From positions 18,861,912-18,925,911 of the forward strand of contig OZ023188.1 of NCBI GenBank assembly GCA_963995505.1: 64,000 bases of DNA, given 5' to 3'. Source of the DNA: Hypericum androsaemum (Eukaryota > Streptophyta > Magnoliopsida > Malpighiales > Hypericaceae). The notes beneath the pieces were generated by a model. That model was not told where the DNA came from, ran no database searches, and worked only from the letters and a program-made list of their open reading frames with translations. The position numbers were made by a program, and so were the translations under genes. Below are positions 1 through 64,000 of the stretch, piece after piece (the stretch's first letter is position 1; each line of letters opens with the position of its first letter).

Positions 1-541
1 GCCTCCTCCACTATCCTTTTGGTCTTCTCACTAAATAAATAATAATTTATTATTTCAAACATTCTATTTTTTCCAATTACAACAAACTAATCCGTACAAA
101 AATAAAATGGGTGCTTTCGAAAATTATCGTAAATTTTCTGACTAATGGTCCGTTCCAACTATCTTATATATTTTACCTGCATGTCTCGAAGAGGCAACTA
201 TTTCTGTTATATCTAAAATGTCATATATCCAAATCAAATAGAATAACTATATACAAAACATGTCTAGCATCTTATAAATTTTGCAAATTTTGAATATAAA
301 GTCTCCGGTTATTTTCTAGACTAAAATGTGAATACGAGTAGGGTGGTTATTTTAATTTTTGCATGAATTTATAATTATATATAATAATAAAAACAAAAAT
401 CGTACATACCAAAAAAAATCATTCAATTCAGGGTATAATCTATTTTTTTTAAAATAGGATAAGATAAGATCTAGACTCGGTGAAAGTTGACAATAATGCT
501 CGAATAGACCTTGGGGTCATTTTTGCCATCCCTATTCCCCG
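1..541. other. AT-rich intergenic DNA with a duplicated segment
   Basis: No gene seen. Bases about 320-480 resemble about 5,929-6,060: both start with gtgaatacgagt, then share an AT-rich block, a run of accaaaaaa and an attcag block in the same order. The second copy lies upstream of the intact GDSL gene and the first upstream of the GDSL relic, so this is the upstream part of an old local duplication. Confidence 0.5.
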
Positions 542-1254
542 TAGGGATAGCAATGGGTATGGTAGGGTAGGGTAGGGTATGGTATTGATAGGACCCTATC
601 CATACCCTAGTTTTTTTATGGACCCATATCCTACATTCGACCCTACAATTTTTTTATTGTTAGATTCATACCCTACCCTCCTGGAGACCCAGGGTCTGCA
701 GGGTCCGACCCTTTAACGTTCTGCATTTTGATAATTTTTAATCAAAACTTAATTTTTATATAAAATTTAAATAAATTCAAGACATCTATTACGTTACACA
801 TTAACATTCAATAGAAAATTGATGAAACATCAAATTTTGTAATTTAATTTCAATAGTCCAAAGTTTTTTTTAGAGTTTGAAGTACATAAACAATTCAACA
901 AAAGAAAAATATAGCATATCAGCTTCTAGTGATCCATCATTCACGACATCTTCTAACCTAGTTGCGAAATAACATAATAAATATGTTAAAATTAACCGTA
1001 AAGTATATTATATATATTATCAATACGGTCTAACAAAGGTCTAACTAGAGTCTAATTAGGGTAGAGTCTAAAATATGGTAAAAATGTAAGGATAGGGTCT
1101 AACCCACAGGGTCTAGCTATGGATTCATACCCTACCCTAAACATTGACCCATACCCATACCCTACCCTAGACCCAGTCAAAGTCAACATATCCTAGACTC
1201 GTAGGGTAAAAGTAAAGTCCGACCTTCAGGTTATGGGTATTTCTACTATCCCTA
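542..1254. mobile_element. Non-autonomous hAT element (MITE)
   Basis: A 713-bp element begins TAGGGATAG and ends with the inverse CTATCCCTA. Flanking 8-mers ATTCCCCG (534-541) and ATTTCCCG (1255-1262) match at 7 of 8 positions, the target-duplication length expected for hAT. The subterminal DNA is full of short GGGTAGGG/ACCCTACC repeats on both sides, as in many plant hAT MITEs. There is no coding capacity. It sits just upstream of the GDSL relic. Confidence 0.75.
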
Positions 1255-1265
1255 ATTTCCCGCAT

Positions 1266-1600
1266 AGATGAAGGCCTAACTAGACGTCCAACTCATGTCC
1301 CAGGTCCTATAAATAGATAGAGACCCTTATCCCTTCCCCTCATCCCTTTATAGGCTACAGCTGCTTTTCTTCTTGGAAAACTTTTGAAGTGTTCTTGTTC
1401 TTCGAAAACTTAAACGCCCGGTTCGTTCCCTTCGCTATACTAGCTACTCTTTCTCTACCCCAACAACAACTATAAACATGGGAGGAGTTGTCCGTATCTG
1501 GAATTTCTTGAGAGAAATTTTATCGACGGAGCATACTTCGTAATATCAAAATCTTTAGTTATCTTGTGATCAGAGATTTCGATATTGCAAAGTTCGCTCT
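1266..1600 (+). pseudogene. Relic of a GDSL esterase gene (promoter, 5' UTR, exon 2 piece)
   Basis: The stretch repeats, with decay, the promoter and 5' end of the intact GDSL gene at 7,028. A TATA box TATAAATAG lies at 1308-1316, followed by the same agaccct, agctgcttttcttctt and ctctttctct blocks found at 6,942-7,020. From about 1,488 it resembles exon 2 of the intact gene: gtccgtatct, then acggagcatacttcg, aligned with 7,447-7,520. Exon 1 coding sequence is missing and the frame is destroyed, so no product is expected. Confidence 0.6.
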
Positions 1601-3107
1601 CTCGGTGAGGTTGCTCTTAAAAACTCTAGATGTAGATTGAGATAAGATAGTACAAGGTTCTCTTTATGTTTCAAATAAAATACAATTTGTCAGTAAACTG
1701 AAAATTAGAAGCAATATTATGGAAAAATAATCGATAGCAGCGAGAGGGTAAATAAGGCCTCAAATCCTTGCTAAAAGCATTTACGAACAGAAGAGATGGA
1801 TCACTGAGAGAGGCATTTTACTTCTTAAAAAAATGAATGACCAAAATCTGTTCTTGCTTTTAATTGATGTAGAAGAAGTGTGAATCAATTACAGGAGCTA
1901 GCAAAAATTTTTTTTATACAGAAGCTAGCAACTTGAGCTGTCCTAGATATCAGTCTTACGATTCTACGCTCCGAAAAAGACCGGCAAAAAGTTCTTCCAA
2001 TGTTCGTTACCTCTAGCTTTGACCACTATGAAGTTATTCTAACTTAACAATAATTCTCGAGTCATTAAAAATATAATCTTTCTAAAAAAATTTAAAAACA
2101 TAACAATATTAAATATCTTATACCATCTTTCAAAATTATCGCCTAGCTCCAAGTTTAAATACAAGTTAGTCTAAATAAAATAGCTCGGCCAATTTAAGAA
2201 AGGAAACAGCGTGGACCGGGCCATTACAATGAATATGAAGAATAAAATTTATAAGTGAAAAAATTCAATGGATTAAAATTTTAGGTTAAATATAAAAATT
2301 TTAATATATATTTTTTAAATAAAATTATATATTCATCCAAACACCCCAAAAGGTTATTATACCAAATATATCGAAGAACATTGCCTAAGGTATTAGATAG
2401 ATGCACATCATAATCCAATGATAAGCGCTATCTACATACATAAATTCACGAGTATCACCAAACCAAAAAGCCCAAAAACAATCCTAAATTCACCAAGAAC
2501 AAGGAAAAATTACGGGGGATCATGACATTTGGATTGACCGTTTTCTCTGGTAGCATCCCTAATTTCTTGAAAGACATGAAGGGCTTTCGCATTTCATGTC
2601 AACCCCATCTAGATGGCCATATCCAGTGTTCGATTTGCTCGCTCCAACTCCCTTTCCTCTTTTTGCACCTCGCGCACCACATCACACCCTTCGATACTAG
2701 CTAATGCCAGTATGGGAGCGACTTCCTTATGCACAGTTCTCATTGTAACATTCCGCACCGGAATCTTTTTTAGCGCTGCAGCCTTGTTTGTCAATTTTTT
2801 TTATCCGGGAGCTTGATCTTGTTGGAGTTTGTAGAACTGCTTTGCCTTTATCAGGCTTGGAATTTTTAACCAAACAGCACAACGCGTTATAAATATCTAG
2901 GAGGCTCAGGGTTCAAACTCTGGTATGGGTATAAAATTTATCTTAAAAAAAACCGTTATATTCGCATGACTCATTTTGAAAACTCGAGAGATAGTATCAA
3001 GATAGTAAAAAAATCGTGCAAACTTTAGCCTGATATCGAAAATGAAAAATTGTTGAATCCAATTTATAAATGTGTAAAATCGAAATTCCGAGATTCTAAC
3101 ACAATCC
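1601..3107. other. AT-rich intergenic DNA
   Basis: No gene recognised. A 61-codon minus-strand frame at 2609-2794 has no recognisable domain. Near 2,905-2,925 a gggttcaaactc motif resembles a Pol III B box, but no A box or tail allows a SINE or tRNA call. Confidence 0.4.
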
Positions 3108-3474
3108 AACACCATCAACTTTCGAGGGAGTGAATGGCCATGGGACATGTCCCTGTCTGTCTCTTGAGGATGAAGTAATAGGTATGGCCACGGGGCAATT
3201 CGATGCGGTTCTATACCAGCGAAGGACGTGGCCAACGACGAGCAAGCCCAGAAACATACTCCAAACGTTGAAACCAAAACAAAACCCACAATTTGTGCTA
3301 CAGAAACTTTGTACACAAATTATGAAATCCCAGCTGGTACGACATGATTTATGACTTGCATCAACTTCTGAATTTTTTAGATCGTTGCATGTTTAATTCT
3401 TCTCAATTTTTTCAGAAAACTTCCATTTTTAGTTGTTGCTATGGCCATACACTACCTCGAAAGTTGATGGTGTT
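3108..3474. repeat. Foldback element with 34-bp inverted arms
   Basis: Arms 3108-3141 and 3441-3474 are inverted copies (32 of 34 positions match) around a 299-bp centre. The outer ends read AACACCATCAACTTTCGAGG. No clear target duplication and no coding capacity were found. It is probably a small MITE or its remnant. Confidence 0.55.
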
Positions 3475-4695
3475 TGTTTGTGCTATTTAGGAAATAGGAC
3501 ACAATAATATTCGAGAATCATTCCTAAATATGATACGATAATGTTCAAGTTTGAAAATATAAATTTCATTAAAAAAAATTTGTTGACCCAAAACTCCATT
3601 ACCTATTATATACCTTTTTCTAAATCCATTTTAAATGTAAAAATTGATCTCTTGGGTTGTCAAAATCGAGATATGAGACATGGACTGGGACTTAATTGTT
3701 GCTTCCATTAGAAAATATGATTGTTTTTTAAGTGAACCCGATATCCTCGTCTATTTAGACTATTTTCATGGAATCATAAACCTAACGATTCCTACAACCA
3801 ATCTCCTCACTTTTCCCCCAATTTTGAATATACATTATGATGGCACAGATATATGAATTATATAAAAACCAAAAGTTTAATTCTCAAATTTGAAGTTTGA
3901 ACCATGTAAATACGGCACTTTTAAAAATTATATTGTGAATGATTTGTTACTATTTGAGAATTTATCGAGTTCAAATTCAAATTAGTTAGAAAAATAAATG
4001 ACAATATACTATATTATTTTGGCAGAAAATTAACTTATTTTTCAGGGGAGGCAGAAAATTAACTTGGTTTCGAGAGCTGTGATTGACAAAAAAAACAATT
4101 AGTTACTTTCCTTTCTTAAAATTGGCTCTAACTAGTGGGAGTGGATTCGATCCTCGATGTGTAAAATACTCTAGGACTGTTCTGGGAGATAAAATGGTTC
4201 GCAATGTTATGATAAAATAGTTTGCTCAGTTATAATAAAATAGTTTCACGGATAAAATGGTTCGTCCAGTTATGATAAAATAGTTCGCTCTCCAAGATCG
4301 TACTGGGAAGGTCACTCCAGTATCAAATCTGGTCCTTATATCCTCACTGGACTAACTAATCCAAATTTAAGCCATATATAATTTTTAAAAGGTGATAAGC
4401 TACTATTAGAATAAAATAATCAAGTTTTTAACGAGAGAACAAAATTAAAAAATAACACCATGCCAAAATAATAGAATATGAAATAACTCTTTCAAAAATA
4501 TTTAAGACTGCAGTGTTGCAAATTACTAGAACTGTTGGTGCACATGTAGCTAGCTTTTAATATTGATTCAGACTTCTTCTGCATCAATTAAAGAAAAGAA
4601 AGACTTCTTCTGCATCAATTAAAGAAAAGAACATTCACCCCAAAAAAAATTAAAAGAAAAGAACATTTTTTGGTCATTCATTTATTATTTTTTAG
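3475..4695. other. AT-rich intergenic DNA with short tandem repeats
   Basis: No gene seen. At 4,190-4,291 the motif ATAAAATRGTTYG recurs about five times. At 4571-4632 a 31-bp unit beginning gacttcttctgcatc is repeated twice head to tail. Confidence 0.5.
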
Positions 4696-4900
4696 GACGG
4701 GGTGAATTAACTCTCGTAGGGGGTGGGGAGCTCATTGATAGGGATTCTCGGGTAGGGACGAGCTAGTTTGTTGTAGGATTGGTAGGCCATTGTAGACACC
4801 TGTAGGTTTTTCTCCTTTTTTTTTTCTTTTCTTCCTTCTCTTCTTCTCTGTTGCTGTTTGTCTTTTACGTTTTAATAAAGCATTTATTTATCCAAAAAAA
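4696..4900 (+). mobile_element. 5'-truncated LINE insertion
   Basis: A 205-bp insert ends gttttaataaag...ccaaaaaaa, a typical plant LINE tail. It is flanked by identical 13-bp direct repeats TATTATTTTTTAG (4683-4695 and 4901-4913), the target-site duplication of L1-type retroposition. Only the 3' untranslated part is present. Confidence 0.7.
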
Positions 4901-5253
4901 TATTATTTTTTAGAGAAGTAATATTTACCCTAACCTTGTCAATATCCTACCATCTAACTACAATTGAACTCTCACTAAAACAATTTAGAAAATCAACTCC
5001 AACCCTAAAAGAATAAATACAAAGTCTTAAAATATTAATTTATTATGTATGTTGTTCATATTTGTGGATCCGGCGCATGAAAATAAAACCTTGATTTTAT
5101 TTGTACTTGTAGAAGTCCAATAATACATATAAGAACAAGGATCTTGATTGTCCTCCATAAAAAGTCCAATTTTATTTGTTGTCCTTTCAACCTTTACCAG
5201 TTGCAAGTGTGACAAATATCTTTTCGGGAATTGATTTTATCTTATTTGCTAAT

Positions 5254-5550
5254 TCAAATTCCGCCAATCTGCTGCTTGCAGATATCCCAAATTTCCTGCC
5301 TCGTCGAGAACTTGGATATAATTTCAAAACAGTCTTTACTTATTGACAAGATTGACATGCAGCAAGCATCGTCCAAGAACAAGAGGCCATCGTGGTAATG
5401 ACTTTCCTCAATCTGAGGCCCACAGTTTCCTCTCTCAAATGCTCGGTTCCAGCAATCCGGCGCCGGTGGCAATTCATTCTGGGCCCATATCGTATTAATA
5501 TTATTGCATACAATAAATAAGATCAGAATTACCCACGAGAATTTCGACAT
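5254..5550 (-). CDS. ECA1/egg-cell-secreted-like prolamin-domain peptide
   Basis: This single-exon gene encodes a 98-aa small secreted Cys-rich protein. The start was chosen at the Met of MSKFSWVILILF (5550) because a classical signal peptide follows immediately; the frame is open upstream, but that part looks non-coding. After the signal peptide the pattern DCW, RGNCGPQIEE, DDACC, KDC and DIC gives the six cysteines of the plant prolamin-like (ECA1, PF05617) family. Members act outside the cell, several in egg or synergid cells during fertilisation. Upstream on the minus strand lies a TATA-like TTAAATATC, then a gccATGG that opens a 3-codon uORF. A paralogue lies at 10,001-10,318 and a decayed copy at 9,086-9,265. 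Family confidence is high; the reproductive role is inferred. Confidence 0.8.
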   Translation of the reverse strand: MSKFSWVILILFIVCNNINTIWAQNELPPAPDCWNRAFERGNCGPQIEESHYHDGLLFLDDACCMSILSISKDCFEIISKFSTRQEIWDICKQQIGGI

Positions 5551-6941
5551 GCTTAGGTTACTGGAATTGCTTCCACAGATCTCAAATTGGCGATTTCTAA
5601 TTAGCCATGGCGAGGAGATATTTAAGGTAATTAAAAGTAACGCTTCATGAATTAAATTGAAGTTGATTAATATGTTTATAATAACGGGATAACAGCCGAT
5701 GCCTTGAAAGAACATTAAATTCCTCCAATTAGACAATGAATTTGGCCGACCTAAAAATTTGATTTTTTGCATCTCTTGGTTGTAACGATGGAAAGTGATG
5801 AATATGACAGATTTATTTATCTCTAATAAAACTCCAAAATTCTTAGCTATTGAAGTTTGAATTACAGATTTCTGATCAATTTAAAGTAAATTATTTACCA
5901 TATTATTTAAGTACTTGTTATTTAACGTGAATACGAGTGGGGTAATTATTTAACTTTGTTTGAGTTTATAATATATATACCAAAAAATAATTCAGTTTGT
6001 GGTAGAATGTGGACGAGATTCTAAGTTTTTTTTTAAAATATCGGGTAAGAACTAGATTTGAAATTTGTTCTCTCTTTGGAGAAATGGATGGACATAGTTT
6101 ATGGTGTTATAATTAAGAAAGTGCGATATGAATTATATAGAGCAGTCCTTTGGATAATTTGACTTACATGGAATCAATCATTTTTTCAAGAAGAAAGTGC
6201 TACAGAGAATTTCTCATTTATATTATTGTATAATTAATTCACGAGTAATTTTGATGGACACACTCAATTCTGAACATTGACCAACAAAACTTAATTTTCT
6301 ACATAAAATCTTAAGAGCTTCGAGAGACAAATCAGCGTAGATTAGTCGTTAAATAAAATTAATCCATTATTTAAAAAAATTCAGATTTGAATTAGGTCAA
6401 AATCCAAGGTGGTGGTTAGAGATCTTTCGAGCCTTTACAAATCAACATAGATGAAGGAATGTAATCGATGAAATTGAACCAAGCAAAACCATGTTCTAGT
6501 TTTTTTTTTCCCTTCCTTTCGGGAGAGTAAAATCGTAAGGAAACTAGAACGGTTAGCTAAGTTAAGCCAACTTAAGACTCTAGCGTCTCAATCGTTCTCC
6601 TGTCATCAATAAATTGATCTTCTTCTCCTATTTATTGAATCTATATTTGAGCTAGAAAATATTCGTTATTGTCATTTTCACTTCCTTTACTCGGCCTAAG
6701 ATTGTAGGTTGAAGGCCAGCTCACCTTCTCCATGAAATAAAACTCGAGATTTCGACAGTAGGGCTTCATTTAATACAAGCACACCGAAAAACTCGATTAA
6801 TCCATATTCGTTTCGGTTATAAATTTTAAAAAGTGACAAAATTATGGTTCCAAATGGAGAATTCCTAGTTAAACCAGGACTAACTCTATCCAAGTTACTC
6901 TCGTTAGTACCAACTAAAACTACAACTCATTTCTCTGTTCC
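5551..6941. other. Intergenic region between ECA1-like and GDSL genes
   Basis: The region holds the ECA1 promoter (minus strand) and the GDSL promoter (plus strand). A segment at about 5,929-6,060 is duplicated at about 320-480. No additional gene is recognised; a 65-codon minus frame at 6696-6893 has no domain. Confidence 0.5.
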
Positions 6942-6949
6942 TATAAATA
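6942..6949 (+). promoter_or_regulatory. TATA box of the GDSL gene
   Basis: TATAAATA lies 79 bp upstream of the GDSL ATG, followed by a CT-rich leader. The same TATA and leader arrangement survives in the relic at 1,308, which supports its being the core promoter. Confidence 0.6.
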
Positions 6950-7027
6950 TAGCGAGACCCTCGACCCTTCACCTCGTCCCTTTTAGCTGCTTTTCTTCTT
7001 CACAACTCTTTCTCTATTCCAACAAGT

Positions 7028-8601
7028 ATGGAAATCAACCAAGGAATTTTCTGCCTCTTCCTAGCACTTTTCATGGCTGCACCGAAGCTCACCGGAGCCT
7101 GTGGCGTAATTTACGCTTTCGGAGACTCTAACACGGACACAGGAGGCGTCGTATCTGCCGGAATTCTTATACTACATAGTCCAAATGGGGAGACATTCTT
7201 CGGACACCCGGCCGGAAGGATATCTGACGGGAGGCTCATCATCGATTTCATGGGTACGGCTGCTTGTTTACAATATTTCAACTGTAGTTTTTCACTTAAC
7301 TGACAATTTGAGTTTTTTTTTTGGGTGAGATTTAAATTGTTTCTACAATTTCCGATCTTAAACGGTCATGAGATTCGATCCTCCCACTAGTTGGTTGACA
7401 ATTTGAGTTTTATCTGGAACAGTCGAGAGTATTGGACTGTCTTACCTCAGTCCGTATCTTGAGTCCGTTGGGAGCGACTTCACCAACGGAGCAAATTTCG
7501 CGATATCGGGATCGTTGGCTATCTCGGGAAAGGATTCGACCTGGGCTTGGAGATCACCCTTGGATCTTCAGAGGCAAATTAACTCTTTCTCCAACTTCAA
7601 AGCTCGTAGCTTGGCCGGTATTCTCTTCTCATCTATTTTAGATCTTTTAATCTTTTTGTTTTATAAATAGTAAATACGTGGTTGAGCTTATTAGTTTGTT
7701 TTCATTTTGGGGTGGCAGAATCTCGAGAGCAAAAGTTTCTCCGAGGAGAAAGCAGCAACAAGTTTCGAAATGCTATGTATGTCATCGACATTGGCCAGAA
7801 CGACTTGAACCTCGTAATGAGTTTATCCGACGACGTCGTTCAGGTGGTCATTTCGAACATGATCAGCAACATTTCCGATGCTATTAAAGTAAGTAGCCAA
7901 TATTCCGAGTGTTAGTTTTAAAATGTGTCGGTTGATAGCTCTTCTCCAGCAATCACACAGATGGATTGATATTTTTCTTCTGCAGAGGCTTTCTGATGAA
8001 GGGGCTAGGTACTTTTGGGTGCACAATACAGGGCCATTGGGTTGCTTGCCGGACGCCATCAACCTGTTGAAGTCGAATCCTGGCGTCAGCTTCGACGAAT
8101 ACGGATGCGTAGTGTCTGCAAATAGGATGGCTTCCGAATTCAACAGGCAGTTGAAGCTGATGATGTATAGCCTAAGGACCCAGTTGCCTCTTGCCTGTCT
8201 AACCTTGGTTGACATTTACAGTGCCAAGTATTATTTGATTACCAACTCCCTACAGCTAGGTAATACTAATCCACTTTGTTAATAAAATTGGAGCATACAC
8301 TTGGACTTTGGAGTACCGATATATACCATGCATTAGAAAATTTACGTATAGTAATGTCCGTCTGTTACCATTTTCGCAAATTCGAACACTAACGAACTTG
8401 GTTTGTCATGTGGCGATGGAAATAGGATTTGTGGATGCACTCACTCCTTGTCGCCAGTGCAAGGACCCGCAGAACTACATCAGCTGGGATGGAACACACT
8501 ACACAGAAGCTGCGAACCAATTTGTAGCGGATTGGATCATAAACGGCTCTCTCTCTCAACCACCTCTTCCATTTGCGAAGGCCTGTAGTGGTGTCTCGTA
8601 G
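7028..8601 (+). CDS. GDSL esterase/lipase (SGNH hydrolase), five exons
   Basis: Exons 7028-7253, 7423-7617, 7719-7888, 7986-8259 and 8426-8601 join in frame (1,041 nt, 346 aa) with GT-AG borders. A signal peptide (about residues 1-24) implies secretion. Block I is FGDSNTDTGG with the nucleophile Ser34, a GDSN variant common in plants. Block II lies in NGANFAISGS, block III in VIDIGQNDLN, and block V is DGTHYTEAANQ with Asp310 and His313. The oxyanion Gly and Asn are present, so an active serine esterase acting on cell-wall or cuticle esters is likely, although the substrate cannot be read from sequence. The length is near the usual 350-380 aa. It is the only intact GDSL copy here; a broken copy lies at 1.3-1.6 kb. 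The 3' UTR segment near 8,706-8,750 is partly repeated at 9,269-9,310. Confidence 0.9.
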
Positions 8602-9085
8602 TCTAAGCAGCTCTAGTGGCTGCAATCCTATCCTAAATTTAGGAGTTTGTTATGCATTTGTTTAGTTGCTAAGTAGTTGCTATGAGTAGAAATTTCGGTG
8701 TTTAATTAGATTCGGTTATATTTTCGGAATATGAGGCATCAATTCAAACTTCATGCACCAACTGTGCACGTGCATGAATATGAATCTGGGTAACTTGGTT
8801 GTAGATTAAAAAAAAAACTTTGCAAAATTCGTACGAAGTTTGACTATTTTTGTGCTCTTTGTTATGAGTCCAAGTTCAAATAAATAAGATTTGGATACAA
8901 TTCGTATTAATAAAATATTCCCAGAATTCTTTATTGAAACAATTCGTTTTAATAAAATATTCTCAGAATTCTTTATTGAAAGGATATACTATATTTTTTC
9001 CAGTTCACAAAATATATAGTTATATTCACTTCTCACTATAAAAGAAGTTTTTAGCTGCTCTACTTCGAAGTTTGGACTTTCGTCA
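8602..9085. other. GDSL 3' flank with 42-bp tandem duplication
   Basis: This holds the 3' UTR and AT-rich flank of the GDSL gene. A 42-bp unit starting caattcgt and ending ttattgaaa is present twice in tandem (8898-8939 and 8940-8981, about 40 of 42 identical). No gene. Confidence 0.6.
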
Positions 9086-9265
9086 ATGAAAAACATTGAT
9101 ATTAATATCTTAAGCATGATTAGGATTAATAGCGTCGCTTTATATGGAACTCGGTGGAACAACTCAAAATTTCTAGCCATACTCTCGATCTCGATTTCGG
9201 GCACCGGAAAGGTGGTAGATTTTCGATCGGGCAATATCACCAAGCTATCTTTACTAATTGATAAA
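9086..9265 (-). pseudogene. Truncated ECA1-like gene copy
   Basis: Plus-strand bases 9,090-9,265 align closely with 9,950-10,145, the 3' half and downstream flank of the second ECA1-like gene. The minus frame keeps LPDRKSTTFPVPEIEI, matching LPERNSTTLSIPEIEI of the intact copy, but the sixth cysteine and the whole N-terminal half are absent. The homology stops at attgataaaat and continues into sequence resembling the GDSL 3' UTR (8,706). This is a duplication breakpoint, not a gene. Confidence 0.65.
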
Positions 9266-9310
9266 ATATTCGATTATATTTTCGGAATACGAGGCATTAA
9301 ATATTTCAAA

Positions 9311-9866
9311 TAGGCAGCCGAGTCATATGCTTAGCATGGATTTAGAAGGGGATGGGCTTGCTCCCAAGCAACATGGGCCCAGGCGGGAAACAAACTCAGA
9401 AGCAGGGCTTAATACTGGGACCCCAAGAAGTAGTGTTAGGCCCAAAAAAACTATCGAGGAGATTGATATCGGGATGAAAGAAAATGAGTCGGGAAAATTC
9501 GCACCGGATATCCAACTAAGGAGAAGTACCCCGACCTAAAAAACTAACAATAAAGGCGAGAGCATTAATGAATCATTTAACCAAGAGACAGGGCTCTTTG
9601 AAAAGATTCTCCTTATACAATTTGGCAACTCGTCTCGGAGGTGCCGAAATAGAAACTATCATCAGGAGGCAACTCGCGAGGTGACAGAAAAATATAAATG
9701 GACAAAACCAAGCTAAAAGATTTCGTTGCATAATTACACTAGGCGAACTCTCTTAGGTGTTTCTTTACGCGAACTCTCTTAGCTTTGTTTTTGCGGTGAC
9801 CTGTACTTTTGGTACTAATGGTGTAATCTTTTTTCTCTAAGTAATAAAACATATATCTTTAAAAAA
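9311..9866 (+). mobile_element. LINE-type retroposon with 15-bp target duplication
   Basis: A 556-bp insert is bounded by identical 15-bp repeats ATTAAATATTTCAAA (9296-9310 and 9867-9881). It ends ...aagtaataaaacatatatctttaaaaaa, a LINE-like A-rich tail, so it was inserted by target-primed reverse transcription and is 5'-truncated. It contains an open stretch at 9,258-9,539 (its N-terminal part outside the insert) ending ...QLRRSTPT. I do not recognise a domain; it could be LINE-derived or a co-mobilised piece. Confidence 0.75.
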
Positions 9867-10000
9867 ATTAAATATTTCAAAAGGGAACACGTAGTTTTAT
9901 TTAATCCACCTATTGGACACACTAATAATTAAAGCTCGTATACATAGTGGAAAACATTGATATTAATATCGTAAGCATGATTAGTCTTAGTAGCGTCGCT

Positions 10001-10318
10001 TTATATGGAATTGGGTGGATCAATTCGAAATCTCCAACCGTCTGTCGACTCGCACGTACTCCAGATCTCGATTTCGGGTATCGAAAGGGTGGTAGAATTT
10101 CGTTCGGGCAGTATCGCCAAACAGTCTTTACTAATTGATAAAATTGATATGCAACAAGTATTATCCAGAAACAGAAGGCCATCATGACGTTTATCTTCCT
10201 CAATCTGAGGTCCACAATTCCCACGATCAAATGCATCATCCCAACAGTCGGCCGATACGGACGACAGGATGTTGCATACCACGACCAGAATCAGAATTTC
10301 CCGTTGATATTTTGACAT
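10001..10318 (-). CDS. ECA1/egg-cell-secreted-like prolamin-domain peptide, paralogue 2
   Basis: This single exon encodes 105 aa. The start at MSKYQREILILVVV (10318) gives a signal peptide ending near SVSA. The mature part repeats the paralogue at 5.3 kb almost residue for residue (DCWDDAFDRGNCGPQIEE, DGLLFLD, SILSISKDC), keeping the six-cysteine prolamin-like pattern; the last Cys is in WSTCES. The C-terminus differs from the first copy (RIDPPNSI instead of QQIGGI), so it is either diverged or frame-shifted relative to it. An upstream ATG in a conserved cgccATGG context at 10,361 opens an out-of-frame uORF overlapping the start. Function is inferred: a secreted reproductive signalling peptide. 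Confidence 0.75.
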   Translation of the reverse strand: MSKYQREILILVVVCNILSSVSADCWDDAFDRGNCGPQIEEDKRHDGLLFLDNTCCISILSISKDCLAILPERNSTTLSIPEIEIWSTCESTDGWRFRIDPPNSI

Positions 10319-11062
10319 CTTCGGCAATCCTAACAAAACTTGTACAATATACGGAGACCATGGCGGAGATATATTTATATATATAGCGTTTCTTTGTCAG
10401 TAAATATAACGGATGATTAGTTTAAGTTTAATTAATTATTTTAACGTTACGGTTTTAACGAATTTATCGCCTTTAATGAATTTCAGCCTATAATTAAAAG
10501 TAACTTCTCAGCGTGGACCAGGGCGTTTGGGCCAGGAAGTGTCTTTTCATTTGGTCGAACTACTTAAATAGCTCTCACAATCAATATTTAATTCTCTTTC
10601 TAAAATCTACGGTTATAAATTGATGTCGCTTGTTCATAGGTGACATTTCGACTGCAATTATCTCTTAATTAATTGCATTTAAAATATTATTTTAGAGTTT
10701 GTATCCGGCGGTTGGGGCTTTGCCAGTTTATTTATGTATACAAATCTATTTACCCAAAAAATGGCTTCTAAATCCTTTCGGGCTTGGAAGCCCAGGGGAC
10801 GTGTATATCCAAATTTAATTGATTTCTTTTTTAGATAAGTAATTTAATTGATTCTCAAAACTTAACTAAAATATAGACATAACAAAAAAATTTAGATCTA
10901 GACTCTTTTATTGAATTATGGCTAGTTTTGAATCTGGATCTGATTATTTTTAAATGAATCTAGATTCGAACCTAAATCTCATTCCGATAATGATTTAGAG
11001 TCTGAACCAATTTCATAATCAGATCCAAATTATAGCATATGCGTGTAAAAACATATATACCT
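10319..11062. other. Intergenic DNA upstream of ECA1-like paralogue 2
   Basis: It holds a TATA-rich promoter stretch (tatatatata near 10,370-10,385). A short block at about 10,775-10,830 (cctttcgggcttggaagcccaggggacgtgt-like) resembles 14,314-14,350 downstream of the second O-methyltransferase fragment. No gene. Confidence 0.45.
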
Positions 11063-11840
11063 TGTTATGAATTTAGCAACTAGAGAACAAAACGCGCAAA
11101 GAATACGGACACAAGAGATAACGTGGTTCGGTCTAGTGCCTACGTCCACGGTGAGAAAGGAGAAATTTTATTGATGGATATGAGTCACAAAGCTATACAA
11201 AACCTTAGGGTAACATGCATTTATATAGAGGCAAGCTCTTGTACATCAAGTAAGCTATCTAAGTCAAATAAAGAGTCCAAAACCTAGTCCTAATAGAATA
11301 GAAAACAAGCCCACAAATCGTTTCCTCTTTAATTTCTCGACATCTTTAACAATCTCCACGTTGGCGAGAAATCATCATGTGGACGAACCATGAAGCTCCA
11401 TCCGAACTTCAACAAACTCCATCTTGATAAAATACCGCCACATGAAGAACCATGAGAACTTGAGAAATCAAACCGACTCTACCAGCTCTACCTTGACCAT
11501 AGATATACCGCCATCAATAACACCATCTCAACTTTCTCACCACCTTTTTCTGTTCAATCACATGGAGTCAGCCCTCAAACTCGAACTTCCAAGCTTGTTT
11601 GGCCTATTCTCTCCAATCTCCATTGAACCCCAACTAGCAAGTCCATCTGTTGAAACAACCTTGCGACCAATAGAAGCGTCCTTTATTTTCCGATCAACAA
11701 CGCCCAGACCAAAACGTAATTTTTTCATCAAGTTACAATGCCAACAACGCCCTAACCTGCAAAAAGTAGTCCTAGCCGTTTTCGTGAGATTTTATCAAAT
11801 TTTCAAAGCAAAAATCCACGGTTGTTTCTCTCTTTAGCCT
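11063..11840 (-). mobile_element. LTR retrotransposon remnant (probably Copia), LTR plus 3' internal piece
   Basis: On the minus strand a 289-bp LTR (11063-11351) starts TGTTA and ends TAACA. It is preceded by a purine-rich CGTGGAGAT polypurine tract, the usual order at the 3' end of a Copia element. It contains the aacgtggttcggtc block common in such plant LTRs. Upstream of the tract, to about 11,840, lies non-coding internal DNA. No reverse transcriptase is left and no second LTR is seen, so the element is a fragment. Confidence 0.5.
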
Positions 11841-12395
11841 TAAACTCTCTCAAAATCTAGCAATTTAATACCACATAAAAATTTTAGATGCGCTATTTTT
11901 TAAAGGTGGGCAGTTTTTTTATAGCATTTAATTATTTTGCTATGAGTTTATAGAAAATTTGTACCTTATATTTTAAAGGATGTGATGAACTTACAATTTA
12001 TAATCATTTTGGCATAGCTTAATTTTTAGATGCACGATTAGTAGGTTGTCTATTCACCATAATTTTTCTGGTCCTCGGTATCGTACCGGATCAGAACTAA
12101 TTTTTTGTTTCGGTTCTGGTCTAAATACAGAGCTTAATCGAATTACTTCGGATATTTCTCTCCACTCTTTTGAGTTTTCGGTTCCTATAATTTGGATTGG
12201 TTCGATCCAATTCGGACCAATTACTCACGCCCTAATCACTACTACTATGCTAATTCATCATTTTACAGACATGAATTGAAATAATGACGTAGACCTTTCG
12301 CCAAATTTTAACATTTTTATTGTTCTCGGTGCTCGAACTTGCAAAATTCTAGTTAAAACTGTAACATTAAAAAAGTTGTGTCATATATTACGTAC
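11841..12395. other. Intergenic DNA, no second OMT exon
   Basis: This is where exon 2 of the minus-strand O-methyltransferase should lie. No HDW-type exon or similar is present. At 12,040-12,235 repeated ggttcgg/ccgaacc-like words suggest a decayed hAT MITE, but no target duplication was found. Confidence 0.45.
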
Positions 12396-13187
12396 CTTGA
12401 TAAGAATGGCATCTGCAGGAGGAACCGAGACGAGCATGTCACCGGCCACGTGAGTGGTTCCAGGATATTCTGGCGCAGCAGCTACAACAAAAGACAGGTC
12501 GAAATTGATCCCTTTAATACGAGGAATCTCCCTCACTATCTCACTTATCGTAACCCCATTCCCTCCTCCGACGTCGACCAATGAACCAACTCCATCGAGG
12601 CCATTTTTATGCAAATACCCAATCTTGAGAGCTTCCATTACAATCTTAGACATGCTGGCCAGGAATTGCTGAAACATGGTGCAATGTTCCGGGTTGGCCG
12701 ACATGTAGCTCCACGCATCCATCCCACACCGCTTCGTGAAGCCGGTACTCGACCCTCCATCCATGACACAACCGTCCATCTCCTGCCAAAGAGAGAGGCA
12801 GAACTCGCTACTGTGGTACATCGCCAACGGCGCGAGGCTCTTCTCCTCCGGGTCGGACCGAAACAGCTTCGAGGCCGCGGTGAGGGAGTAGAGGGTGCTA
12901 CTGCCGGAATCCGAAGGGGTTGCACCGAAGATGCCGCGGCGGACCAGTATCGTCATGACCCGGGACAGACGGTCGATGTCAAGTGAAGGGTGGTTTATGT
13001 CGTTGCTGATTTGTGACAAGGAAATGGGGCCGCCATGGGAGCTTATTATGTCCGGGATGCGGAGTTTGATGGCGCATCTGAGAGCCGTAGCGTCGACAAA
13101 TCCGAAAAGGCATTCCCATGCAGCAGCTTCCCCTCTTACCATGTCATCTTCTTCTTCTTCTTGCTGCGGCGTAGTAGCCATTGACAT
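12396..13187 (-). pseudogene. COMT-type O-methyltransferase, exon 1 only (paralogue A)
   Basis: An open exon of 264 codons begins MSMATTPQQEEEEDD and carries the plant methyltransferase dimerisation domain (about residues 15-120) and the start of the SAM-binding fold: VDVGGGNGV, EIPRIKGINFDL, HVAGDM and ADAILIK. It ends at a proper donor AAG|GTACGT (12,395). The second exon, holding the catalytic His (HDW motif) and the C-terminal Glu, is absent in the 1.0 kb downstream. The sequence shows no stop or frameshift, so loss of the 3' half looks recent. It could still be transcribed; a far-away exon 2 beyond the Copia remnant cannot be excluded. Substrate class is unknown. Confidence 0.75.
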
Positions 13188-13613
13188 ATGCCTTGGAGAT
13201 TGATAGATAGATGGTTAAGAGCTTGTTGGGTGGAGATTTGTGGTGGTGTTTCGGCCAACGAGTAGGATAGAGGTGGAAGGTTAGAGAATGGTCCAAGATA
13301 TATATTAGAATCCTAAGACAGCAATGTTTTCAAAATCTGGTTTGACTGCTTGGTGAGACATATCTGAATGACCCGTTTTGATCAGAACAGTAAAAAATTT
13401 TATTTTATCTGATTTAATTCAGAATTAATACCTCGACTTCTATACTAAGAGCGTGTACATTACATTTAGATCACAATAAATTTATATTTTTAACAATTTT
13501 TGATATTATGTCAACTAAGTCAAACAAAATTTTGATATTAACGCCTCCTTCCCTCTCTCGTCTATCTCTTCCTCGATGGCCACCAAAACTGAAGGGGAAA
13601 AGGAATTCCAATA
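13188..13613. promoter_or_regulatory. Spacer between the two divergent OMT fragments
   Basis: A 426-bp region lies between the start of paralogue A (minus) and the truncated exon of paralogue B (plus). A TATA-like atatata lies at about 13,301 for the minus gene. The part next to paralogue B shows no methyltransferase homology, marking its 5' truncation. Confidence 0.4.
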
Positions 13614-14160
13614 TGAGCGAGATCGTTAGAGAGATTCCTCGTATTAAAGGGATCAATTTCGACCTGTCTTTTGTAGTTGCTGCTGCACCTGAGTATCCTG
13701 GGATCACTCATGTTGCTGGTGACATGTTCGTCTCGGTTCCTCCCGCGGATGCCATTCTTATCAAGGTAATAAATATATCCAACTTTGTTCTATCTTAAAT
13801 TTCCATGTGCCCGTTTTACCATCACACGTGCTCATTCTGCAGTCACATGAACCGGTAATTCGTTATGACTTTGTAGTTGGTGCTGCACGATTGGGATGAA
13901 GAAAAGTGCATCAAAATCCTGACAAGGCAATACCTCAGGAGACAGGGAAGGTGATCATAGTTGACATGGTCCTAGACCCATATGGAAAAGACCCATTTGA
14001 CCACGCAAAAGTGGCGTTTGACTTGACAATGATGCTGCACCTGGGTGCCAAGGAAAGGACTCAAGACGAGTGGAGCGCGTTGCTACAAAGAGCGGGATTC
14101 TACCGCCACAATATTATCAAAATTCCGACTTTCGTTTCCGTCATTGAAGCATATCTTTGA
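13614..14160 (+). pseudogene. COMT-type O-methyltransferase, 3' part (paralogue B), frameshifted
   Basis: The last 51 codons of exon 1 (13,614-13,766, SEIVREIPRIKGINFDL to ADAILIK) are followed by an intron and exon 2 from about 13,877 (after ctttgtag). Exon 2 starts LVLHDWDEEKCIKILT with the catalytic-base HDW motif, then shifts frame near 13,922; the other frame continues AIPQETGKVIIVDMVLD to the normal C-terminus FVSVIEAYL and a stop at 14,160. The first ~210 codons of exon 1 are missing. It is 88% identical to paralogue A over the shared 153 bp (18 differences, 15 silent), so the two copies were long constrained before breaking. Confidence 0.8.
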
Positions 14161-14569
14161 TATTAATTAATCTATATTCGAACTTCGTTATTGATCGATC
14201 ATCACTACGTAATAAATAACCCAAGCGAGATAGTGTTGGATTGGAGAGATTCGACAATATTTTCAATCGATTTAGAAACAGGTACAAAGCAATCAAAGAT
14301 GTTGGACGGAATACCTTTTGGGCTCCAAGCCCACGGGATGTGTGTTTCTTTCTCAAATCCAGTTGATTTGGGATATTCTCTTAAATTTAAGACTAAATTT
14401 GTTGTGTTAGAAAATGTGAAACCTAGGCTCCATTTGTATCACCAAAAACATTTTTCAACTTTTTTTGCAGAAAGTAATTCTAGGCGACAATTACAAAAAA
14501 AATTCCTCAAAAATATTTTTCAGTGAAACAAACAGAAACAGAACATTCTTCATGATCTGGCAATTAGAC

Positions 14570-15503
14570 CCTTATCCTGAGGATCTACTCTGATCCAGAC
14601 CCGAAGGGTCCAAGATCTGTTGACTTTGATCGGGTCTAGACCCTGATCCTGTCCGGATCCTGATATTTTAAAAGGATAAGGGCATGGATATGAATCTATA
14701 GAATCATGCTCTGATCCTACCCGAATTTTATAAATTAATATTAAAATAATATATATGTATATTAATTATTAGATATAATACCAAATTCTCAATTTTTTTG
14801 GTAGCTAAATATTCTTTACTAAAACGATAGTTCAAAACAGAGCAAGCACAAAAAGAAAGAAGTGATACAGTGGCCCGATATTTACATCAGTTACAAACAA
14901 CCCCAGCCTCGACCAAAACGTTCTCTCAACCTTAAGAGGTGAAGAAGAGAGACCTATAAATCCTTGTAGGCAATCAAGAAATTGAGCAAGGATTGATTGT
15001 GAATGATCGAGCCATCCGTCCAAAGAATCCACTCTTGAGCATGAAAGAAGACAGAATGCAGGAGAAGCTCATTACCGCAACTCGCCTTATTAAAGATAAT
15101 ATTGTACGAAGCAGCCACAAGATAATATTGTATGAAGCAGTCATAGGCCCCATGTAATAGCAGCTAAAATTACGAACCAAGTTCTCAATTTTAACTTACC
15201 CAACTTCAATTTTTTTTTATTTGCTTGTTTGGTTTCTTTGTATTGATTTGTTTAATGCATGAAAATGTCCCACTGCTATTTAAAAACTATCAAAAGATAA
15301 TTTAATTTTTAAAAATTAAATATTTTAAAAAAAATAGACCCGCGGGCCGGTCTGATCCTTGCCCAATTTTTTCGGACGCAAATCCTGCTCAAATCCTTAT
15401 TTTTAAAGAAGATAAAGGTAAGGATCTGGATCCACCATTTAAAAAGAAGATAAGAATATGAATCCTATAGATCCTACCTGTATCCTGTCCATTGTCATCC
15501 CTA
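14570..15503. mobile_element. Decayed hAT-like MITE (left end unclear) split by a LINE
   Basis: Many gatcc/ggatc and gggtcc subterminal words occur on both sides, and the right end GTCATCCCTA is the inverse of a hAT-type TAGGGATGAC terminus. A matching left terminus and an 8-bp target duplication were not found, so the element is truncated or diverged. It is interrupted by the LINE at 14,797-15,175. Confidence 0.4.
14797..15175 (-). mobile_element. 5'-truncated LINE fragment nested in the hAT-like element
   Basis: A 379-bp insert lies between 17-bp direct repeats ACCAAATTCTCAATTTT (14780-14796) and ACCAAGTTCTCAATTTT (15176-15192), 16 of 17 identical. Read on the minus strand it ends ...taccaaaaaaa, a LINE tail very like that of the 4.7-kb insertion. 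Short minus frames such as GLFVTDVNIGPLYHFFLF are probably LINE-derived remnants. Confidence 0.6.
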
Positions 15504-15827
15504 CACCCATGTTGTCAAGCCATGTCAACTAACAATTTTAATAATCAACATTGTCCAATAGAACCTTCTAATATGCCCAAAAAGAAAAAATAAAAGAAAA
15601 GCTATGGCTCATGAAAAGGAGAAAAATTAGAAGAAGTAAGTTCTCTTAAAGAGATAAATAGAATCTATCAGATAAGTGTTACATTGGTCATACAACTACC
15701 TACCATTCCCCACTAGAATTATCAAAGAAACTACCTCCCTCCTGTGTTATACACTACTTGAAAGGATTAGCAACAGGTTTAGTCACATTGGAGCAACTCT
15801 ATACAATTGTCATCAATCAAGCGTGTT
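15504..15827. other. 3' flank of the ABHD17-like gene
   Basis: AT-rich DNA, presumably including the 3' UTR of the minus-strand hydrolase gene. No other feature seen. Confidence 0.5.
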
Positions 15828-18465
15828 TTATTTCCCGTTCATTGCGCCGTGTTTTCCCGTGCAAAATCGCCAGCTGCAACATCCGATGTTGCAGCCGCAA
15901 CTGCTGCAACTAGGCATCGAACATTTTGGGCAGCCAGGATGCCAGCAGCACTTGATGGAGCAAGAAGGCTGCCAGCATCCCGAGCATTTGGGAAGGCAGA
16001 GGCATTTGATGCATCGAGGTCTTGAACATCCCGAGCACTTTGGTCGCCATAGTTTAAATCTACAGGAGCCATTACAAGAAACCCTGGAACAGATCCTAGA
16101 TCTTGGTTTTAGCCTGAGATTTTGACGGATCTTTCTGAGGCAGACTTTTGAAGACATTTTTTCCATCTCATGAACAAATCTGCAAAGATGGCGAATGTAG
16201 TCAGGGTATAGCTCCAGGTTACAGTGCCCGCCTCCTTTAATCCACAATGGTTCGTAAGGTTCCCTAGCCATTTTCCATAGCCCCTCGCCGTGTAACCAGT
16301 TTACAACATCATCCTCTGTTCCCTGAACAACAAATGATACTGCCTTACTACGAAATGTACATTCGACGCGTAGTTGAAAGGACATACAAGTTCAAGCATT
16401 CTGCAAACCGCAGTGGAGACAATTGAAGGATGAGAAAGGTAACCATAGCGATATCGGGGAGAAGAACTTACGTGGATCACTAGTACAGGGCATTTGACCT
16501 TTCGAATCTTATTTATGTTCTGCATTTGCAAGCCAAGAGGATAGCTTCAGATTCAGATCGGATGAAGAAAAATAACGTAACTTTGCTGGACCAAGTACTA
16601 TTTTGTTACTGAAGCCAGTAGAAGCAACTCTTTAGAAAGCTAAATAGAAGTATGACAATATCCATAATCACTGGACAATCTAAGTCCTGAGGTAACAATG
16701 ACTTTTCCGGAATTATCTAATTACGAGCATCAGCAACAACTCTTATAATTAGGTTCAGACAAGGGCATATTTAGCAACTAAAAGCAATATCACAAGTTAT
16801 TTTACCTTGTATATGTCAAGACAACACGAACAATTTACATGGCAGAGTACTCGAAGACCAGAGAGAATGGCACTATGCAAAACTACGCCCCTCAGTCTTG
16901 GTAGTTTTGCTGCCAAGTGCAGGGTTGGCCCACTACCAACGGACTGCCCGTACAAAATCAAATCTTCCTGACTAACCCCATACTCGGTCTGAAGACACTC
17001 ATAAACTGCTTCTATATCGGCATAGGTGTCGCACTCACTTGGCTTCACAAAGCAACATAAGCAAAGTAGAAACAGTTACAACGAAATTACTAGAAAGGAA
17101 CAACGGAAACTATAACCAAAATCAGTGCATGAACAGGAAATTAGAGCAAAGCGACGTGAGGTTCTTTCACAAACTGATTGATTCAAGCCAAGAACACAAG
17201 TAGCTAGCTAACTCCATTCCCATGCCAACATATTCTTTGAAGTCAACCTCTAAGATGCTTCCCATCTCCTAATTACAAATCCCAACATGAAGTTCCAGTT
17301 TGAATTGAATTGAAAACCAGCTTCGTCCGTCTCTATAGCCCCATTTGCAAATCATTGCTCCATAACAAAAATTATACCAAACATGGCAGGTACCACTTAA
17401 GTGAATAGTTTATAACCTCTTTAGCACACAAATCTCACTAACAAGATTCAGCTAACCTCCTTAGTATATTCCAGCACGAAGAGAGTTCATACCTTACCAG
17501 TGGAAGCACCATATCCAGAATAGTCATATCTGCATCGTCACATTCGGAAAACAGATCAATGCACAAGCCAAGTAAACTAAACAGCATCGCAATGGTGGGA
17601 AAATAAAGGCCGAAGATCAAGATCAATCATTAAAGAAGACCACTAAGCAACTTTGTTCACAGGCAACAAATTAGAGAAAAGTGGGGCAACAGCCATACAA
17701 ACAAAAACCTTGTCAGTTTGGAACCCCACTATATCAGAGCAATATCTCTGAACCAGTACTGTTGGTGAGCACGAGAAGCCCACAAGGAAACAAAAACTTT
17801 ACTTGTAAATATCTCAAGATCTGACACTGAAGTCTGTCACTGAAATGACACGAAAATGCAGATTCACACCAGAATACAATAAAAGCTCTTACCAATGTCC
17901 CAGTAATTTCCCAAGCTGTTTACTTTAAAGGCAGTAAAAAGTAATAAAAAGAGCAAATGGCAAACTTTCATGTTCAATGAGTAATTACAGATCTAAGCCA
18001 ACTTGCCAGGCAACCACAAAAACTCCATTTTTAGTTAAAAGTGAAACAAACCCACATAGAATAATCACAGCAGGGAAAAAGGGGCTATACACTACTAAAA
18101 CAATGTAAAGTAGAGAACTTTACAAGGAAGGAACAGACAGACCCCATGAGGTTGACCCTGAGGTTGACCTTGAGCTGGACGAAGAGGTCATAGAGTTGAC
18201 CAAGGTCAGCGGCATTCCCATGGGAGTAGAGGAGGGTGAGCCTGGCATATGGGTTCCTGAGGTAGAAAGCAACAATCTTGTTGCCTCTCTTGGTGTCAAC
18301 AAGGAGCACATCCATGGAGGTGTCATCAGGGAGGGGGAGTGGGACATTGGGGGAGGTGGGGACCACAACCAGCCTCCCATTGGCACTCTTGTTGATCTGG
18401 TAAGTTGGTGGGGATGGTGGGAAGAAGGCAAACTTTGCTGCTAGTTGAGAGAACATGCACCCCAT
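15828..18465 (-). CDS. ABHD17-type alpha/beta hydrolase with Cys-rich tail, five exons
   Basis: Exons 18143-18465, 17493-17529, 16806-17042, 16472-16519 and 15828-16322 join in frame to 379 aa with GT-AG introns. An in-frame upstream Met exists at 18,489, but MGCMFSQLAAKFAFFPP is the conserved family N-terminus, with a Cys suited to palmitoylation. The catalytic triad is Ser154 (YGQSVGSGP), Asp219/220 (HGTEDDVVN, split by an intron) and His248 (GGGHCNLE). Animal ABHD17 proteins depalmitoylate membrane proteins; plant members are presumed similar and membrane-associated. The odd part is residues 276-379, with 22 cysteines, 18 of them within 311-369 in CxxC/CxC spacing (CSGC, CIKCLC, CPKC, SCGC). 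This basic tail is a candidate for multiple palmitoylation or metal binding. Exon 2 is only 37 nt. Confidence 0.88.
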
Positions 18466-18494
18466 CGGTAGTACTAGTGCTGCATCCACTTCAA

Positions 18495-18532
18495 CTTCAC
18501 TTCACTTCACTTCACTTCACTTGGGGAAGTGA
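18495..18532. repeat. Pentanucleotide (TTCAC)n microsatellite in the ABHD17 leader
   Basis: About seven copies of TTCAC lie directly upstream of the hydrolase start codon, i.e. (GTGAA)n in its 5' leader. Confidence 0.85.
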
Positions 18533-18767
18533 CAAACAGAAGATGTGTTGTTAAACTGCAATTTCCAAAGTTGGTCTTAAGAGATCATATTGACAAGAGC
18601 AAGTAAGATGATTAAGGAAAACAAAGAAAAAAAAGGGTGGTTTAAAGGTTTAGTCTTTAGTGGGTAAGTAGTAGAAGAGGATTGAGTGGGGAAGTTGAAG
18701 AGTAAGGGAGGAGAAGGGTCACAGTCTTGGGATGAAGGGGGAGGGTTTGTTTTTGGTGTTGGTGGTG

Positions 18768-18772
<5 letters not shown>

Positions 18773-18799
<27 letters not shown>
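18773..18799. repeat. (GA)n microsatellite in the ABHD17 promoter region
   Basis: About 13 GA units (CT on the gene strand) lie about 310 bp upstream of the hydrolase start. Pyrimidine-rich CT repeats are common near plant transcription starts. 18,800-19,116 beyond it is AT-rich with nothing else recognised. Confidence 0.85.
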
Positions 18800-19498
18800 G
18801 GCCTTGCCTTAACTCCGATAACTGAGTTCCGACATGTGTTGGTTGCGTACATGTCTTCATTTTTCTGTCAGTATGGCTTTTTTCTCTTTCTTTTTCGTAC
18901 ACAGGTCGTCGCTTTGTGGGAGGAGAAGATGTACAGTCAAACTCTACTAAATGACTATTAAGTTCTTAATAATGGTTTTAAAAAGAAGTTTGAACAAGTA
19001 TAATTTTATGTGGTTTCAGATACCTACCGTATCAATTATTTCAAATTTAGATATTATACAACTTTAAAAATTGAAGAAGTCAAATTTTAATGCAGTAACC
19101 TTATAAAATTTGAACAGGAAAATTACTTTGTAGTCTCTCGGGTTTGCTAAAATATACTCAAAAGTCCTTCATATTTGTAAAATACATGCTGATGTCCCTC
19201 TAATATATTTTTATTATACTTTCGGGTCCCGGCACATGTTCGCTGCTCTTTTTTTATTTTTATCAATGAAATGACCAAAATACTCTTATAACAAAAAATA
19301 AAAAACTATTGATATCATCTCTTTTTCTTCCTCTTAGCCAGTGACATCATCATTTCTTCATTCCACTTCAACGATTCAATAAAGCTTCCAACTAAACAAA
19401 CTTTTAATTAAACCTAGTTCTAACTAAATCCAAGACAAAAATAAAACTCAAGAAATAAAAAACCCACGACTTTGCTCAACCAAGATCGAGGAAAATGG

Positions 19499-19805
19499 CG
19501 TCGTTGTGGTGCTCGAAGTTCCCGCCCTTGTAGCAATCAAGGCAGAGATGGTAGGGAGCGGCTCCGAGCGTCGAGTGGCAGCCGTCGCACATCACCGTCC
19601 TCCTGGTCTCACAGAGGTAGAACATGGCGATAGACTCCTCGAAGTCGAGGGTCCCGTCTCCATCGGCGTCAAGCCCCCTCGGCGTCCCGCCTTGGATCTT
19701 ACCCCCTGGCCTGTCCTTGTCCTCTCCATGTGGCTCACAAACTCACGGGCGTTGATCCTCCCGTCGCCGTCGGTTAATAATTTTCTGTCCTCGTACTTTG
19801 AACCT
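19499..19805 (-). pseudogene. Captured EF-hand/zinc-finger gene fragment in the Pack-MULE
   Basis: On the minus strand two EF-hand loops are legible: TDGDGRINAREF (about 19,730-19,790, preceded by a ttttgcag splice acceptor at about 19,806) and DADGDGTLDFEES (about 19,640-19,680). A zinc-binding segment follows: MCDGCHS, then YHLCLDCYKGGNFEHHN, with paired CxxC motifs. The reading frame is interrupted between the two EF hands. This looks like exons of a plant calcium-binding EF-hand protein with a ZZ-like finger. It lacks the gene's ends and is carried antisense to the mannosidase piece. Confidence 0.65.
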
Positions 19806-19867
19806 GCAAAAGAGAATCCCCAAATCGTGAATCAAAACACGGCGGGATCTCGCCCTCGGGGACGACG

Positions 19868-20055
19868 ATGGCGACAAGGATCCCCAAATCGCGAATCAAG
19901 CTGGACGTTACCACGAAGTAGCTCTACGACGGGATCGAGTTCGGGAACAGACCCGGTGGCCCGTGGAAAGCAGGGGTGGAACGTCACCTACGGCAGAAAC
20001 GAGTGGGACTGGGAGCGGTTGAAGGTGTTCGTGATCCCACACATGGAAGAAGATG
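19868..20055 (+). pseudogene. Captured Golgi alpha-mannosidase II fragment in the Pack-MULE
   Basis: From ATG at 19,868 the frame reads IPKSRIKLDVTTK, a stop codon (TAG) where the family has an acidic residue, then LYDGIEFGNRPGGPWK. After one inserted A the next frame reads GWNVTYGRNEWDWERLKVF VIPH. This is the region just before the catalytic-domain start of plant Golgi alpha-mannosidase II (glycosyl hydrolase 38); the expected SHNDPGW that follows VIPH is absent. The piece is too short and too damaged to encode enzyme. Confidence 0.65.
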
Positions 20056-20444
20056 AAGCTTCACGCCTGAGTTTTAATCTTTGATTTTTTTTTGAATGAT
20101 GCATTCTTTGTTGAGCAATTTTTGTCCGGCTAGGAGGTAGAATGAGAGATGATGTCAGCATTTTTTCGTTTTAAGGATATTTTTGTCATTTTATTGACAA
20201 AAAAAAGAAAAAAATATATTGAGAGACCCGAAAGTATAATAAAAATAAACTAGAAAGATGTCGACATGTATTTTACAAACAAAAATTTTTTTTAAATATA
20301 TTTAAACAAACCCCAATTTGAATCCTAACTCAATAGACAAAGTCAGCATAGTCGTTAACCGCTTTTAATGGCAGAGGAGGTACGAGTTGAGTCACTTGAA
20401 CGGTAGCAGATATTTTTTTTTTCTGTGTTGGGATAGACAAGGTG

Positions 20445-20745
20445 GGTTTTTTTTCTGAATGGTGTTACTATTCACCATTTTTTGTGAAAAAAGCGTCCGA
20501 TTTGAAAGTATTGCGGGGATGGTGTCCACGTGGCACGGACGCCGAAAAAAGTCGGATCTTGGACCAAGATCCGACTTTTTTTGTCGGATGACCAAGATCC
20601 GACTTTTTTTGTCGGATCTTGGTCAAATCCGAAATCTGAATAGGAGATTTCGGATAACCAAGATCCGACTTTTTTTGTCGGTTCTTGGTCCATAACAAGA
20701 TCCGACTTTTTTTGTCGGTTCTTGGTCCATAACAAGATCCAACAA
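20445..20745 (+). repeat. Left TIR of the MULE with palindromic repeat units
   Basis: The outer part matches the right TIR. From 20,545 inward the motif AGATCCGACTTTTTTTGTCGG recurs in both orientations, giving perfect palindromes such as the one centred near 20,565. The left TIR has about 59 bp more of this unit than the right. These are candidate transposase-binding or hairpin-forming sites. Confidence 0.85.
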
Positions 20746-20825
20746 AAAAAGTCGGATTTTGGTCGGTATAAACACCAAAATCCGACTTTTTCCGTCGCTC
20801 ACACTCCCGTCCCCAACGTCGCCTT

Positions 20826-21310
20826 CCCGTCTGTCCCGCTCGCCTCGCCGCGGCTCCCCGCTCCCGCTCGCCTCGCCGCTCCCGCTCCCCGCCCCCGCTC
20901 CCCGGATCCCGCCCCCGCCCCCCGCTCCCCGCCCCCGCTCCCGCCCCCCGCTCCCCGCCCCCCGCTCCCCGCCCCCGCTCCCGCCCCCCGCTCCCCGCCC
21001 CCCGCTCCCCGCCCCCGCCCCCCGCTCCCCGCCCCCACTCCCCGGTCCCCGCCCCCGCCCCCCGCTCGCCGCCCCCGCTCGCCTCGCCGCTACCGCTCCC
21101 CGCCCCCGCTCCCCGCTCCCTGCCCCCGCTCCCGCCCCCCGCCCCCCGGTCCCCGCTCCCCGCCCCCCGGTCCCCGCCCCCGGTCCCCGGTCCCCGCCCC
21201 CGCTCCCCTGTCCCCGCCCCCGCTCCCCGGTCCCCGCCCCCCGCTCCCCGCCCCCGCTCCCGCTCGCCACTCGCCGCTCCCGCTCGCCGGCTCGCCCGCC
21301 TCTCGGTACA
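20826..21310. repeat. GC-rich minisatellite, (CCCCGCTCC)-like
   Basis: About 485 bp is almost purely C and G on the plus strand, built from degenerate cccgctccccgccc units. It lies between the left TIR and the plant mobile domain gene and has no counterpart at the right end. The open frames here (Pro/Arg/Ser-rich on plus, Gly/Arg/Ala-rich on minus) follow from base composition and are not called as genes. Confidence 0.8.
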
Positions 21311-21454
21311 GCCCCCGACGTCGTATTAGGTAAATTTTTTAATTAGTTAATTTTTTACCTAATACGACGTTAGTTAATTGTGAATATTAGTTAATTGTTG
21401 ATGTTAGTTAATTGGTTAATTGTTGATGTTGGTTAATTGTAATTTGTAGATAAT

Positions 21455-21665
21455 TGGTTAAAAAAATTTGGTCCGAATGGTGCGACCAAAATTTCGGTCT
21501 GACCGGTCTGGCCAAAAAATTGATCAGACCAAACTGACCAATTTATGGTCCGACCGGTTTGACCGAAAGATGGTCCGACCGGTTTGACGGAAAGATGGTC
21601 CGGCCGGCCAGTTTGACCAAAATAATGTCTGAGTGGTTTGACCGTTAAACAATGTGACCGTAATA
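21455..21665. repeat. Left subterminal GGTCCGACCGG repeats
   Basis: Short repeats ggtccgaccgg, ggtttgaccg and ggtctgaccgg occur at least six times in 200 bp, 140-350 bp upstream of the mobile-domain gene start. The same words recur at 29,655-29,885 upstream of the transposase gene, suggesting shared promoter or transposase-recognition arrays. Confidence 0.7.
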
Positions 21666-21807
21666 TGGTCTGTAATAACGCTATTTTAATTAATTTTTTG
21701 ATTAATGTTCTAATTGTTCAATGTTTAACATTGTTAGATTTGCTAAGTTTGTTAATATATTGGTAAGTTAATATAATGTTCTAATATGTCTATTGTGTTG
21801 TTTAGAT

Positions 21808-24657
21808 ATGGATGCACAGCCATACGGGCATCTTCTAGGGAATGGAGGACCCTTAGATACGTCGGTATTAGTGCACCAGGATGTGCACCGTTCTCAGGAC
21901 GTGTGGAACCGTGAGGTTCGTGAAGGGATTAACGATAATCAGGACACATTGTTGAAGATACACCGACGGAAATGGACGGTGTCTCATGTGCAGAACGAGG
22001 CCTTTATAGCCTACATGAAGGAGGCAGGTTTCTGGGATGTGTGGTGTATTGGCTGGGTCGTTCTCGAAACAGCATTTGTTACAGCCTTGGTGGAGCGGTG
22101 GCGGCCCGAGACCCATACGTTCCATATGCCTGTGGGTGAGATGACAGTTACTCTTCAGGACATTGCTGTGTTGTTCGGGCTTCCTATCGATGGTCACCCA
22201 GTAACAGGGTTGCAGACACCTCCTGATTGGCACGAGTTCTGCGTACGCCTATTTGGCAGTAACCCGGTAGATACCCCTGGAATGGTTTGGAAAAACCAAA
22301 TTGCCCTTAAATGGTTCGAGGACCATTTTGACCCTGCTACTATCCCGATTGATGCTGGTGATGATGTCGTAAAACGATATGTTCGAGCGAACATATTGCG
22401 ACTTATCGGATGCATTCTTTTTCCCGAGTCTAGTGATGCGAGGGTGAACACATACTGGTTGCCACTGCTAGAGAATGTAGAGGCAATTGGTTCTTACAGC
22501 TGGGGGAGTGCGTGTTTGTCACACACGTACAGCCACTTGTGTAGAGCCACAAGCTCGACACGTTCACTTATTGCCGGGGCGATGACGCTAGTATGTATGT
22601 GGGCTTGGGAACGGATCATCCCAAATCGTCCGGTTTTGTTAAATCCGGCAGTGCAACAACCTGGGCAAGCACTGGGCATCAGGTACACATTATTACTTAA
22701 TGCACTGTAGCCGCTGATTAACCTTATAGACTTGACGTGATATTTTTATGTCACTGTGCAGGTGGAGTGGAAAATTTAACAGAGCGGCCAGCAAAAAAAT
22801 AACAACCGTATCTGTTTACAGACGCAGGTTGGATGAGCTTAGAGAATCAGATGTAAGTAATTTGTTTATTAAATTTTAATGAATAGTTTTGACTTAAATC
22901 ATACTGTGTTGCATACATATAACCACGACCATTTGGACGAGCTACAACTGTGTGCATTTGTTACAGGTTGTATGGATGCCGTATAACGACGAGATTCTTG
23001 GCAATCTCCCGACAATATGCCATCGTGATTGTGGCTTATGGTTGGCACGAGTCCCGTTGATATGCTTTTTGCATGTGGAGTGGCATTATCCTGATCGGGT
23101 GTTACGACAGTTCGGATTACTCCAGGGTATTTCGGCTAGCCCTGAGATCGATGAGGCGACACATAGTGCGGTGGATGGTCGGGGTCAGGCTGGCCAAAAT
23201 TGGAATGCCATTTACGAAGGCCATGTGAAGATCTGGGTGGAATTTCGGACAAGATATGTGTATCACGGAGTACCTACGTCGCCGTATATCCATTATCATG
23301 ATGGATATATGGATTGGTACAGGAAGATTACTCGGCGATTCATCAGCCCTGCTAGCGCAATGTTACACATGAGTGTAAGTCAATTTAGCTATGTTAAATA
23401 AAGATGTTGTCTATTTTAATTTTAATAGCGATGTTCCACAATGCTAATGATAATAAAATTTTATTTGTAGGCGGATGTTGTTGAGCATATACGCCACAGG
23501 TCTTCAGACATTTCAGAAATTCAGAATTTGTCGCAGGTTGCACTTGGGTTCGCCGGCGAGCAAAGACGGTACCTAGGTCTCCGCGACAGCCAGCCACCTG
23601 TGGGACTGGCGGAGCACATGACATACGAGCTTCCTCAATCAGAGAGGGTATCTGTCGTGAGACGCAAAACCACCCTTTTCAACAAGCGGCAACCAATACC
23701 CCGGCCTGAGCCCGTACCTGGTTATCAAGTGGAGCCCATGGTCTGGGAAGATTATCGGTCGAGAACGCAGATTCTAGCAAACACAGTGACGTCTCTCAGC
23801 ATGGATACCTCCGCCTCTCATCCATTCTCCCAGCACACAGATTTTGGCACCCCCGGCTCCGCTTCCCAGCCGTCCCACCAGCACTCGAGTTACGGCCTAG
23901 GCCACACTGGGGTGCCGCATTCCCAGCTGTTTACTCCCCCTAGGCAGAGGTATTTGTTTATCTTAATTTGTGGTATTAATTATGAATTTTATTACAGTAT
24001 GTTCAATTGATTTGATTTCATTATTATATAAATTTTTGGGTTTGTTATTAGGGGTGTTCTCATTGGAGACGGTACAACGGCAGCTAGGTCTGTGCAGCCG
24101 TTTTCTTACGGATTGGGCCCTTCCGGATCGGGTTTCGGCGTCGCCCCCTCCGCGGCTCATCCATTATTCAGGGAAAATATATTTGGTTGGCCCCAAACTG
24201 GGGCTCATACGTCTGACACGCAGTCCAGTTTTGGTTTCACCCGGTCTGGTATACAGACATCCCAACTATTTGAGACACCTACACAGAGGTTGGTTCTCTA
24301 CAATTTGGTGTGTGTAAATTATGAATTTTATTTAAAATTTTTGAATTGATTGTATGGCTTTATTGTGTTGATAACATAATTTGTTGATTTTGATAAATTT
24401 GTATGATATTTTATAATAGGACTTCGCCACGTGATACTTCAACTCATGGTAGTGGTGACTCTTCATTTGACGATCCAACCGATTTTGAGGATGAAGAAAT
24501 ACCTCTGGTCCGGCGTCAGCCTAATCGGGGAGCTAGAGAGGCTGGTGTGCGATGTTTTACAGGAGGACACCTGAATGTGCCTGGAAAGGGAAAGGGGAAG
24601 GCGAATGCTCACGTAGATAAGCATCAAAAGGAGAAGCCTCAGAAGAAGAAGAAGTAG
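21808..24657 (+). CDS. Plant mobile domain (MAIN/MAIL-like, aminotransferase-like) protein in the MULE, six exons
   Basis: Exons 21808-22682, 22762-22852, 22967-23374, 23471-23949, 24052-24288 and 24420-24657 join without a stop (2,328 nt, 775 aa), all GT-AG. The start is the ATG of MDAQPYGHLLG. Residues about 50-470 show the plant mobile domain (PF10536): FIAYMKEAGFWDVW, ERWRPETHTFHMP, GEMTVTLQDIAVLFGLPIDG, then WMPYNDE and WHYPDRVLRQFG. The C-terminal third is low-complexity Ser/Gly/Thr/Pro, and the end is a Lys-rich patch (KEKPQKKKK) that could target the nucleus. Host proteins with this domain (MAIN, MAIL1) act in gene and transposon silencing, and transposon-borne versions are known. A role in countering or using host silencing is inference. 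The gene reads inward from the left TIR. Confidence 0.88.
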
Positions 24658-24954
24658 TTTATGCTTCTGTACTTGACATTTGTTGGATGCTTTTATGACT
24701 GTATTAACTTCACTTTTTTTATGATTTGTGTTTTAGTTCTCGAAACTTTTCAAACGTTATACCTTTCTAGATAAGTATGCCGTCAAGATATTAAACAAAG
24801 TACGGTATAAGAAAATACGACATGACAAAACTAAGAAGTGCAATACTAAAATAGGATGACAACAATCTGAAATAACATATAAAAAAATGTCTTTATGTTT
24901 CTCAACACGTTGTCACAATTCTCATCAGAATTCCCGGTAGGGACATATTTGCCA

Positions 24955-26689
24955 CTATTCCTTGAAAACTCGTTTAATATTCTCGTGATCAACACTGAAA
25001 TGTATTCGATTTTCTTCATACGAGACATAAATCTGTTCAAAAAAAACTTAATTAGGTCAATGATTATATTAAAATAATTTACTGACGACGATGTAATGAT
25101 AATATAAGCTTACATCTTTCACTAGCAACACACATCCATCACAGTAGGTACTCTCAATGTCTTGTAAACTCCCCGTGATTTCGCCAGTAGGATCCTTCAT
25201 AAATTTATAGATATGAAGTCTTTGATAATTTAAAAATATGATTAAGAAACAAATAATACATTATATTATAATACCTGAAAAACTGCTCGGAAACTATTGC
25301 CGTATACATGTTTCTTCTTTTTCACGTACAGAACCATCTGCAAGTCTCTTAGTTAACAATAACATAACTTGCAAATTGAAAAATTTTCATATATGTACAA
25401 ATGTTACCTGTGGAATTGTGATGCTTTCAGAGATTGTTTTTACATCCTCAATAGATACTCCATCAACGTTAGCTCCATACATCAAACCTAAAAAATGTAA
25501 CAAATTAGATACTCCATAAATGTAAGTAACAAGTATGTATAAGTATTTTCGTAATACCGTGAGATATAACAAATTCAATAGCTGTTGTCCATGGTTCATT
25601 GTTGAAAATGTCATTGGCTTTGCGGTCTGCTTCAGCTCGTATGGCTTTCCTTCGAAGGGCTGATTTAGCTTCAGCTTCCTTTTTATGCAGCTCTAACCTC
25701 TTTTGTTCTTGGAGCCACTCAAAGGCCTCTGAGCCATATAGTGCCTTCAAATCGGCACCACGTCCCTCAGGATATGGTGCTGGAGGATAAGGACGACGAC
25801 CATCATAGGATGGTGCTGGACGAGTTTGTTCTTGGGAATCTTCATCAGATTCTCCATTTTTCTTAAACACTTTGACAACGTTCTCATCAGTAATGCTAAA
25901 TAATTTGTTGTTCGGGTATGGGGACGAGTCAACTTTTACCTGTTGAAGAACCAGAAAATCAGTAAACAACTATCTGGAACTATTGAGAAAAAAAAGGATA
26001 TGCTCACATTTTTAAGATACAACACACATCCAGCTTCAACAAGACCGGTAGAGTCATTTATGGTACCAGTAATACTGCCTGTAGAATCCTGTAATATATT
26101 AAAAGTTTAAAAAATTTCTCACATAACATAAATATGTAAGAATAAATAAAATTCTTTTAATTGTACTTTGAATGTCGCAAGTGCGCCAATTCCGATACGC
26201 TTAAAACGGGTCACCTCTACAACCATCTACAAGCAAATACAAAATACTTGTTATAAAATTGACTATGATGCTAACTCAAATTAAAGGATAATGTAAAATT
26301 TCTTACCGACATAACTGTAGTACCACTATAGGTATTTTTGAAGCTCTGAATACTTGTCCCTTTAAAACAGGTTCCTATCATCATCCCTGTAAAATAAATA
26401 AAAATTTAATAAAAATATTATGTGATCCAATATAGAAATACGGAATACCTTCAACTGTCAGAAAGTCCATGGCTCTACTCCACGGTTCTGGATCTCGCTT
26501 GACAAGCTTGTAATAACAGTTGCTTTTGGTAGGTTTCTGAGGAGGGACTTCTGATCTATCGTTGGATGGCCTCTGTAATCGTTTGAAAATATACCCAAAC
26601 TTAGAACCACATAGAGCATTCCAATCGATTCGAGGATGCTCCGGCTCTTCGTCATCATGTGCGATTGGCTCTTTGCCACTTCTCCTCAT
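24955..26689 (-). CDS. Tandem OB-fold protein (HROB-like) in the MULE, nine exons
   Basis: Exons 26449-26689, 26307-26386, 26167-26226, 26008-26088, 25558-25939, 25408-25487, 25275-25337, 25114-25194 and 24955-25032 join in frame to 381 aa with consensus splice sites. Two modules repeat: a PWxxAMDF or PWTTAIEF helix, then 80-nt, 60/63-nt and 81-nt exons with identical phases. The 81-nt exons read DSTGSITGTIND...CVLYLKN and DPTGEITGSLQD...CVLLVKD, followed by a strand and an NVVKVF or NIKRVF end. This pattern matches the OB fold of homologous-recombination OB-fold protein (HROB/MCM8IP), a single-strand-DNA and MCM8-9 helicase partner. A helical KR-rich linker joins the modules. The ATG is 178 bp downstream of the transposase stop, directly after a splice acceptor (ttcag at 26,698), so a spliced leader exon or shared transcript is likely. 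Family call is inferred from motifs. Confidence 0.72.
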
Positions 26690-26867
26690 CGGCACACCTG
26701 AACAATTATGACAATAAACATATACATAAAATGTGTAATGCGTCATTATTCTACTAAGATAGAGTAACTTAAACTTCACACTGTTACAAAGAAACTCAAC
26801 ACAACCCACATAGAGTTTCACAAAATATTACAAAGTACAATCCTTTCAGTTCAAAATTAATTACAAT

Positions 26868-29558
26868 TCAACGTCCACGACGGCGTCTACTCGTACTTGC
26901 CCCTACGGATACAGCTGCCGCTTTAGCTGCTTTAGCCGCTCTTGCCGCCGCAACTGCTCTTATATTAGTACAATTGGCTTTTGTGTGACCCCTTGTTTTA
27001 CAGAGCGTACAGCGGACGAAAGGCACTGTATCCATTTCATTATGTATGCGCTTCCGTGGCTGTCCTCTACCCCTCGCTAATCTTTCATCTGGAATGAGCC
27101 TTACAACTGTTGGATCTTCAGGATACGGCCAATATTTAGGATTGCCCAGAGGAACAAACTTCAGTTGGTAGCAAGCTTGCGTGGTTTCCAGGCGATAATA
27201 CTTATCCACAAATATCTTGTAATCGATGCCAAGTTCAGTACAACACGCCATCACATGTGAGCACGGATAGTGGTAAGCCTAAAATTTGCCGCAGCCACAA
27301 AATCCTGTGGAAAGATTAACTGAATGCTTTCTGTCCCCCTTTTGTCTTCTCATATCGTACCCAGTGCGAACTTCGCACGATCCAACTGTACTGTCAGAAA
27401 CTCGCACTCTATGTCCATTGGCCTTTCCCTCCCACCGCTCCAACCTGTTTAGGAGCTTCTGTGACATCAATATTTTGCCAGTACAGCTCTCTTTCATACA
27501 CTTAGTTGATCTCTCTTCAAAATATTCGGTTAGCTTGTTAAATGTCTCTGCCACCAAGGCTGTCACCGGTAAACGACGAACTTTTTTGAAGATCATATTT
27601 ACGCACTCGGCAATATTCGTCGTCATGTTACCATAACGGCGTCCGCCATCCCACGCTAAGCTCCACTTGGGCAATTCCTGTTCATACATCCAGTTGAAGA
27701 CCTCCTGGTCGACATTCCATATTTCTCGCATGTTAGCTTCCAACTTCCACAGTTGAGCTTGCATTCCTACAACCAACATAGTAAAAATATTAAATGTGGA
27801 GTAACAACTTGTAAAATAGTTTTAGACAACAAAACATTTGTGCATGTCACCTGCAATCTTCATGACATTCCTCATGGCGTCGTTTTTGAAGTGTTTGTTA
27901 AGATTGCTTGCTACGTGTCGAAGACAATATCGATGGGCGGTAGCACTGTCTTCTCCCCAACCATACTCCGTATCCATTGCCTTTAATATGCCAGCATGTC
28001 GATCAGAAATAACACATATTCCATGTCGGCCAGGCGTGACGTGCTTCCGGACTTGTTTCATGAACCACGGCCAACTATCCGTGTTCTCACCCTCTACCAG
28101 AGCAAATGCTATTGGAATTATAGCATTATTACCATCAATTGCAGTGGCGATCAGGAGGACATGCTTGTATTTTCCATACAAGAACGTTCCATCAATCTCC
28201 AAGACAGGCATGCAATGTTTGAAAGCTTCAATGCAAGGCTTGAAGCTCCAAAAAACTCGCTTAAAGATCTTTGTTCCAGGCATCAGTGCTTCCACGTAAT
28301 GGTCGCAACCAGGGAGGGTGTGATAATATTCCCATTCAACAACAGTTCCAGGATTATTTGCCTTGCATGCTGCAAACCATTGCGGAAGGCGATTGTAAGA
28401 TTCTTGCCAATCCCCCCATAAATCTTGAAACGCCTTCTCTTTTGCCCACCAAGTCTTCGTATACGAGGGTCTAAACTTCATATGGTCGTGGATCTCTGAC
28501 CTTAAAGTGGCCACACGAATATCTGGTTGTTCCTCTACTCGTTTCTTAATAATTTGTGCAATGAAAGCAGAAGTGAGTTGTTTATGATCCTGCGACTTTC
28601 GTAGGCGACCACAGGTATGGGGGTAGGTGTGTTTCACGATTTTCCATGGACTGAAAAGTGTGCCCCTTCTTTCCTGTGAGACACGGATCTCCCATTTGCA
28701 ATCATCCGTCTCCCATTTTTTACACTTCACAGAAAAAGTTTCAGGCCTTGTTTCTTTTCGAACAAACTCACGCCCATCGTTCATTACGAACGCCTCGATC
28801 TCCCTCTTTGCATCAAATTTGCTCTTCCAAATCGTACCCTCTTTCAACAAACCAGAACAACTTCCATCTATTGCTCGGTCGCAATCCCATTCTTCACCAT
28901 AAACAGTCATCGATGATTGTTCACCGGGATCATTTAGAGCGAGTTCACCGTATTGTTGTTCCCGGTATTGTTGTTCCTCTTCTTCTACTACTTCTTCTTC
29001 ATCTTCGTCTTCTTCTGCTTCATTTTCGTCTTCTTCTGCTTCGTCTTCGTCTTCGTCTTCGTCTTCTTCTGTTTCGTCTTCACGATCAAAATTGTATGTG
29101 GCATATGGACCTGCCTCTCTAGGATCATTTTCAAACCAATCAAATATTGGTTCATGAGCAACATCCATCCTCGTTGACGTACCAGCTTCAACGACAAACG
29201 GGTTGTAATTATTAACCCTCTTTTCCACAATGATTGTAAGCTTAATCTCCTTCACCATTGGTCCAAAGAAGTTAATCATGGTCTCCAGCATTATCCTAAC
29301 ATCTTCATCGTCGTTAATAAACATTGGACCAAATTGTCCTCTTCCAAATGGACATCTAAATATCAATGGCCCAAATTCTTCATTTGGACCTATTGGGATC
29401 TTTTCGTTAACTTTTTTCCGCAAGATATTGTATTTAACAAATGCTGCATGAAACTTCAACTTTTCTTTCCCACCACCTTGGTAATCAAAACCGGTTTCAT
29501 TATTGTTGAAAATTACTCCATCGTATTTCAACTTTATTCTTATAACCCGGTTAGCCAT
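26868..29558 (-). pseudogene. MULE (mudrA-like) transposase, one in-frame stop
   Basis: Exon 1 (27851-29558) and exon 2 (26868-27766) give 869 codons with a single TAG at codon 732 (27279-27281). Order: N-terminal PB1-like region (about 1-110), a long Glu/Asp tract (about 160-195), a MuDR-type zinc-binding DNA-binding domain (FVRKETRPETFSVKCKKW to YPHTCG), then the DDE nuclease with Asp455 (VLEIDGTFL), Asp518 (CVISDRHAG) and Glu623 (NIAECVN). Next comes a SWIM finger (CGCGKF, stop, AYHYPCSH), a CCHC knuckle (CTLCKTRGHTKANC) and a basic tail (SRRRRGR). The stop falls between the CxC and CxH halves of SWIM, where relatives have Gln, consistent with one CAG to TAG change. Everything else is open, so inactivation is very recent, unless the stop is read through. 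Confidence 0.9.
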
Positions 29559-29654
29559 TATGAATACTACAACAAAAGAAAACAGTATGCAATTCTATAT
29601 TAGCAACACAAAACATAATTTATATTAACGAAAATATCATATAAACATACATTC

Positions 29655-29885
29655 TTCTCCATCAATTTTTTGGTCCGACCACCTTAAGAACCAGATGAAA
29701 TTTAATCGGACTGGCAGGGTGGTCACTTTTTTTACTCGACCATCCGGAATTTACCAAGAAAAAATTCACATCCGGTCAGATTGGTCAAACTAACCGACCG
29801 GTCCGACCGACCGGTCCGACCGGTCCGACCGACCGACCGGTCCGACCGGTCCGACCGACCCATTAAACCGGTCTGGCCATTGGGT
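29655..29885. repeat. Right subterminal GGTCCGACCGG repeats
   Basis: A dense run of accgaccggtccgaccgg words at 29,790-29,870, plus ggtccgacc at 29,670, lies 100-330 bp upstream of the transposase start. It mirrors the array at the left end of the element. Confidence 0.75.
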
Positions 29886-30144
29886 TTGGTACTAAAATCC
29901 GCACACCCACAAAATTTTAAACAATCAGATATCACACTCAAAAAATAGAAGGAATTAATAATTTCAAAGCTAAAATATACTAATTATTTTAAATTAATGA
30001 ACAAACTCTACATATATACCAAAATATTAAAGTAAATTAATTTACCTGGTTTTGGGCAGGCAGGGTCTTCTATGGTATGCAGTATGCAGGACGTCTTCGT
30101 AGGGATGACAAAAGGCTTCTGCGAGGTATCCATTATATAGGATA

Positions 30145-30379
30145 TATGATCGACCAAGATTTGTCAAAAAAAGTCGGATCTTGGACCAATGTGTTAAAGA
30201 ACCGACAAAAAAAGTCGGATCTTGGTTATCCGAAATCTCCTATTCAGATTTCGGATTTGACCAAGATCCGACTTTTTCCGGCGTCCGTGCCACGTGGACA
30301 CCATCCCCGCAATACTTTCAAATCGGACGTTTTTTTCACAAAAAATGGTGAATAGTAACACCATTCAGAAAAAAAAACC
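30145..30379 (-). repeat. Right TIR of the MULE
   Basis: Inverted copy of the left TIR, including the gtccacgtggcac block, the gatttcggat block and two AAAAAAAGTCGGATCTTGG units. It is shorter than the left arm by one palindromic repeat unit. Confidence 0.88.
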
Positions 30380-30458
30380 GACAAGGTTGGGTTAAATTGA
30401 GAAACGTGATGGCCTACATTAAATAGTATTTGCTTCCCAGCAAAGGACTAATTGCTCG

Positions 30459-30920
30459 TAGGAGTGAGCATTCGGATTATCCGAATCTGAACTATCCGAA
30501 CTTTTAAAAATTTGAACTATTCGAATTGAATATTTTACTATCCGAATCCGAATCCAAACTATCCGAAATAATACAAGTGATTGAAAAAAAAAGATACAAT
30601 TACTTCAAAAACTTCGATGAGCGACACACGATCCTTTTCTTTTGGGTCTCAACACAACTATAGTTCCTTCTCATCATCATAAAAAATATATTCAACAACG
30701 GGCCCATGAAAATAAGGAAAAAAATTCAACTATGGGACTAGGAAAATAAGGAAAAAAAATTCAACAATAGTTCGGATAGTTCGTATAATCCGAACTCTTA
30801 TTTTTATTATTCGAATCCGAATTAAAAACTTCGGATAATCCAAATCCGAATCTGAATAATAAATTATCCGAATCCAAATCCGAAAAAAAATTCAGATATC
30901 GAGTTAAATGCTCACTCCTA
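30459..30920. mobile_element. Non-autonomous hAT element (MITE)
   Basis: A 462-bp element has 13-bp terminal inverted repeats TAGGAGTGAGCAT, flanked by ATTGCTCG (30451-30458) and ATTACTCG (30921-30928), matching 7 of 8. The interior consists of repeated attatccgaa/ttcggata words on both flanks and has no coding capacity. It lies only 70 bp outside the big MULE. Confidence 0.8.
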
Positions 30921-31010
30921 ATTACTCGTACTTGGACCACCCGATCGAAATGGTCCAAGTACTCCTAATTACAAGTACTATTTTATTTGTAATATCTGTT
31001 ATTAATTTTT

Positions 31011-32127
31011 GAAAAAATTACTCTTAAGTCCTTCGGGTTTACTTAAATATACTCAAAAGTCTCTCCTGTTTGCAAAATACACGCCGACGTTTTTCGTGTT
31101 TGATTTTATTATACTTTCGGGCCCCTGGCGCACGTTAGCAGCTCTTTTTATTTTTGTAAATAAAATGACCAAAATACCTTTAAAAAAATCTGCTGACATC
31201 ATATACTCTTCTTCTTCCTCCAGCGAACTTCCGATCAAAAGAGCCACTAAACATTCAAGTCATTGCCACTGGCTACAACAATCACCATCTTCCTCCCTCT
31301 CGTCGCCGACGAGTCCTGCAAGGAACACACATACAAAACCCATCGCCACCGCCCACGGAAAGATTGCTCTCGATCCCAACGACGAGTCCCTAAATTCCTC
31401 ATCTCTGAAGCCCGGTGTCGACTTTCTTGGCGTCATCTTCCACCTCTCATCTCTGTGTAGTGGACCAATTGAACGTGGTTCGATGCCACGACATATATGA
31501 CCGCAAAGGCGAGATCCAGGTCCTTCTCGAATTCGTGGACCAATTGAACATGGTGCGATTAAGCTGTGGGCCAACTGAACGATGGGGCAGTGATGACGAC
31601 GCTGCGGTGATGACGATGCCGATGCCAGAAGCATGAGACCCTACTGGATTAGCGAAAGCTTCTGCCTGCAAGAAATTGAAAGGGAAGGGAAAGTAGAGAG
31701 AGAGATTGACAGACCCACCACTGAAAATCGGCCACGATTGAAGGACCCACCACCGGCGTTCACGAAGGTAGTACCTGGATCTAAGTGATGTCACGACCTG
31801 GATTTCAATTTGCGGAAAATTGAATTTGATTCTAAACGACTGCTTGAAAATTGAATTGGAATTTTTGTTTGTTTTTAATTAGGGGAAGAACCTTATGGAA
31901 TTGAGAAGGTGGTAAGAGAGGAAGAAGGGTTGGAAGAAGAGATGATCTAAGCTATTTTTGTTCTAAGTGTATTTTTGTCATTTCATTGACAAAAAGAGAA
32001 AAAATTTATTGAGGGATCGAAAAGTATAATAAAATCAAACACAAGGGACGTCAGCGTATATTTTGCAAACAGGGAGGACTTTTGAATATATTTAAGTAAA
32101 TACGAGGGATTTGAAAATAATTTTTCC
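31011..32127. mobile_element. Non-autonomous MULE with long TIRs
   Basis: Arms at about 31,011-31,190 and 31,950-32,127 are inverted copies (gggtttacttaaatatactc, tttgcaaaatacacgc, ttattatactttcggg). Flanking TTAATTTTT (31002-31010) and ATAATTTTT (32128-32136) match at 8 of 9. The arms belong to the same family as those of the Pack-MULE at 19.1 kb. The interior, about 31,190-31,940, is GC-richer with several broken short frames that I do not recognise; it may be another captured host fragment. Confidence 0.75.
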
Positions 32128-32136
32128 ATAATTTTT

Positions 32137-33034
32137 AGTAAATTAATAATAGGAAAAAATAATGAAGTATAGTCATAAATTAGTCGATTCAAAAAAATAT
32201 GTTGATACCGAGCAACTTCTAAGAAAAAAAGAACTCACTAGTCACTACTCCGATCTAAGGATGGTCACGGTTTCAAAACTTCGTTACATAATTGTCGGTT
32301 CCACGGTTATAAATATATATAACATAAAACGTAACAACCCTACAACGTTCCAAGATAACTCCTAAAACCACTGTTTACAGCGAAATTGGTGGTTATTTTT
32401 TGAAAAAAAATAAAAAAGTTATACAATTTAGCTTCAAAAGAATGAAAATCTTACCCTATTCTACGATTTCATTATTCCGGAGCTGCTAGTTTTACTATTT
32501 GCAGTTCAGCGATTCTAATAAACTCATGACAATTTTGTGAACCGTGATTCCAGTTATCTGAATCGCCGGTTCTTAAATCATTGCTTGAACTGTTCGATTA
32601 CTTAACAGGTCTACTCCGTCGGATCATAATAACAAAATGGAAACATATAAAACCATCCACATTCGTACCCTTTCTCAACCTAGGTCACGGAATAAACAAT
32701 TAATTTCTCTCTCATCCACATCACCACAGCCCAATTATCCTTTATTCTACCCACATCCGCAACCTGTCCCAACCTAGGTCACAGAATAAACAATTAATTT
32801 CTCTCTCATCCACATATTATCTACTTCATTTTTATTTATATAAAAATTATATTAAATATACGTATATATTTATTCTGTAATTAAGATAACAAGAAATTTT
32901 TTTTGGCCAAAGTAAAAAAAATTTATTTTTCTCGAAGTGGGAATACAAAATTAGAGAAAAATAATTAAAAGTACATAGAAATGTCTTAAATGATATATTA
33001 CAAATACGGAAGATGCAAATTACATAATACATAA
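32137..33034. other. Intergenic DNA with a dispersed 46-bp direct repeat
   Basis: The block aacctaggtcac(g/a)gaataaac... through ctctcatccacat occurs at about 32,679-32,727 and again at 32,771-32,816. No gene. It may include the left end of the Harbinger element, but no terminal inverted repeat could be defined. Confidence 0.5.
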
Positions 33035-34348
33035 TTAATTAGGATTGGCAAATTTTTGCCAAATATGCTCAATCAAGTCGCTTTTGATAGCACTATGAGC
33101 TTCTCTATTACGAAGGTTTTCCCTGGCAGTCATATAGGATGATAGGCTTCCGATGCGTTCAGTAGAGAACTGAAAAAGTTCTTCTTGTTCTTCATTTAGG
33201 AATTCTGTTGGATCATAATAATGGAGATATGTATCTCGTTCATCCTCTACTATCATATTGTGCAATATGATACAAGCCATCATAATTTTCCCAATGAAAT
33301 CCTTGTCCCAAAGAAGACATGGACGTCGAATGAATGCAAAACGAGCTTGTAGAACTCCAAATGCTCGCTCCACATCCTTTCTAGCAGCCTCTTGATGTTG
33401 AGCGAACAACTTGTGCTTTAGGGTCGACGGAGATGTAATTGACTTGACAAATGCAGCCCATGCAGGATATATCCCATCAGTGAGATAATAAGCCATATCA
33501 TTTTGGCGACCATTGACGATGTAACTCACTTTCGGTGCTCGACCTTCCAAGACATCAGTAAAAACAGGAGATCGGTCCAGTACATTAATATCATTGCACG
33601 TACCTGGTGTTCCAAAGAAATCATGTCATATCCATAAGTCATAGGATGTAACTGCCTCCAAAATGATTGTTGCCTTCCCACTCCTTCCTGCATATTGTCC
33701 AGCCCATGCAGTTGGACAATTTTTCTATTCCCAGTGCATGCAGTCAATACTGTCTATCATACCCGAAAATCCATGTTGTTCCCCGACATAGAGTAGTCTT
33801 GCCAAGTCTTGTTGGTTGGGCTTTCTCAGATACTCGGGACCGAAGCAAGAGATGACACCGTTAACGAACTTCACGAGAGCTTTTCTTGTTGTAGATTCAC
33901 CCATTCTCACATATTCGTCAACGACATCAGCTGATGTCCCATAAGCTAACACTCTCATTTCTGCTGTACATTTCTATAATGCTGAAAGATTTTGTCTACC
34001 TGCAGCATCTCATCTTTGTTGAAAATATTCATCTGAAGCACTCACCGCCTCCACAATACGAAAAAATAGTGGTCTGCGCATGCGAAACCTACGTCGGAAG
34101 GTTTCAGGTGGATACGTTGGCCTCTCTACAAAATAGTCATTCATCAAGCGCTCCTCACCAACCTGGCGTTCCCTATTGACAAATCGCCTTGGTGGTGGAG
34201 TCGTTTGCTGATTGGCAACGAGCATATCCTTGAGTATGTGATCAATTTGTTGATTCTGGTCACAGACTCGTGCCTCCCATTCATCAAATTCAATGGTGAA
34301 TGAATCACTTGAACTTGAACCAGAACTTGATCTAGAATTGAGAGACAT
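33035..34348 (-). pseudogene. PIF/Harbinger (HARBI1-like) nuclease, four in-frame stops
   Basis: A single 438-codon frame from MSLNSRSSSG to WQKFANPN is broken only by four stops: TGA after YFQQR, TAG before KCTAEM, TAG after CMHWE and TGA after LWI. It shows the DDE_Tnp_4 nuclease core: MIDSIDCMHW, NDINVLDRSPVF, YYLTDGIYP and RKDVERAFGVLQARF, with N-terminal FRRRFRM and LVKFVNGVI helices. There is no frameshift. Relative to conserved residues in relatives, each stop is explained by one C-to-T or G-to-A change. The partner Myb-like gene lies upstream on the same strand. The protein would excise and insert DNA at TTA/TAA targets, but this copy is dead. Confidence 0.88.
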
Positions 34349-34397
34349 TTGAAAGGATATTTGTGTATGTTTAAGTTTGATATTAATCCAAATATAT

Positions 34398-34727
34398 AGC
34401 TTCGGGACAAGTAGCATGTGGGAGGGACTGACATTGGATACCAAAGTTGAAGCGACATAAAATAGCTACGGGACAAGTAGCATGTGGGGGGGACTGACAT
34501 TGGATACCAAAGTTGAAGCGACATAAAATAGCTACGGGACAAGTAGCATGTGGGGGGGACTGACATTGGATACCAAAGTTGAAGCGACATAAAATAGCTG
34601 CGGGACAAGTAGCATGTGTGGGGGACTGACATTGGATACCAAAGTTGAAGCGACATAAAATAGCTACGGGACAAGTAGCATGTGGGGGGGACTGACATTG
34701 GATACCAAAGTTGAAGCGACATAAAAT
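34398..34727 (-). repeat. 66-bp minisatellite, five units, upstream of the nuclease gene
   Basis: Exactly five 66-bp units (330 bp) begin agctacgggacaag and end gcgacataaaat, nearly identical. They lie 50 bp upstream of the Harbinger nuclease start, between the element's two genes. The unit length is a multiple of three, so an artefactual minus frame repeats a 22-residue block five times. Confidence 0.92.
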
Positions 34728-34851
34728 TTAAAATAAGCACACATTACATAAAATAAACACAAATTACATAAAATATAAAATCAGCACACATTACATAAAA
34801 TAAGCACACATTACATAAAATAAGAACAAATTATATTACATAAGAATAAAT

Positions 34852-35925
34852 TCACATTCCAAACAAAACAGACATTAAGTAGCGCTTCATCGCTTCATCT
34901 TCTGGGGATAAGTGCTCTTTCGCAAGCAAAGTATTCAACATCACTTGATTCATCTCCATAGTCTTCATTTGAGCCTTTTTTTGTGCTCGCTCTGTTTTAT
35001 TTTGCTCTTTTTGTTGCTCGAGCTCTATTCGCTTCTTCATTAATTCAATTTCATTATCTCGGGTGATTCTTAAAGCACGAATTTATAAAGCAACTTCATC
35101 ACCTGCCTTACCTTTTCCTTTTCTTTTTTTGGCAGCCTCTCTACCCATAGGACGAGGAATTGATGATGATCCGCTGACTGGAGTTTCTGGGTTGGAGGGG
35201 ACTGAATATTCACCATCTTCAGTGGTCCTTGATCTTTTTGAGCTTCCACCACTTTCTACATGATCCTCTTCATTCTCTGGAGAGAAATTTGTTGAATCAA
35301 GATCTAGTTGTAGTTGCCACTTAGGATGTTTACACATAACTTCATTGAATACAGCCAAGTCACTAAACTTGTTGTTGTTGCTCTTCCCTGCATAAATTGT
35401 TTGTGCTTCGGTCTCAACATCAGCCATGCTCATTCCGCTTCTTTTCCGACTATATGCTTCCCTGTATGCACAAATCCACTTTTGTGCACTTGCATTAAGT
35501 CATTTGTAACGACCTTTCATAGATTCCATGTTTCTTTCGTGCATCTGTTCCGGATTTTCTATTTGAGCTTGATGGTATAAAGCACTCACTCGTGTCCAGA
35601 GCGAGGTACCCTTCTGATTTTTTCCTCGCTCCCTATCTTCGCTAATGTAGATGAAAGATGAAATTAGGACAGTGTCTTCCTTAACACTCCAAATAGTTGA
35701 CGACCCTTTTCCAGGTTTTTTGTTGCCAGCCACATCGTGAGCCAAATTTTGTAGAATATTTGGTGGGCTACGGTGTTCATATATCGAAATTTGGGAAAGA
35801 TTTGGTGATAACTGGGAGTAAAAAAAAGATTCAGAGTTCGGATTGTCTTCGGAAGTTGGAAAAGATGAAGGATTATAAGATCCAAATGGTTGAAAATTTA
35901 GAAAATTAGGATCATTTGGATCCAT
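34852..35925 (-). pseudogene. PIF/Harbinger Myb-like ORF1 protein, two in-frame stops
   Basis: A 358-codon frame runs from MDPNDPNFLNFQPFGSY to RYLMSVLFGM. Residues about 75-150 form a SANT/Myb-like trihelix (WSVKEDTVLISSFI, SLWTRVSALYHQ, MKGRYK, stop, LNASAQKW). The C-terminal part is a charged Lys/Glu helix, typical of the No-apical-meristem-associated proteins that Harbinger elements encode as nuclear-import and DNA-binding partner of the nuclease. The stops are TGA at 35,500-35,502 and TAA at 35,083-35,085, both explained by single C:G to T:A changes. 34,740-34,850 between it and the minisatellite is acattacataaaataagcac-type AT repeats. Confidence 0.82.
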
Positions 35926-36183
35926 AATAGAAATAATATAACAAGAAAATATGTGTGTAAAAGTAGAGAGAATTTGAGATTGTGTGTGAAAATATGTTAG
36001 TGTTGGACTCTATTTATAAAGATTTGAAAAATACAAATTTTTATATAAATTATAATTATTTCTTATCACAGATAATTTTAAAAAAATTTAACCACATTAA
36101 TAATATCCAAAAAATTTATTTATACGAATAATATTGTACCAAGTGTAACTAACTAGATAGAAAAGTAAAAAAAAACAAGGGTC

Positions 36184-36262
36184 GAGGGCGAGGGCGAGGG
36201 CGAGGGCGAGGGGGCGAATTTCGCCCCCGCTTTATTTGAGGGCATCGCCCCTTTTCCTTTTT
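36184..36262. repeat. GAGGGC hexanucleotide run and 19-bp hairpin
   Basis: Four to five GAGGGC units (36,184-36,209) are followed by GGGGGCGAATTTCGCCCCC (36210-36228), a perfect 9-bp-arm hairpin, and then gagggcatcgcccc. It may be the right terminal region of the Harbinger element. 35,926-36,180 before it is AT-rich promoter-like DNA of the Myb-like gene. Confidence 0.6.
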
Positions 36263-36920
36263 GATTTTTTTTAAATCTTATGTGGCCCGGGTCGGGGCTT
36301 TAAAAAGACGTGAATGCGCCTGGTCTAAGGAACCCAACTGGGGGAATAACCATACTTATCACTTTGTATGTCGGAATTCTCACGCCGGTAGCAATCCCGT
36401 ATCCTTGAAGCGATTGATTTGGGGGATTGACGTCGTAATTGGGAACCCAATTTCCCGTCTCAACCGGGACACAATCATACCAACCTTATCTTTGTCAATG
36501 AAAGGTGTAGGGCCCACTTAGTAAATCCGCCTCCGACCAAAAAGCGGGCCCCAAACCTCATTTATGGGCCCTCCCTAGTGGGCCCAGGATCCCACTCGGG
36601 TTTAACAATGACACGGGTGCGGCTTCCCGGTCGCAAGGCATGGCGGGGACCGGTGGCGCGTGGGGCGTCACCCGGTATCCAACGGCTCGTGTCGTTGGAT
36701 ACCGGGTTGTCTCATTGTAAGGTGGGTACCAGTTTTGATCATCTCCCCTTTGACCTTTGGTTGAAATCGTCAGGGTCAAGCGACCCTACTACGACAATAG
36801 AAAGAAAGCACTGGGGCGTACACGATAAATTGGTGACTACTAATGTCAGAATTTATAGTAGCGATATTTTTGTCCTCTTTTTTATGATGAAATCAGATCT
36901 TTATTTTTATTTTTAAAAAA
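36263..36920. other. GC-rich block of unknown nature with a strong hairpin
   Basis: About 36,290-36,830 is distinctly richer in G and C than its surroundings. It contains a perfect 14-bp inverted repeat CCCGGTATCCAACG (36671-36684) / CGTTGGATACCGGG (36693-36706) with an 8-nt loop. Frames of 70-112 codons occur on both strands without recognisable domains. It may be a decayed transposon or transferred DNA; no call is made. Confidence 0.45.
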
Positions 36921-38655
36921 TAAGAATTTGGGTAAGATTAGGATCGACCTGCATGTCCAAAGTATTTAAAAAAATCTACCTTAGAAAAATTGAACCACAT
37001 AATGTAAGTTAATATATAATCACATTATATCAATCATAATTATTTAAACTATTAGTAATTAAATCAAAGTGCAATTTATTTTAACTTATAAGTGAATAAA
37101 CAAATTTCCTAGATACTAAAAAACAAGTAATAAACTTGATACATGATAAATATCTCATGTCCACACATTTAAGCAAATAGAAAGAAATCACATGGTCAAA
37201 TTTTTTTGTGATAAGTTTATCTATTTTGAACTAGTTAAAAAAGTTCTCCACATTCGTAAAACAAAATTACATGTCCTAACTTCGAATCGTTGCAATGACG
37301 CTAATCATCAGTGGATACCATCTTCGTCTTCGGATCATAGTTTTAATTAATTTAATCTCATTCTCCTCGGACATGAGGATGGAGACAATCTGTTAACGTT
37401 ACAATGATGAATTATTATAATCAACATAATTAACGAGGAATGCGGTGGAAGACAGAATTAGTCCTTTTCCGGTTTCGAGGAAATGATGGCCCGTCTGCCG
37501 CGGAAAAGAAAAGGCGCGGGGAGCAGCGGTTATCATTCTGACCATCCCCTTATGTTCAGTAAATTGTGAAGGATCAAGTCATATTGGAACAGAATTATTG
37601 TACTATTTAGCCACTTCCATAATTAACATATTCAACGTTTTCTAGCACGGTAAATTAATGGAAACCAAAGTTCAGACCACTAGTCTCCTCATCTTCCATA
37701 AGTTTGCCTAAGCAGCTTTTACTTATCCCTGAAAATGAATTTTATTTTTTTATTTAAATAATTATTATGTTCGAACTACATGATATTCAAATAATGACTA
37801 CTACACCCAGCATTTCCAATGCATCATCTTTAGAGCAGCAACGGCACGTTCCTCTCTGTACTCTCGAGGACTGGGGGGCTGGGGCACCCCAAATATTGAT
37901 ATCTTGACCACCAATAAAATATCCCCGAGAATGTGAGATGATTCGAATCCCTCGTGCATCCACTTCTTTTATATTTTACCGAATATCCAACCGCATTAAA
38001 CAATCTCATGTTTGGGCATTACGAATCAGGATCCAGTGCATCCATTCACATATAGAGTCGACTCATTTCAAAATCATTAACATTCATCATCTCCCCATAT
38101 CCGATATTTAAAAAAATATCGAATATTGGCACAAGTAATAAATAACTTGAATAAATATAAAAGACAGGCATGAGCTACAATAAATAATTTCCATCGCTGC
38201 CATGTCTCTATTTTCAATGATGGGCATTGTCCTTTTTATGGGCCAGATCTTTCTGTCCCGTGTTCAAAGAACAAACAAAACCGTATAAGACATGGAAGAG
38301 TTGGTTTGCTATCTTTGAGGCACTAATTGAATGCAAGAGGCGCCGAGGACGGTAGATGTGTGATTTCCCTCGCACAACTAATAAAAACCAGCCAACATAT
38401 AAATCAACCAGTATGGGCTAGTATAACTCAAAGAAGTTTTTTTTAATTAAACCCTGAAAATACGAATGTGTTGACATGAGATTAATATAACTTAATCAGA
38501 ATTTTCGAGTTTATACCTGAAAACACAACCTTTGTTAAAATGTAGTACACATTTATTTATCATATCTGGAGTCATGGATTACTCTATCGCAGGATGTACT
38601 AGAAAAGTTATTAAAAAGTGAAGATCGTGCACGCTCGTTAGAGTACTTTTTTATA
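36921..38655. other. AT-rich intergenic DNA, nothing recognised
   Basis: No open frame longer than about 70 codons, no repeats of note and no recognisable element ends were seen. Confidence 0.5.
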
Positions 38656-38849
38656 GGGAAAAGTCCACTTAAGTACCCTGTAGTATCCCGAAAAATCACG
38701 TCAGTACCCTGTGGTTTAAAACGTATCAATTGAGTCAAACTTGTTCCAATTAAAATCAAGTAGAGGCCCGGGCAGCTGCCCAGATCCTACCCGACCTGCC
38801 CGAAACCTGCCCGGCCAACTTAACGTGCCACATCATCAAAACTGATGAC

Positions 38850-38884
38850 ATGGCAGTCTCTCTCTCTCCCCTCCTTCCCCTCTC

Positions 38885-38953
<69 letters not shown>

Positions 38954-39317
38954 GTCGTCGTCCCAAAAACCCACCCCGAGCGCCCCCGCTGCTACTCATG
39001 TATCATCCCCGCCGACGGTGACTAATTCGGTGGCCACTCCCCCGCCCGCTGCCACTCCGGCCAGCTCCCCACCGGCCACAGCCCCAGTGAGCTCCCCACC
39101 GTCTGTGGCTCCCACCGTGGCCACTCCCGTTCCTTCCCCAGCTCTGGTCGCCACCCCCGCCATTGCTCCGGCGAGCTCTCCCCCTGCTCCTGCCATTGCT
39201 CCCGCCGTCGGTTCTCCGACACCATCCTCGAGCAAGGAGAAGAGCGAATCCCTACCCGACGCCGTCCAAATTAACCCAACGTCCTCAACACTGTCCAAAT
39301 TAACCCAACGCCGTTGA
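38850..39317 (+). pseudogene. Arabinogalactan-protein-like coding fragment
   Basis: The 155-codon frame reads MAVSLSPLLPL, then a run of about 27 Ser from the (TCA)n repeat, then Pro/Ala/Ser/Thr-rich SSPPTVTNSVATPPPAATP and SPPATAPVSSPPSVAPTVA, as in classical AGPs. No cleavable hydrophobic signal and no GPI anchor signal follow; the end is KLTQRR. It lies in a MULE-like fragment, so a captured or decayed AGP gene piece is more likely than a working gene. Confidence 0.45.
38886..38954. repeat. (TCA)n microsatellite
   Basis: About 22 uninterrupted TCA/ATC units, followed by three TCG units. It encodes poly-Ser on plus and poly-Asp on minus, depending on frame. Confidence 0.95.
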
Positions 39318-39690
39318 CAGAGGAAGAAGAAAGGGGAAGAGGAGAGAGATGGGGGAAGAAGAAAGGGGAAGGGGAGAGAGATGGGTCGTTGCCTCCTCCT
39401 CCATCAACCCCGAGAAGGCAGGGTTCTCGGGGTGCGGCATCGTTTGGGTGATCCCCGCGCCTCCTCCTCGGTTTATATAGGACCGTAGCCCTAGACGGCG
39501 CTGAAGGTCGGTCCGGAGGGTTGGCCGAGAGGGCCTTCTTCCTCGAGAGCACATCGGAGAGAGAGAGAGGAGGAGGAGAAGGAACGAAGAGAGAGAGAGG
39601 AGAGGGATGATGGGTTTTTAAAATAATTTGTCCACGTGGCGCCACGTCATCAATAAAGGGTATAGTATTTTTCATGACACAAACCGCCGA

Positions 39691-40538
39691 CACTCAAATC
39701 ACTCGCTAGGTCCAAAGTGCAACTTCTTTGTCTACATCTGGACCGTAAAAGCCCATTTGAACTAGAGGCGAAAGCCCGGAGTAGCTCTGGTCGCTGGTCC
39801 TATCTAACAAAAAAACATGGCCCAGACGAAGGAACAAGAAAACGCTCTCTACATGCAAATTGCTGATACGAAAATGCTGCTAACAAGAAGGAAATGATCA
39901 GGAACAGAATAGTAAGCTCGTATACACGCAATTCTACATGACTGGCCTACGTAAATTGGAATTTTCGGAAACAGCTTCGGCGTTTGGGGAGGCGACTAAA
40001 CGATGATGGCTGTGATGAAATTTTGCCCAGAAAAGTGCCCACGAAAGGAACAGTGATTATATTTACGCATGAGCTCGTCATGGAAGGAGGACCGGGAAGA
40101 AAACTTGTTAAGGAAAGGTAAAACAATGAACCTGTAGAATCTCCCTGCAAGATATCAAACACAATAGCGTTTCAGCCAAGGGAAGGCGGGTAACTGTTGC
40201 AGTTAACTAACGAGAGATGTCACTCGACTCGACCTCTCAGCCTCTTCACCACGACTAACCCGATTTCCTAAAGCAACAATAGAGAGCTTCCTCTCATAAA
40301 AGTGACCATTGAATATATCATTTTTTATCCATGTTCAGTATCTTTTAACATGACTGGAAACAAGTTCATGACATAGATTTTCACTTTATCAAGGCTTTCT
40401 GCTGATATCAAGTGACAGATACGACACATTTGGAACTGACGAAAATGATTTTGAGTGCCCAAACTTCAAAATCGATTCAAGAGCATCAGATTATCTTCTG
40501 TTTTTTAGGAAGTACCTGGTCGACGAAAACAATTTTGA
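39691..40538. other. 3' flank of the plastid GPAT gene
   Basis: Contains the presumed 3' UTR of the minus-strand GPAT gene just below 40,539. No other coding unit recognised. Confidence 0.5.
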
Positions 40539-43500
40539 CTACTTCCAAGGTTGTGATAAAGAGACTGTTTGAGTTGACGCCTCCACTCTTTTTTTCCCAA
40601 GTATAGCAGAATTGAGCACATTGTATTGGTCCAACACAGAATCATATAGCGCCCTCGAGAAAGACTCCTTCGCCTGTTCCAGATCAGAGAAAGTGTGATG
40701 CAACTTAGATATTCTGCTCTTTAGAGTGCAACACTGGCAGAGTAAGAGGCCCAGATAGAACACACTAAAATGAAATAGCTACATCAGCAGATAAGTAATC
40801 TTGGTTGGTCTTCATGGGCAGAAAGGCAAAGGCGCAAGAATGATTCCGTAGTCTCATTTTTTACCAACCTCTTCAGGTTTCTTACAAGCAGCAGCAATTT
40901 TCTGGGAGCTGATTTCAGGTGCAACTGACAACCCAACACCAGCAAAGGAAATCAATCGCTTCTCACCAATAGCCTTCTCGACCTGAAAGTCGGCCACAAA
41001 TCAGAACAGAAAAGATAATCCGGGAGGAAAAGTTGTGGCAGACAGGTAAAACAGATCTGACCTGTGCTGGAGGGGGCATGATGTCGTGGCATAAGAGTGC
41101 CATTGGATAAAAGTGCGAAGGAGCATCAGAATGTTCAGAGAGCCTTCTTAAGTTGTCCACTGAAGAAGCTTCGAAAGTTGCCTGCCCTTCTTAAATGTCA
41201 GTATGAACAAGAACAGAACTCATGGCAAAAACCCTAAACAGGCTCAGTAATTCAATACTGCAGCTTCTCTTCAACTCAAGTACTAAATATAGATTCACCA
41301 TCACCAACTGTGAGAAGACGCTAATGGAAACAGCAACATCATTCAAACAATTCCAACACCCCAAGTCCAAGCCCTGCCAAGCTTCAACCAGGTTCCACAG
41401 TTTTACTAATAAAAACCCATGAACCATGGAACTCAGAGTTGGTATTAGTGCACAGAATAGTGAATTCTTCGTGTTTCCAAAAGGGTATCTGACCAACTAC
41501 ATAGAAGTGATGTTAAGTGCCTACAGGCCAGCTAAATAGAAGCGAATCATATGAACTTTAAGTGCAACCTAATACTGTCCGTCTCTTAGAAAATTCTACT
41601 CAAGCATACTGCGCTTTCAGGTGCCAAGACCTACTACATGAAACTCAACTTCTAAAGAAGCTATTCTCGAGTATATATCATTGCCCAAAAGCAAAGTACT
41701 ACAAAAATTCATGATTATGCATGAGCCACTGATGAGTGTATCAATATGGCGATATAGTTATAAGCGTGTCTGAAGGATGGTCATTCAAAGAGGACAAATC
41801 AGTCATTTCTAGACACTCGTTCTAAAAGAAAGAGCAAATATCAGATTTCTAATTGATTCTGATTTTAGCATGGAAAAGATGCAAACTTACTGGATACCAT
41901 TTCCCTGTTAGAGGATCAGGGCGATCTCTACCACCACTTGGTGCAATCCACAGAGTTTTAGAGCCAGCCCTGGAAAAACAATAGATTAAGAATGTCCACG
42001 GCTCCATGCTAGCTACAGCACAAACGTTTGGACAATTCACATTCAAAGGACAAAAAAACACACTACTTCAAGAACAAGAGCAAAGTGTAACACCTCGGCA
42101 ATTTTTTGTGGTGGGCCCATATCCGCATTCCTCAACAAGGATAACTCGTTTAATTAACATAACAAGGAAACTGGTTTATTAACATAACTTGCTTTTTCAT
42201 TTTTCCTAAAAGATGAAGCCAAGACATTCATGTCTTGTGCAGGCTCTCTCTTAATAGTCAAAGTTATAGAAACCAGTTGGAACCCATTCTCTCTCTTATG
42301 GATTCAGCCCTAAAACACTCTGACCTATATAATAACAACTAGGATTTTGCCTTAGGCAGCGGTAGGAGTCATGAAGGTACCTGAAAAGCATACCCATCTC
42401 CTTCAAACTTCTAATATTTGCTTTTTTCTTCATCTCAGCAAGCTCAGGGACATCAAACATATGCTTTTTTGAGTAGACACATATAAGATTCCTGGAATAT
42501 GTGATGTCAATTAGTATTTGTTTTTCAACTATCAAGAAGCACGTTGCAGCACAATGATATGTGATCAGAAGTTCATTAAGGAGACAACAACCTTCCAATG
42601 CTGAATGGCTTGCAAAGAGGATCTGTAATTACTCTATCCCCTGCTACATAGATCTGCAAGCACACATTAAATTTGGTCCGTTTATCATATCTAAAATAGC
42701 AGATAGTCCTTAAAGTAGACTCACGAGTAATATAAAACAGTTACCAAGTTCTCTGCAATATATGGGTGTGTTCTTTCGAGCAGAAGGGCAATGACAGCTG
42801 GATCTGCCTCAGTTTGGTGGTTTGAAATCAACACAATATTGTGGCCCTGCAATTAGTCGTGCTTGAGTAACTCACTAGTCTTCACCATGTTATAATTTGT
42901 ACCATCTTGAGGGCATTTTAATGTAATATTTTGTTATCAGATTGGATCCACAATAGTGAGAGTTTATTCAAATAATTTCAAACAAGCTTTCCTCACATTT
43001 AATGAGGAAAACCACCCCGTTCTTAAGTCCATTGGTCTGGAATCAACAAAAAGATACTGACACAACTCATTTTATGGAAACAACCAACATTAACTAAGTC
43101 CATTGCCTAAGAACATAGCAAACTGCTTCTCTCACAAGATTCAGTGGCTGGCATAACTACCTTCTTAAGCTTTTCTTCCAGTTCATTGAAAAGATCGATA
43201 TTGCTGACATAAGAGTTTCTGCAATCAGTCAGGTGAAGATAAGAATGAGGGAGAACTAAATCTTGGTAATGACAAGCGAATATATGCCAATTGAAAGGAA
43301 ACCTCTAGATGCGGAAATTTTTTTGAACTCCGCCTATATACTGGCTGGTCAAACGGAGCACCCCCATGCTTATGTAGAACAACATAACAGGAGAAAGTAC
43401 ACGCAAGAAAACAAATATCTTCAACTCACCCAAAATCAATCAGAGGACGGATGTAATTCTGTCCAAAGGTATAGTAGTCAAACGGCTCTCTCAGTGCTTT

Positions 43501-45072
43501 ATGATAAGGAGAGAAGACAAAGGGGTCCTGTTTAACTACTGAAGATGTTAAACTAAAGGTGATATATAAGCAAACTCCATAAAGCTGAAGCGTATCAATA
43601 AGCTTTTTAGATGATCAATTTACCTCTGCATCCAAGAATATGCGCTCCAATGCAGCAGTCATATTTGACAAGACAACCTCATGTGCTGCAGGAATTCCGC
43701 TTTTTAAAACCTGAAGGGCAAACAGAGGATCAGTTATTGGACAGGAAAAGAAACTAAGACCCATATATCACATAAACTGTTAAAGGAAATAAAGCCTTTG
43801 GTGAGGACTAGGCTTCTGATCTCTAAAGAACCTGAAGATGACACACATAAGAGCTTCAGCTTGATTCTTTGGTGAGGACGACAACGGCATGCAACATATA
43901 AAACAAACATGATATGCAACCCCGTCGTACCAATAAGCATACCTAGATAAACAACAGAGGTGTCTGCTATCCAGAATTTTTATATAACCAATTCACACCA
44001 AAGCAATCAAACAGCTTCCAAATATGCTAAGAACCAGAACTAGGGAATTCTTGAAACAATACAACCAACGGTCCAATTTAAGAAGTTATCTAGAAGCTCT
44101 ATGTAAGGGCAGGAACGTCCTTTGAGTATGGAAAGATAACATGTCAAGTAAAGGCATCAAGCGACGACCAGAATGCCATCCATTGCAGCCAAAACAATGA
44201 CAAGAATGCATCTACATCACGTAAAAAAAAAACTTAACTGTTTTACAAAATTCATTCACTTATTTTACCGCATTACTGTAATTGTGAAAGAGCTCTTCCA
44301 TTCCGGCTGCAACATTAGGAGGAAGCCTCCCCGCTATAGCTTCCGTCCTGATTATCGATAGTAACTCTGCATAGACACCACAAGAGCAGCCTTAATAAGA
44401 CGAGTCCGGGAAGAAATAGCAAACCAATCCTTCTTACTTTTCTAAATGAGCTAAGCACGCCACTAACAGTACGATCACGAAGTTAAAATATTCCAGTTTC
44501 CGAACGGAGCTAATAAACAAAATTGTCAACAAAACTATCACATACTTATTCCAGATCCGTCTCCTTATATTTTCCTCCTGTTCTCTCTTATCAACACTAA
44601 TCGGAAACGTGATAACATGAACCAACAGATATTCAGCTACATTGCCTCCGCGAACGAAATTAACTAAAAAAGAGACGAAGGAGAAAGAAGAACGGAAAAG
44701 ATGAGAAAAGGAACCTTCTCCGGATTTAGCCTCGCGGATAGCGCGCGCGTGGCTCCGCTTCTCCTTGCCTTCTTTCACCTCCCGGCTAGTCGCGAGTTGA
44801 GCTTCCAGGACCTCCTTGTCCTTGACCAATTCGGCCATTGCGTTGATGCGGCGGGGGGAGGAGAGTACGGACCTCCGCGTGCTGGATCTCAGGCTGAAAC
44901 CAAACGACGGCGTAGAAGACGAAGAGGAAGAGCAAGAAGCGAAAGAGAGAGACGAGGAGGAAGAAGAAACCCTAGGGGATTTTGTAGGCGTCGGCGAAGC
45001 TCTGAGGAGCGAAAACGACGACGATGTGGTGGCTGTGGATAAACGGAGAGGCGAAGTGGAGGAAATGATCAT
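40539..45072 (-). CDS. ATS1: Chloroplast glycerol-3-phosphate acyltransferase, 12 exons
   Basis: Exons 44715-45072, 44269-44366, 43624-43710, 43430-43527, 43161-43218, 42745-42846, 42592-42653, 42381-42491, 41891-41969, 41062-41181, 40869-40982 and 40539-40673 join in frame to 473 aa, all GT-AG. The first ~75 residues are Ser/Thr-rich with an SSPRR border, a chloroplast transit peptide. The soluble stromal enzyme transfers acyl from acyl-ACP to the sn-1 position of glycerol-3-phosphate, the first step of the prokaryotic glycerolipid pathway. The helical N-terminal domain ([16 protein letters not shown]) precedes the catalytic motif NHQTEAD with His243 and Asp248. [21 protein letters not shown] and [19 protein letters not shown] form the phosphate-binding and catalytic pocket. 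The length and exon layout are normal, so the gene should be functional. Confidence 0.95.
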
Positions 45073-46616
45073 GTCGCGGTTGGTTGTTCCAGGCTTCCAG
45101 GTATTTATTTCTTTGGTTTGGCTTTAAACGGTTAAGATGTGGATAAACGAGAGGAAGCTGCGGACTCGGATTCCTATTGACCGTTTCTTTAGCGCTGTAT
45201 CATCGGAGGGAGAGGAAATGAAACGGGAAGGGAAGGGAAGGGAAGCCGGGAAGTTCTCTCTTTGTTTTATACTGATTCAAATTCGAAGCCACTTACTTCA
45301 AACTAAAACAATATTTTATTCCGTTCTTCCAAGTAATTTATTGGTAGTGTGTGTGTTAAGGGAGGTGGGGAGTTGACGTTATACTTCCTATGTGATTCTC
45401 ATTTTAGGCCATCCCTCCATAAATAGGCTCTTCCTCTTCTTCTTTCAAAAAAAAACTATAGATTAAAACGTTACCAAAAAGTATATACTAAAAGGCTTTG
45501 ACCAAATTAAAGAACTATAGATTAAAAAGCTCTGCTACCAACCAACACGGCTTTGGCAGCAACTTTCCGACTCCAAATATAATCGAGGAGCTGCGTCGTT
45601 ACAAATTAATTGTAACACGAATATCATGTGATATTTTTAAATCGTCAACACAATTTGTAAGTCAACGAGAATATTCTACTTCTCTGTTACTTTTTTATAT
45701 ATCACATAGTATCCAAATAATCATACTAGTTAATTCCAATTTAATTCAAATAAAACTTCTAGAGAATAAGAAAATTTTCACAACAAATAGTGTGAACAAA
45801 ATTCTCTGGACAATAGAAGTTGGCACCGTGTAGCTTAACATATTTTCTTTCAATTACTTTATAGTTTACAAATTATTAAAAAATTTGATTGAGGTCTCTT
45901 CAATTGACACGATTAACTCTCTTCCCTCATATTAACGACACATGATAAATAAATATACTAATAAAGTGAAATTGGGGCAAAATAAATAGGCCTTTTGCAT
46001 GGAGTCCCCCGTTGTCCGGTTAACACGCGGATCCTGCTGCAGGTGATCACAAAGCGGGTGCGCACGTGATTTGCGTCGCCGGAGGAACCGACGAATGGGC
46101 GAGTGGTTGTCGAGTACCGATGCGCTACGCCTCCGGATTGGGAGAGAATATCGGGACACGTGGCTTAGGGTGGTTAATCCAACGTGTTTTGCCTTTGCTA
46201 TTGGCGCTTGAAGTTGACTTGATGGTCCAATTTTTATTTCCATACCCGTCATTGACTTTTCATTTTTTGATTTTTCTAGTATTTCGAACGTATATTAGTT
46301 AATTGGTCACCTTTATTTTATAGTTATAAATACATACTTATAATATCATTTAGAAATTGCCCTAATATATCATTAATAATTAAGAACAACTATCAACATA
46401 TTTTTTTAAAACAATTTTCAATGAGCACTAGCAACTTGCAGCCAGAATCAACCATCAGGCATCAACTGTCATTCTTCTTCAGTAGTATAAGAAACTAACC
46501 AATAGATAATTTTAAAATATTGTATTATAAAAAATGCAATATAAAGAGCATGCCCTCTTTAAGTGGTGCAATCCCTTTGAAAATGCGTACATTTGCCACG
46601 CACCTATTTAGGGAGT
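45073..46616. other. GPAT promoter and intergenic DNA
   Basis: The GPAT 5' leader and promoter occupy the first few hundred bases. The remaining DNA is AT-rich with no recognised gene; frames such as 45498-45833 and 45932-46252 have no domain and no conserved partner in view. Confidence 0.5.
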
Positions 46617-46624
46617 ACTGCAGT

Positions 46625-47981
46625 TAGACCTGACTACGGTTCGAATTTGGACGAATTTTAATCGAATTTATTCGAATTCGAATTCATCAAAACATTAAAC
46701 CGTATTCAATTCTTCACAAGACGAATCGAATACGAATTATAAATTTTCGAATTAGAATCGAATTATAATCGAATTATAATCGAATTCGAATTCAAATTAA
46801 TTCCAACGATGTTGAACATCTTGTGGAAAACGTTTTGGTTTCATGTTGTTTAATTTACAAAATTTTTTCCAATCTTTTAGCAATTTTGGGCGAGCCCATA
46901 ATAAATTAAGTGCTTATTTAATTGGTCCTAATGTAAAGTCTAAAGCTTTAATTCCATCTTGGGTACAAAGATTATATATATGACATGCACATCTAATATG
47001 AAAAAAATTTCTTCCGAATCGTGTACAAAAAATTTCTAAATCTTTAACCATAACATTATTAGAACTTGCATTATCTAGAGAAATTGAAAATATTTTTTGA
47101 ACTAGATTATATTCTTGTAAAATAATATGCAATATTTTATAACAATTATTCCCACTATGACTATCATCAAAAACTCTATATGCAATTATTCTTTTTTGTA
47201 TATTCCATTCATTATCAATCCAATGATATGTAACACCAAAATATGAATGTGTTTGCCAATGATCACTCCATATATCACAATAAGAGAAGTAACTCAAATT
47301 AGTAAACTTGAGGGAGAATTTATATAGCTCAAATTTTCAATAAGAGAAGTAGAGAATTGAGATTGGAATGTGTAAAATTTGAAGAATAAGAGGTGGTATT
47401 TATAGAGTTGGGAAGAAATTCTGAATTTATAAAAAAAAATTTAAAAAGTACCAACAGTAAAAAAAATGGTAACCTAGGGATTAAAACGGTAACAAAAAAA
47501 TGGTAAGAAAAAAACGGTAATTTGCCATTGAAATTTAAATTTCCCCTCCCCCTTCCCTTTTAATTCCCGCCCCCCACCCCCCCTTTTTTTTTAATTCCCC
47601 CCCCCCCCCCCTTCCTTTTTAATTCCCTCCCCCTTTTGAATTCGAATTTGATACGAATCGAATTCAAATTACGAATTTGAATTCGAATTTGATACAAATT
47701 CGAATTACAAATTCGAATTTGATACGAATTCGAATTACGAATTCGAATTCGAATTTGATACGAATCAAATTCGAATTTGATACGAATCAAATTCGAATTA
47801 TAAATTCGAATTGAATTCGCCGGTTTGACGAATTACAAAAAATTTGAACCGTATTCAATTCTTATCATGACAAATTCGAATCGAATTTTTGACGAATCAA
47901 ATTATTGTCGAATCGAATCGAATTTTTTGCAAATCGAATCGAATCGAATCACGAATCGGATTCAATTCATGGCCAGGTCTA
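46625..47981. mobile_element. hAT transposon deletion derivative with perfect 8-bp TSD
   Basis: The 1,357-bp element begins TAGACCTG and ends CAGGTCTA. It is flanked by identical ACTGCAGT octamers (46617-46624 and 47982-47989). Subterminal DNA on both sides is packed with gaattcgaatt-type words. The interior holds a transposase fragment on the minus strand and, at 47,540-47,640, a run of C-rich ccccc(t) tracts. It belongs to the RICESLEEPER-like hAT group by its coding fragment. Confidence 0.92.
46914..47297 (-). pseudogene. hAT (RICESLEEPER-like) transposase fragment
   Basis: The 127-codon frame starts MSYFSYCDIWSDHWQTHSY and continues VTYHWIDNEWNIQKRIIAYR, ISLDNASSN and FFHIRCACHIYNLCTQDGI. 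This is the RNase H-like core around the second catalytic Asp and the conserved HIRCACHxxNL block of plant hAT transposases. The N-terminal BED zinc finger and the C-terminal dimerisation domain are missing, so the protein cannot be an active transposase. Confidence 0.85.
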
Positions 47982-47997
47982 ACTGCAGTAACACAGA

Positions 47998-48137
47998 AAA
48001 ATAGGTTCTGGCAAAATAAATGGATTTCTTCTCAAATTTATTAGTTCTATGCTCAACCGCAAAGAGAATAAAATAGGTTCTGGCAAAATAAATGGATTTC
48101 TTCTCAAATTTATTAGTTCTATGCTCAACCGCGAAGA
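47998..48137. repeat. 72-bp tandem duplication
   Basis: Two adjacent copies of a 72-bp unit (ataggttctggcaaaataaa ... gctcaaccgc) lie immediately right of the hAT element and are nearly identical. 48,138-48,443 beyond it is the 3' flank of DAD1. Confidence 0.85.
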
Positions 48138-48443
48138 TTCTCTTTGTTTTTGTCTACCACTCTTTGATATTTAAAATCGAATATCATATCATAGGTTCTC
48201 TCACAAGATGTTCGTCTTTAAAAGTTTGTAATTCTGAAACATCATCACGAGAATAAAAAGAAAGACTTTCAGGTTTCCAGCTAGTATAAAAGGTCCAAAC
48301 GAGTTCAGAAATTTAGCTGGCAATTCAGAGTGACCAGTGTGCATCCAAAGGGCAGAATTGTGATACTAGTTGCAAAAATCTATCTTTATAACTCAGATCA
48401 GAAGCAAGGAAACAATTCCGTTGCGAAACAAGGTAGCTCAAAC

Positions 48444-49887
48444 TTAACCTAAGAAGTTCATAATCACCAAGTGCAGCACCAAGTTGCAGAGGAGAAAATC
48501 AGCAAAAGCACGTTCAGGTGGCAAATCCTGTAATTTGGACGGAAACAATCAGTTAACAAAGCTCTTGTTCCTTGTTTCTTCATTGATGATAAAACCAAGC
48601 CTATGGTTCCAAGTTGTTCTAACACAACTTGAAAGGCTTCCGTTTGAAATTGCTTTCCTCTAATTAGAAAACCAAAAGAATAGTGAGGAAATCTGACCTT
48701 GAATTCTTTGTTGTCTTTGTTCACTTGGATCCGGAGGCAAACTGTCAAAAGTACGAGAAACTTGATGAGTCTAAAGATCAATCCAACAGTTGCATATTTC
48801 AGCTGGGAGCTTAAAGATAGTGCGGCTGCTTCCAACTTACCAGCAAGGACTGCTGTCCCTACACAAGAAAGCACCCCGGAGAGGAAAGAGTTGAAAGGAA
48901 ATGATCCGACAGTGGCCATGTAAACTACCTGCAACCAAGAAGCAAATCATAAAAGATTTAGCACCCTGTTGCAGTTGAGGCAAATTAGGAGAAAGGCAAC
49001 ACTATCCGCAAGCAAATGTTCGATTGAAACTGAAATTCAGATGACGATGGGACATTGCTTCAATTTTTGGAGACAAGGAGGACTACTTAAAGGTCAAATC
49101 ACTCAATTGGCAGGAACAGCCAGCAGAATCATAGTTTCGTTTCCACTAGTAACAAGAATCTGAAAAAAGAAACAGATGACGGCGGCTGGGACATTGCCTC
49201 ATCATTCACAGAAAATTATGACTGCTCGAACATGAAACAACTCAATTGGCAGGAAAATCCAGCAAAAATCATAGTTTCTGGTTCACTGGTAACCAGAACG
49301 GGATGAGAGTCAGGAAAACCCCTAAAGTCAGCTTCTAAAGCAGCGATATTCCACGATCAACATTTTCACAAGGATCAACCATCCAATGAACCTGATGCGA
49401 ATGTCGAAACACCAAGAACATCCGCAATGACCGAAACTGGGACAAGGTGTGAACTATGTGGATTTCAATTCCGATATCCCCAATATTCACCACAGAAGGG
49501 AAATCCACAGTCGAGAGGCACCACTATTAGGTTTAAAATGAATCCGTGAACATCGGAAACCCATACTCCCGAGGAATCACGAATCCAACAAACAAATCAC
49601 TACGGAACAATTCACCCTGGCGCGAGATAGAATTAGCAGATCAAAAGAGTTGCGAGTGGAAATCGATGGATTACCTGGATGATCGCAGTGAAGACCGCAA
49701 AACCGACATAGAGATCGATGAACTGAAGCAAACAAAAAAATTAGGAGAGAGATGAAGGAATCAGAGAGAGAGAGGCGAAGTAGAGAGGAAGGGAAGAGCG
49801 GACCTTGAGAGTGGTGGGAGTAGCAGCGTAAGCGGATCGGAGGGATTGGAACAGTGCCTGGGCGTCCTTTCCTGTTGATCTCGCCAT
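48444..49887 (-). CDS. DAD1: DAD1, subunit of oligosaccharyltransferase, five exons
   Basis: Exons 49804-49887, 49675-49722, 48841-48928, 48698-48741 and 48444-48527 join to 115 aa, the normal family length, with GT-AG borders. It starts MARSTGKDAQALFQSLRSAY, continues FIDLYVGFAVFTAIIQVVYM and GSFPFNSFLSGVLSCVGTAV, and ends LVLHLVIMNFLG. Three hydrophobic segments place it in the ER membrane, where it is a small subunit of the complex that N-glycosylates nascent proteins; its loss triggers cell death in animals and plants. It is single-copy here, in a conserved housekeeping cluster. Nothing is odd. Confidence 0.96.
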
Positions 49888-50462
49888 CAGATCCTTCTTC
49901 TTCTTCTTCTTCCCTCCCTCTGATGGTGGCCCTATTTGCCCTAACCTTTTATCAAGCCTCGTGTGTTTTCAGTGTACAAGGGGCAGAAGAGAGAGACACT
50001 ATGGATGAGCTTGACTTTGACTCCAAAACTGCGCCCAACGTCGGAGAAGTTCATTTGGGCTTCAAAGGTTTTCTTCCGCTTTCCTTACTGGGCCGGCAGA
50101 TAACGGACCAGACCATCGAATTAATTAATTCGATGTACTATTCCGTATTGGTCACAATATTTTTCTCAAATTAATTAATTCTCGTTTCTAAAACAGAATT
50201 ACTTAATTGTTAAAGGTTACAATTTTAAATAATTGTTTTGTTATAATTCAAATGTGGTTGACTCAAATTTGGAATAGGTTATCGTTATTGTTAAAAAAAA
50301 TTAATTAGGCCACGTGGCTGCATCAGAACAACAGCAAGTCCCAAAAATCACGAGAAAAGCACCTCAAAATGGAAACCGACTTCCCACCGAATCGACAATT
50401 CTGAGGCGGAATATCAACTAAAAGAGAGCTCACACTCTCGCTCGCCTGCTGTATCCTCCAAA
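49888..50462. promoter_or_regulatory. Bidirectional promoter region between DAD1 and the At1g32220-like gene
   Basis: Only 575 bp separate the two divergent start codons. It contains CT-rich leader sequence on both sides (cttcttcttcttcttcc near 49,900; cacactctcgctcgcc near 50,432) and an AT-rich middle. Shared regulation is inferred from distance only. Confidence 0.5.
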
Positions 50463-52445
50463 ATGACGTCGTTTCCGTCGTGTCCCGCATTTCGCTGCTC
50501 TCCTTCCACCTCCCCCTTCCCTTCCCGCTCGATTTCCCATCCTAGCAACCGGTAACCTCTAATTTACCCGTAATTTAAGCTGAAATTGAGAAGCGAGGCC
50601 TGACAATAACACTGGAATGTGTGTGTGTGTCCCCTTCCAGCTCGTGCAGGTTCCGGATACGCAGCAGCTACGCCGGCGCCGCCAGTGTCGGCGCGGACGA
50701 CTTCAGGTCGTCGGCGATTGACGTTGTCGCCGACGTTAGGGCGGAGAGGGTGCGTTCGCCAGCTATTGTTCAGTTGGAGTAGTTTCGTGTTGTTTTGATT
50801 CTATTTTTTTAAAAGGTGTTTTGATTCTATTATTAGGTTCTGTTTGTTTATAGAGCGGAAAATATTTTCTTTTAGTGCAAAACGACCTCCTAAAAAGAAG
50901 TCATTCGGAAGATTTTCTGGTGAAGCAAACGGAGTCTTAGTGTCGTTCTTTTGGTATCATTTGCTAGTAGGTTGTGGTGTTGGGAGGCAATGGATTCGTC
51001 GGTTCCGCGGTTTGCAAGGCGGCTGTTTCCAAGGGCATAGAGGTTCTGAGCCTTAGCAGGTCTCCTCTCTTTTGTTTCTACAATCTCCGCTTCTGTTTTC
51101 GCCTTTTTGTTTTGGTTTTGTTGAGTCTGAGAAACTTGTTCCGTTGTTCAGGTCCGGGCGCCCCAATAATCCGGCTTCGTGGTTGGACCAGGTTACCTGG
51201 ATACCAGGTATGCTTTAGACGAGCAACACGTGCTTCTTCTTGCTTTGAAGTCCATAGGTCAATCAAAGGCGACGAATTCAGAGACTCTCGCATGTCTACA
51301 GGAGATGTCTTCTACACCAACTGGGATGAAGTGCTTCCTGGAGCTACTGCTGTGATTTCAACACTCGGAGGTTTTGGCAGTGAGGAGCAGATGCAGAGGA
51401 TTAACGGAGAGGCTAATATTGTTGCTGTCAATGCAGCATGTGATTATGGTGAGTATCTGGTTGCAGTTCCGTCTTGATTTTATGATTGAAGCACTTACTG
51501 GATATTGTTCAAGCAAAAAATGTGGACCGCCAATCCAAATCTGCGCTCAGAATACTATTCAGCTTCGATAGGTTTCAAAGGAATAAATATTGTTTCTTTC
51601 TCTTCATTTGGAAACTAAAATTAACTGATATCAGTGCTTCTGGGTCTATGAATATTGTGTTGGTCAAAGATGCATTTTGATGAATCTTGTAGGCTGGCAA
51701 TTTGCTGAGTTTGAATCTAATTTATGATGGGTTGTCATTTTTTTCTGCAGGAATCCCAAAGTTTATCCTCGTCTCCGTGCACGATTACAATCTACCGTCT
51801 TTTCTGCTTCAGTCAGGATACTTCACAGGAAAGAGGAAAGCCGAGTCAGAACTTCTTTCCAAATATCCAGGCTCTGGTAAGATTCCAGTTATCCTATTGG
51901 TTATGCTCTCAGACTGTTAAGATCGATAGCATGTCTTTCTATTCCATAAGTACATTTTAGGAACCCACAGATTTCGAGGATGGGATACGAAGATATAAAA
52001 CCTCAACAACAGTTATAATCTTTCATAGAGCAGAAAAGCTTAAATGAGAATAGTGTCAATTTAGGAAGATGGAAATGATCCTCCTGCTGCTCGAATAAGT
52101 AGTCAATCTTTCGGCTCTTGGTCTTCCCTGTGTTAATAGCTGTTGCTTCTGGATCTCCTAGGTGTGGTTTTAAGACCAGGTTTCATCTACGGGAAAAGGA
52201 GAGTGGCAGATGATATTGAGATTCCTCTGGATTGGATTGGGGAACCACTCGAGAGAATTCTCCGGGCCACAGAAAACATCACAAAACCATTAAGCTCTCT
52301 TCCAGCATCCGATCTCTTGTTGGCTCCGCCCATCAGCGTTGAAGATGTAGCTCTAGCTGCAATTAACGCAGTAACCGACGACGACATGTTTGGCGTTTTC
52401 ACAATCGAGCAAATGAAGCAAGCAGCTGCAAATGTGAAAGTGTAA
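50463..52445 (+). CDS. Plastid NAD(P)-binding Rossmann protein (At1g32220/NDUFA9-like), seven exons
   Basis: Exons 50463-50551, 50641-50749, 50971-51059, 51152-51207, 51302-51448, 51751-51876 and 52162-52445 join in frame to 299 aa. The N-terminus (about 1-45) is rich in Ser, Pro and Arg, a transit peptide. The dinucleotide-binding motif VVVLGGNGFVGSAV (Gly71, Gly74, Gly77) opens an atypical short-chain dehydrogenase fold. Later blocks are RSGRPNNPASWLDQVTWIPG, AVISTLGGFGS, FILVSVHDYNLP, YFTGKRKAESELL and VVLRPGFIYGKR. The Tyr/Lys pair of classical SDRs is replaced by YF..KRKAE, as in this family. Relatives sit on plastoglobules or thylakoids; the substrate is unknown. Confidence 0.9.
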
Positions 52446-53139
52446 ATCACCTCTCTCTTGGACATGTTTAAATCGCAAAGAAACACTCACTCTGACGACA
52501 GAGAGATGAGAATTTTATGCATCCATCTTCTTTTTGGTGAAATTTCATGTATCTATCTTCCTTTCATTTAGTTATCATTACATGTGGGAAAGGATTGGCG
52601 TAGCAGATACTTTTGGCTTAGCCACGGAGGGTTTAGTGGAACTTTTCATGGCGGCTTCATTTGATACGGTATATCCATGTCCTAAACAAAATCATTAACT
52701 TATAGATAACTTTGCATAATGGCGTAGAAAAATTGACGGAAGTCGGATATCATTCCTGGCATGTGTAATAAAAATTTACCTAAATGTTTATATAGCTTCC
52801 GGTGCATTTTGAAGGTAGAAGGTGTTCACAAAAAATATATGACCACTAAGTTTACGTATCTGATTCATCAACCATCTAAAACTACGCCATCAAAATAATA
52901 AGAGTGATCATATCCTTCTCCTGGTACCACACTTCTTGGACCACAAAGGAATGAACTGGTAAAATAAAGTTCCAGACGTTTTGAACTCCTTAAACCCCGG
53001 AAGGAAATGACAGCAAAAGCTACTTGATAGTTTCAGCAATCACTTGGAGGAACCAGGATGGTGCTTGGGTCAAAATTGTACAACCAAATTGTTATCTCAA
53101 CCTTGTGCTTTCTGAGTTCTGACAGTGTAGCGAAATGTC
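52446..53139. other. Convergent intergenic region
   Basis: The 3' UTR of the At1g32220-like gene (plus) and of the SMN gene (minus) face each other here. No further gene is seen. Confidence 0.5.
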
Positions 53140-54933
53140 TCAGTTCTTGTCGACGGAGTGTTCTGCGAGGTACCTGCACAGAGTTCACATTAAGTCAAGA
53201 GACCTGAATGCAATATGATTCTCAGAATCCGTCCGAAACCGCAAACAGTATCTGAATAGTATGAACCAAAGGATAACGTAAAGAGTAACTGTCAGCAGAT
53301 AAGAAATACTTCCATAAACAGCTAACAAGAAAAGTGAAACAGACAGCTCAGCTTCCGCTGAATATAAAGCCAAGAGGCTAGCCCTCGTTAGGCCGCTCTT
53401 TTAGTAGGGCTTTGATGGCCGTTAGATTTGACGTGGTAAACAATGTCCCAGGCAACATCAGAACTCGAGGCAAGTCCAGATTCATATTGACTTCCAAACC
53501 TTATATCACGCTAGCACCCCCGAGTAATTTATGACAGTTAATGAAGATTCATTGGACAAAAGCTTCCAATATGGAGATGCATTCTGATCAAGACCAAATG
53601 TAGTATGAGTTTCTATCACTAACATGCAATAGGTGGCATTAGCTAGCAGCCATTTACATATTTTTCTTGAAATTGGCAACAGCATTTCAGTCACCTTAAT
53701 CAACGTTGCTATAAAAGCGTTTAGCCACGAGAGTTAACACTGATCTCTGACTTGAAAAGAAGGATTAGTGTACATACTTGCCGGTATAAAGTCCAGCAGA
53801 GAACCAGGCTTTCAGAACCATGTTAAGATCTGTTTCGCAAGTATTGCTGCCCATCATATCTCCTTCAATGTCTGTCTGACTCTCTTTCTCTGTGTTCCAT
53901 GAGAAACAACGAGAAACGATTTCCGTTAAAATAAGAAAATGCAGATGGTCAAGCTACTATCCATCATTTTCAATCCACTACATTGGCTTATACCCTTCGT
54001 CAACTGAATTGGATAAATTGATCATACCTTTGGTACCAGAATCCCCAGAAGATTTGATCTTCAAGGAGGATAGTGCTGCTTCTGCAGCTTCCACAGCTCT
54101 CTTAAAAAAATCAACACCAAGTGTAGGCTCTCCAGGCCCTGCTGCTAGGGAATTATTCGGACAGACTTTGTTATAACTATCCATATCTGCAGAGCAACCA
54201 GGATACGGGCACGTTGCAACAGGAGGATGGCAAGCACGAGAACAGCAACAACAACAAGCAGATGGAAGAGAAGCTTGGTCCACCGGAACTGCGCGGTCGT
54301 AAGAGGTGGAGCAGGCGCCCAACGTAGCATCATAACCAGAACCTTGAGCAGGGTACTGATGATCATAAGCACCACCAAACTGTTGAAGTTGTTGCCAAAC
54401 CGCTTGCCTCTTCTCCTCAATCTCGTAGTACTCATTCAAGAGCTTGTTATAGTCCTCCATGACCTGCGGATCCGAATAGGCCTGGTGTGGCGTGACATGA
54501 CCCGAATCATAACCTCCACTTGCCTCTCCCAACTCGTTCGCCACCTCCAAACCAGCATTGCCGCTTCCACTCACTTCCCTAACATTGCACAAAATATGAA
54601 ATCCCATAATAAACTTCAAGACCTAATTTGCATTACTCGAAAAAAAGGAAAAATTAATAGATCGAAACCTTAATTCACCACTTCCTTTCTCTTCCCCAGG
54701 AGCACCGATCGAAGTATTATCAATTACGCCCTCGCTCTTTTTAATTGGCCCGTGCATCTTCTGGATAAAGGAAACCCTAAGTAAATGTATAAATCGAAAA
54801 CAAGAAGGAAAAAAAAGAGAGAAGATAAATCAAACTCAGGGAGAGAGACCTTGTAATTGGAAATGGCGTCGTCGAAGGCGTTAAGAAGAGCGGAGTCATC
54901 CCATAGCTCTCCTTCTCTACCTCCTCTCCCCAT
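53140..54933 (-). CDS. SMN: Plant SMN (survival motor neuron) homologue, five exons
   Basis: Exons 54850-54933, 54669-54760, 54028-54578, 53778-53889 and 53140-53173 join in frame to 290 aa. The N-terminal LWDDSALLNAFDDAISNYK (residues 10-28) is the Gemin2-binding helix of SMN, and the C-terminus VLKAWFSAGLYTGKYLAEH is the YG-box oligomerisation helix. Between them lie an acidic and coiled EYYEIEEKRQAVWQQL segment and a Cys-rich stretch ACCCCCSRACHPP. No Tudor domain is visible, so arginine-methyl binding is probably absent or moved to another protein. The role is assembly of Sm rings on spliceosomal snRNAs. The last exon is only 34 nt; using the GT in AA|GTATGT keeps the YG box in frame. Confidence 0.82.
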
Positions 54934-56399
54934 TTCGCCCTCTCCTTAAAGCTTCAACGCTGTAGAATCTCTTCTAACCCTCGCTGTTCAGAAGTGGATA
55001 GGTTCGCCACTAAACCCAAAACCCTCTCGTCCGCCGTTTCTTGCTTTTTTTTTTCTTTTTTCTAAAGCGGAGTCGTTCCGTATTCTTCGGTCGTATGGTA
55101 ATAGACGACGGATGTCACTCTTGCGGACGACCAAAAGGCGAGACCCGTCGAAGAAGGGTGCTCAGACGACTGCTGATATATTTTGGGCTTTTGTTAATTG
55201 TTAGAGCTCAATTGACTAGTTTGATCCAAAGTGGTAAAGTAAAAAAAAATTGACTATTCTGGCTTTTCCTCTCTTTTTTCCGGAGAAAGATCTAGTGATG
55301 ATGTCATTGCTTCAAAGTTCAAAGCTGGTAAATTGTAATAATTCGTAACAGTTCATAAAAAATCAAATTTCAATTTTTTCTAGTAAAGAACTTACAGACA
55401 ACGTAAAATACTTTCCAACAATGTTTTAAAATTTTATCAAAACAACGTAATAAGTTGTAAAATTGATTTAATGTAAAAAAAATTCTCCTCGATGTTGGTC
55501 GAGTTCTTTTTTCTTATAAGTTGGTCGAATTCATATTCTCACGATGACGCGTTGAAGTTTCACGGTGTCCAAGAGCGTGACAAGTTCTTGTTTGGTTGGA
55601 ATTTGGTTGGAAATGCACAACTTTCCGATCGTCGTCTCCTCGGGACATGAACCATTTGGTGTTTAGCTGGACAACTAAAGTCGCTAAACCAAGTTGTGAC
55701 TTTTCGGTAAACAATTTTTTTTATAAGTAAATTTATATTAAATCTACCAACAAATAATTACATATTAATTATATCAAATTGTACATTTGTACAAATCCCA
55801 GGCGTCTAGGCGAGACAAAATAGGAAGTTTATTTCAGTCTATCCCGATTTCTTGTCCTATTTATTTCTATGAGACAAAAAATCTTGTCCAAAGACAAAAA
55901 TCTCTCGTGATTGATTTTTATCATATTACCCAAAATTCTTTCCTTTTTCTTTATTTCTTCACCTAGTTTAACCCAATTAATACTAATTATTTTCTCTAAT
56001 ATATATTTTTCATGTCTCGTATACAAAAAAAATTAATTCGGATTCAAATATTTCAATATTTGTGTACTCATTTCAATTTTCTAAATTTTTAATGTGATTG
56101 TGATGACTGATTTTACTCGGACTAATGAATGTTCTCTTTTGTTGTCATCGAGGGTAATTTTGTCTTTAACAAAATTTTAGACTAAACTATTACACATGAC
56201 AAATAGAGAACTGGACTAAACATTCAAATATGTACTGAAGTTACCAAATACGGGACAGAACAGTTAGAACAAATAGGTCTGTCTAGTACTGTTATGTCCT
56301 ATATCTCTAGCCATGTCCAGAATACGTACCAAACGCAACCCTAAAGTACTAGATAAACACGTATCTAAGAGAAATAAAGATAAGTGCTATTTAGCGAAA
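54934..56399. other. SMN promoter and intergenic DNA
   Basis: The SMN 5' leader and promoter occupy the first part. A T-rich run lies at 55,046-55,062. The rest is AT-rich without a recognised gene. Confidence 0.5.
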
Positions 56400-56404
56400 G
56401 GCCC

Positions 56405-56879
56405 TGACGCAGCTAGGATCAGATTTAAGTCGAACTCGATTGAAGGATTGGATAGCTCCTTGTTTCGTACAACTTCTGTTGCGTGAAAACAAGTTGTTCT
56501 AAGATTAGAACGGCCAGCTTAGGGCGAATTTGAATAGAAAGACTCAACACGGACGCACCGCAATTTTGGACACTTTGTCTCAGTTTGGAAATAACTTGAC
56601 AATGCTTGATTATCTTTTCATAGCATTATAAAGCGGAGGCGGGTTACATGGCGTTTTCGAAGGGCGACCTATTCCCCTCCTTACACGATCGTTACACCTC
56701 TTTAACCCACACTTAATGGCACTTATTTCCTGCCTTATTCAGCTACCGGCTATAACGAAGAGTGCGGATCAATTACAATCATTAATGGAAATGACAATTA
56801 AAGAGCATCACAGCCAACTTATTCAGACGAGCCAAACGATCCCATGCAGCCAAGCACACGTTAAGACGTTCCTACGTCA
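56405..56879 (-). repeat. 3' LTR of the Gypsy element
   Basis: 475 bp, TGACG...CGTCA on the plus strand. The pol stop codon TAG (56872-56874) lies in its first 8 bases on the coding strand. Confidence 0.92.
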
Positions 56880-59800
56880 TCCTCCCCTCCTTGGAAACTT
56901 GCTTGTCCCGTGTAGCAAGGCGTGAAGGCAAGGGAAAAGCATCATGATAAGGAGTAAGATCTGCGACATTGAAAGTCCTTGAGACACCATACTCTTCGGG
57001 AAGGTCAACGACATAGGCATTATCGTTTATTCTTCGCAGAATCTTGAAATGACCAAACTTCTTCGGCTGTAACTTCCCTCCCAGGCTGGCTGGCATCCTC
57101 TCTTTGCGAAAATGGACCATGACGTCTTCGCTTGGTTGGAAGATTTGGATTCTTCTATGCTCGTCAATTCGGGCCTTCTCCTTCGCGTAGGTTGCACTCA
57201 GCCTGCTTCTCACTGCTTCGAGGACTTCTTGTACGTGCTCCGTGTACGAAATTGCCGAATTGTTAGCTTTGTTCGATCTTGTGATGGCAGCAACGTCCAC
57301 TAGATGATTCGAAACTTTGGTGTAGACCAACGAGAATGGTGAGTGCCCTGTGGATCGATGTACAGCTCCGTTGTATGCAAACTCCGCAATTGGTAGTGCA
57401 AGATCCCATTGTCTCTTTTTGTCATGACACAGGCTTCGGAGTAAACTTCCGAGGGTTCTATTGGTGGTTTCAGTCTGTCCATCGGTTTGTGGATGCGCAG
57501 TTGAGCTATATTGGAGTGTAGCATCGAACATAAACCACAATGTCTTCCAAAAGCTAGCAAGAAACTTCACGTCACGATCAGAAGTTATGCTCTTCGGCAC
57601 TCCATGCAACTTCACTACTTCCTTGAAAAATAAATGTGCTATTCCATGAGCGTTCGAGGTTTTCTTGCAAGGGATGAAATGAGCCATCTTGGATAACCTG
57701 TCAACAACCACAAAAATGGAGTCTACACCACGAGGGGTGCGTGGTAATCCCAACACGAAATCCATGCTCAAATCTTCCCAAATAGCTCGCGGAACAGGCA
57801 AAGGCATATATAATCCCGTGTTACGCACACTCCCTTTGTCTCCTGGCATACGCGGCAATGCTTCACAATTCTAGCAACCTCTTTAGTCATCTTAGGCCAA
57901 TAAAAATGATCAGTAAGAGCTGCTAGGGTCTTATCTTGACCGAGATGTGCCGCGAGACCTCCACCATGCAATTCCCAAATCAAATGTTCACGAAGTGATG
58001 TGTTGGGAATGCAAAGTTGATTACCTCTCAGCAAGAAACCATCATGAATGTGGAACTCTCCATCGCCTTTGCCTCCTTTGCATTTCTTCCAAATTTCTCC
58101 AAAGTCCGCATCCTCTTCGTAAAGATCACGTAAACAATCAAAAGAGGTCACTCTTGCACGCCATTCGGTTAGTAGGGCAACTCTTCTACTTAGTGCATCC
58201 GCCGCGAGATTTTGAGCTCCTCTCTTGTGCATGATCTTGAAGGGAAATTTCTGTAAGTATGTAGACCATCTCACGTGCATGTGACTTGCGAACTTGGATT
58301 GGTCGTTGAGGAACTTCAGAGCGCGGTGATCTGAGTAGAGCACAAACTCCTTGCCGATGAGGTAGTGCTCCCAAGTCTTCAAGGCTCGAAAGAGGGCGTA
58401 GAATTCCTTCTCATAAGTTGACCAATATTGCCTGTGCTCGCTCAATTTTTCGCTGAAATACGCAACCGGTCTCTTCTCTTGTGAAAGTATGGCTCCAATT
58501 CCCATTCCGGAAGCATCAACATGTACTTCGAAAATCTTGCTAAAGTCTAGCAATGCAAGCACCGGGGTTGAGCTCAGCTTCGTCTTCAACTCATTAAACG
58601 AGTCATCCACTTCCTTATTCCAATCAAAAGGAACCCCTTTCTTTAGCAACGATGTCATTGGAGCTGCGACCTCACTGAACCCCCTTATAAACCTTCTATA
58701 AAATGCGGCAAGACCTAGAAAGCTTCGGACTTGACTCACATTATTCGGCTTAGGCCAATTTCGAATTGCCTCCACCTTGGCTTTATCAACTTGAATTCCT
58801 TCCTCCCCAACTACAAATCCAAGAAAGAGCAACTTCTTTTGCCAGAAAACACACTTCTTTAAGTTGGCAAATAGTTCATTCTCTCGTAAAGCACTGAAAA
58901 CCTCTCTCAAGTGATTCAAATGTTCAAACTCAGACTGGCTATATACGAGAATATCATCGAAGTATACCACCACGAACTTGTCAAGGAAGGGCTTCATTAC
59001 CTGATGCATCAATCTCATGAATGTACTTGGTGCATTTGTCAGCCCGAATGGCATAACAAGCCACTCATACAAGCCATCTCGCATCTTGAACGCCGTCTTC
59101 CATTCATCTCCGGGGCGGATCCAGATTTGATGATAGCCACTTTGCAGGTCGATCTTTGAGAAAATGGTCGAGCCACTGAGGTTATCTAGCATGTCATTCA
59201 GTCGTGGGATTGGAAACCTGTAGCCAATGGTGATCTTGTTAATGGCTCGGCTGTCCACGCACATCCTCCACGTACCGTCTTTCTTAGGCACCAACAGTGC
59301 GGGCATGCCACAAGGGCTAAGACTCTCCCGAATAAAGCCCTTGTCTAGGAGTTCTTGCACTTGATCACGAAGGATCTGATTTTCCTTTGGACTGAGTCGG
59401 TAATGTGGCAAGTTTGGGAGCGTGGAACCCGGGATCAAATCAATCCGATGTTGGATATTGCGAAGAGGAGGTAGCCCCTTTTGCAAGTCTTCGGAGATTA
59501 CTTCTGGAAACTCTAGAAATAATTCTTGCACGGGCTCAGGGACTCTATCGTCACCTCTCTCCACGTCCGAAACACCTTCCTTTATCACCAAAATGTGACA
59601 CCACCCGAGCTCGTTGATTGAATCTTGTAATTCTTTCGTCGAAGTGATAATCGTAACGAGCTGCATGCCACTGTTGTATTGCGCCTTGGCATGCTTCGGT
59701 TTACTCGGCAATAAGGTAAATCGTTCTCCCCCTTTCTTCAACTCGTAGGTGTTCTCCTCCCCTTTGTGAATCACCTTGTTGTCGAATTCCCACGGTCTTC

Positions 59801-61286
59801 CCAATAAGATGTTGCACGCGTCCATCTCTAGCACATCACACTCAATCTTGTCTGAATATCTCCCGATAGTGATTGGTATCGTGCACCTCGAGTTTACTTT
59901 AATGCCCCCTCCTACACGAACCCAACCGATGGAATAGGGAGAAGGGTGAGGCGTGGTCTTGAGGCCAAGCTTTTCGACCGTCTTGCTGCTTACAAAATTC
60001 TCCTGGCTTCCCCCATCTATAATGACCTCGCATATCTCTTTCCCGACGTGGCAACGCGTGCGGAATAAGTTATTTCGTTGAGACTCATCCTTCTTTGATG
60101 CGGTCAAAGCCAACTTGCGCATGACCCCGCAGTACTCCTCCTCCTCCTCAGAGGTCTCTTGATCCTCATCTCCACTTTCTTCAACTGGAGCGCACAAATA
60201 GGCCCCCGATGTCTCTTCATCCGTGTCTTCCTTCTCGCAAAGCTGTGTAAACTTGCGTTTAGGACACTCGCTTGACTTGTGACCATAAGCGTTGCACTTG
60301 AAACATCGGATGCCAGAGCTTGTCTCCGCCTCTTTTCCTTTTCGTTGAACAACCTTAGGGGTAGACTTCTTCGGAGGGGCTCTCGCTTCAGTTGCTTGAG
60401 AAGTACTCTTCTCATTTCCTCCTTTAACATAAGAGGACGATTGCCCAGGGCCTGAAAAATGCGTCAGGGACGTTTTCTTCTTCTTCAAAGCAGCCCCGAT
60501 CTTTCTTGCCTTAGCACACACATCTTGGAAAAATAAGAACGTGTCAAACTCCATCCGGTTCTTGATCTCATAGCTAAGGCCATCTACGTAACATGCAATC
60601 ATCTGATCTTCGTTCTCCCCTACATCATTACGGGATGCCAGCCTCATGAACTCGGAAGTGTACTCATCAACAGATCTATTACCTTGAGTGCAAGATAGGA
60701 ATTGTGAGTACAAGGTCTGATGGTAGTCAACCGGGAGGAACCTTTCACGTAGAGCTTGCTCCATGGTAGGCCAATCATGAATAGGTCGATCTCCTCTCCT
60801 TCTCCGAGATTCTTGTTCCTTTCTCCACCACACCGCGGTTCCGGATTCAAGCTTGAAAGCCACGTAATTGACCTTTTGATCCTCCGTAAGATCCATACAA
60901 TCGAAATACTTCTCCACCGAGTCAAGCCAGTTAAGAAATCCCTCCACATCCGCATCACCATAGAATTTCTCTATGTTCATTTTGAAGGGACGGTCCACCC
61001 TTCTCCCGTACTCTCCTCCTCGTTCTTCCCCTCTGTGCACTTCTCTTCTTGCACCACGCCCTCAATCACCTCGTCCGCGACCTCTTACCCCTCGCCCTCC
61101 TCCTTGCACCTCAGGCACATCATCCAGTTCGTCATCTTCCACACCGAGAGGATTGTCCCGCATCTCAACTGGTGGCAGCGCCGCGGGTTGCACCGCCATG
61201 TTTCTTAGTTGCGCCAAGACCTCTTGCATCAAGGTCTCAAGCTCACCAAGTCTCGTTGCTGTATCTGGATCGGTTATGATGTCGCT
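56880..61286 (-). pseudogene. Gypsy gag-pol polyprotein, one stop and one frameshift
   Basis: From about 61,286 the frame reads DPDTATRLGELETLMQEVLAQL, is cut by TGA at 61,062-61,064 (a CGA in the RGRG tract changed by C to T), and continues open to about 57,855. Order: gag capsid (WPTMEQALRERFLP, DEYTSEFMRLA), a CCHC knuckle (CFKCNAYGHKSSEC), aspartic protease (IIDGGSQENFVS, Gly where Ser or Thr is usual), reverse transcriptase (KIDLQSGYHQI, VVYFDDILVYS), RNase H (VHVDASGMGIGAI) and the integrase zinc finger up to CRVCQETKG. There one base is missing and the frame shifts. The next frame carries the integrase core ([41 protein letters not shown]) and C-terminal domain to EGRMT. No chromodomain is visible. 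Confidence 0.9.
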
Positions 61287-61292
61287 CGGCTT

Positions 61293-61744
61293 AGTCAAAC
61301 TCGATTGAAGGATTGGATAGCTCCTTGTTTCGTACAACTTCCGTTGCGTGAAAACAAGTTGTTCTAAGATTAGAACGGCCAGCTTAGGGCGAATTTGAAT
61401 AGAAAGACTCAACACGGACGCACCGCAATTTTGGACACTTTGTCTCAGTTTGGAAATAACTTGACAATGCTTGATTATCTTTTCGTAGCATTATAAAGCG
61501 GAGGCGGGTTACATGGCGTTTTCGAAGGGCGACCTATTCCCCTCCTTACACGACCGTTACACCTCTTTAACCCACACTTAATGGCACTTATTTCCTGCCT
61601 TATTCAGCTACCGGCTATAACGAAGAGTGCGGATCAATTACAATCATTAATGGAAATGACAATTAAAGAGCATCACAGCCAACTTATTCGGACGAGCCAA
61701 ACGATCCCATGCAGCCAAGCACACGTTAAGACGTTCCTACGTCA
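61293..61744 (-). repeat. 5' LTR of the Gypsy element (inner end missing)
   Basis: 452 bp matching 56,428-56,879. The stretch corresponding to the first 23 bp of the left copy is replaced by unrelated sequence that reads on into gag, so the primer-binding region is lost. Confidence 0.88.
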
Positions 61745-61749
61745 GGCCC

Positions 61750-62240
61750 CCAATTACACCCAAAAGTATAGCGGCCCTCAATTACACTCAAAAGCATGGT
61801 AGCCTCATTAACACCCAAAAAGAAACCAATTAGTGAGGATCAAAAGGTAAAATTTGATCAGACCCTCGAGCCACAACCTTTATCACGTGGAGGATAGATA
61901 AGGCGTCTTCTTTCCAAAAAATGGTCATAAGAATTGTCAAACGCCAAGCCTCGCCCGTAAGCACCTCATTAAGAACATCGTCTCACACCTCCATGTTTGA
62001 CAACAACGAGCTAAGGCATACCCCCGCAAAAGGCCTCTTCGAGGTGGACAACTCTTTTAGGAACCCGAATATTATTACTAAAATCATCCTATAAATAATG
62101 TAACGATCGATTGTTAATAACAAAATTTAATAGAAATAAAAGTTCCATTGTACACCAAAAAATAAAAACTCATTTTTTTCAAGTAACCATAGGCATAGGA
62201 TACACCCGACGTTTCTCAGAGCACATTTAACTTAACGATA

Positions 62241-62293
<53 letters not shown>

Positions 62294-62352
62294 AATTCAG
62301 GGTTCAAATTTTACGATTGTAATCATTGTGTAAAAATTTTAGTTAAAAAAGG
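61750..62352. other. Intergenic DNA with (TA)n microsatellite
   Basis: No gene. A (TA)n run of about 40 bp lies at 62,246-62,287. Confidence 0.7.
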
Positions 62353-62898
62353 GGAAAAGTTTACTAAAGTACCCTGAGGTTTCACGCTTTGTTACGTTAG
62401 TACACTGTGGTTTGACTTTTTCTTTTTAGGTGACAGAGGTTCCAAAAAGTGAAACTTCTAATAACAAATTTTTAACCAGGGTTAATTTTTTCAACCAAAC
62501 TATACACATAGGCGCCACTTCATCGCCATATAGTATTTTTATATCTTAAGTGACGATGACGTGGCAAATTTATAAAATCTCAATCCCTTTATTTTTCTAA
62601 CCCTAATTAGAAACCCCCAACCCTGATTATAAAAATTTTGGCGATGTGGCGATTTGTAATTTTGACTTTTGAGATTTTGTAATTTTGCCACGTCATTGCC
62701 ACTTAGGATATAAAAATATGACGTCGCGATGATGTGGCATCTAAGTGTATGGTCAGGTTGAAAAAATTAACCCCAGTTAAAAATTTATCACCAAAAGTGT
62801 CACTTTTTGAAACTTTTGTCACCTAAAAAGAAAAAGTCAAATCACAGGGTACTATCGTAACAAAGCGTGAAACCTCAGGGTACTTTAAAAAATTTTCC
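62353..62898. mobile_element. Long-TIR MITE, probably Mutator-derived
   Basis: A 546-bp element has inverted arms of about 145 bp, starting GGAAAAGTTTAC and ending with the inverse GGAAAATTTTTT-type terminus. Shared words include agtaccctgaggtttcacgc, tttgactttttctttttagg and ggttaattttttcaacc. Target repeats are obscured by A-rich flanks. There is no coding capacity. The terminus resembles that of the fragment at 38,656. Confidence 0.8.
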
Positions 62899-63443
62899 AA
62901 AAAAATTCATCTTCCTCGAAAAAAAAGGGTTCTCTTCCTTTTGGCTATCTAATTATGTTTTAGAGTTTCTTTTTGGTTTTCATGCTTTAGACTTTCCTCC
63001 CCCTATTTTGGCTCGTGACAGTATTGGTGTGGCTACGTCCCGCTATTCTACTTTGTTATTTCCTGCTTTATCAATAAGAAGAGTGCATATACACTCACCA
63101 TTATCACCAAAAATAAATAAATAAATTCTAGAGTCCAGTCAGGTCCAATTTCTAAACAGCAGTAAAAAAGATTTTTTGGTTCATTTGTTGTTCTCGTATG
63201 TTAATGTAGGTCGAGTGAACGAGCAAAGTCGAAATAAAAATCTGACCTTGAGAGTTGGTCAGTTACTCAGAGGGTTGATATTTAGATAGTCAATATATGG
63301 ATATGAAAAAATTTGTACTCCCAGGCACAGTCCCCTAGAAATCTCCTCCTCCTCCAATTTCAAATACCCATTCCCAATTTCAAACCTCCTCCTCCCAATT
63401 TTTCCCCTGATCCCGGCTTTCTTCCCTTTCCCCGTCGGCGCAA
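62899..63443. other. Intergenic DNA left of a Gypsy LTR
   Basis: Contains a possible LINE-like 3' tail (tttatcaataagaagag... aaaaataaataaataaa, to about 63,124) without clear target repeats, and a CT-rich stretch at 63,340-63,430. No gene. Confidence 0.4.
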
Positions 63444-64000
63444 TGTTACGATCCTTGGTGTGACATAAGGTTTTCAATTCTTGAAGTTACATAATTGTAA
63501 GAAAATAAAATGTAGAGAAGAGAAAGGAGATAAGAAATGGAAGAGAAAGTAGTAGATTAGGATAATTTGATATTCAATATTGATGTCCTGCCTTGTACAT
63601 ACTTTTGTCCATTTTATACTAGGACAATATGGTTAAAAGGGAAACTACCCACTACACCACTACGTCCACTACAACCACCACTAATACACAAACTAACTAC
63701 AACTATTACAAGTAGTTGGTCCCTGTCCAGTAACCACCAATTGAGTATTGTGACATTCGCCCGCCGTTGAACAAATTCTTGTCCTCAAGAATTCAAATTA
63801 GAGATGGAAGGAAATTGCACACGAACACCAATGATAAATTCTTCGACTTGCCGCAACAGAGATCCGGAAACCACTAGCTCCCAAAATTGCTCAACTATTG
63901 CAATCTTGGATAGAATCATAATTATAATAACCAACATAGTAGATAGTTGAAATATACAAAGAAGATGTTCGTAAGAAGGAATGAAGGAAAGGAGGGAGGG
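63444..64000 (-). mobile_element. Second Gypsy-type LTR element, cut by the window end
   Basis: On the minus strand a 312-bp LTR (63444-63755) runs TGTCACAATACTC to CGTAACA, preceded by a purine-rich AACGGCGGGCGAA polypurine tract. Upstream codons (EDKNLFNGGR-like in one frame) recall the end of plant Gypsy pol. The internal part extends past 64,000. Only the 3' LTR and a few hundred internal bases are visible. Confidence 0.65.

What the first reader, a model, noticed from the sequence alone, without database searches (positions are those of the whole stretch)
20445..30379. A 9.9-kb MULE carrying a mobile-domain gene, a double OB-fold gene and a transposase
Seen: TIRs differing by two substitutions and one T over the outer ~117 bp, a 9-bp target duplication (GACAAGGTG/GACAAGGTT), and three inward or internal genes in a MuDR-like layout. 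Known: MuDR has a transposase plus a second gene, and VANDAL MULEs carry anti-silencing genes. Inference: the mobile-domain and OB-fold proteins form an accessory module that counters host silencing or couples transposition to recombinational repair. I do not know of a described MULE with this pair.
Basis: partly seen in the sequence, partly recalled or inferred. Interest (0 to 1): 0.92.

Follow-up and report, generated by a model that had tools for sequence, protein, structure and literature searches.

The report
Three-gene plant Mutator-like transposon
A 9.9-kb plant jumping gene of the Mutator kind carries, besides its own (apparently broken) transposase, a mobile-domain gene of a type already known from such elements and a duplicated relative of a DNA-repair OB-fold gene that I did not find described in one before.

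Summary
Window 20444-30379 is a Mutator-like element (MULE) with long terminal inverted repeats (119 of 124 outer bases match ungapped) and a target duplication (8 bp perfect or 9 bp with one mismatch). It holds three intron-bearing genes: plant mobile domain (PF10536, E 5.8e-75), two HROB-type OB folds (PF15072, E 1.1e-16) and a MURA-type transposase (PF10551, E 3.8e-18). The OB gene is a tandem duplication of a five-exon unit: all four introns recur at the same place and phase. A PMD gene antisense to the transposase is already tabulated for most of the MUDR group (PMC6446971); PMD capture by MULEs and an anti-silencing role were proposed in 2017 (PMC5418596); the same three-ORF layout is published for barley Abermu (PMC9168764). 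I did not find an HROB-type gene in a MULE in print. New variant of a known kind. Function is inferred; copy number could not be tested, because the window's own genome did not complete (12 tries).

The parts
20436..20443 (.). left target-site duplication GACAAGGT (9 bp with 20444 if one mismatch is allowed)
20444..20730 (+). left terminal inverted repeat, with tandem and palindromic copies of AAGATCCGAC / GTCGGATCTTGG
20856..21300 (.). GC-rich minisatellite (13- and 20-bp units; 83% GC in 20750-21249) between left end and PMD gene
21469..21607 (+). array of 25-bp unit TGGTCCGACCGGTTTGACCAAAAGA upstream of the PMD gene
   Evidence: 5.5 copies, 71% matches; GGTCCGACCGGT at 21547 and 21572
21808..24657 (+). 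plant mobile domain (PMD) gene, 6 exons (21808-22682, 22762-22852, 22967-23374, 23471-23949, 24052-24288, 24420-24657), 775 aa, open
   Evidence: model; PF10536 E 5.8e-75, residues 76-441
24955..26689 (-). double HROB-type OB-fold gene, 9 exons (26689-26449, 26386-26307, 26226-26167, 26088-26008, 25939-25558, 25487-25408, 25337-25275, 25194-25114, 25032-24955), 381 aa, open
   Evidence: model; PF15072 E 1.1e-16, two stretches; intron phases 1,0,0,0 / 1,0,0,0
26868..29558 (-). MURA-type transposase gene, 2 exons (29558-27851, 27766-26868), 868 codons with one in-frame stop
   Evidence: PF10551 E 3.8e-18, PF00872 E 3.3e-06, PF04434 SWIM E 2.1e-04
27279..27281 (-). in-frame stop codon inside the SWIM zinc finger of the transposase
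   Evidence: of 38 relatives aligned, 36 cover this stretch and all 36 read on through it
29793..29860 (.). array of CCGACCGGT units upstream of the transposase gene, sharing GGTCCGACCGGT (29813, 29839) with the array upstream of the PMD gene
30149..30379 (-). right terminal inverted repeat
30380..30387 (.). right target-site duplication GACAAGGT

Best explanation
The element is a TIR MULE of the MuDR kind in a flowering plant (species unknown) with three genes: PMD gene inward from the left end, transposase inward from the right end, and an HROB-type OB-fold gene behind the transposase in the same direction. Shown: ends, duplication, gene models, domain families, the internal duplication of the OB gene, the interrupted transposase. 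Inferred: both cargo genes derive from intron-bearing genomic copies captured by a MULE ancestor (transduplication) and were kept because they help the element. The PMD protein most likely acts on the host's MAIN/MAIL1-PP7L silencing complex, as competitor or redirector, so that the element is transcribed. The duplicated OB-fold protein most likely assists handling of the excision gap, by binding ssDNA or the MCM8-9 helicase as animal HROB does. The repeated GTCGG/GATCC motifs in the ends are likely transposase-binding sites, and the shared GGTCCGACCGGT arrays upstream of both outer genes likely common control or recognition sites. This copy is probably immobile without a transposase supplied in trans. 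I put the structural statement at about 0.9, the PMD anti-silencing step at about 0.35 and the OB gap-repair step at about 0.2; the confidence below is for a MULE whose two cargo genes are element genes, not chance neighbours.
For: TIRs and duplication. Pfam families for all three genes. Spliced frames of 775 and 381 aa are open over 6 and 9 exons with GT..AG introns. The two OB units are 38% identical (42 of 110 aligned residues), far above 1000 shuffles (score 181; shuffles mean -16, maximum 19), with four of four introns at the same place and phase. PMD antisense in most of the MUDR group (PMC6446971). Of 119 transposase relatives, 6 have PF10536 in the same predicted protein (P0021, P0048, P0096, P0102, P0115, P0116). 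The nearest relatives by tree path are P0003 (unnamed), P0020, P0001 and P0048 (Vitis), 37-41% identical, and P0048 is one of the six. In Abermu, ORF2 (parallel) and ORFR (opposite) have Ka/Ks below 1 (PMC9168764). Motif AAGATCCGAC: 9 occurrences in the window, all 9 in the two ends, against 0.15 per simulated window; GGTCCGACCGGT: 4, all 4 in the two arrays, against 0 in 40 simulated windows (first-order Markov).
Against: No second copy seen; copy number and conservation of the pair untested. No relative of the OB protein was found in the protein collection and none of the 119 transposase relatives bears PF15072, so the gene may be confined to this lineage or too diverged for the word search. 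The second OB unit alone scores just under Pfam's cut-off (29.5 against 30.8 bits). In the six PMD-bearing relatives the PMD follows the transposase in the same reading direction, unlike here. The tree does not resolve the window's transposase. No expression, methylation or binding data. The transposase is interrupted, so the element as assembled cannot show that its cargo helps transposition. Rice Abermu copies that lack ORFR are polymorphic, which the authors read as recent activity without it (PMC9168764).
Confidence: 0.8

Rival explanations
1. Passenger cargo: the OB gene (and perhaps the PMD gene) are transduplicated host genes that ride along without helping the element.
For: Gene pieces captured by DNA transposons are usually non-functional (PMC13317346, passages). 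Only one copy examined; no relative of the OB protein found.
Against: Both cargo frames are open over 6 and 9 exons while the transposase is broken. PMD genes recur in several MULE groups (PMC6446971), which is less expected of passengers. The OB gene fills the slot of ORF2 in Abermu, whose Ka/Ks is below 1 (PMC9168764).
Confidence: 0.35
2. Recombination helper: the OB protein recruits host MCM8-9 or coats ssDNA so that the gap left by excision is refilled from the sister, turning cut-and-paste into net gain of copies.
For: PF15072 match; animal HROB promotes MCM8-9 in homologous recombination and its OB fold contacts MCM9 (PMC11055865, passages); another paper says HROB binds ssDNA through its OB fold (PMC11377751, passages). 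Abermu reached about 10,000 copies in barley by means its authors call unclear (PMC9168764).
Against: No binding test; plants' MCM8-9 partner surface not compared; the function of Abermu ORF2 is given as not clear and is not known to be HROB. The two HROB papers disagree on whether the OB fold binds DNA.
Confidence: 0.2
3. Transposase-OB fusion: the OB gene is read by splicing from the transposase transcript, because an acceptor-like CAG stands 8 bases before its ATG in an open frame and only 178 bases separate the genes; the product would be a transposase with two OB folds at its end.
For: Sequence between the genes; predicted proteins that join PMD to a transposase in six relatives, and PMD-transposase fusions in grasses and Amborella (PMC5418596, passages).
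Against: Donor sites in the last transposase codons look weak by eye; no transcript data; the in-frame stop would cut the fusion.
Confidence: 0.1
4. Chance frame: two unrelated inverted repeats happen to bracket host genes.
For: Single copy examined.
Against: E 1e-62 end match, target duplication, MULE transposase inside, genes oriented as in known MULEs.
Confidence: 0.02

Closest known systems
Plant MULE groups with a PMD gene (groups 42 and 45-50 in the table of PMC6446971)
   Same: MULE with SWIM transposase, 9-bp duplications where given, and a PMD gene, in the MUDR group antisense for most; group 42 lists an unknown ORF plus antisense PMD
   Different: No HROB-type gene is named in the passages seen; the 'unknown ORF' and 'DUF' are not identified there
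Abermu type I (Hvu_Abermu, barley; PMC9168764)
   Same: 8.2 kb, TIRs 138-145 bp, 9-bp duplication, transposase and ORF2 in one direction, ORFR in the other
   Different: ORF2 and ORFR have no assigned function in the sections read; sequences not compared here (not held)
VANDAL / VANC (PMC5735166; PMC13317346)
   Same: MULE with accessory genes and tandem non-coding motifs; there the accessory protein reads them
   Different: No array of the VANC21 motif here; the element has long TIRs; Pfam finds other cargo families; VANC itself was not compared
KI-MULE (Kaonashi, captured Ulp1; PMC13317346, PMC2528002, passages)
   Same: MULE with a transposase and a captured host domain in an extra gene
   Different: captured domain is Ulp1, not HROB
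HROB / MCM8IP / C17orf53
   Same: OB-fold family PF15072
   Different: here two tandem OB units in 381 aa inside a transposon; for human HROB one OB fold at residues 492-575 is described (PMC11055865)
RPA in plant Helitrons (PMC6431247, passage)
   Same: a DNA transposon with an ssDNA-binding protein of OB type (that RPA has OB folds is recalled)
   Different: other transposon order, other OB family

Membership tests
MULE (Mutator superfamily) | MURA-type DDE transposase | tested here: met
   PF10551 E 3.8e-18, PF00872 E 3.3e-06; 119 relatives, the named ones flowering plants and two Closterium proteins, about 17 unnamed
MULE (Mutator superfamily) | terminal inverted repeats (usual in TIR-MULEs) | tested here: met
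MULE (Mutator superfamily) | 8-11 bp target duplication | tested here: met
   8 bp perfect, or 9 bp with one mismatch
MULE (Mutator superfamily) | autonomous: intact transposase | tested here: not met
   in-frame stop at 27279-27281 in the SWIM finger; an assembly error is not excluded. A broken copy is still a MULE
MULE (Mutator superfamily) | dispersed copies in the genome | not tested
   The genome search 'own' not answered in 12 calls; no second copy in the window
PMD-bearing MULE of the MUDR group | PF10536 gene antisense to the transposase | tested here: met
PMD-bearing MULE of the MUDR group | transposase in the MUDR group | tested here: inconclusive
   38 of 119 relatives in the tree, no reference MuDR among them; the window row's place is unresolved
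PMD-C (clade of MAIN/MAIL1 and MULE PMDs) | phylogenetic place among PMDs | not tested
   no host or Gypsy PMD sequences fetched; only six transposase-linked PMDs compared, 31-39% identity, three of them over 114-252 residues
Abermu | three ORFs, ORF2 parallel and ORFR opposite to the transposase (type I) | tested here: met
   layout only (PMC9168764)
Abermu | sequence similarity to Hvu_Abermu | not testable with these tools
   sequence not held
VANDAL | array of VANC21 motif YAGTATTAY | tested here: not met
   two matches in 64 kb, at 8260 and 26069 (the latter in the OB gene), no array; motifs of other VANC proteins not searched
Pack-MULE | no transposase gene | tested here: not met
HROB OB-fold family | PF15072 domain | tested here: met
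   whole protein 61 bits, cut-off 30.8; unit 1 alone 34.8, unit 2 alone 29.5, just below
HROB OB-fold family | binds MCM8-9 / acts in homologous recombination | not testable with these tools
   needs experiment

The most novel reading that the evidence does not exclude
A PMD gene and a duplicated HROB-type OB gene form a standing accessory module of a MULE lineage: the PMD protein disables the MAIN/MAIL1-PP7L silencing branch while the double OB protein steers MCM8-9-dependent repair of the excision gap, so that one transposon both escapes silencing and multiplies by host recombination.
Probability: 0.12. Interest if true: 0.85.

Novelty: new variant of a known kind. Interest (0 to 1): 0.5.

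Why it matters
Extra ORFs of MULEs other than VANC are, in the papers seen, mostly without assigned function, and the barley family with the same layout reached about 10,000 copies by means its authors call unclear (PMC9168764). If the second ORF of such elements is an HROB-type recombination protein, the question how cut-and-paste MULEs gain copies becomes testable: the gene names a pathway (MCM8-9 recombination). The PMD half adds a test case for the 2017 proposal that TE-borne PMDs counter silencing.

Tried and rejected
Rejected: that the feature is a chance frame (E 1e-62 ends, duplication, MULE gene inside). Rejected: that it is a Pack-MULE (a transposase gene is present). Rejected: VANDAL by the VANC21 motif. 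Rejected as evidence: AlphaFold model of P0115 with 13 rows, mean pLDDT 38, so no fold search was made. Led nowhere: PDB by sequence for the OB protein (0 matches) and for the PMD (6 weak matches, best E 0.2); NCBIfam for the OB units (0 families); viral contigs with the whole OB protein, the first transposase exon (569 aa) and the first PMD exon (291 aa) (no relative); protein collection for the OB protein, whole (2224 candidates, none at E <= 0.001) and residues 270-381 (29 candidates, none at E <= 1). Absence there is weak evidence, since the search needs shared exact 5-residue words. The PMD protein was not searched in that collection (cap spent). The first splice model of the OB gene was out of frame; three exon ends were corrected. 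A splice that would skip the transposase stop was looked for by eye and not found plausible. The tree is a quick one, with the letter make-up of the window row flagged as odd; I draw only 'near, unresolved' from it.
Full report
What is there. The window is plant DNA, judged from its domains (PMD, which a review calls angiosperm-only: PMC8616336, passage; plant transposon protein PF04827); the species is not known. Between 20444 and 30379 lies an element with long inverted ends: 124 outer bases pair at 96% (119 of 124 identical ungapped), a further block of 76 pairs perfectly, and the gapped alignment shows 3 differences over 181 aligned positions in the two outer blocks, with one extra 60-nt repeat on the left and smaller gaps further in. 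It is flanked by GACAAGGT on both sides, perfect at 8 bp, or 9 bp with one mismatch when the element is taken to start one base later.

Genes. The PMD gene (+, 21808-24657) has six exons and codes for 775 aa; PF10536 covers residues 76-441 (E 5.8e-75). The OB gene (-, 26689-24955) has nine exons and codes for 381 aa; PF15072, the HROB family, matches twice (E 1.1e-16). The transposase (-, 29558-26868) has two exons; PF10551 E 3.8e-18, SWIM finger E 2.1e-04. These are models made by eye from frames and splice signals; all 14 introns are GT..AG, one OB acceptor (AAG) looks weak. Taken alone, the first OB unit passes Pfam's cut-off (34.8 against 30.8 bits) and the second falls just short (29.5).

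The transposase frame holds a stop at 27279-27281, within the SWIM match (residues 719-743); the product would end after 731 aa, behind the DDE domain (452-552) but without a whole SWIM finger and without the zinc-knuckle-like stretch near the C-terminus (the latter seen by eye; Pfam's hit there is below cut-off). Of 38 relatives aligned (of 119 found), 36 cover the place and all 36 read on. Either this copy is defective, or the assembly has an error there. The two cargo genes are open.

The OB gene is an internal duplication. Its halves share 42 of 110 aligned residues, far beyond 1000 shuffles. The four introns of each half lie at the same places with phases 1,0,0,0. So a five-exon genomic unit was duplicated with its introns; the gene did not pass through RNA at that point. 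Whether the duplication happened in a host gene or in the element is unknown.

Ends and control sequences. AAGATCCGAC occurs 9 times in the window, all 9 in the two ends (0.15 per simulated window, at most 2 in 40). GGTCCGACCGGT occurs 4 times, two in an array before the PMD gene and two in an array before the transposase gene (none in 40 simulated windows). The simulations were first-order Markov and do not model tandem repeats, so they show enrichment, not function. Long MULE TIRs hold transposase-binding sites and promoters (PMC3310237, abstract in the listing), and VANC proteins read tandem motifs in non-coding parts of their elements (PMC5735166, passages). That these arrays play such a part is inference. 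The VANC21 motif shows no array here.

Relatives. Six of 119 bear PF10536 in the same predicted protein; none bears PF15072. The element's PMD is 31-39% identical to those six, over 114 to 453 residues. The nearest transposases by tree path are P0003 (unnamed), P0020, P0001 and P0048 (Vitis), 37-41% identical; P0048 has the PMD attached. The tree used 38 of 119, held no reference MuDR, and does not resolve the window's row. In all six the PMD follows the transposase in the same direction; they may be gene-prediction fusions. The OB protein found no relative, and no solved structure matches it by sequence. Viral contigs gave nothing.

What is known. Ikeda et al. 2017 (PMC5418596, passages) state that the PMD was first described with a rice MULE, that PMD-C genes were captured twice by MULEs, and that an anti-silencing use is tempting to suppose. 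Dupeyron et al. 2019 (PMC6446971, abstract and passages) list PMD in seven plant groups (42, 45-50), 'in antisense for most' in the MUDR group, and 'unknown ORF and PMD (antisens)' in MULE-Solanaceae_1. Gao et al. 2022 (PMC9168764, outline and sections 13, 15, 16, 21, 23) describe Abermu type I with transposase and ORF2 in one direction and ORFR in the other, 8.2 kb, functions of the extra ORFs unknown, Ka/Ks below 1 for all three. Reviews seen in passages (PMC8616336; PMC13317346) mention PMD as a possible counter-silencing protein of TEs (the former) and VANC and Ulp1 capture (the latter). A HROB-type gene in a MULE did not turn up: searches (2 papers, both listed, on Oxytricha; 5 papers, all listed) were complete; one search listed 15 of 16; one search listed 20 of 234; one search listed 15 of 29,575, ordered by number of terms, and none of these 15 holds the HROB phrase. 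The library lacks most subscription papers, and Repbase was not searched, so this is not proof of absence.

How it may work. Shown: a MULE that carries these genes. Inferred, with falling certainty: the genes were captured from intron-bearing DNA; the PMD protein blunts the MAIN/MAIL1-PP7L silencing branch (about 0.35); the OB protein helps repair of the excision gap through MCM8-9 or ssDNA (about 0.2). [quoted passage not shown] Either would fit. The plain alternative, passenger cargo, stands at about 0.35.

Limits. The window's own genome, which would show the number and content of copies, was never reached (12 unanswered calls, listed in Tried and rejected). No plant DNA outside the window was fetched. 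Host PMD or HROB genes were not compared. The structure prediction failed (mean pLDDT 38).

Verdict. The element is real and correctly drawn; two of its three striking features (PMD antisense, three-gene layout) are known for this kind of transposon; the HROB-type double OB gene is the part I did not find described. New variant of a known kind, interest 0.5.

Noticed in passing
window 56428-61744: Ty3/Gypsy-type retrotransposon with 452-bp repeats 98.9% identical at its ends and gag, protease, RT, RNase H and integrase-type domains; not studied further.
   Followed up: partly
window 19119-20316 and 31004-32134: Two related MITE-like stretches, each with about 200-bp inverted arms (71-76% alike among the four arms), stand on either side of the MULE, about 128 bp to its left and 625 bp to its right.
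   Followed up: partly
window 33035-33625 (-): PIF/Harbinger-type nuclease fragment (PF04827 E 6.4e-65, PF13359; the Harbinger label is recalled).
   Followed up: no
window 34396-34727: Tandem repeat of a 66-bp unit, 97-98% alike, read as a repeated peptide on the minus strand.
   Followed up: no
window 12369-13789: O-methyltransferase gene piece (PF00891, PF08100) at an inverted repeat, 12369-12548 against 13613-13789, 86% alike: perhaps two facing copies.
   Followed up: no
window 20856-21300: Minisatellite of very high GC (83% in 20750-21249) just inside the left end of the MULE.
   Followed up: partly
window 62353-62898: Stretch 77% alike to its own reverse complement over 565 aligned positions: a large hairpin.
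   Followed up: no
window 5254-5880 (-): Prolamin-like domain, PF05617 E 1.8e-06.
   Followed up: no
window 26689-26867: Acceptor-like CAG 8 bases before the OB gene's ATG, in an open frame: possible splicing from the transposase transcript (sequence).
   Followed up: partly
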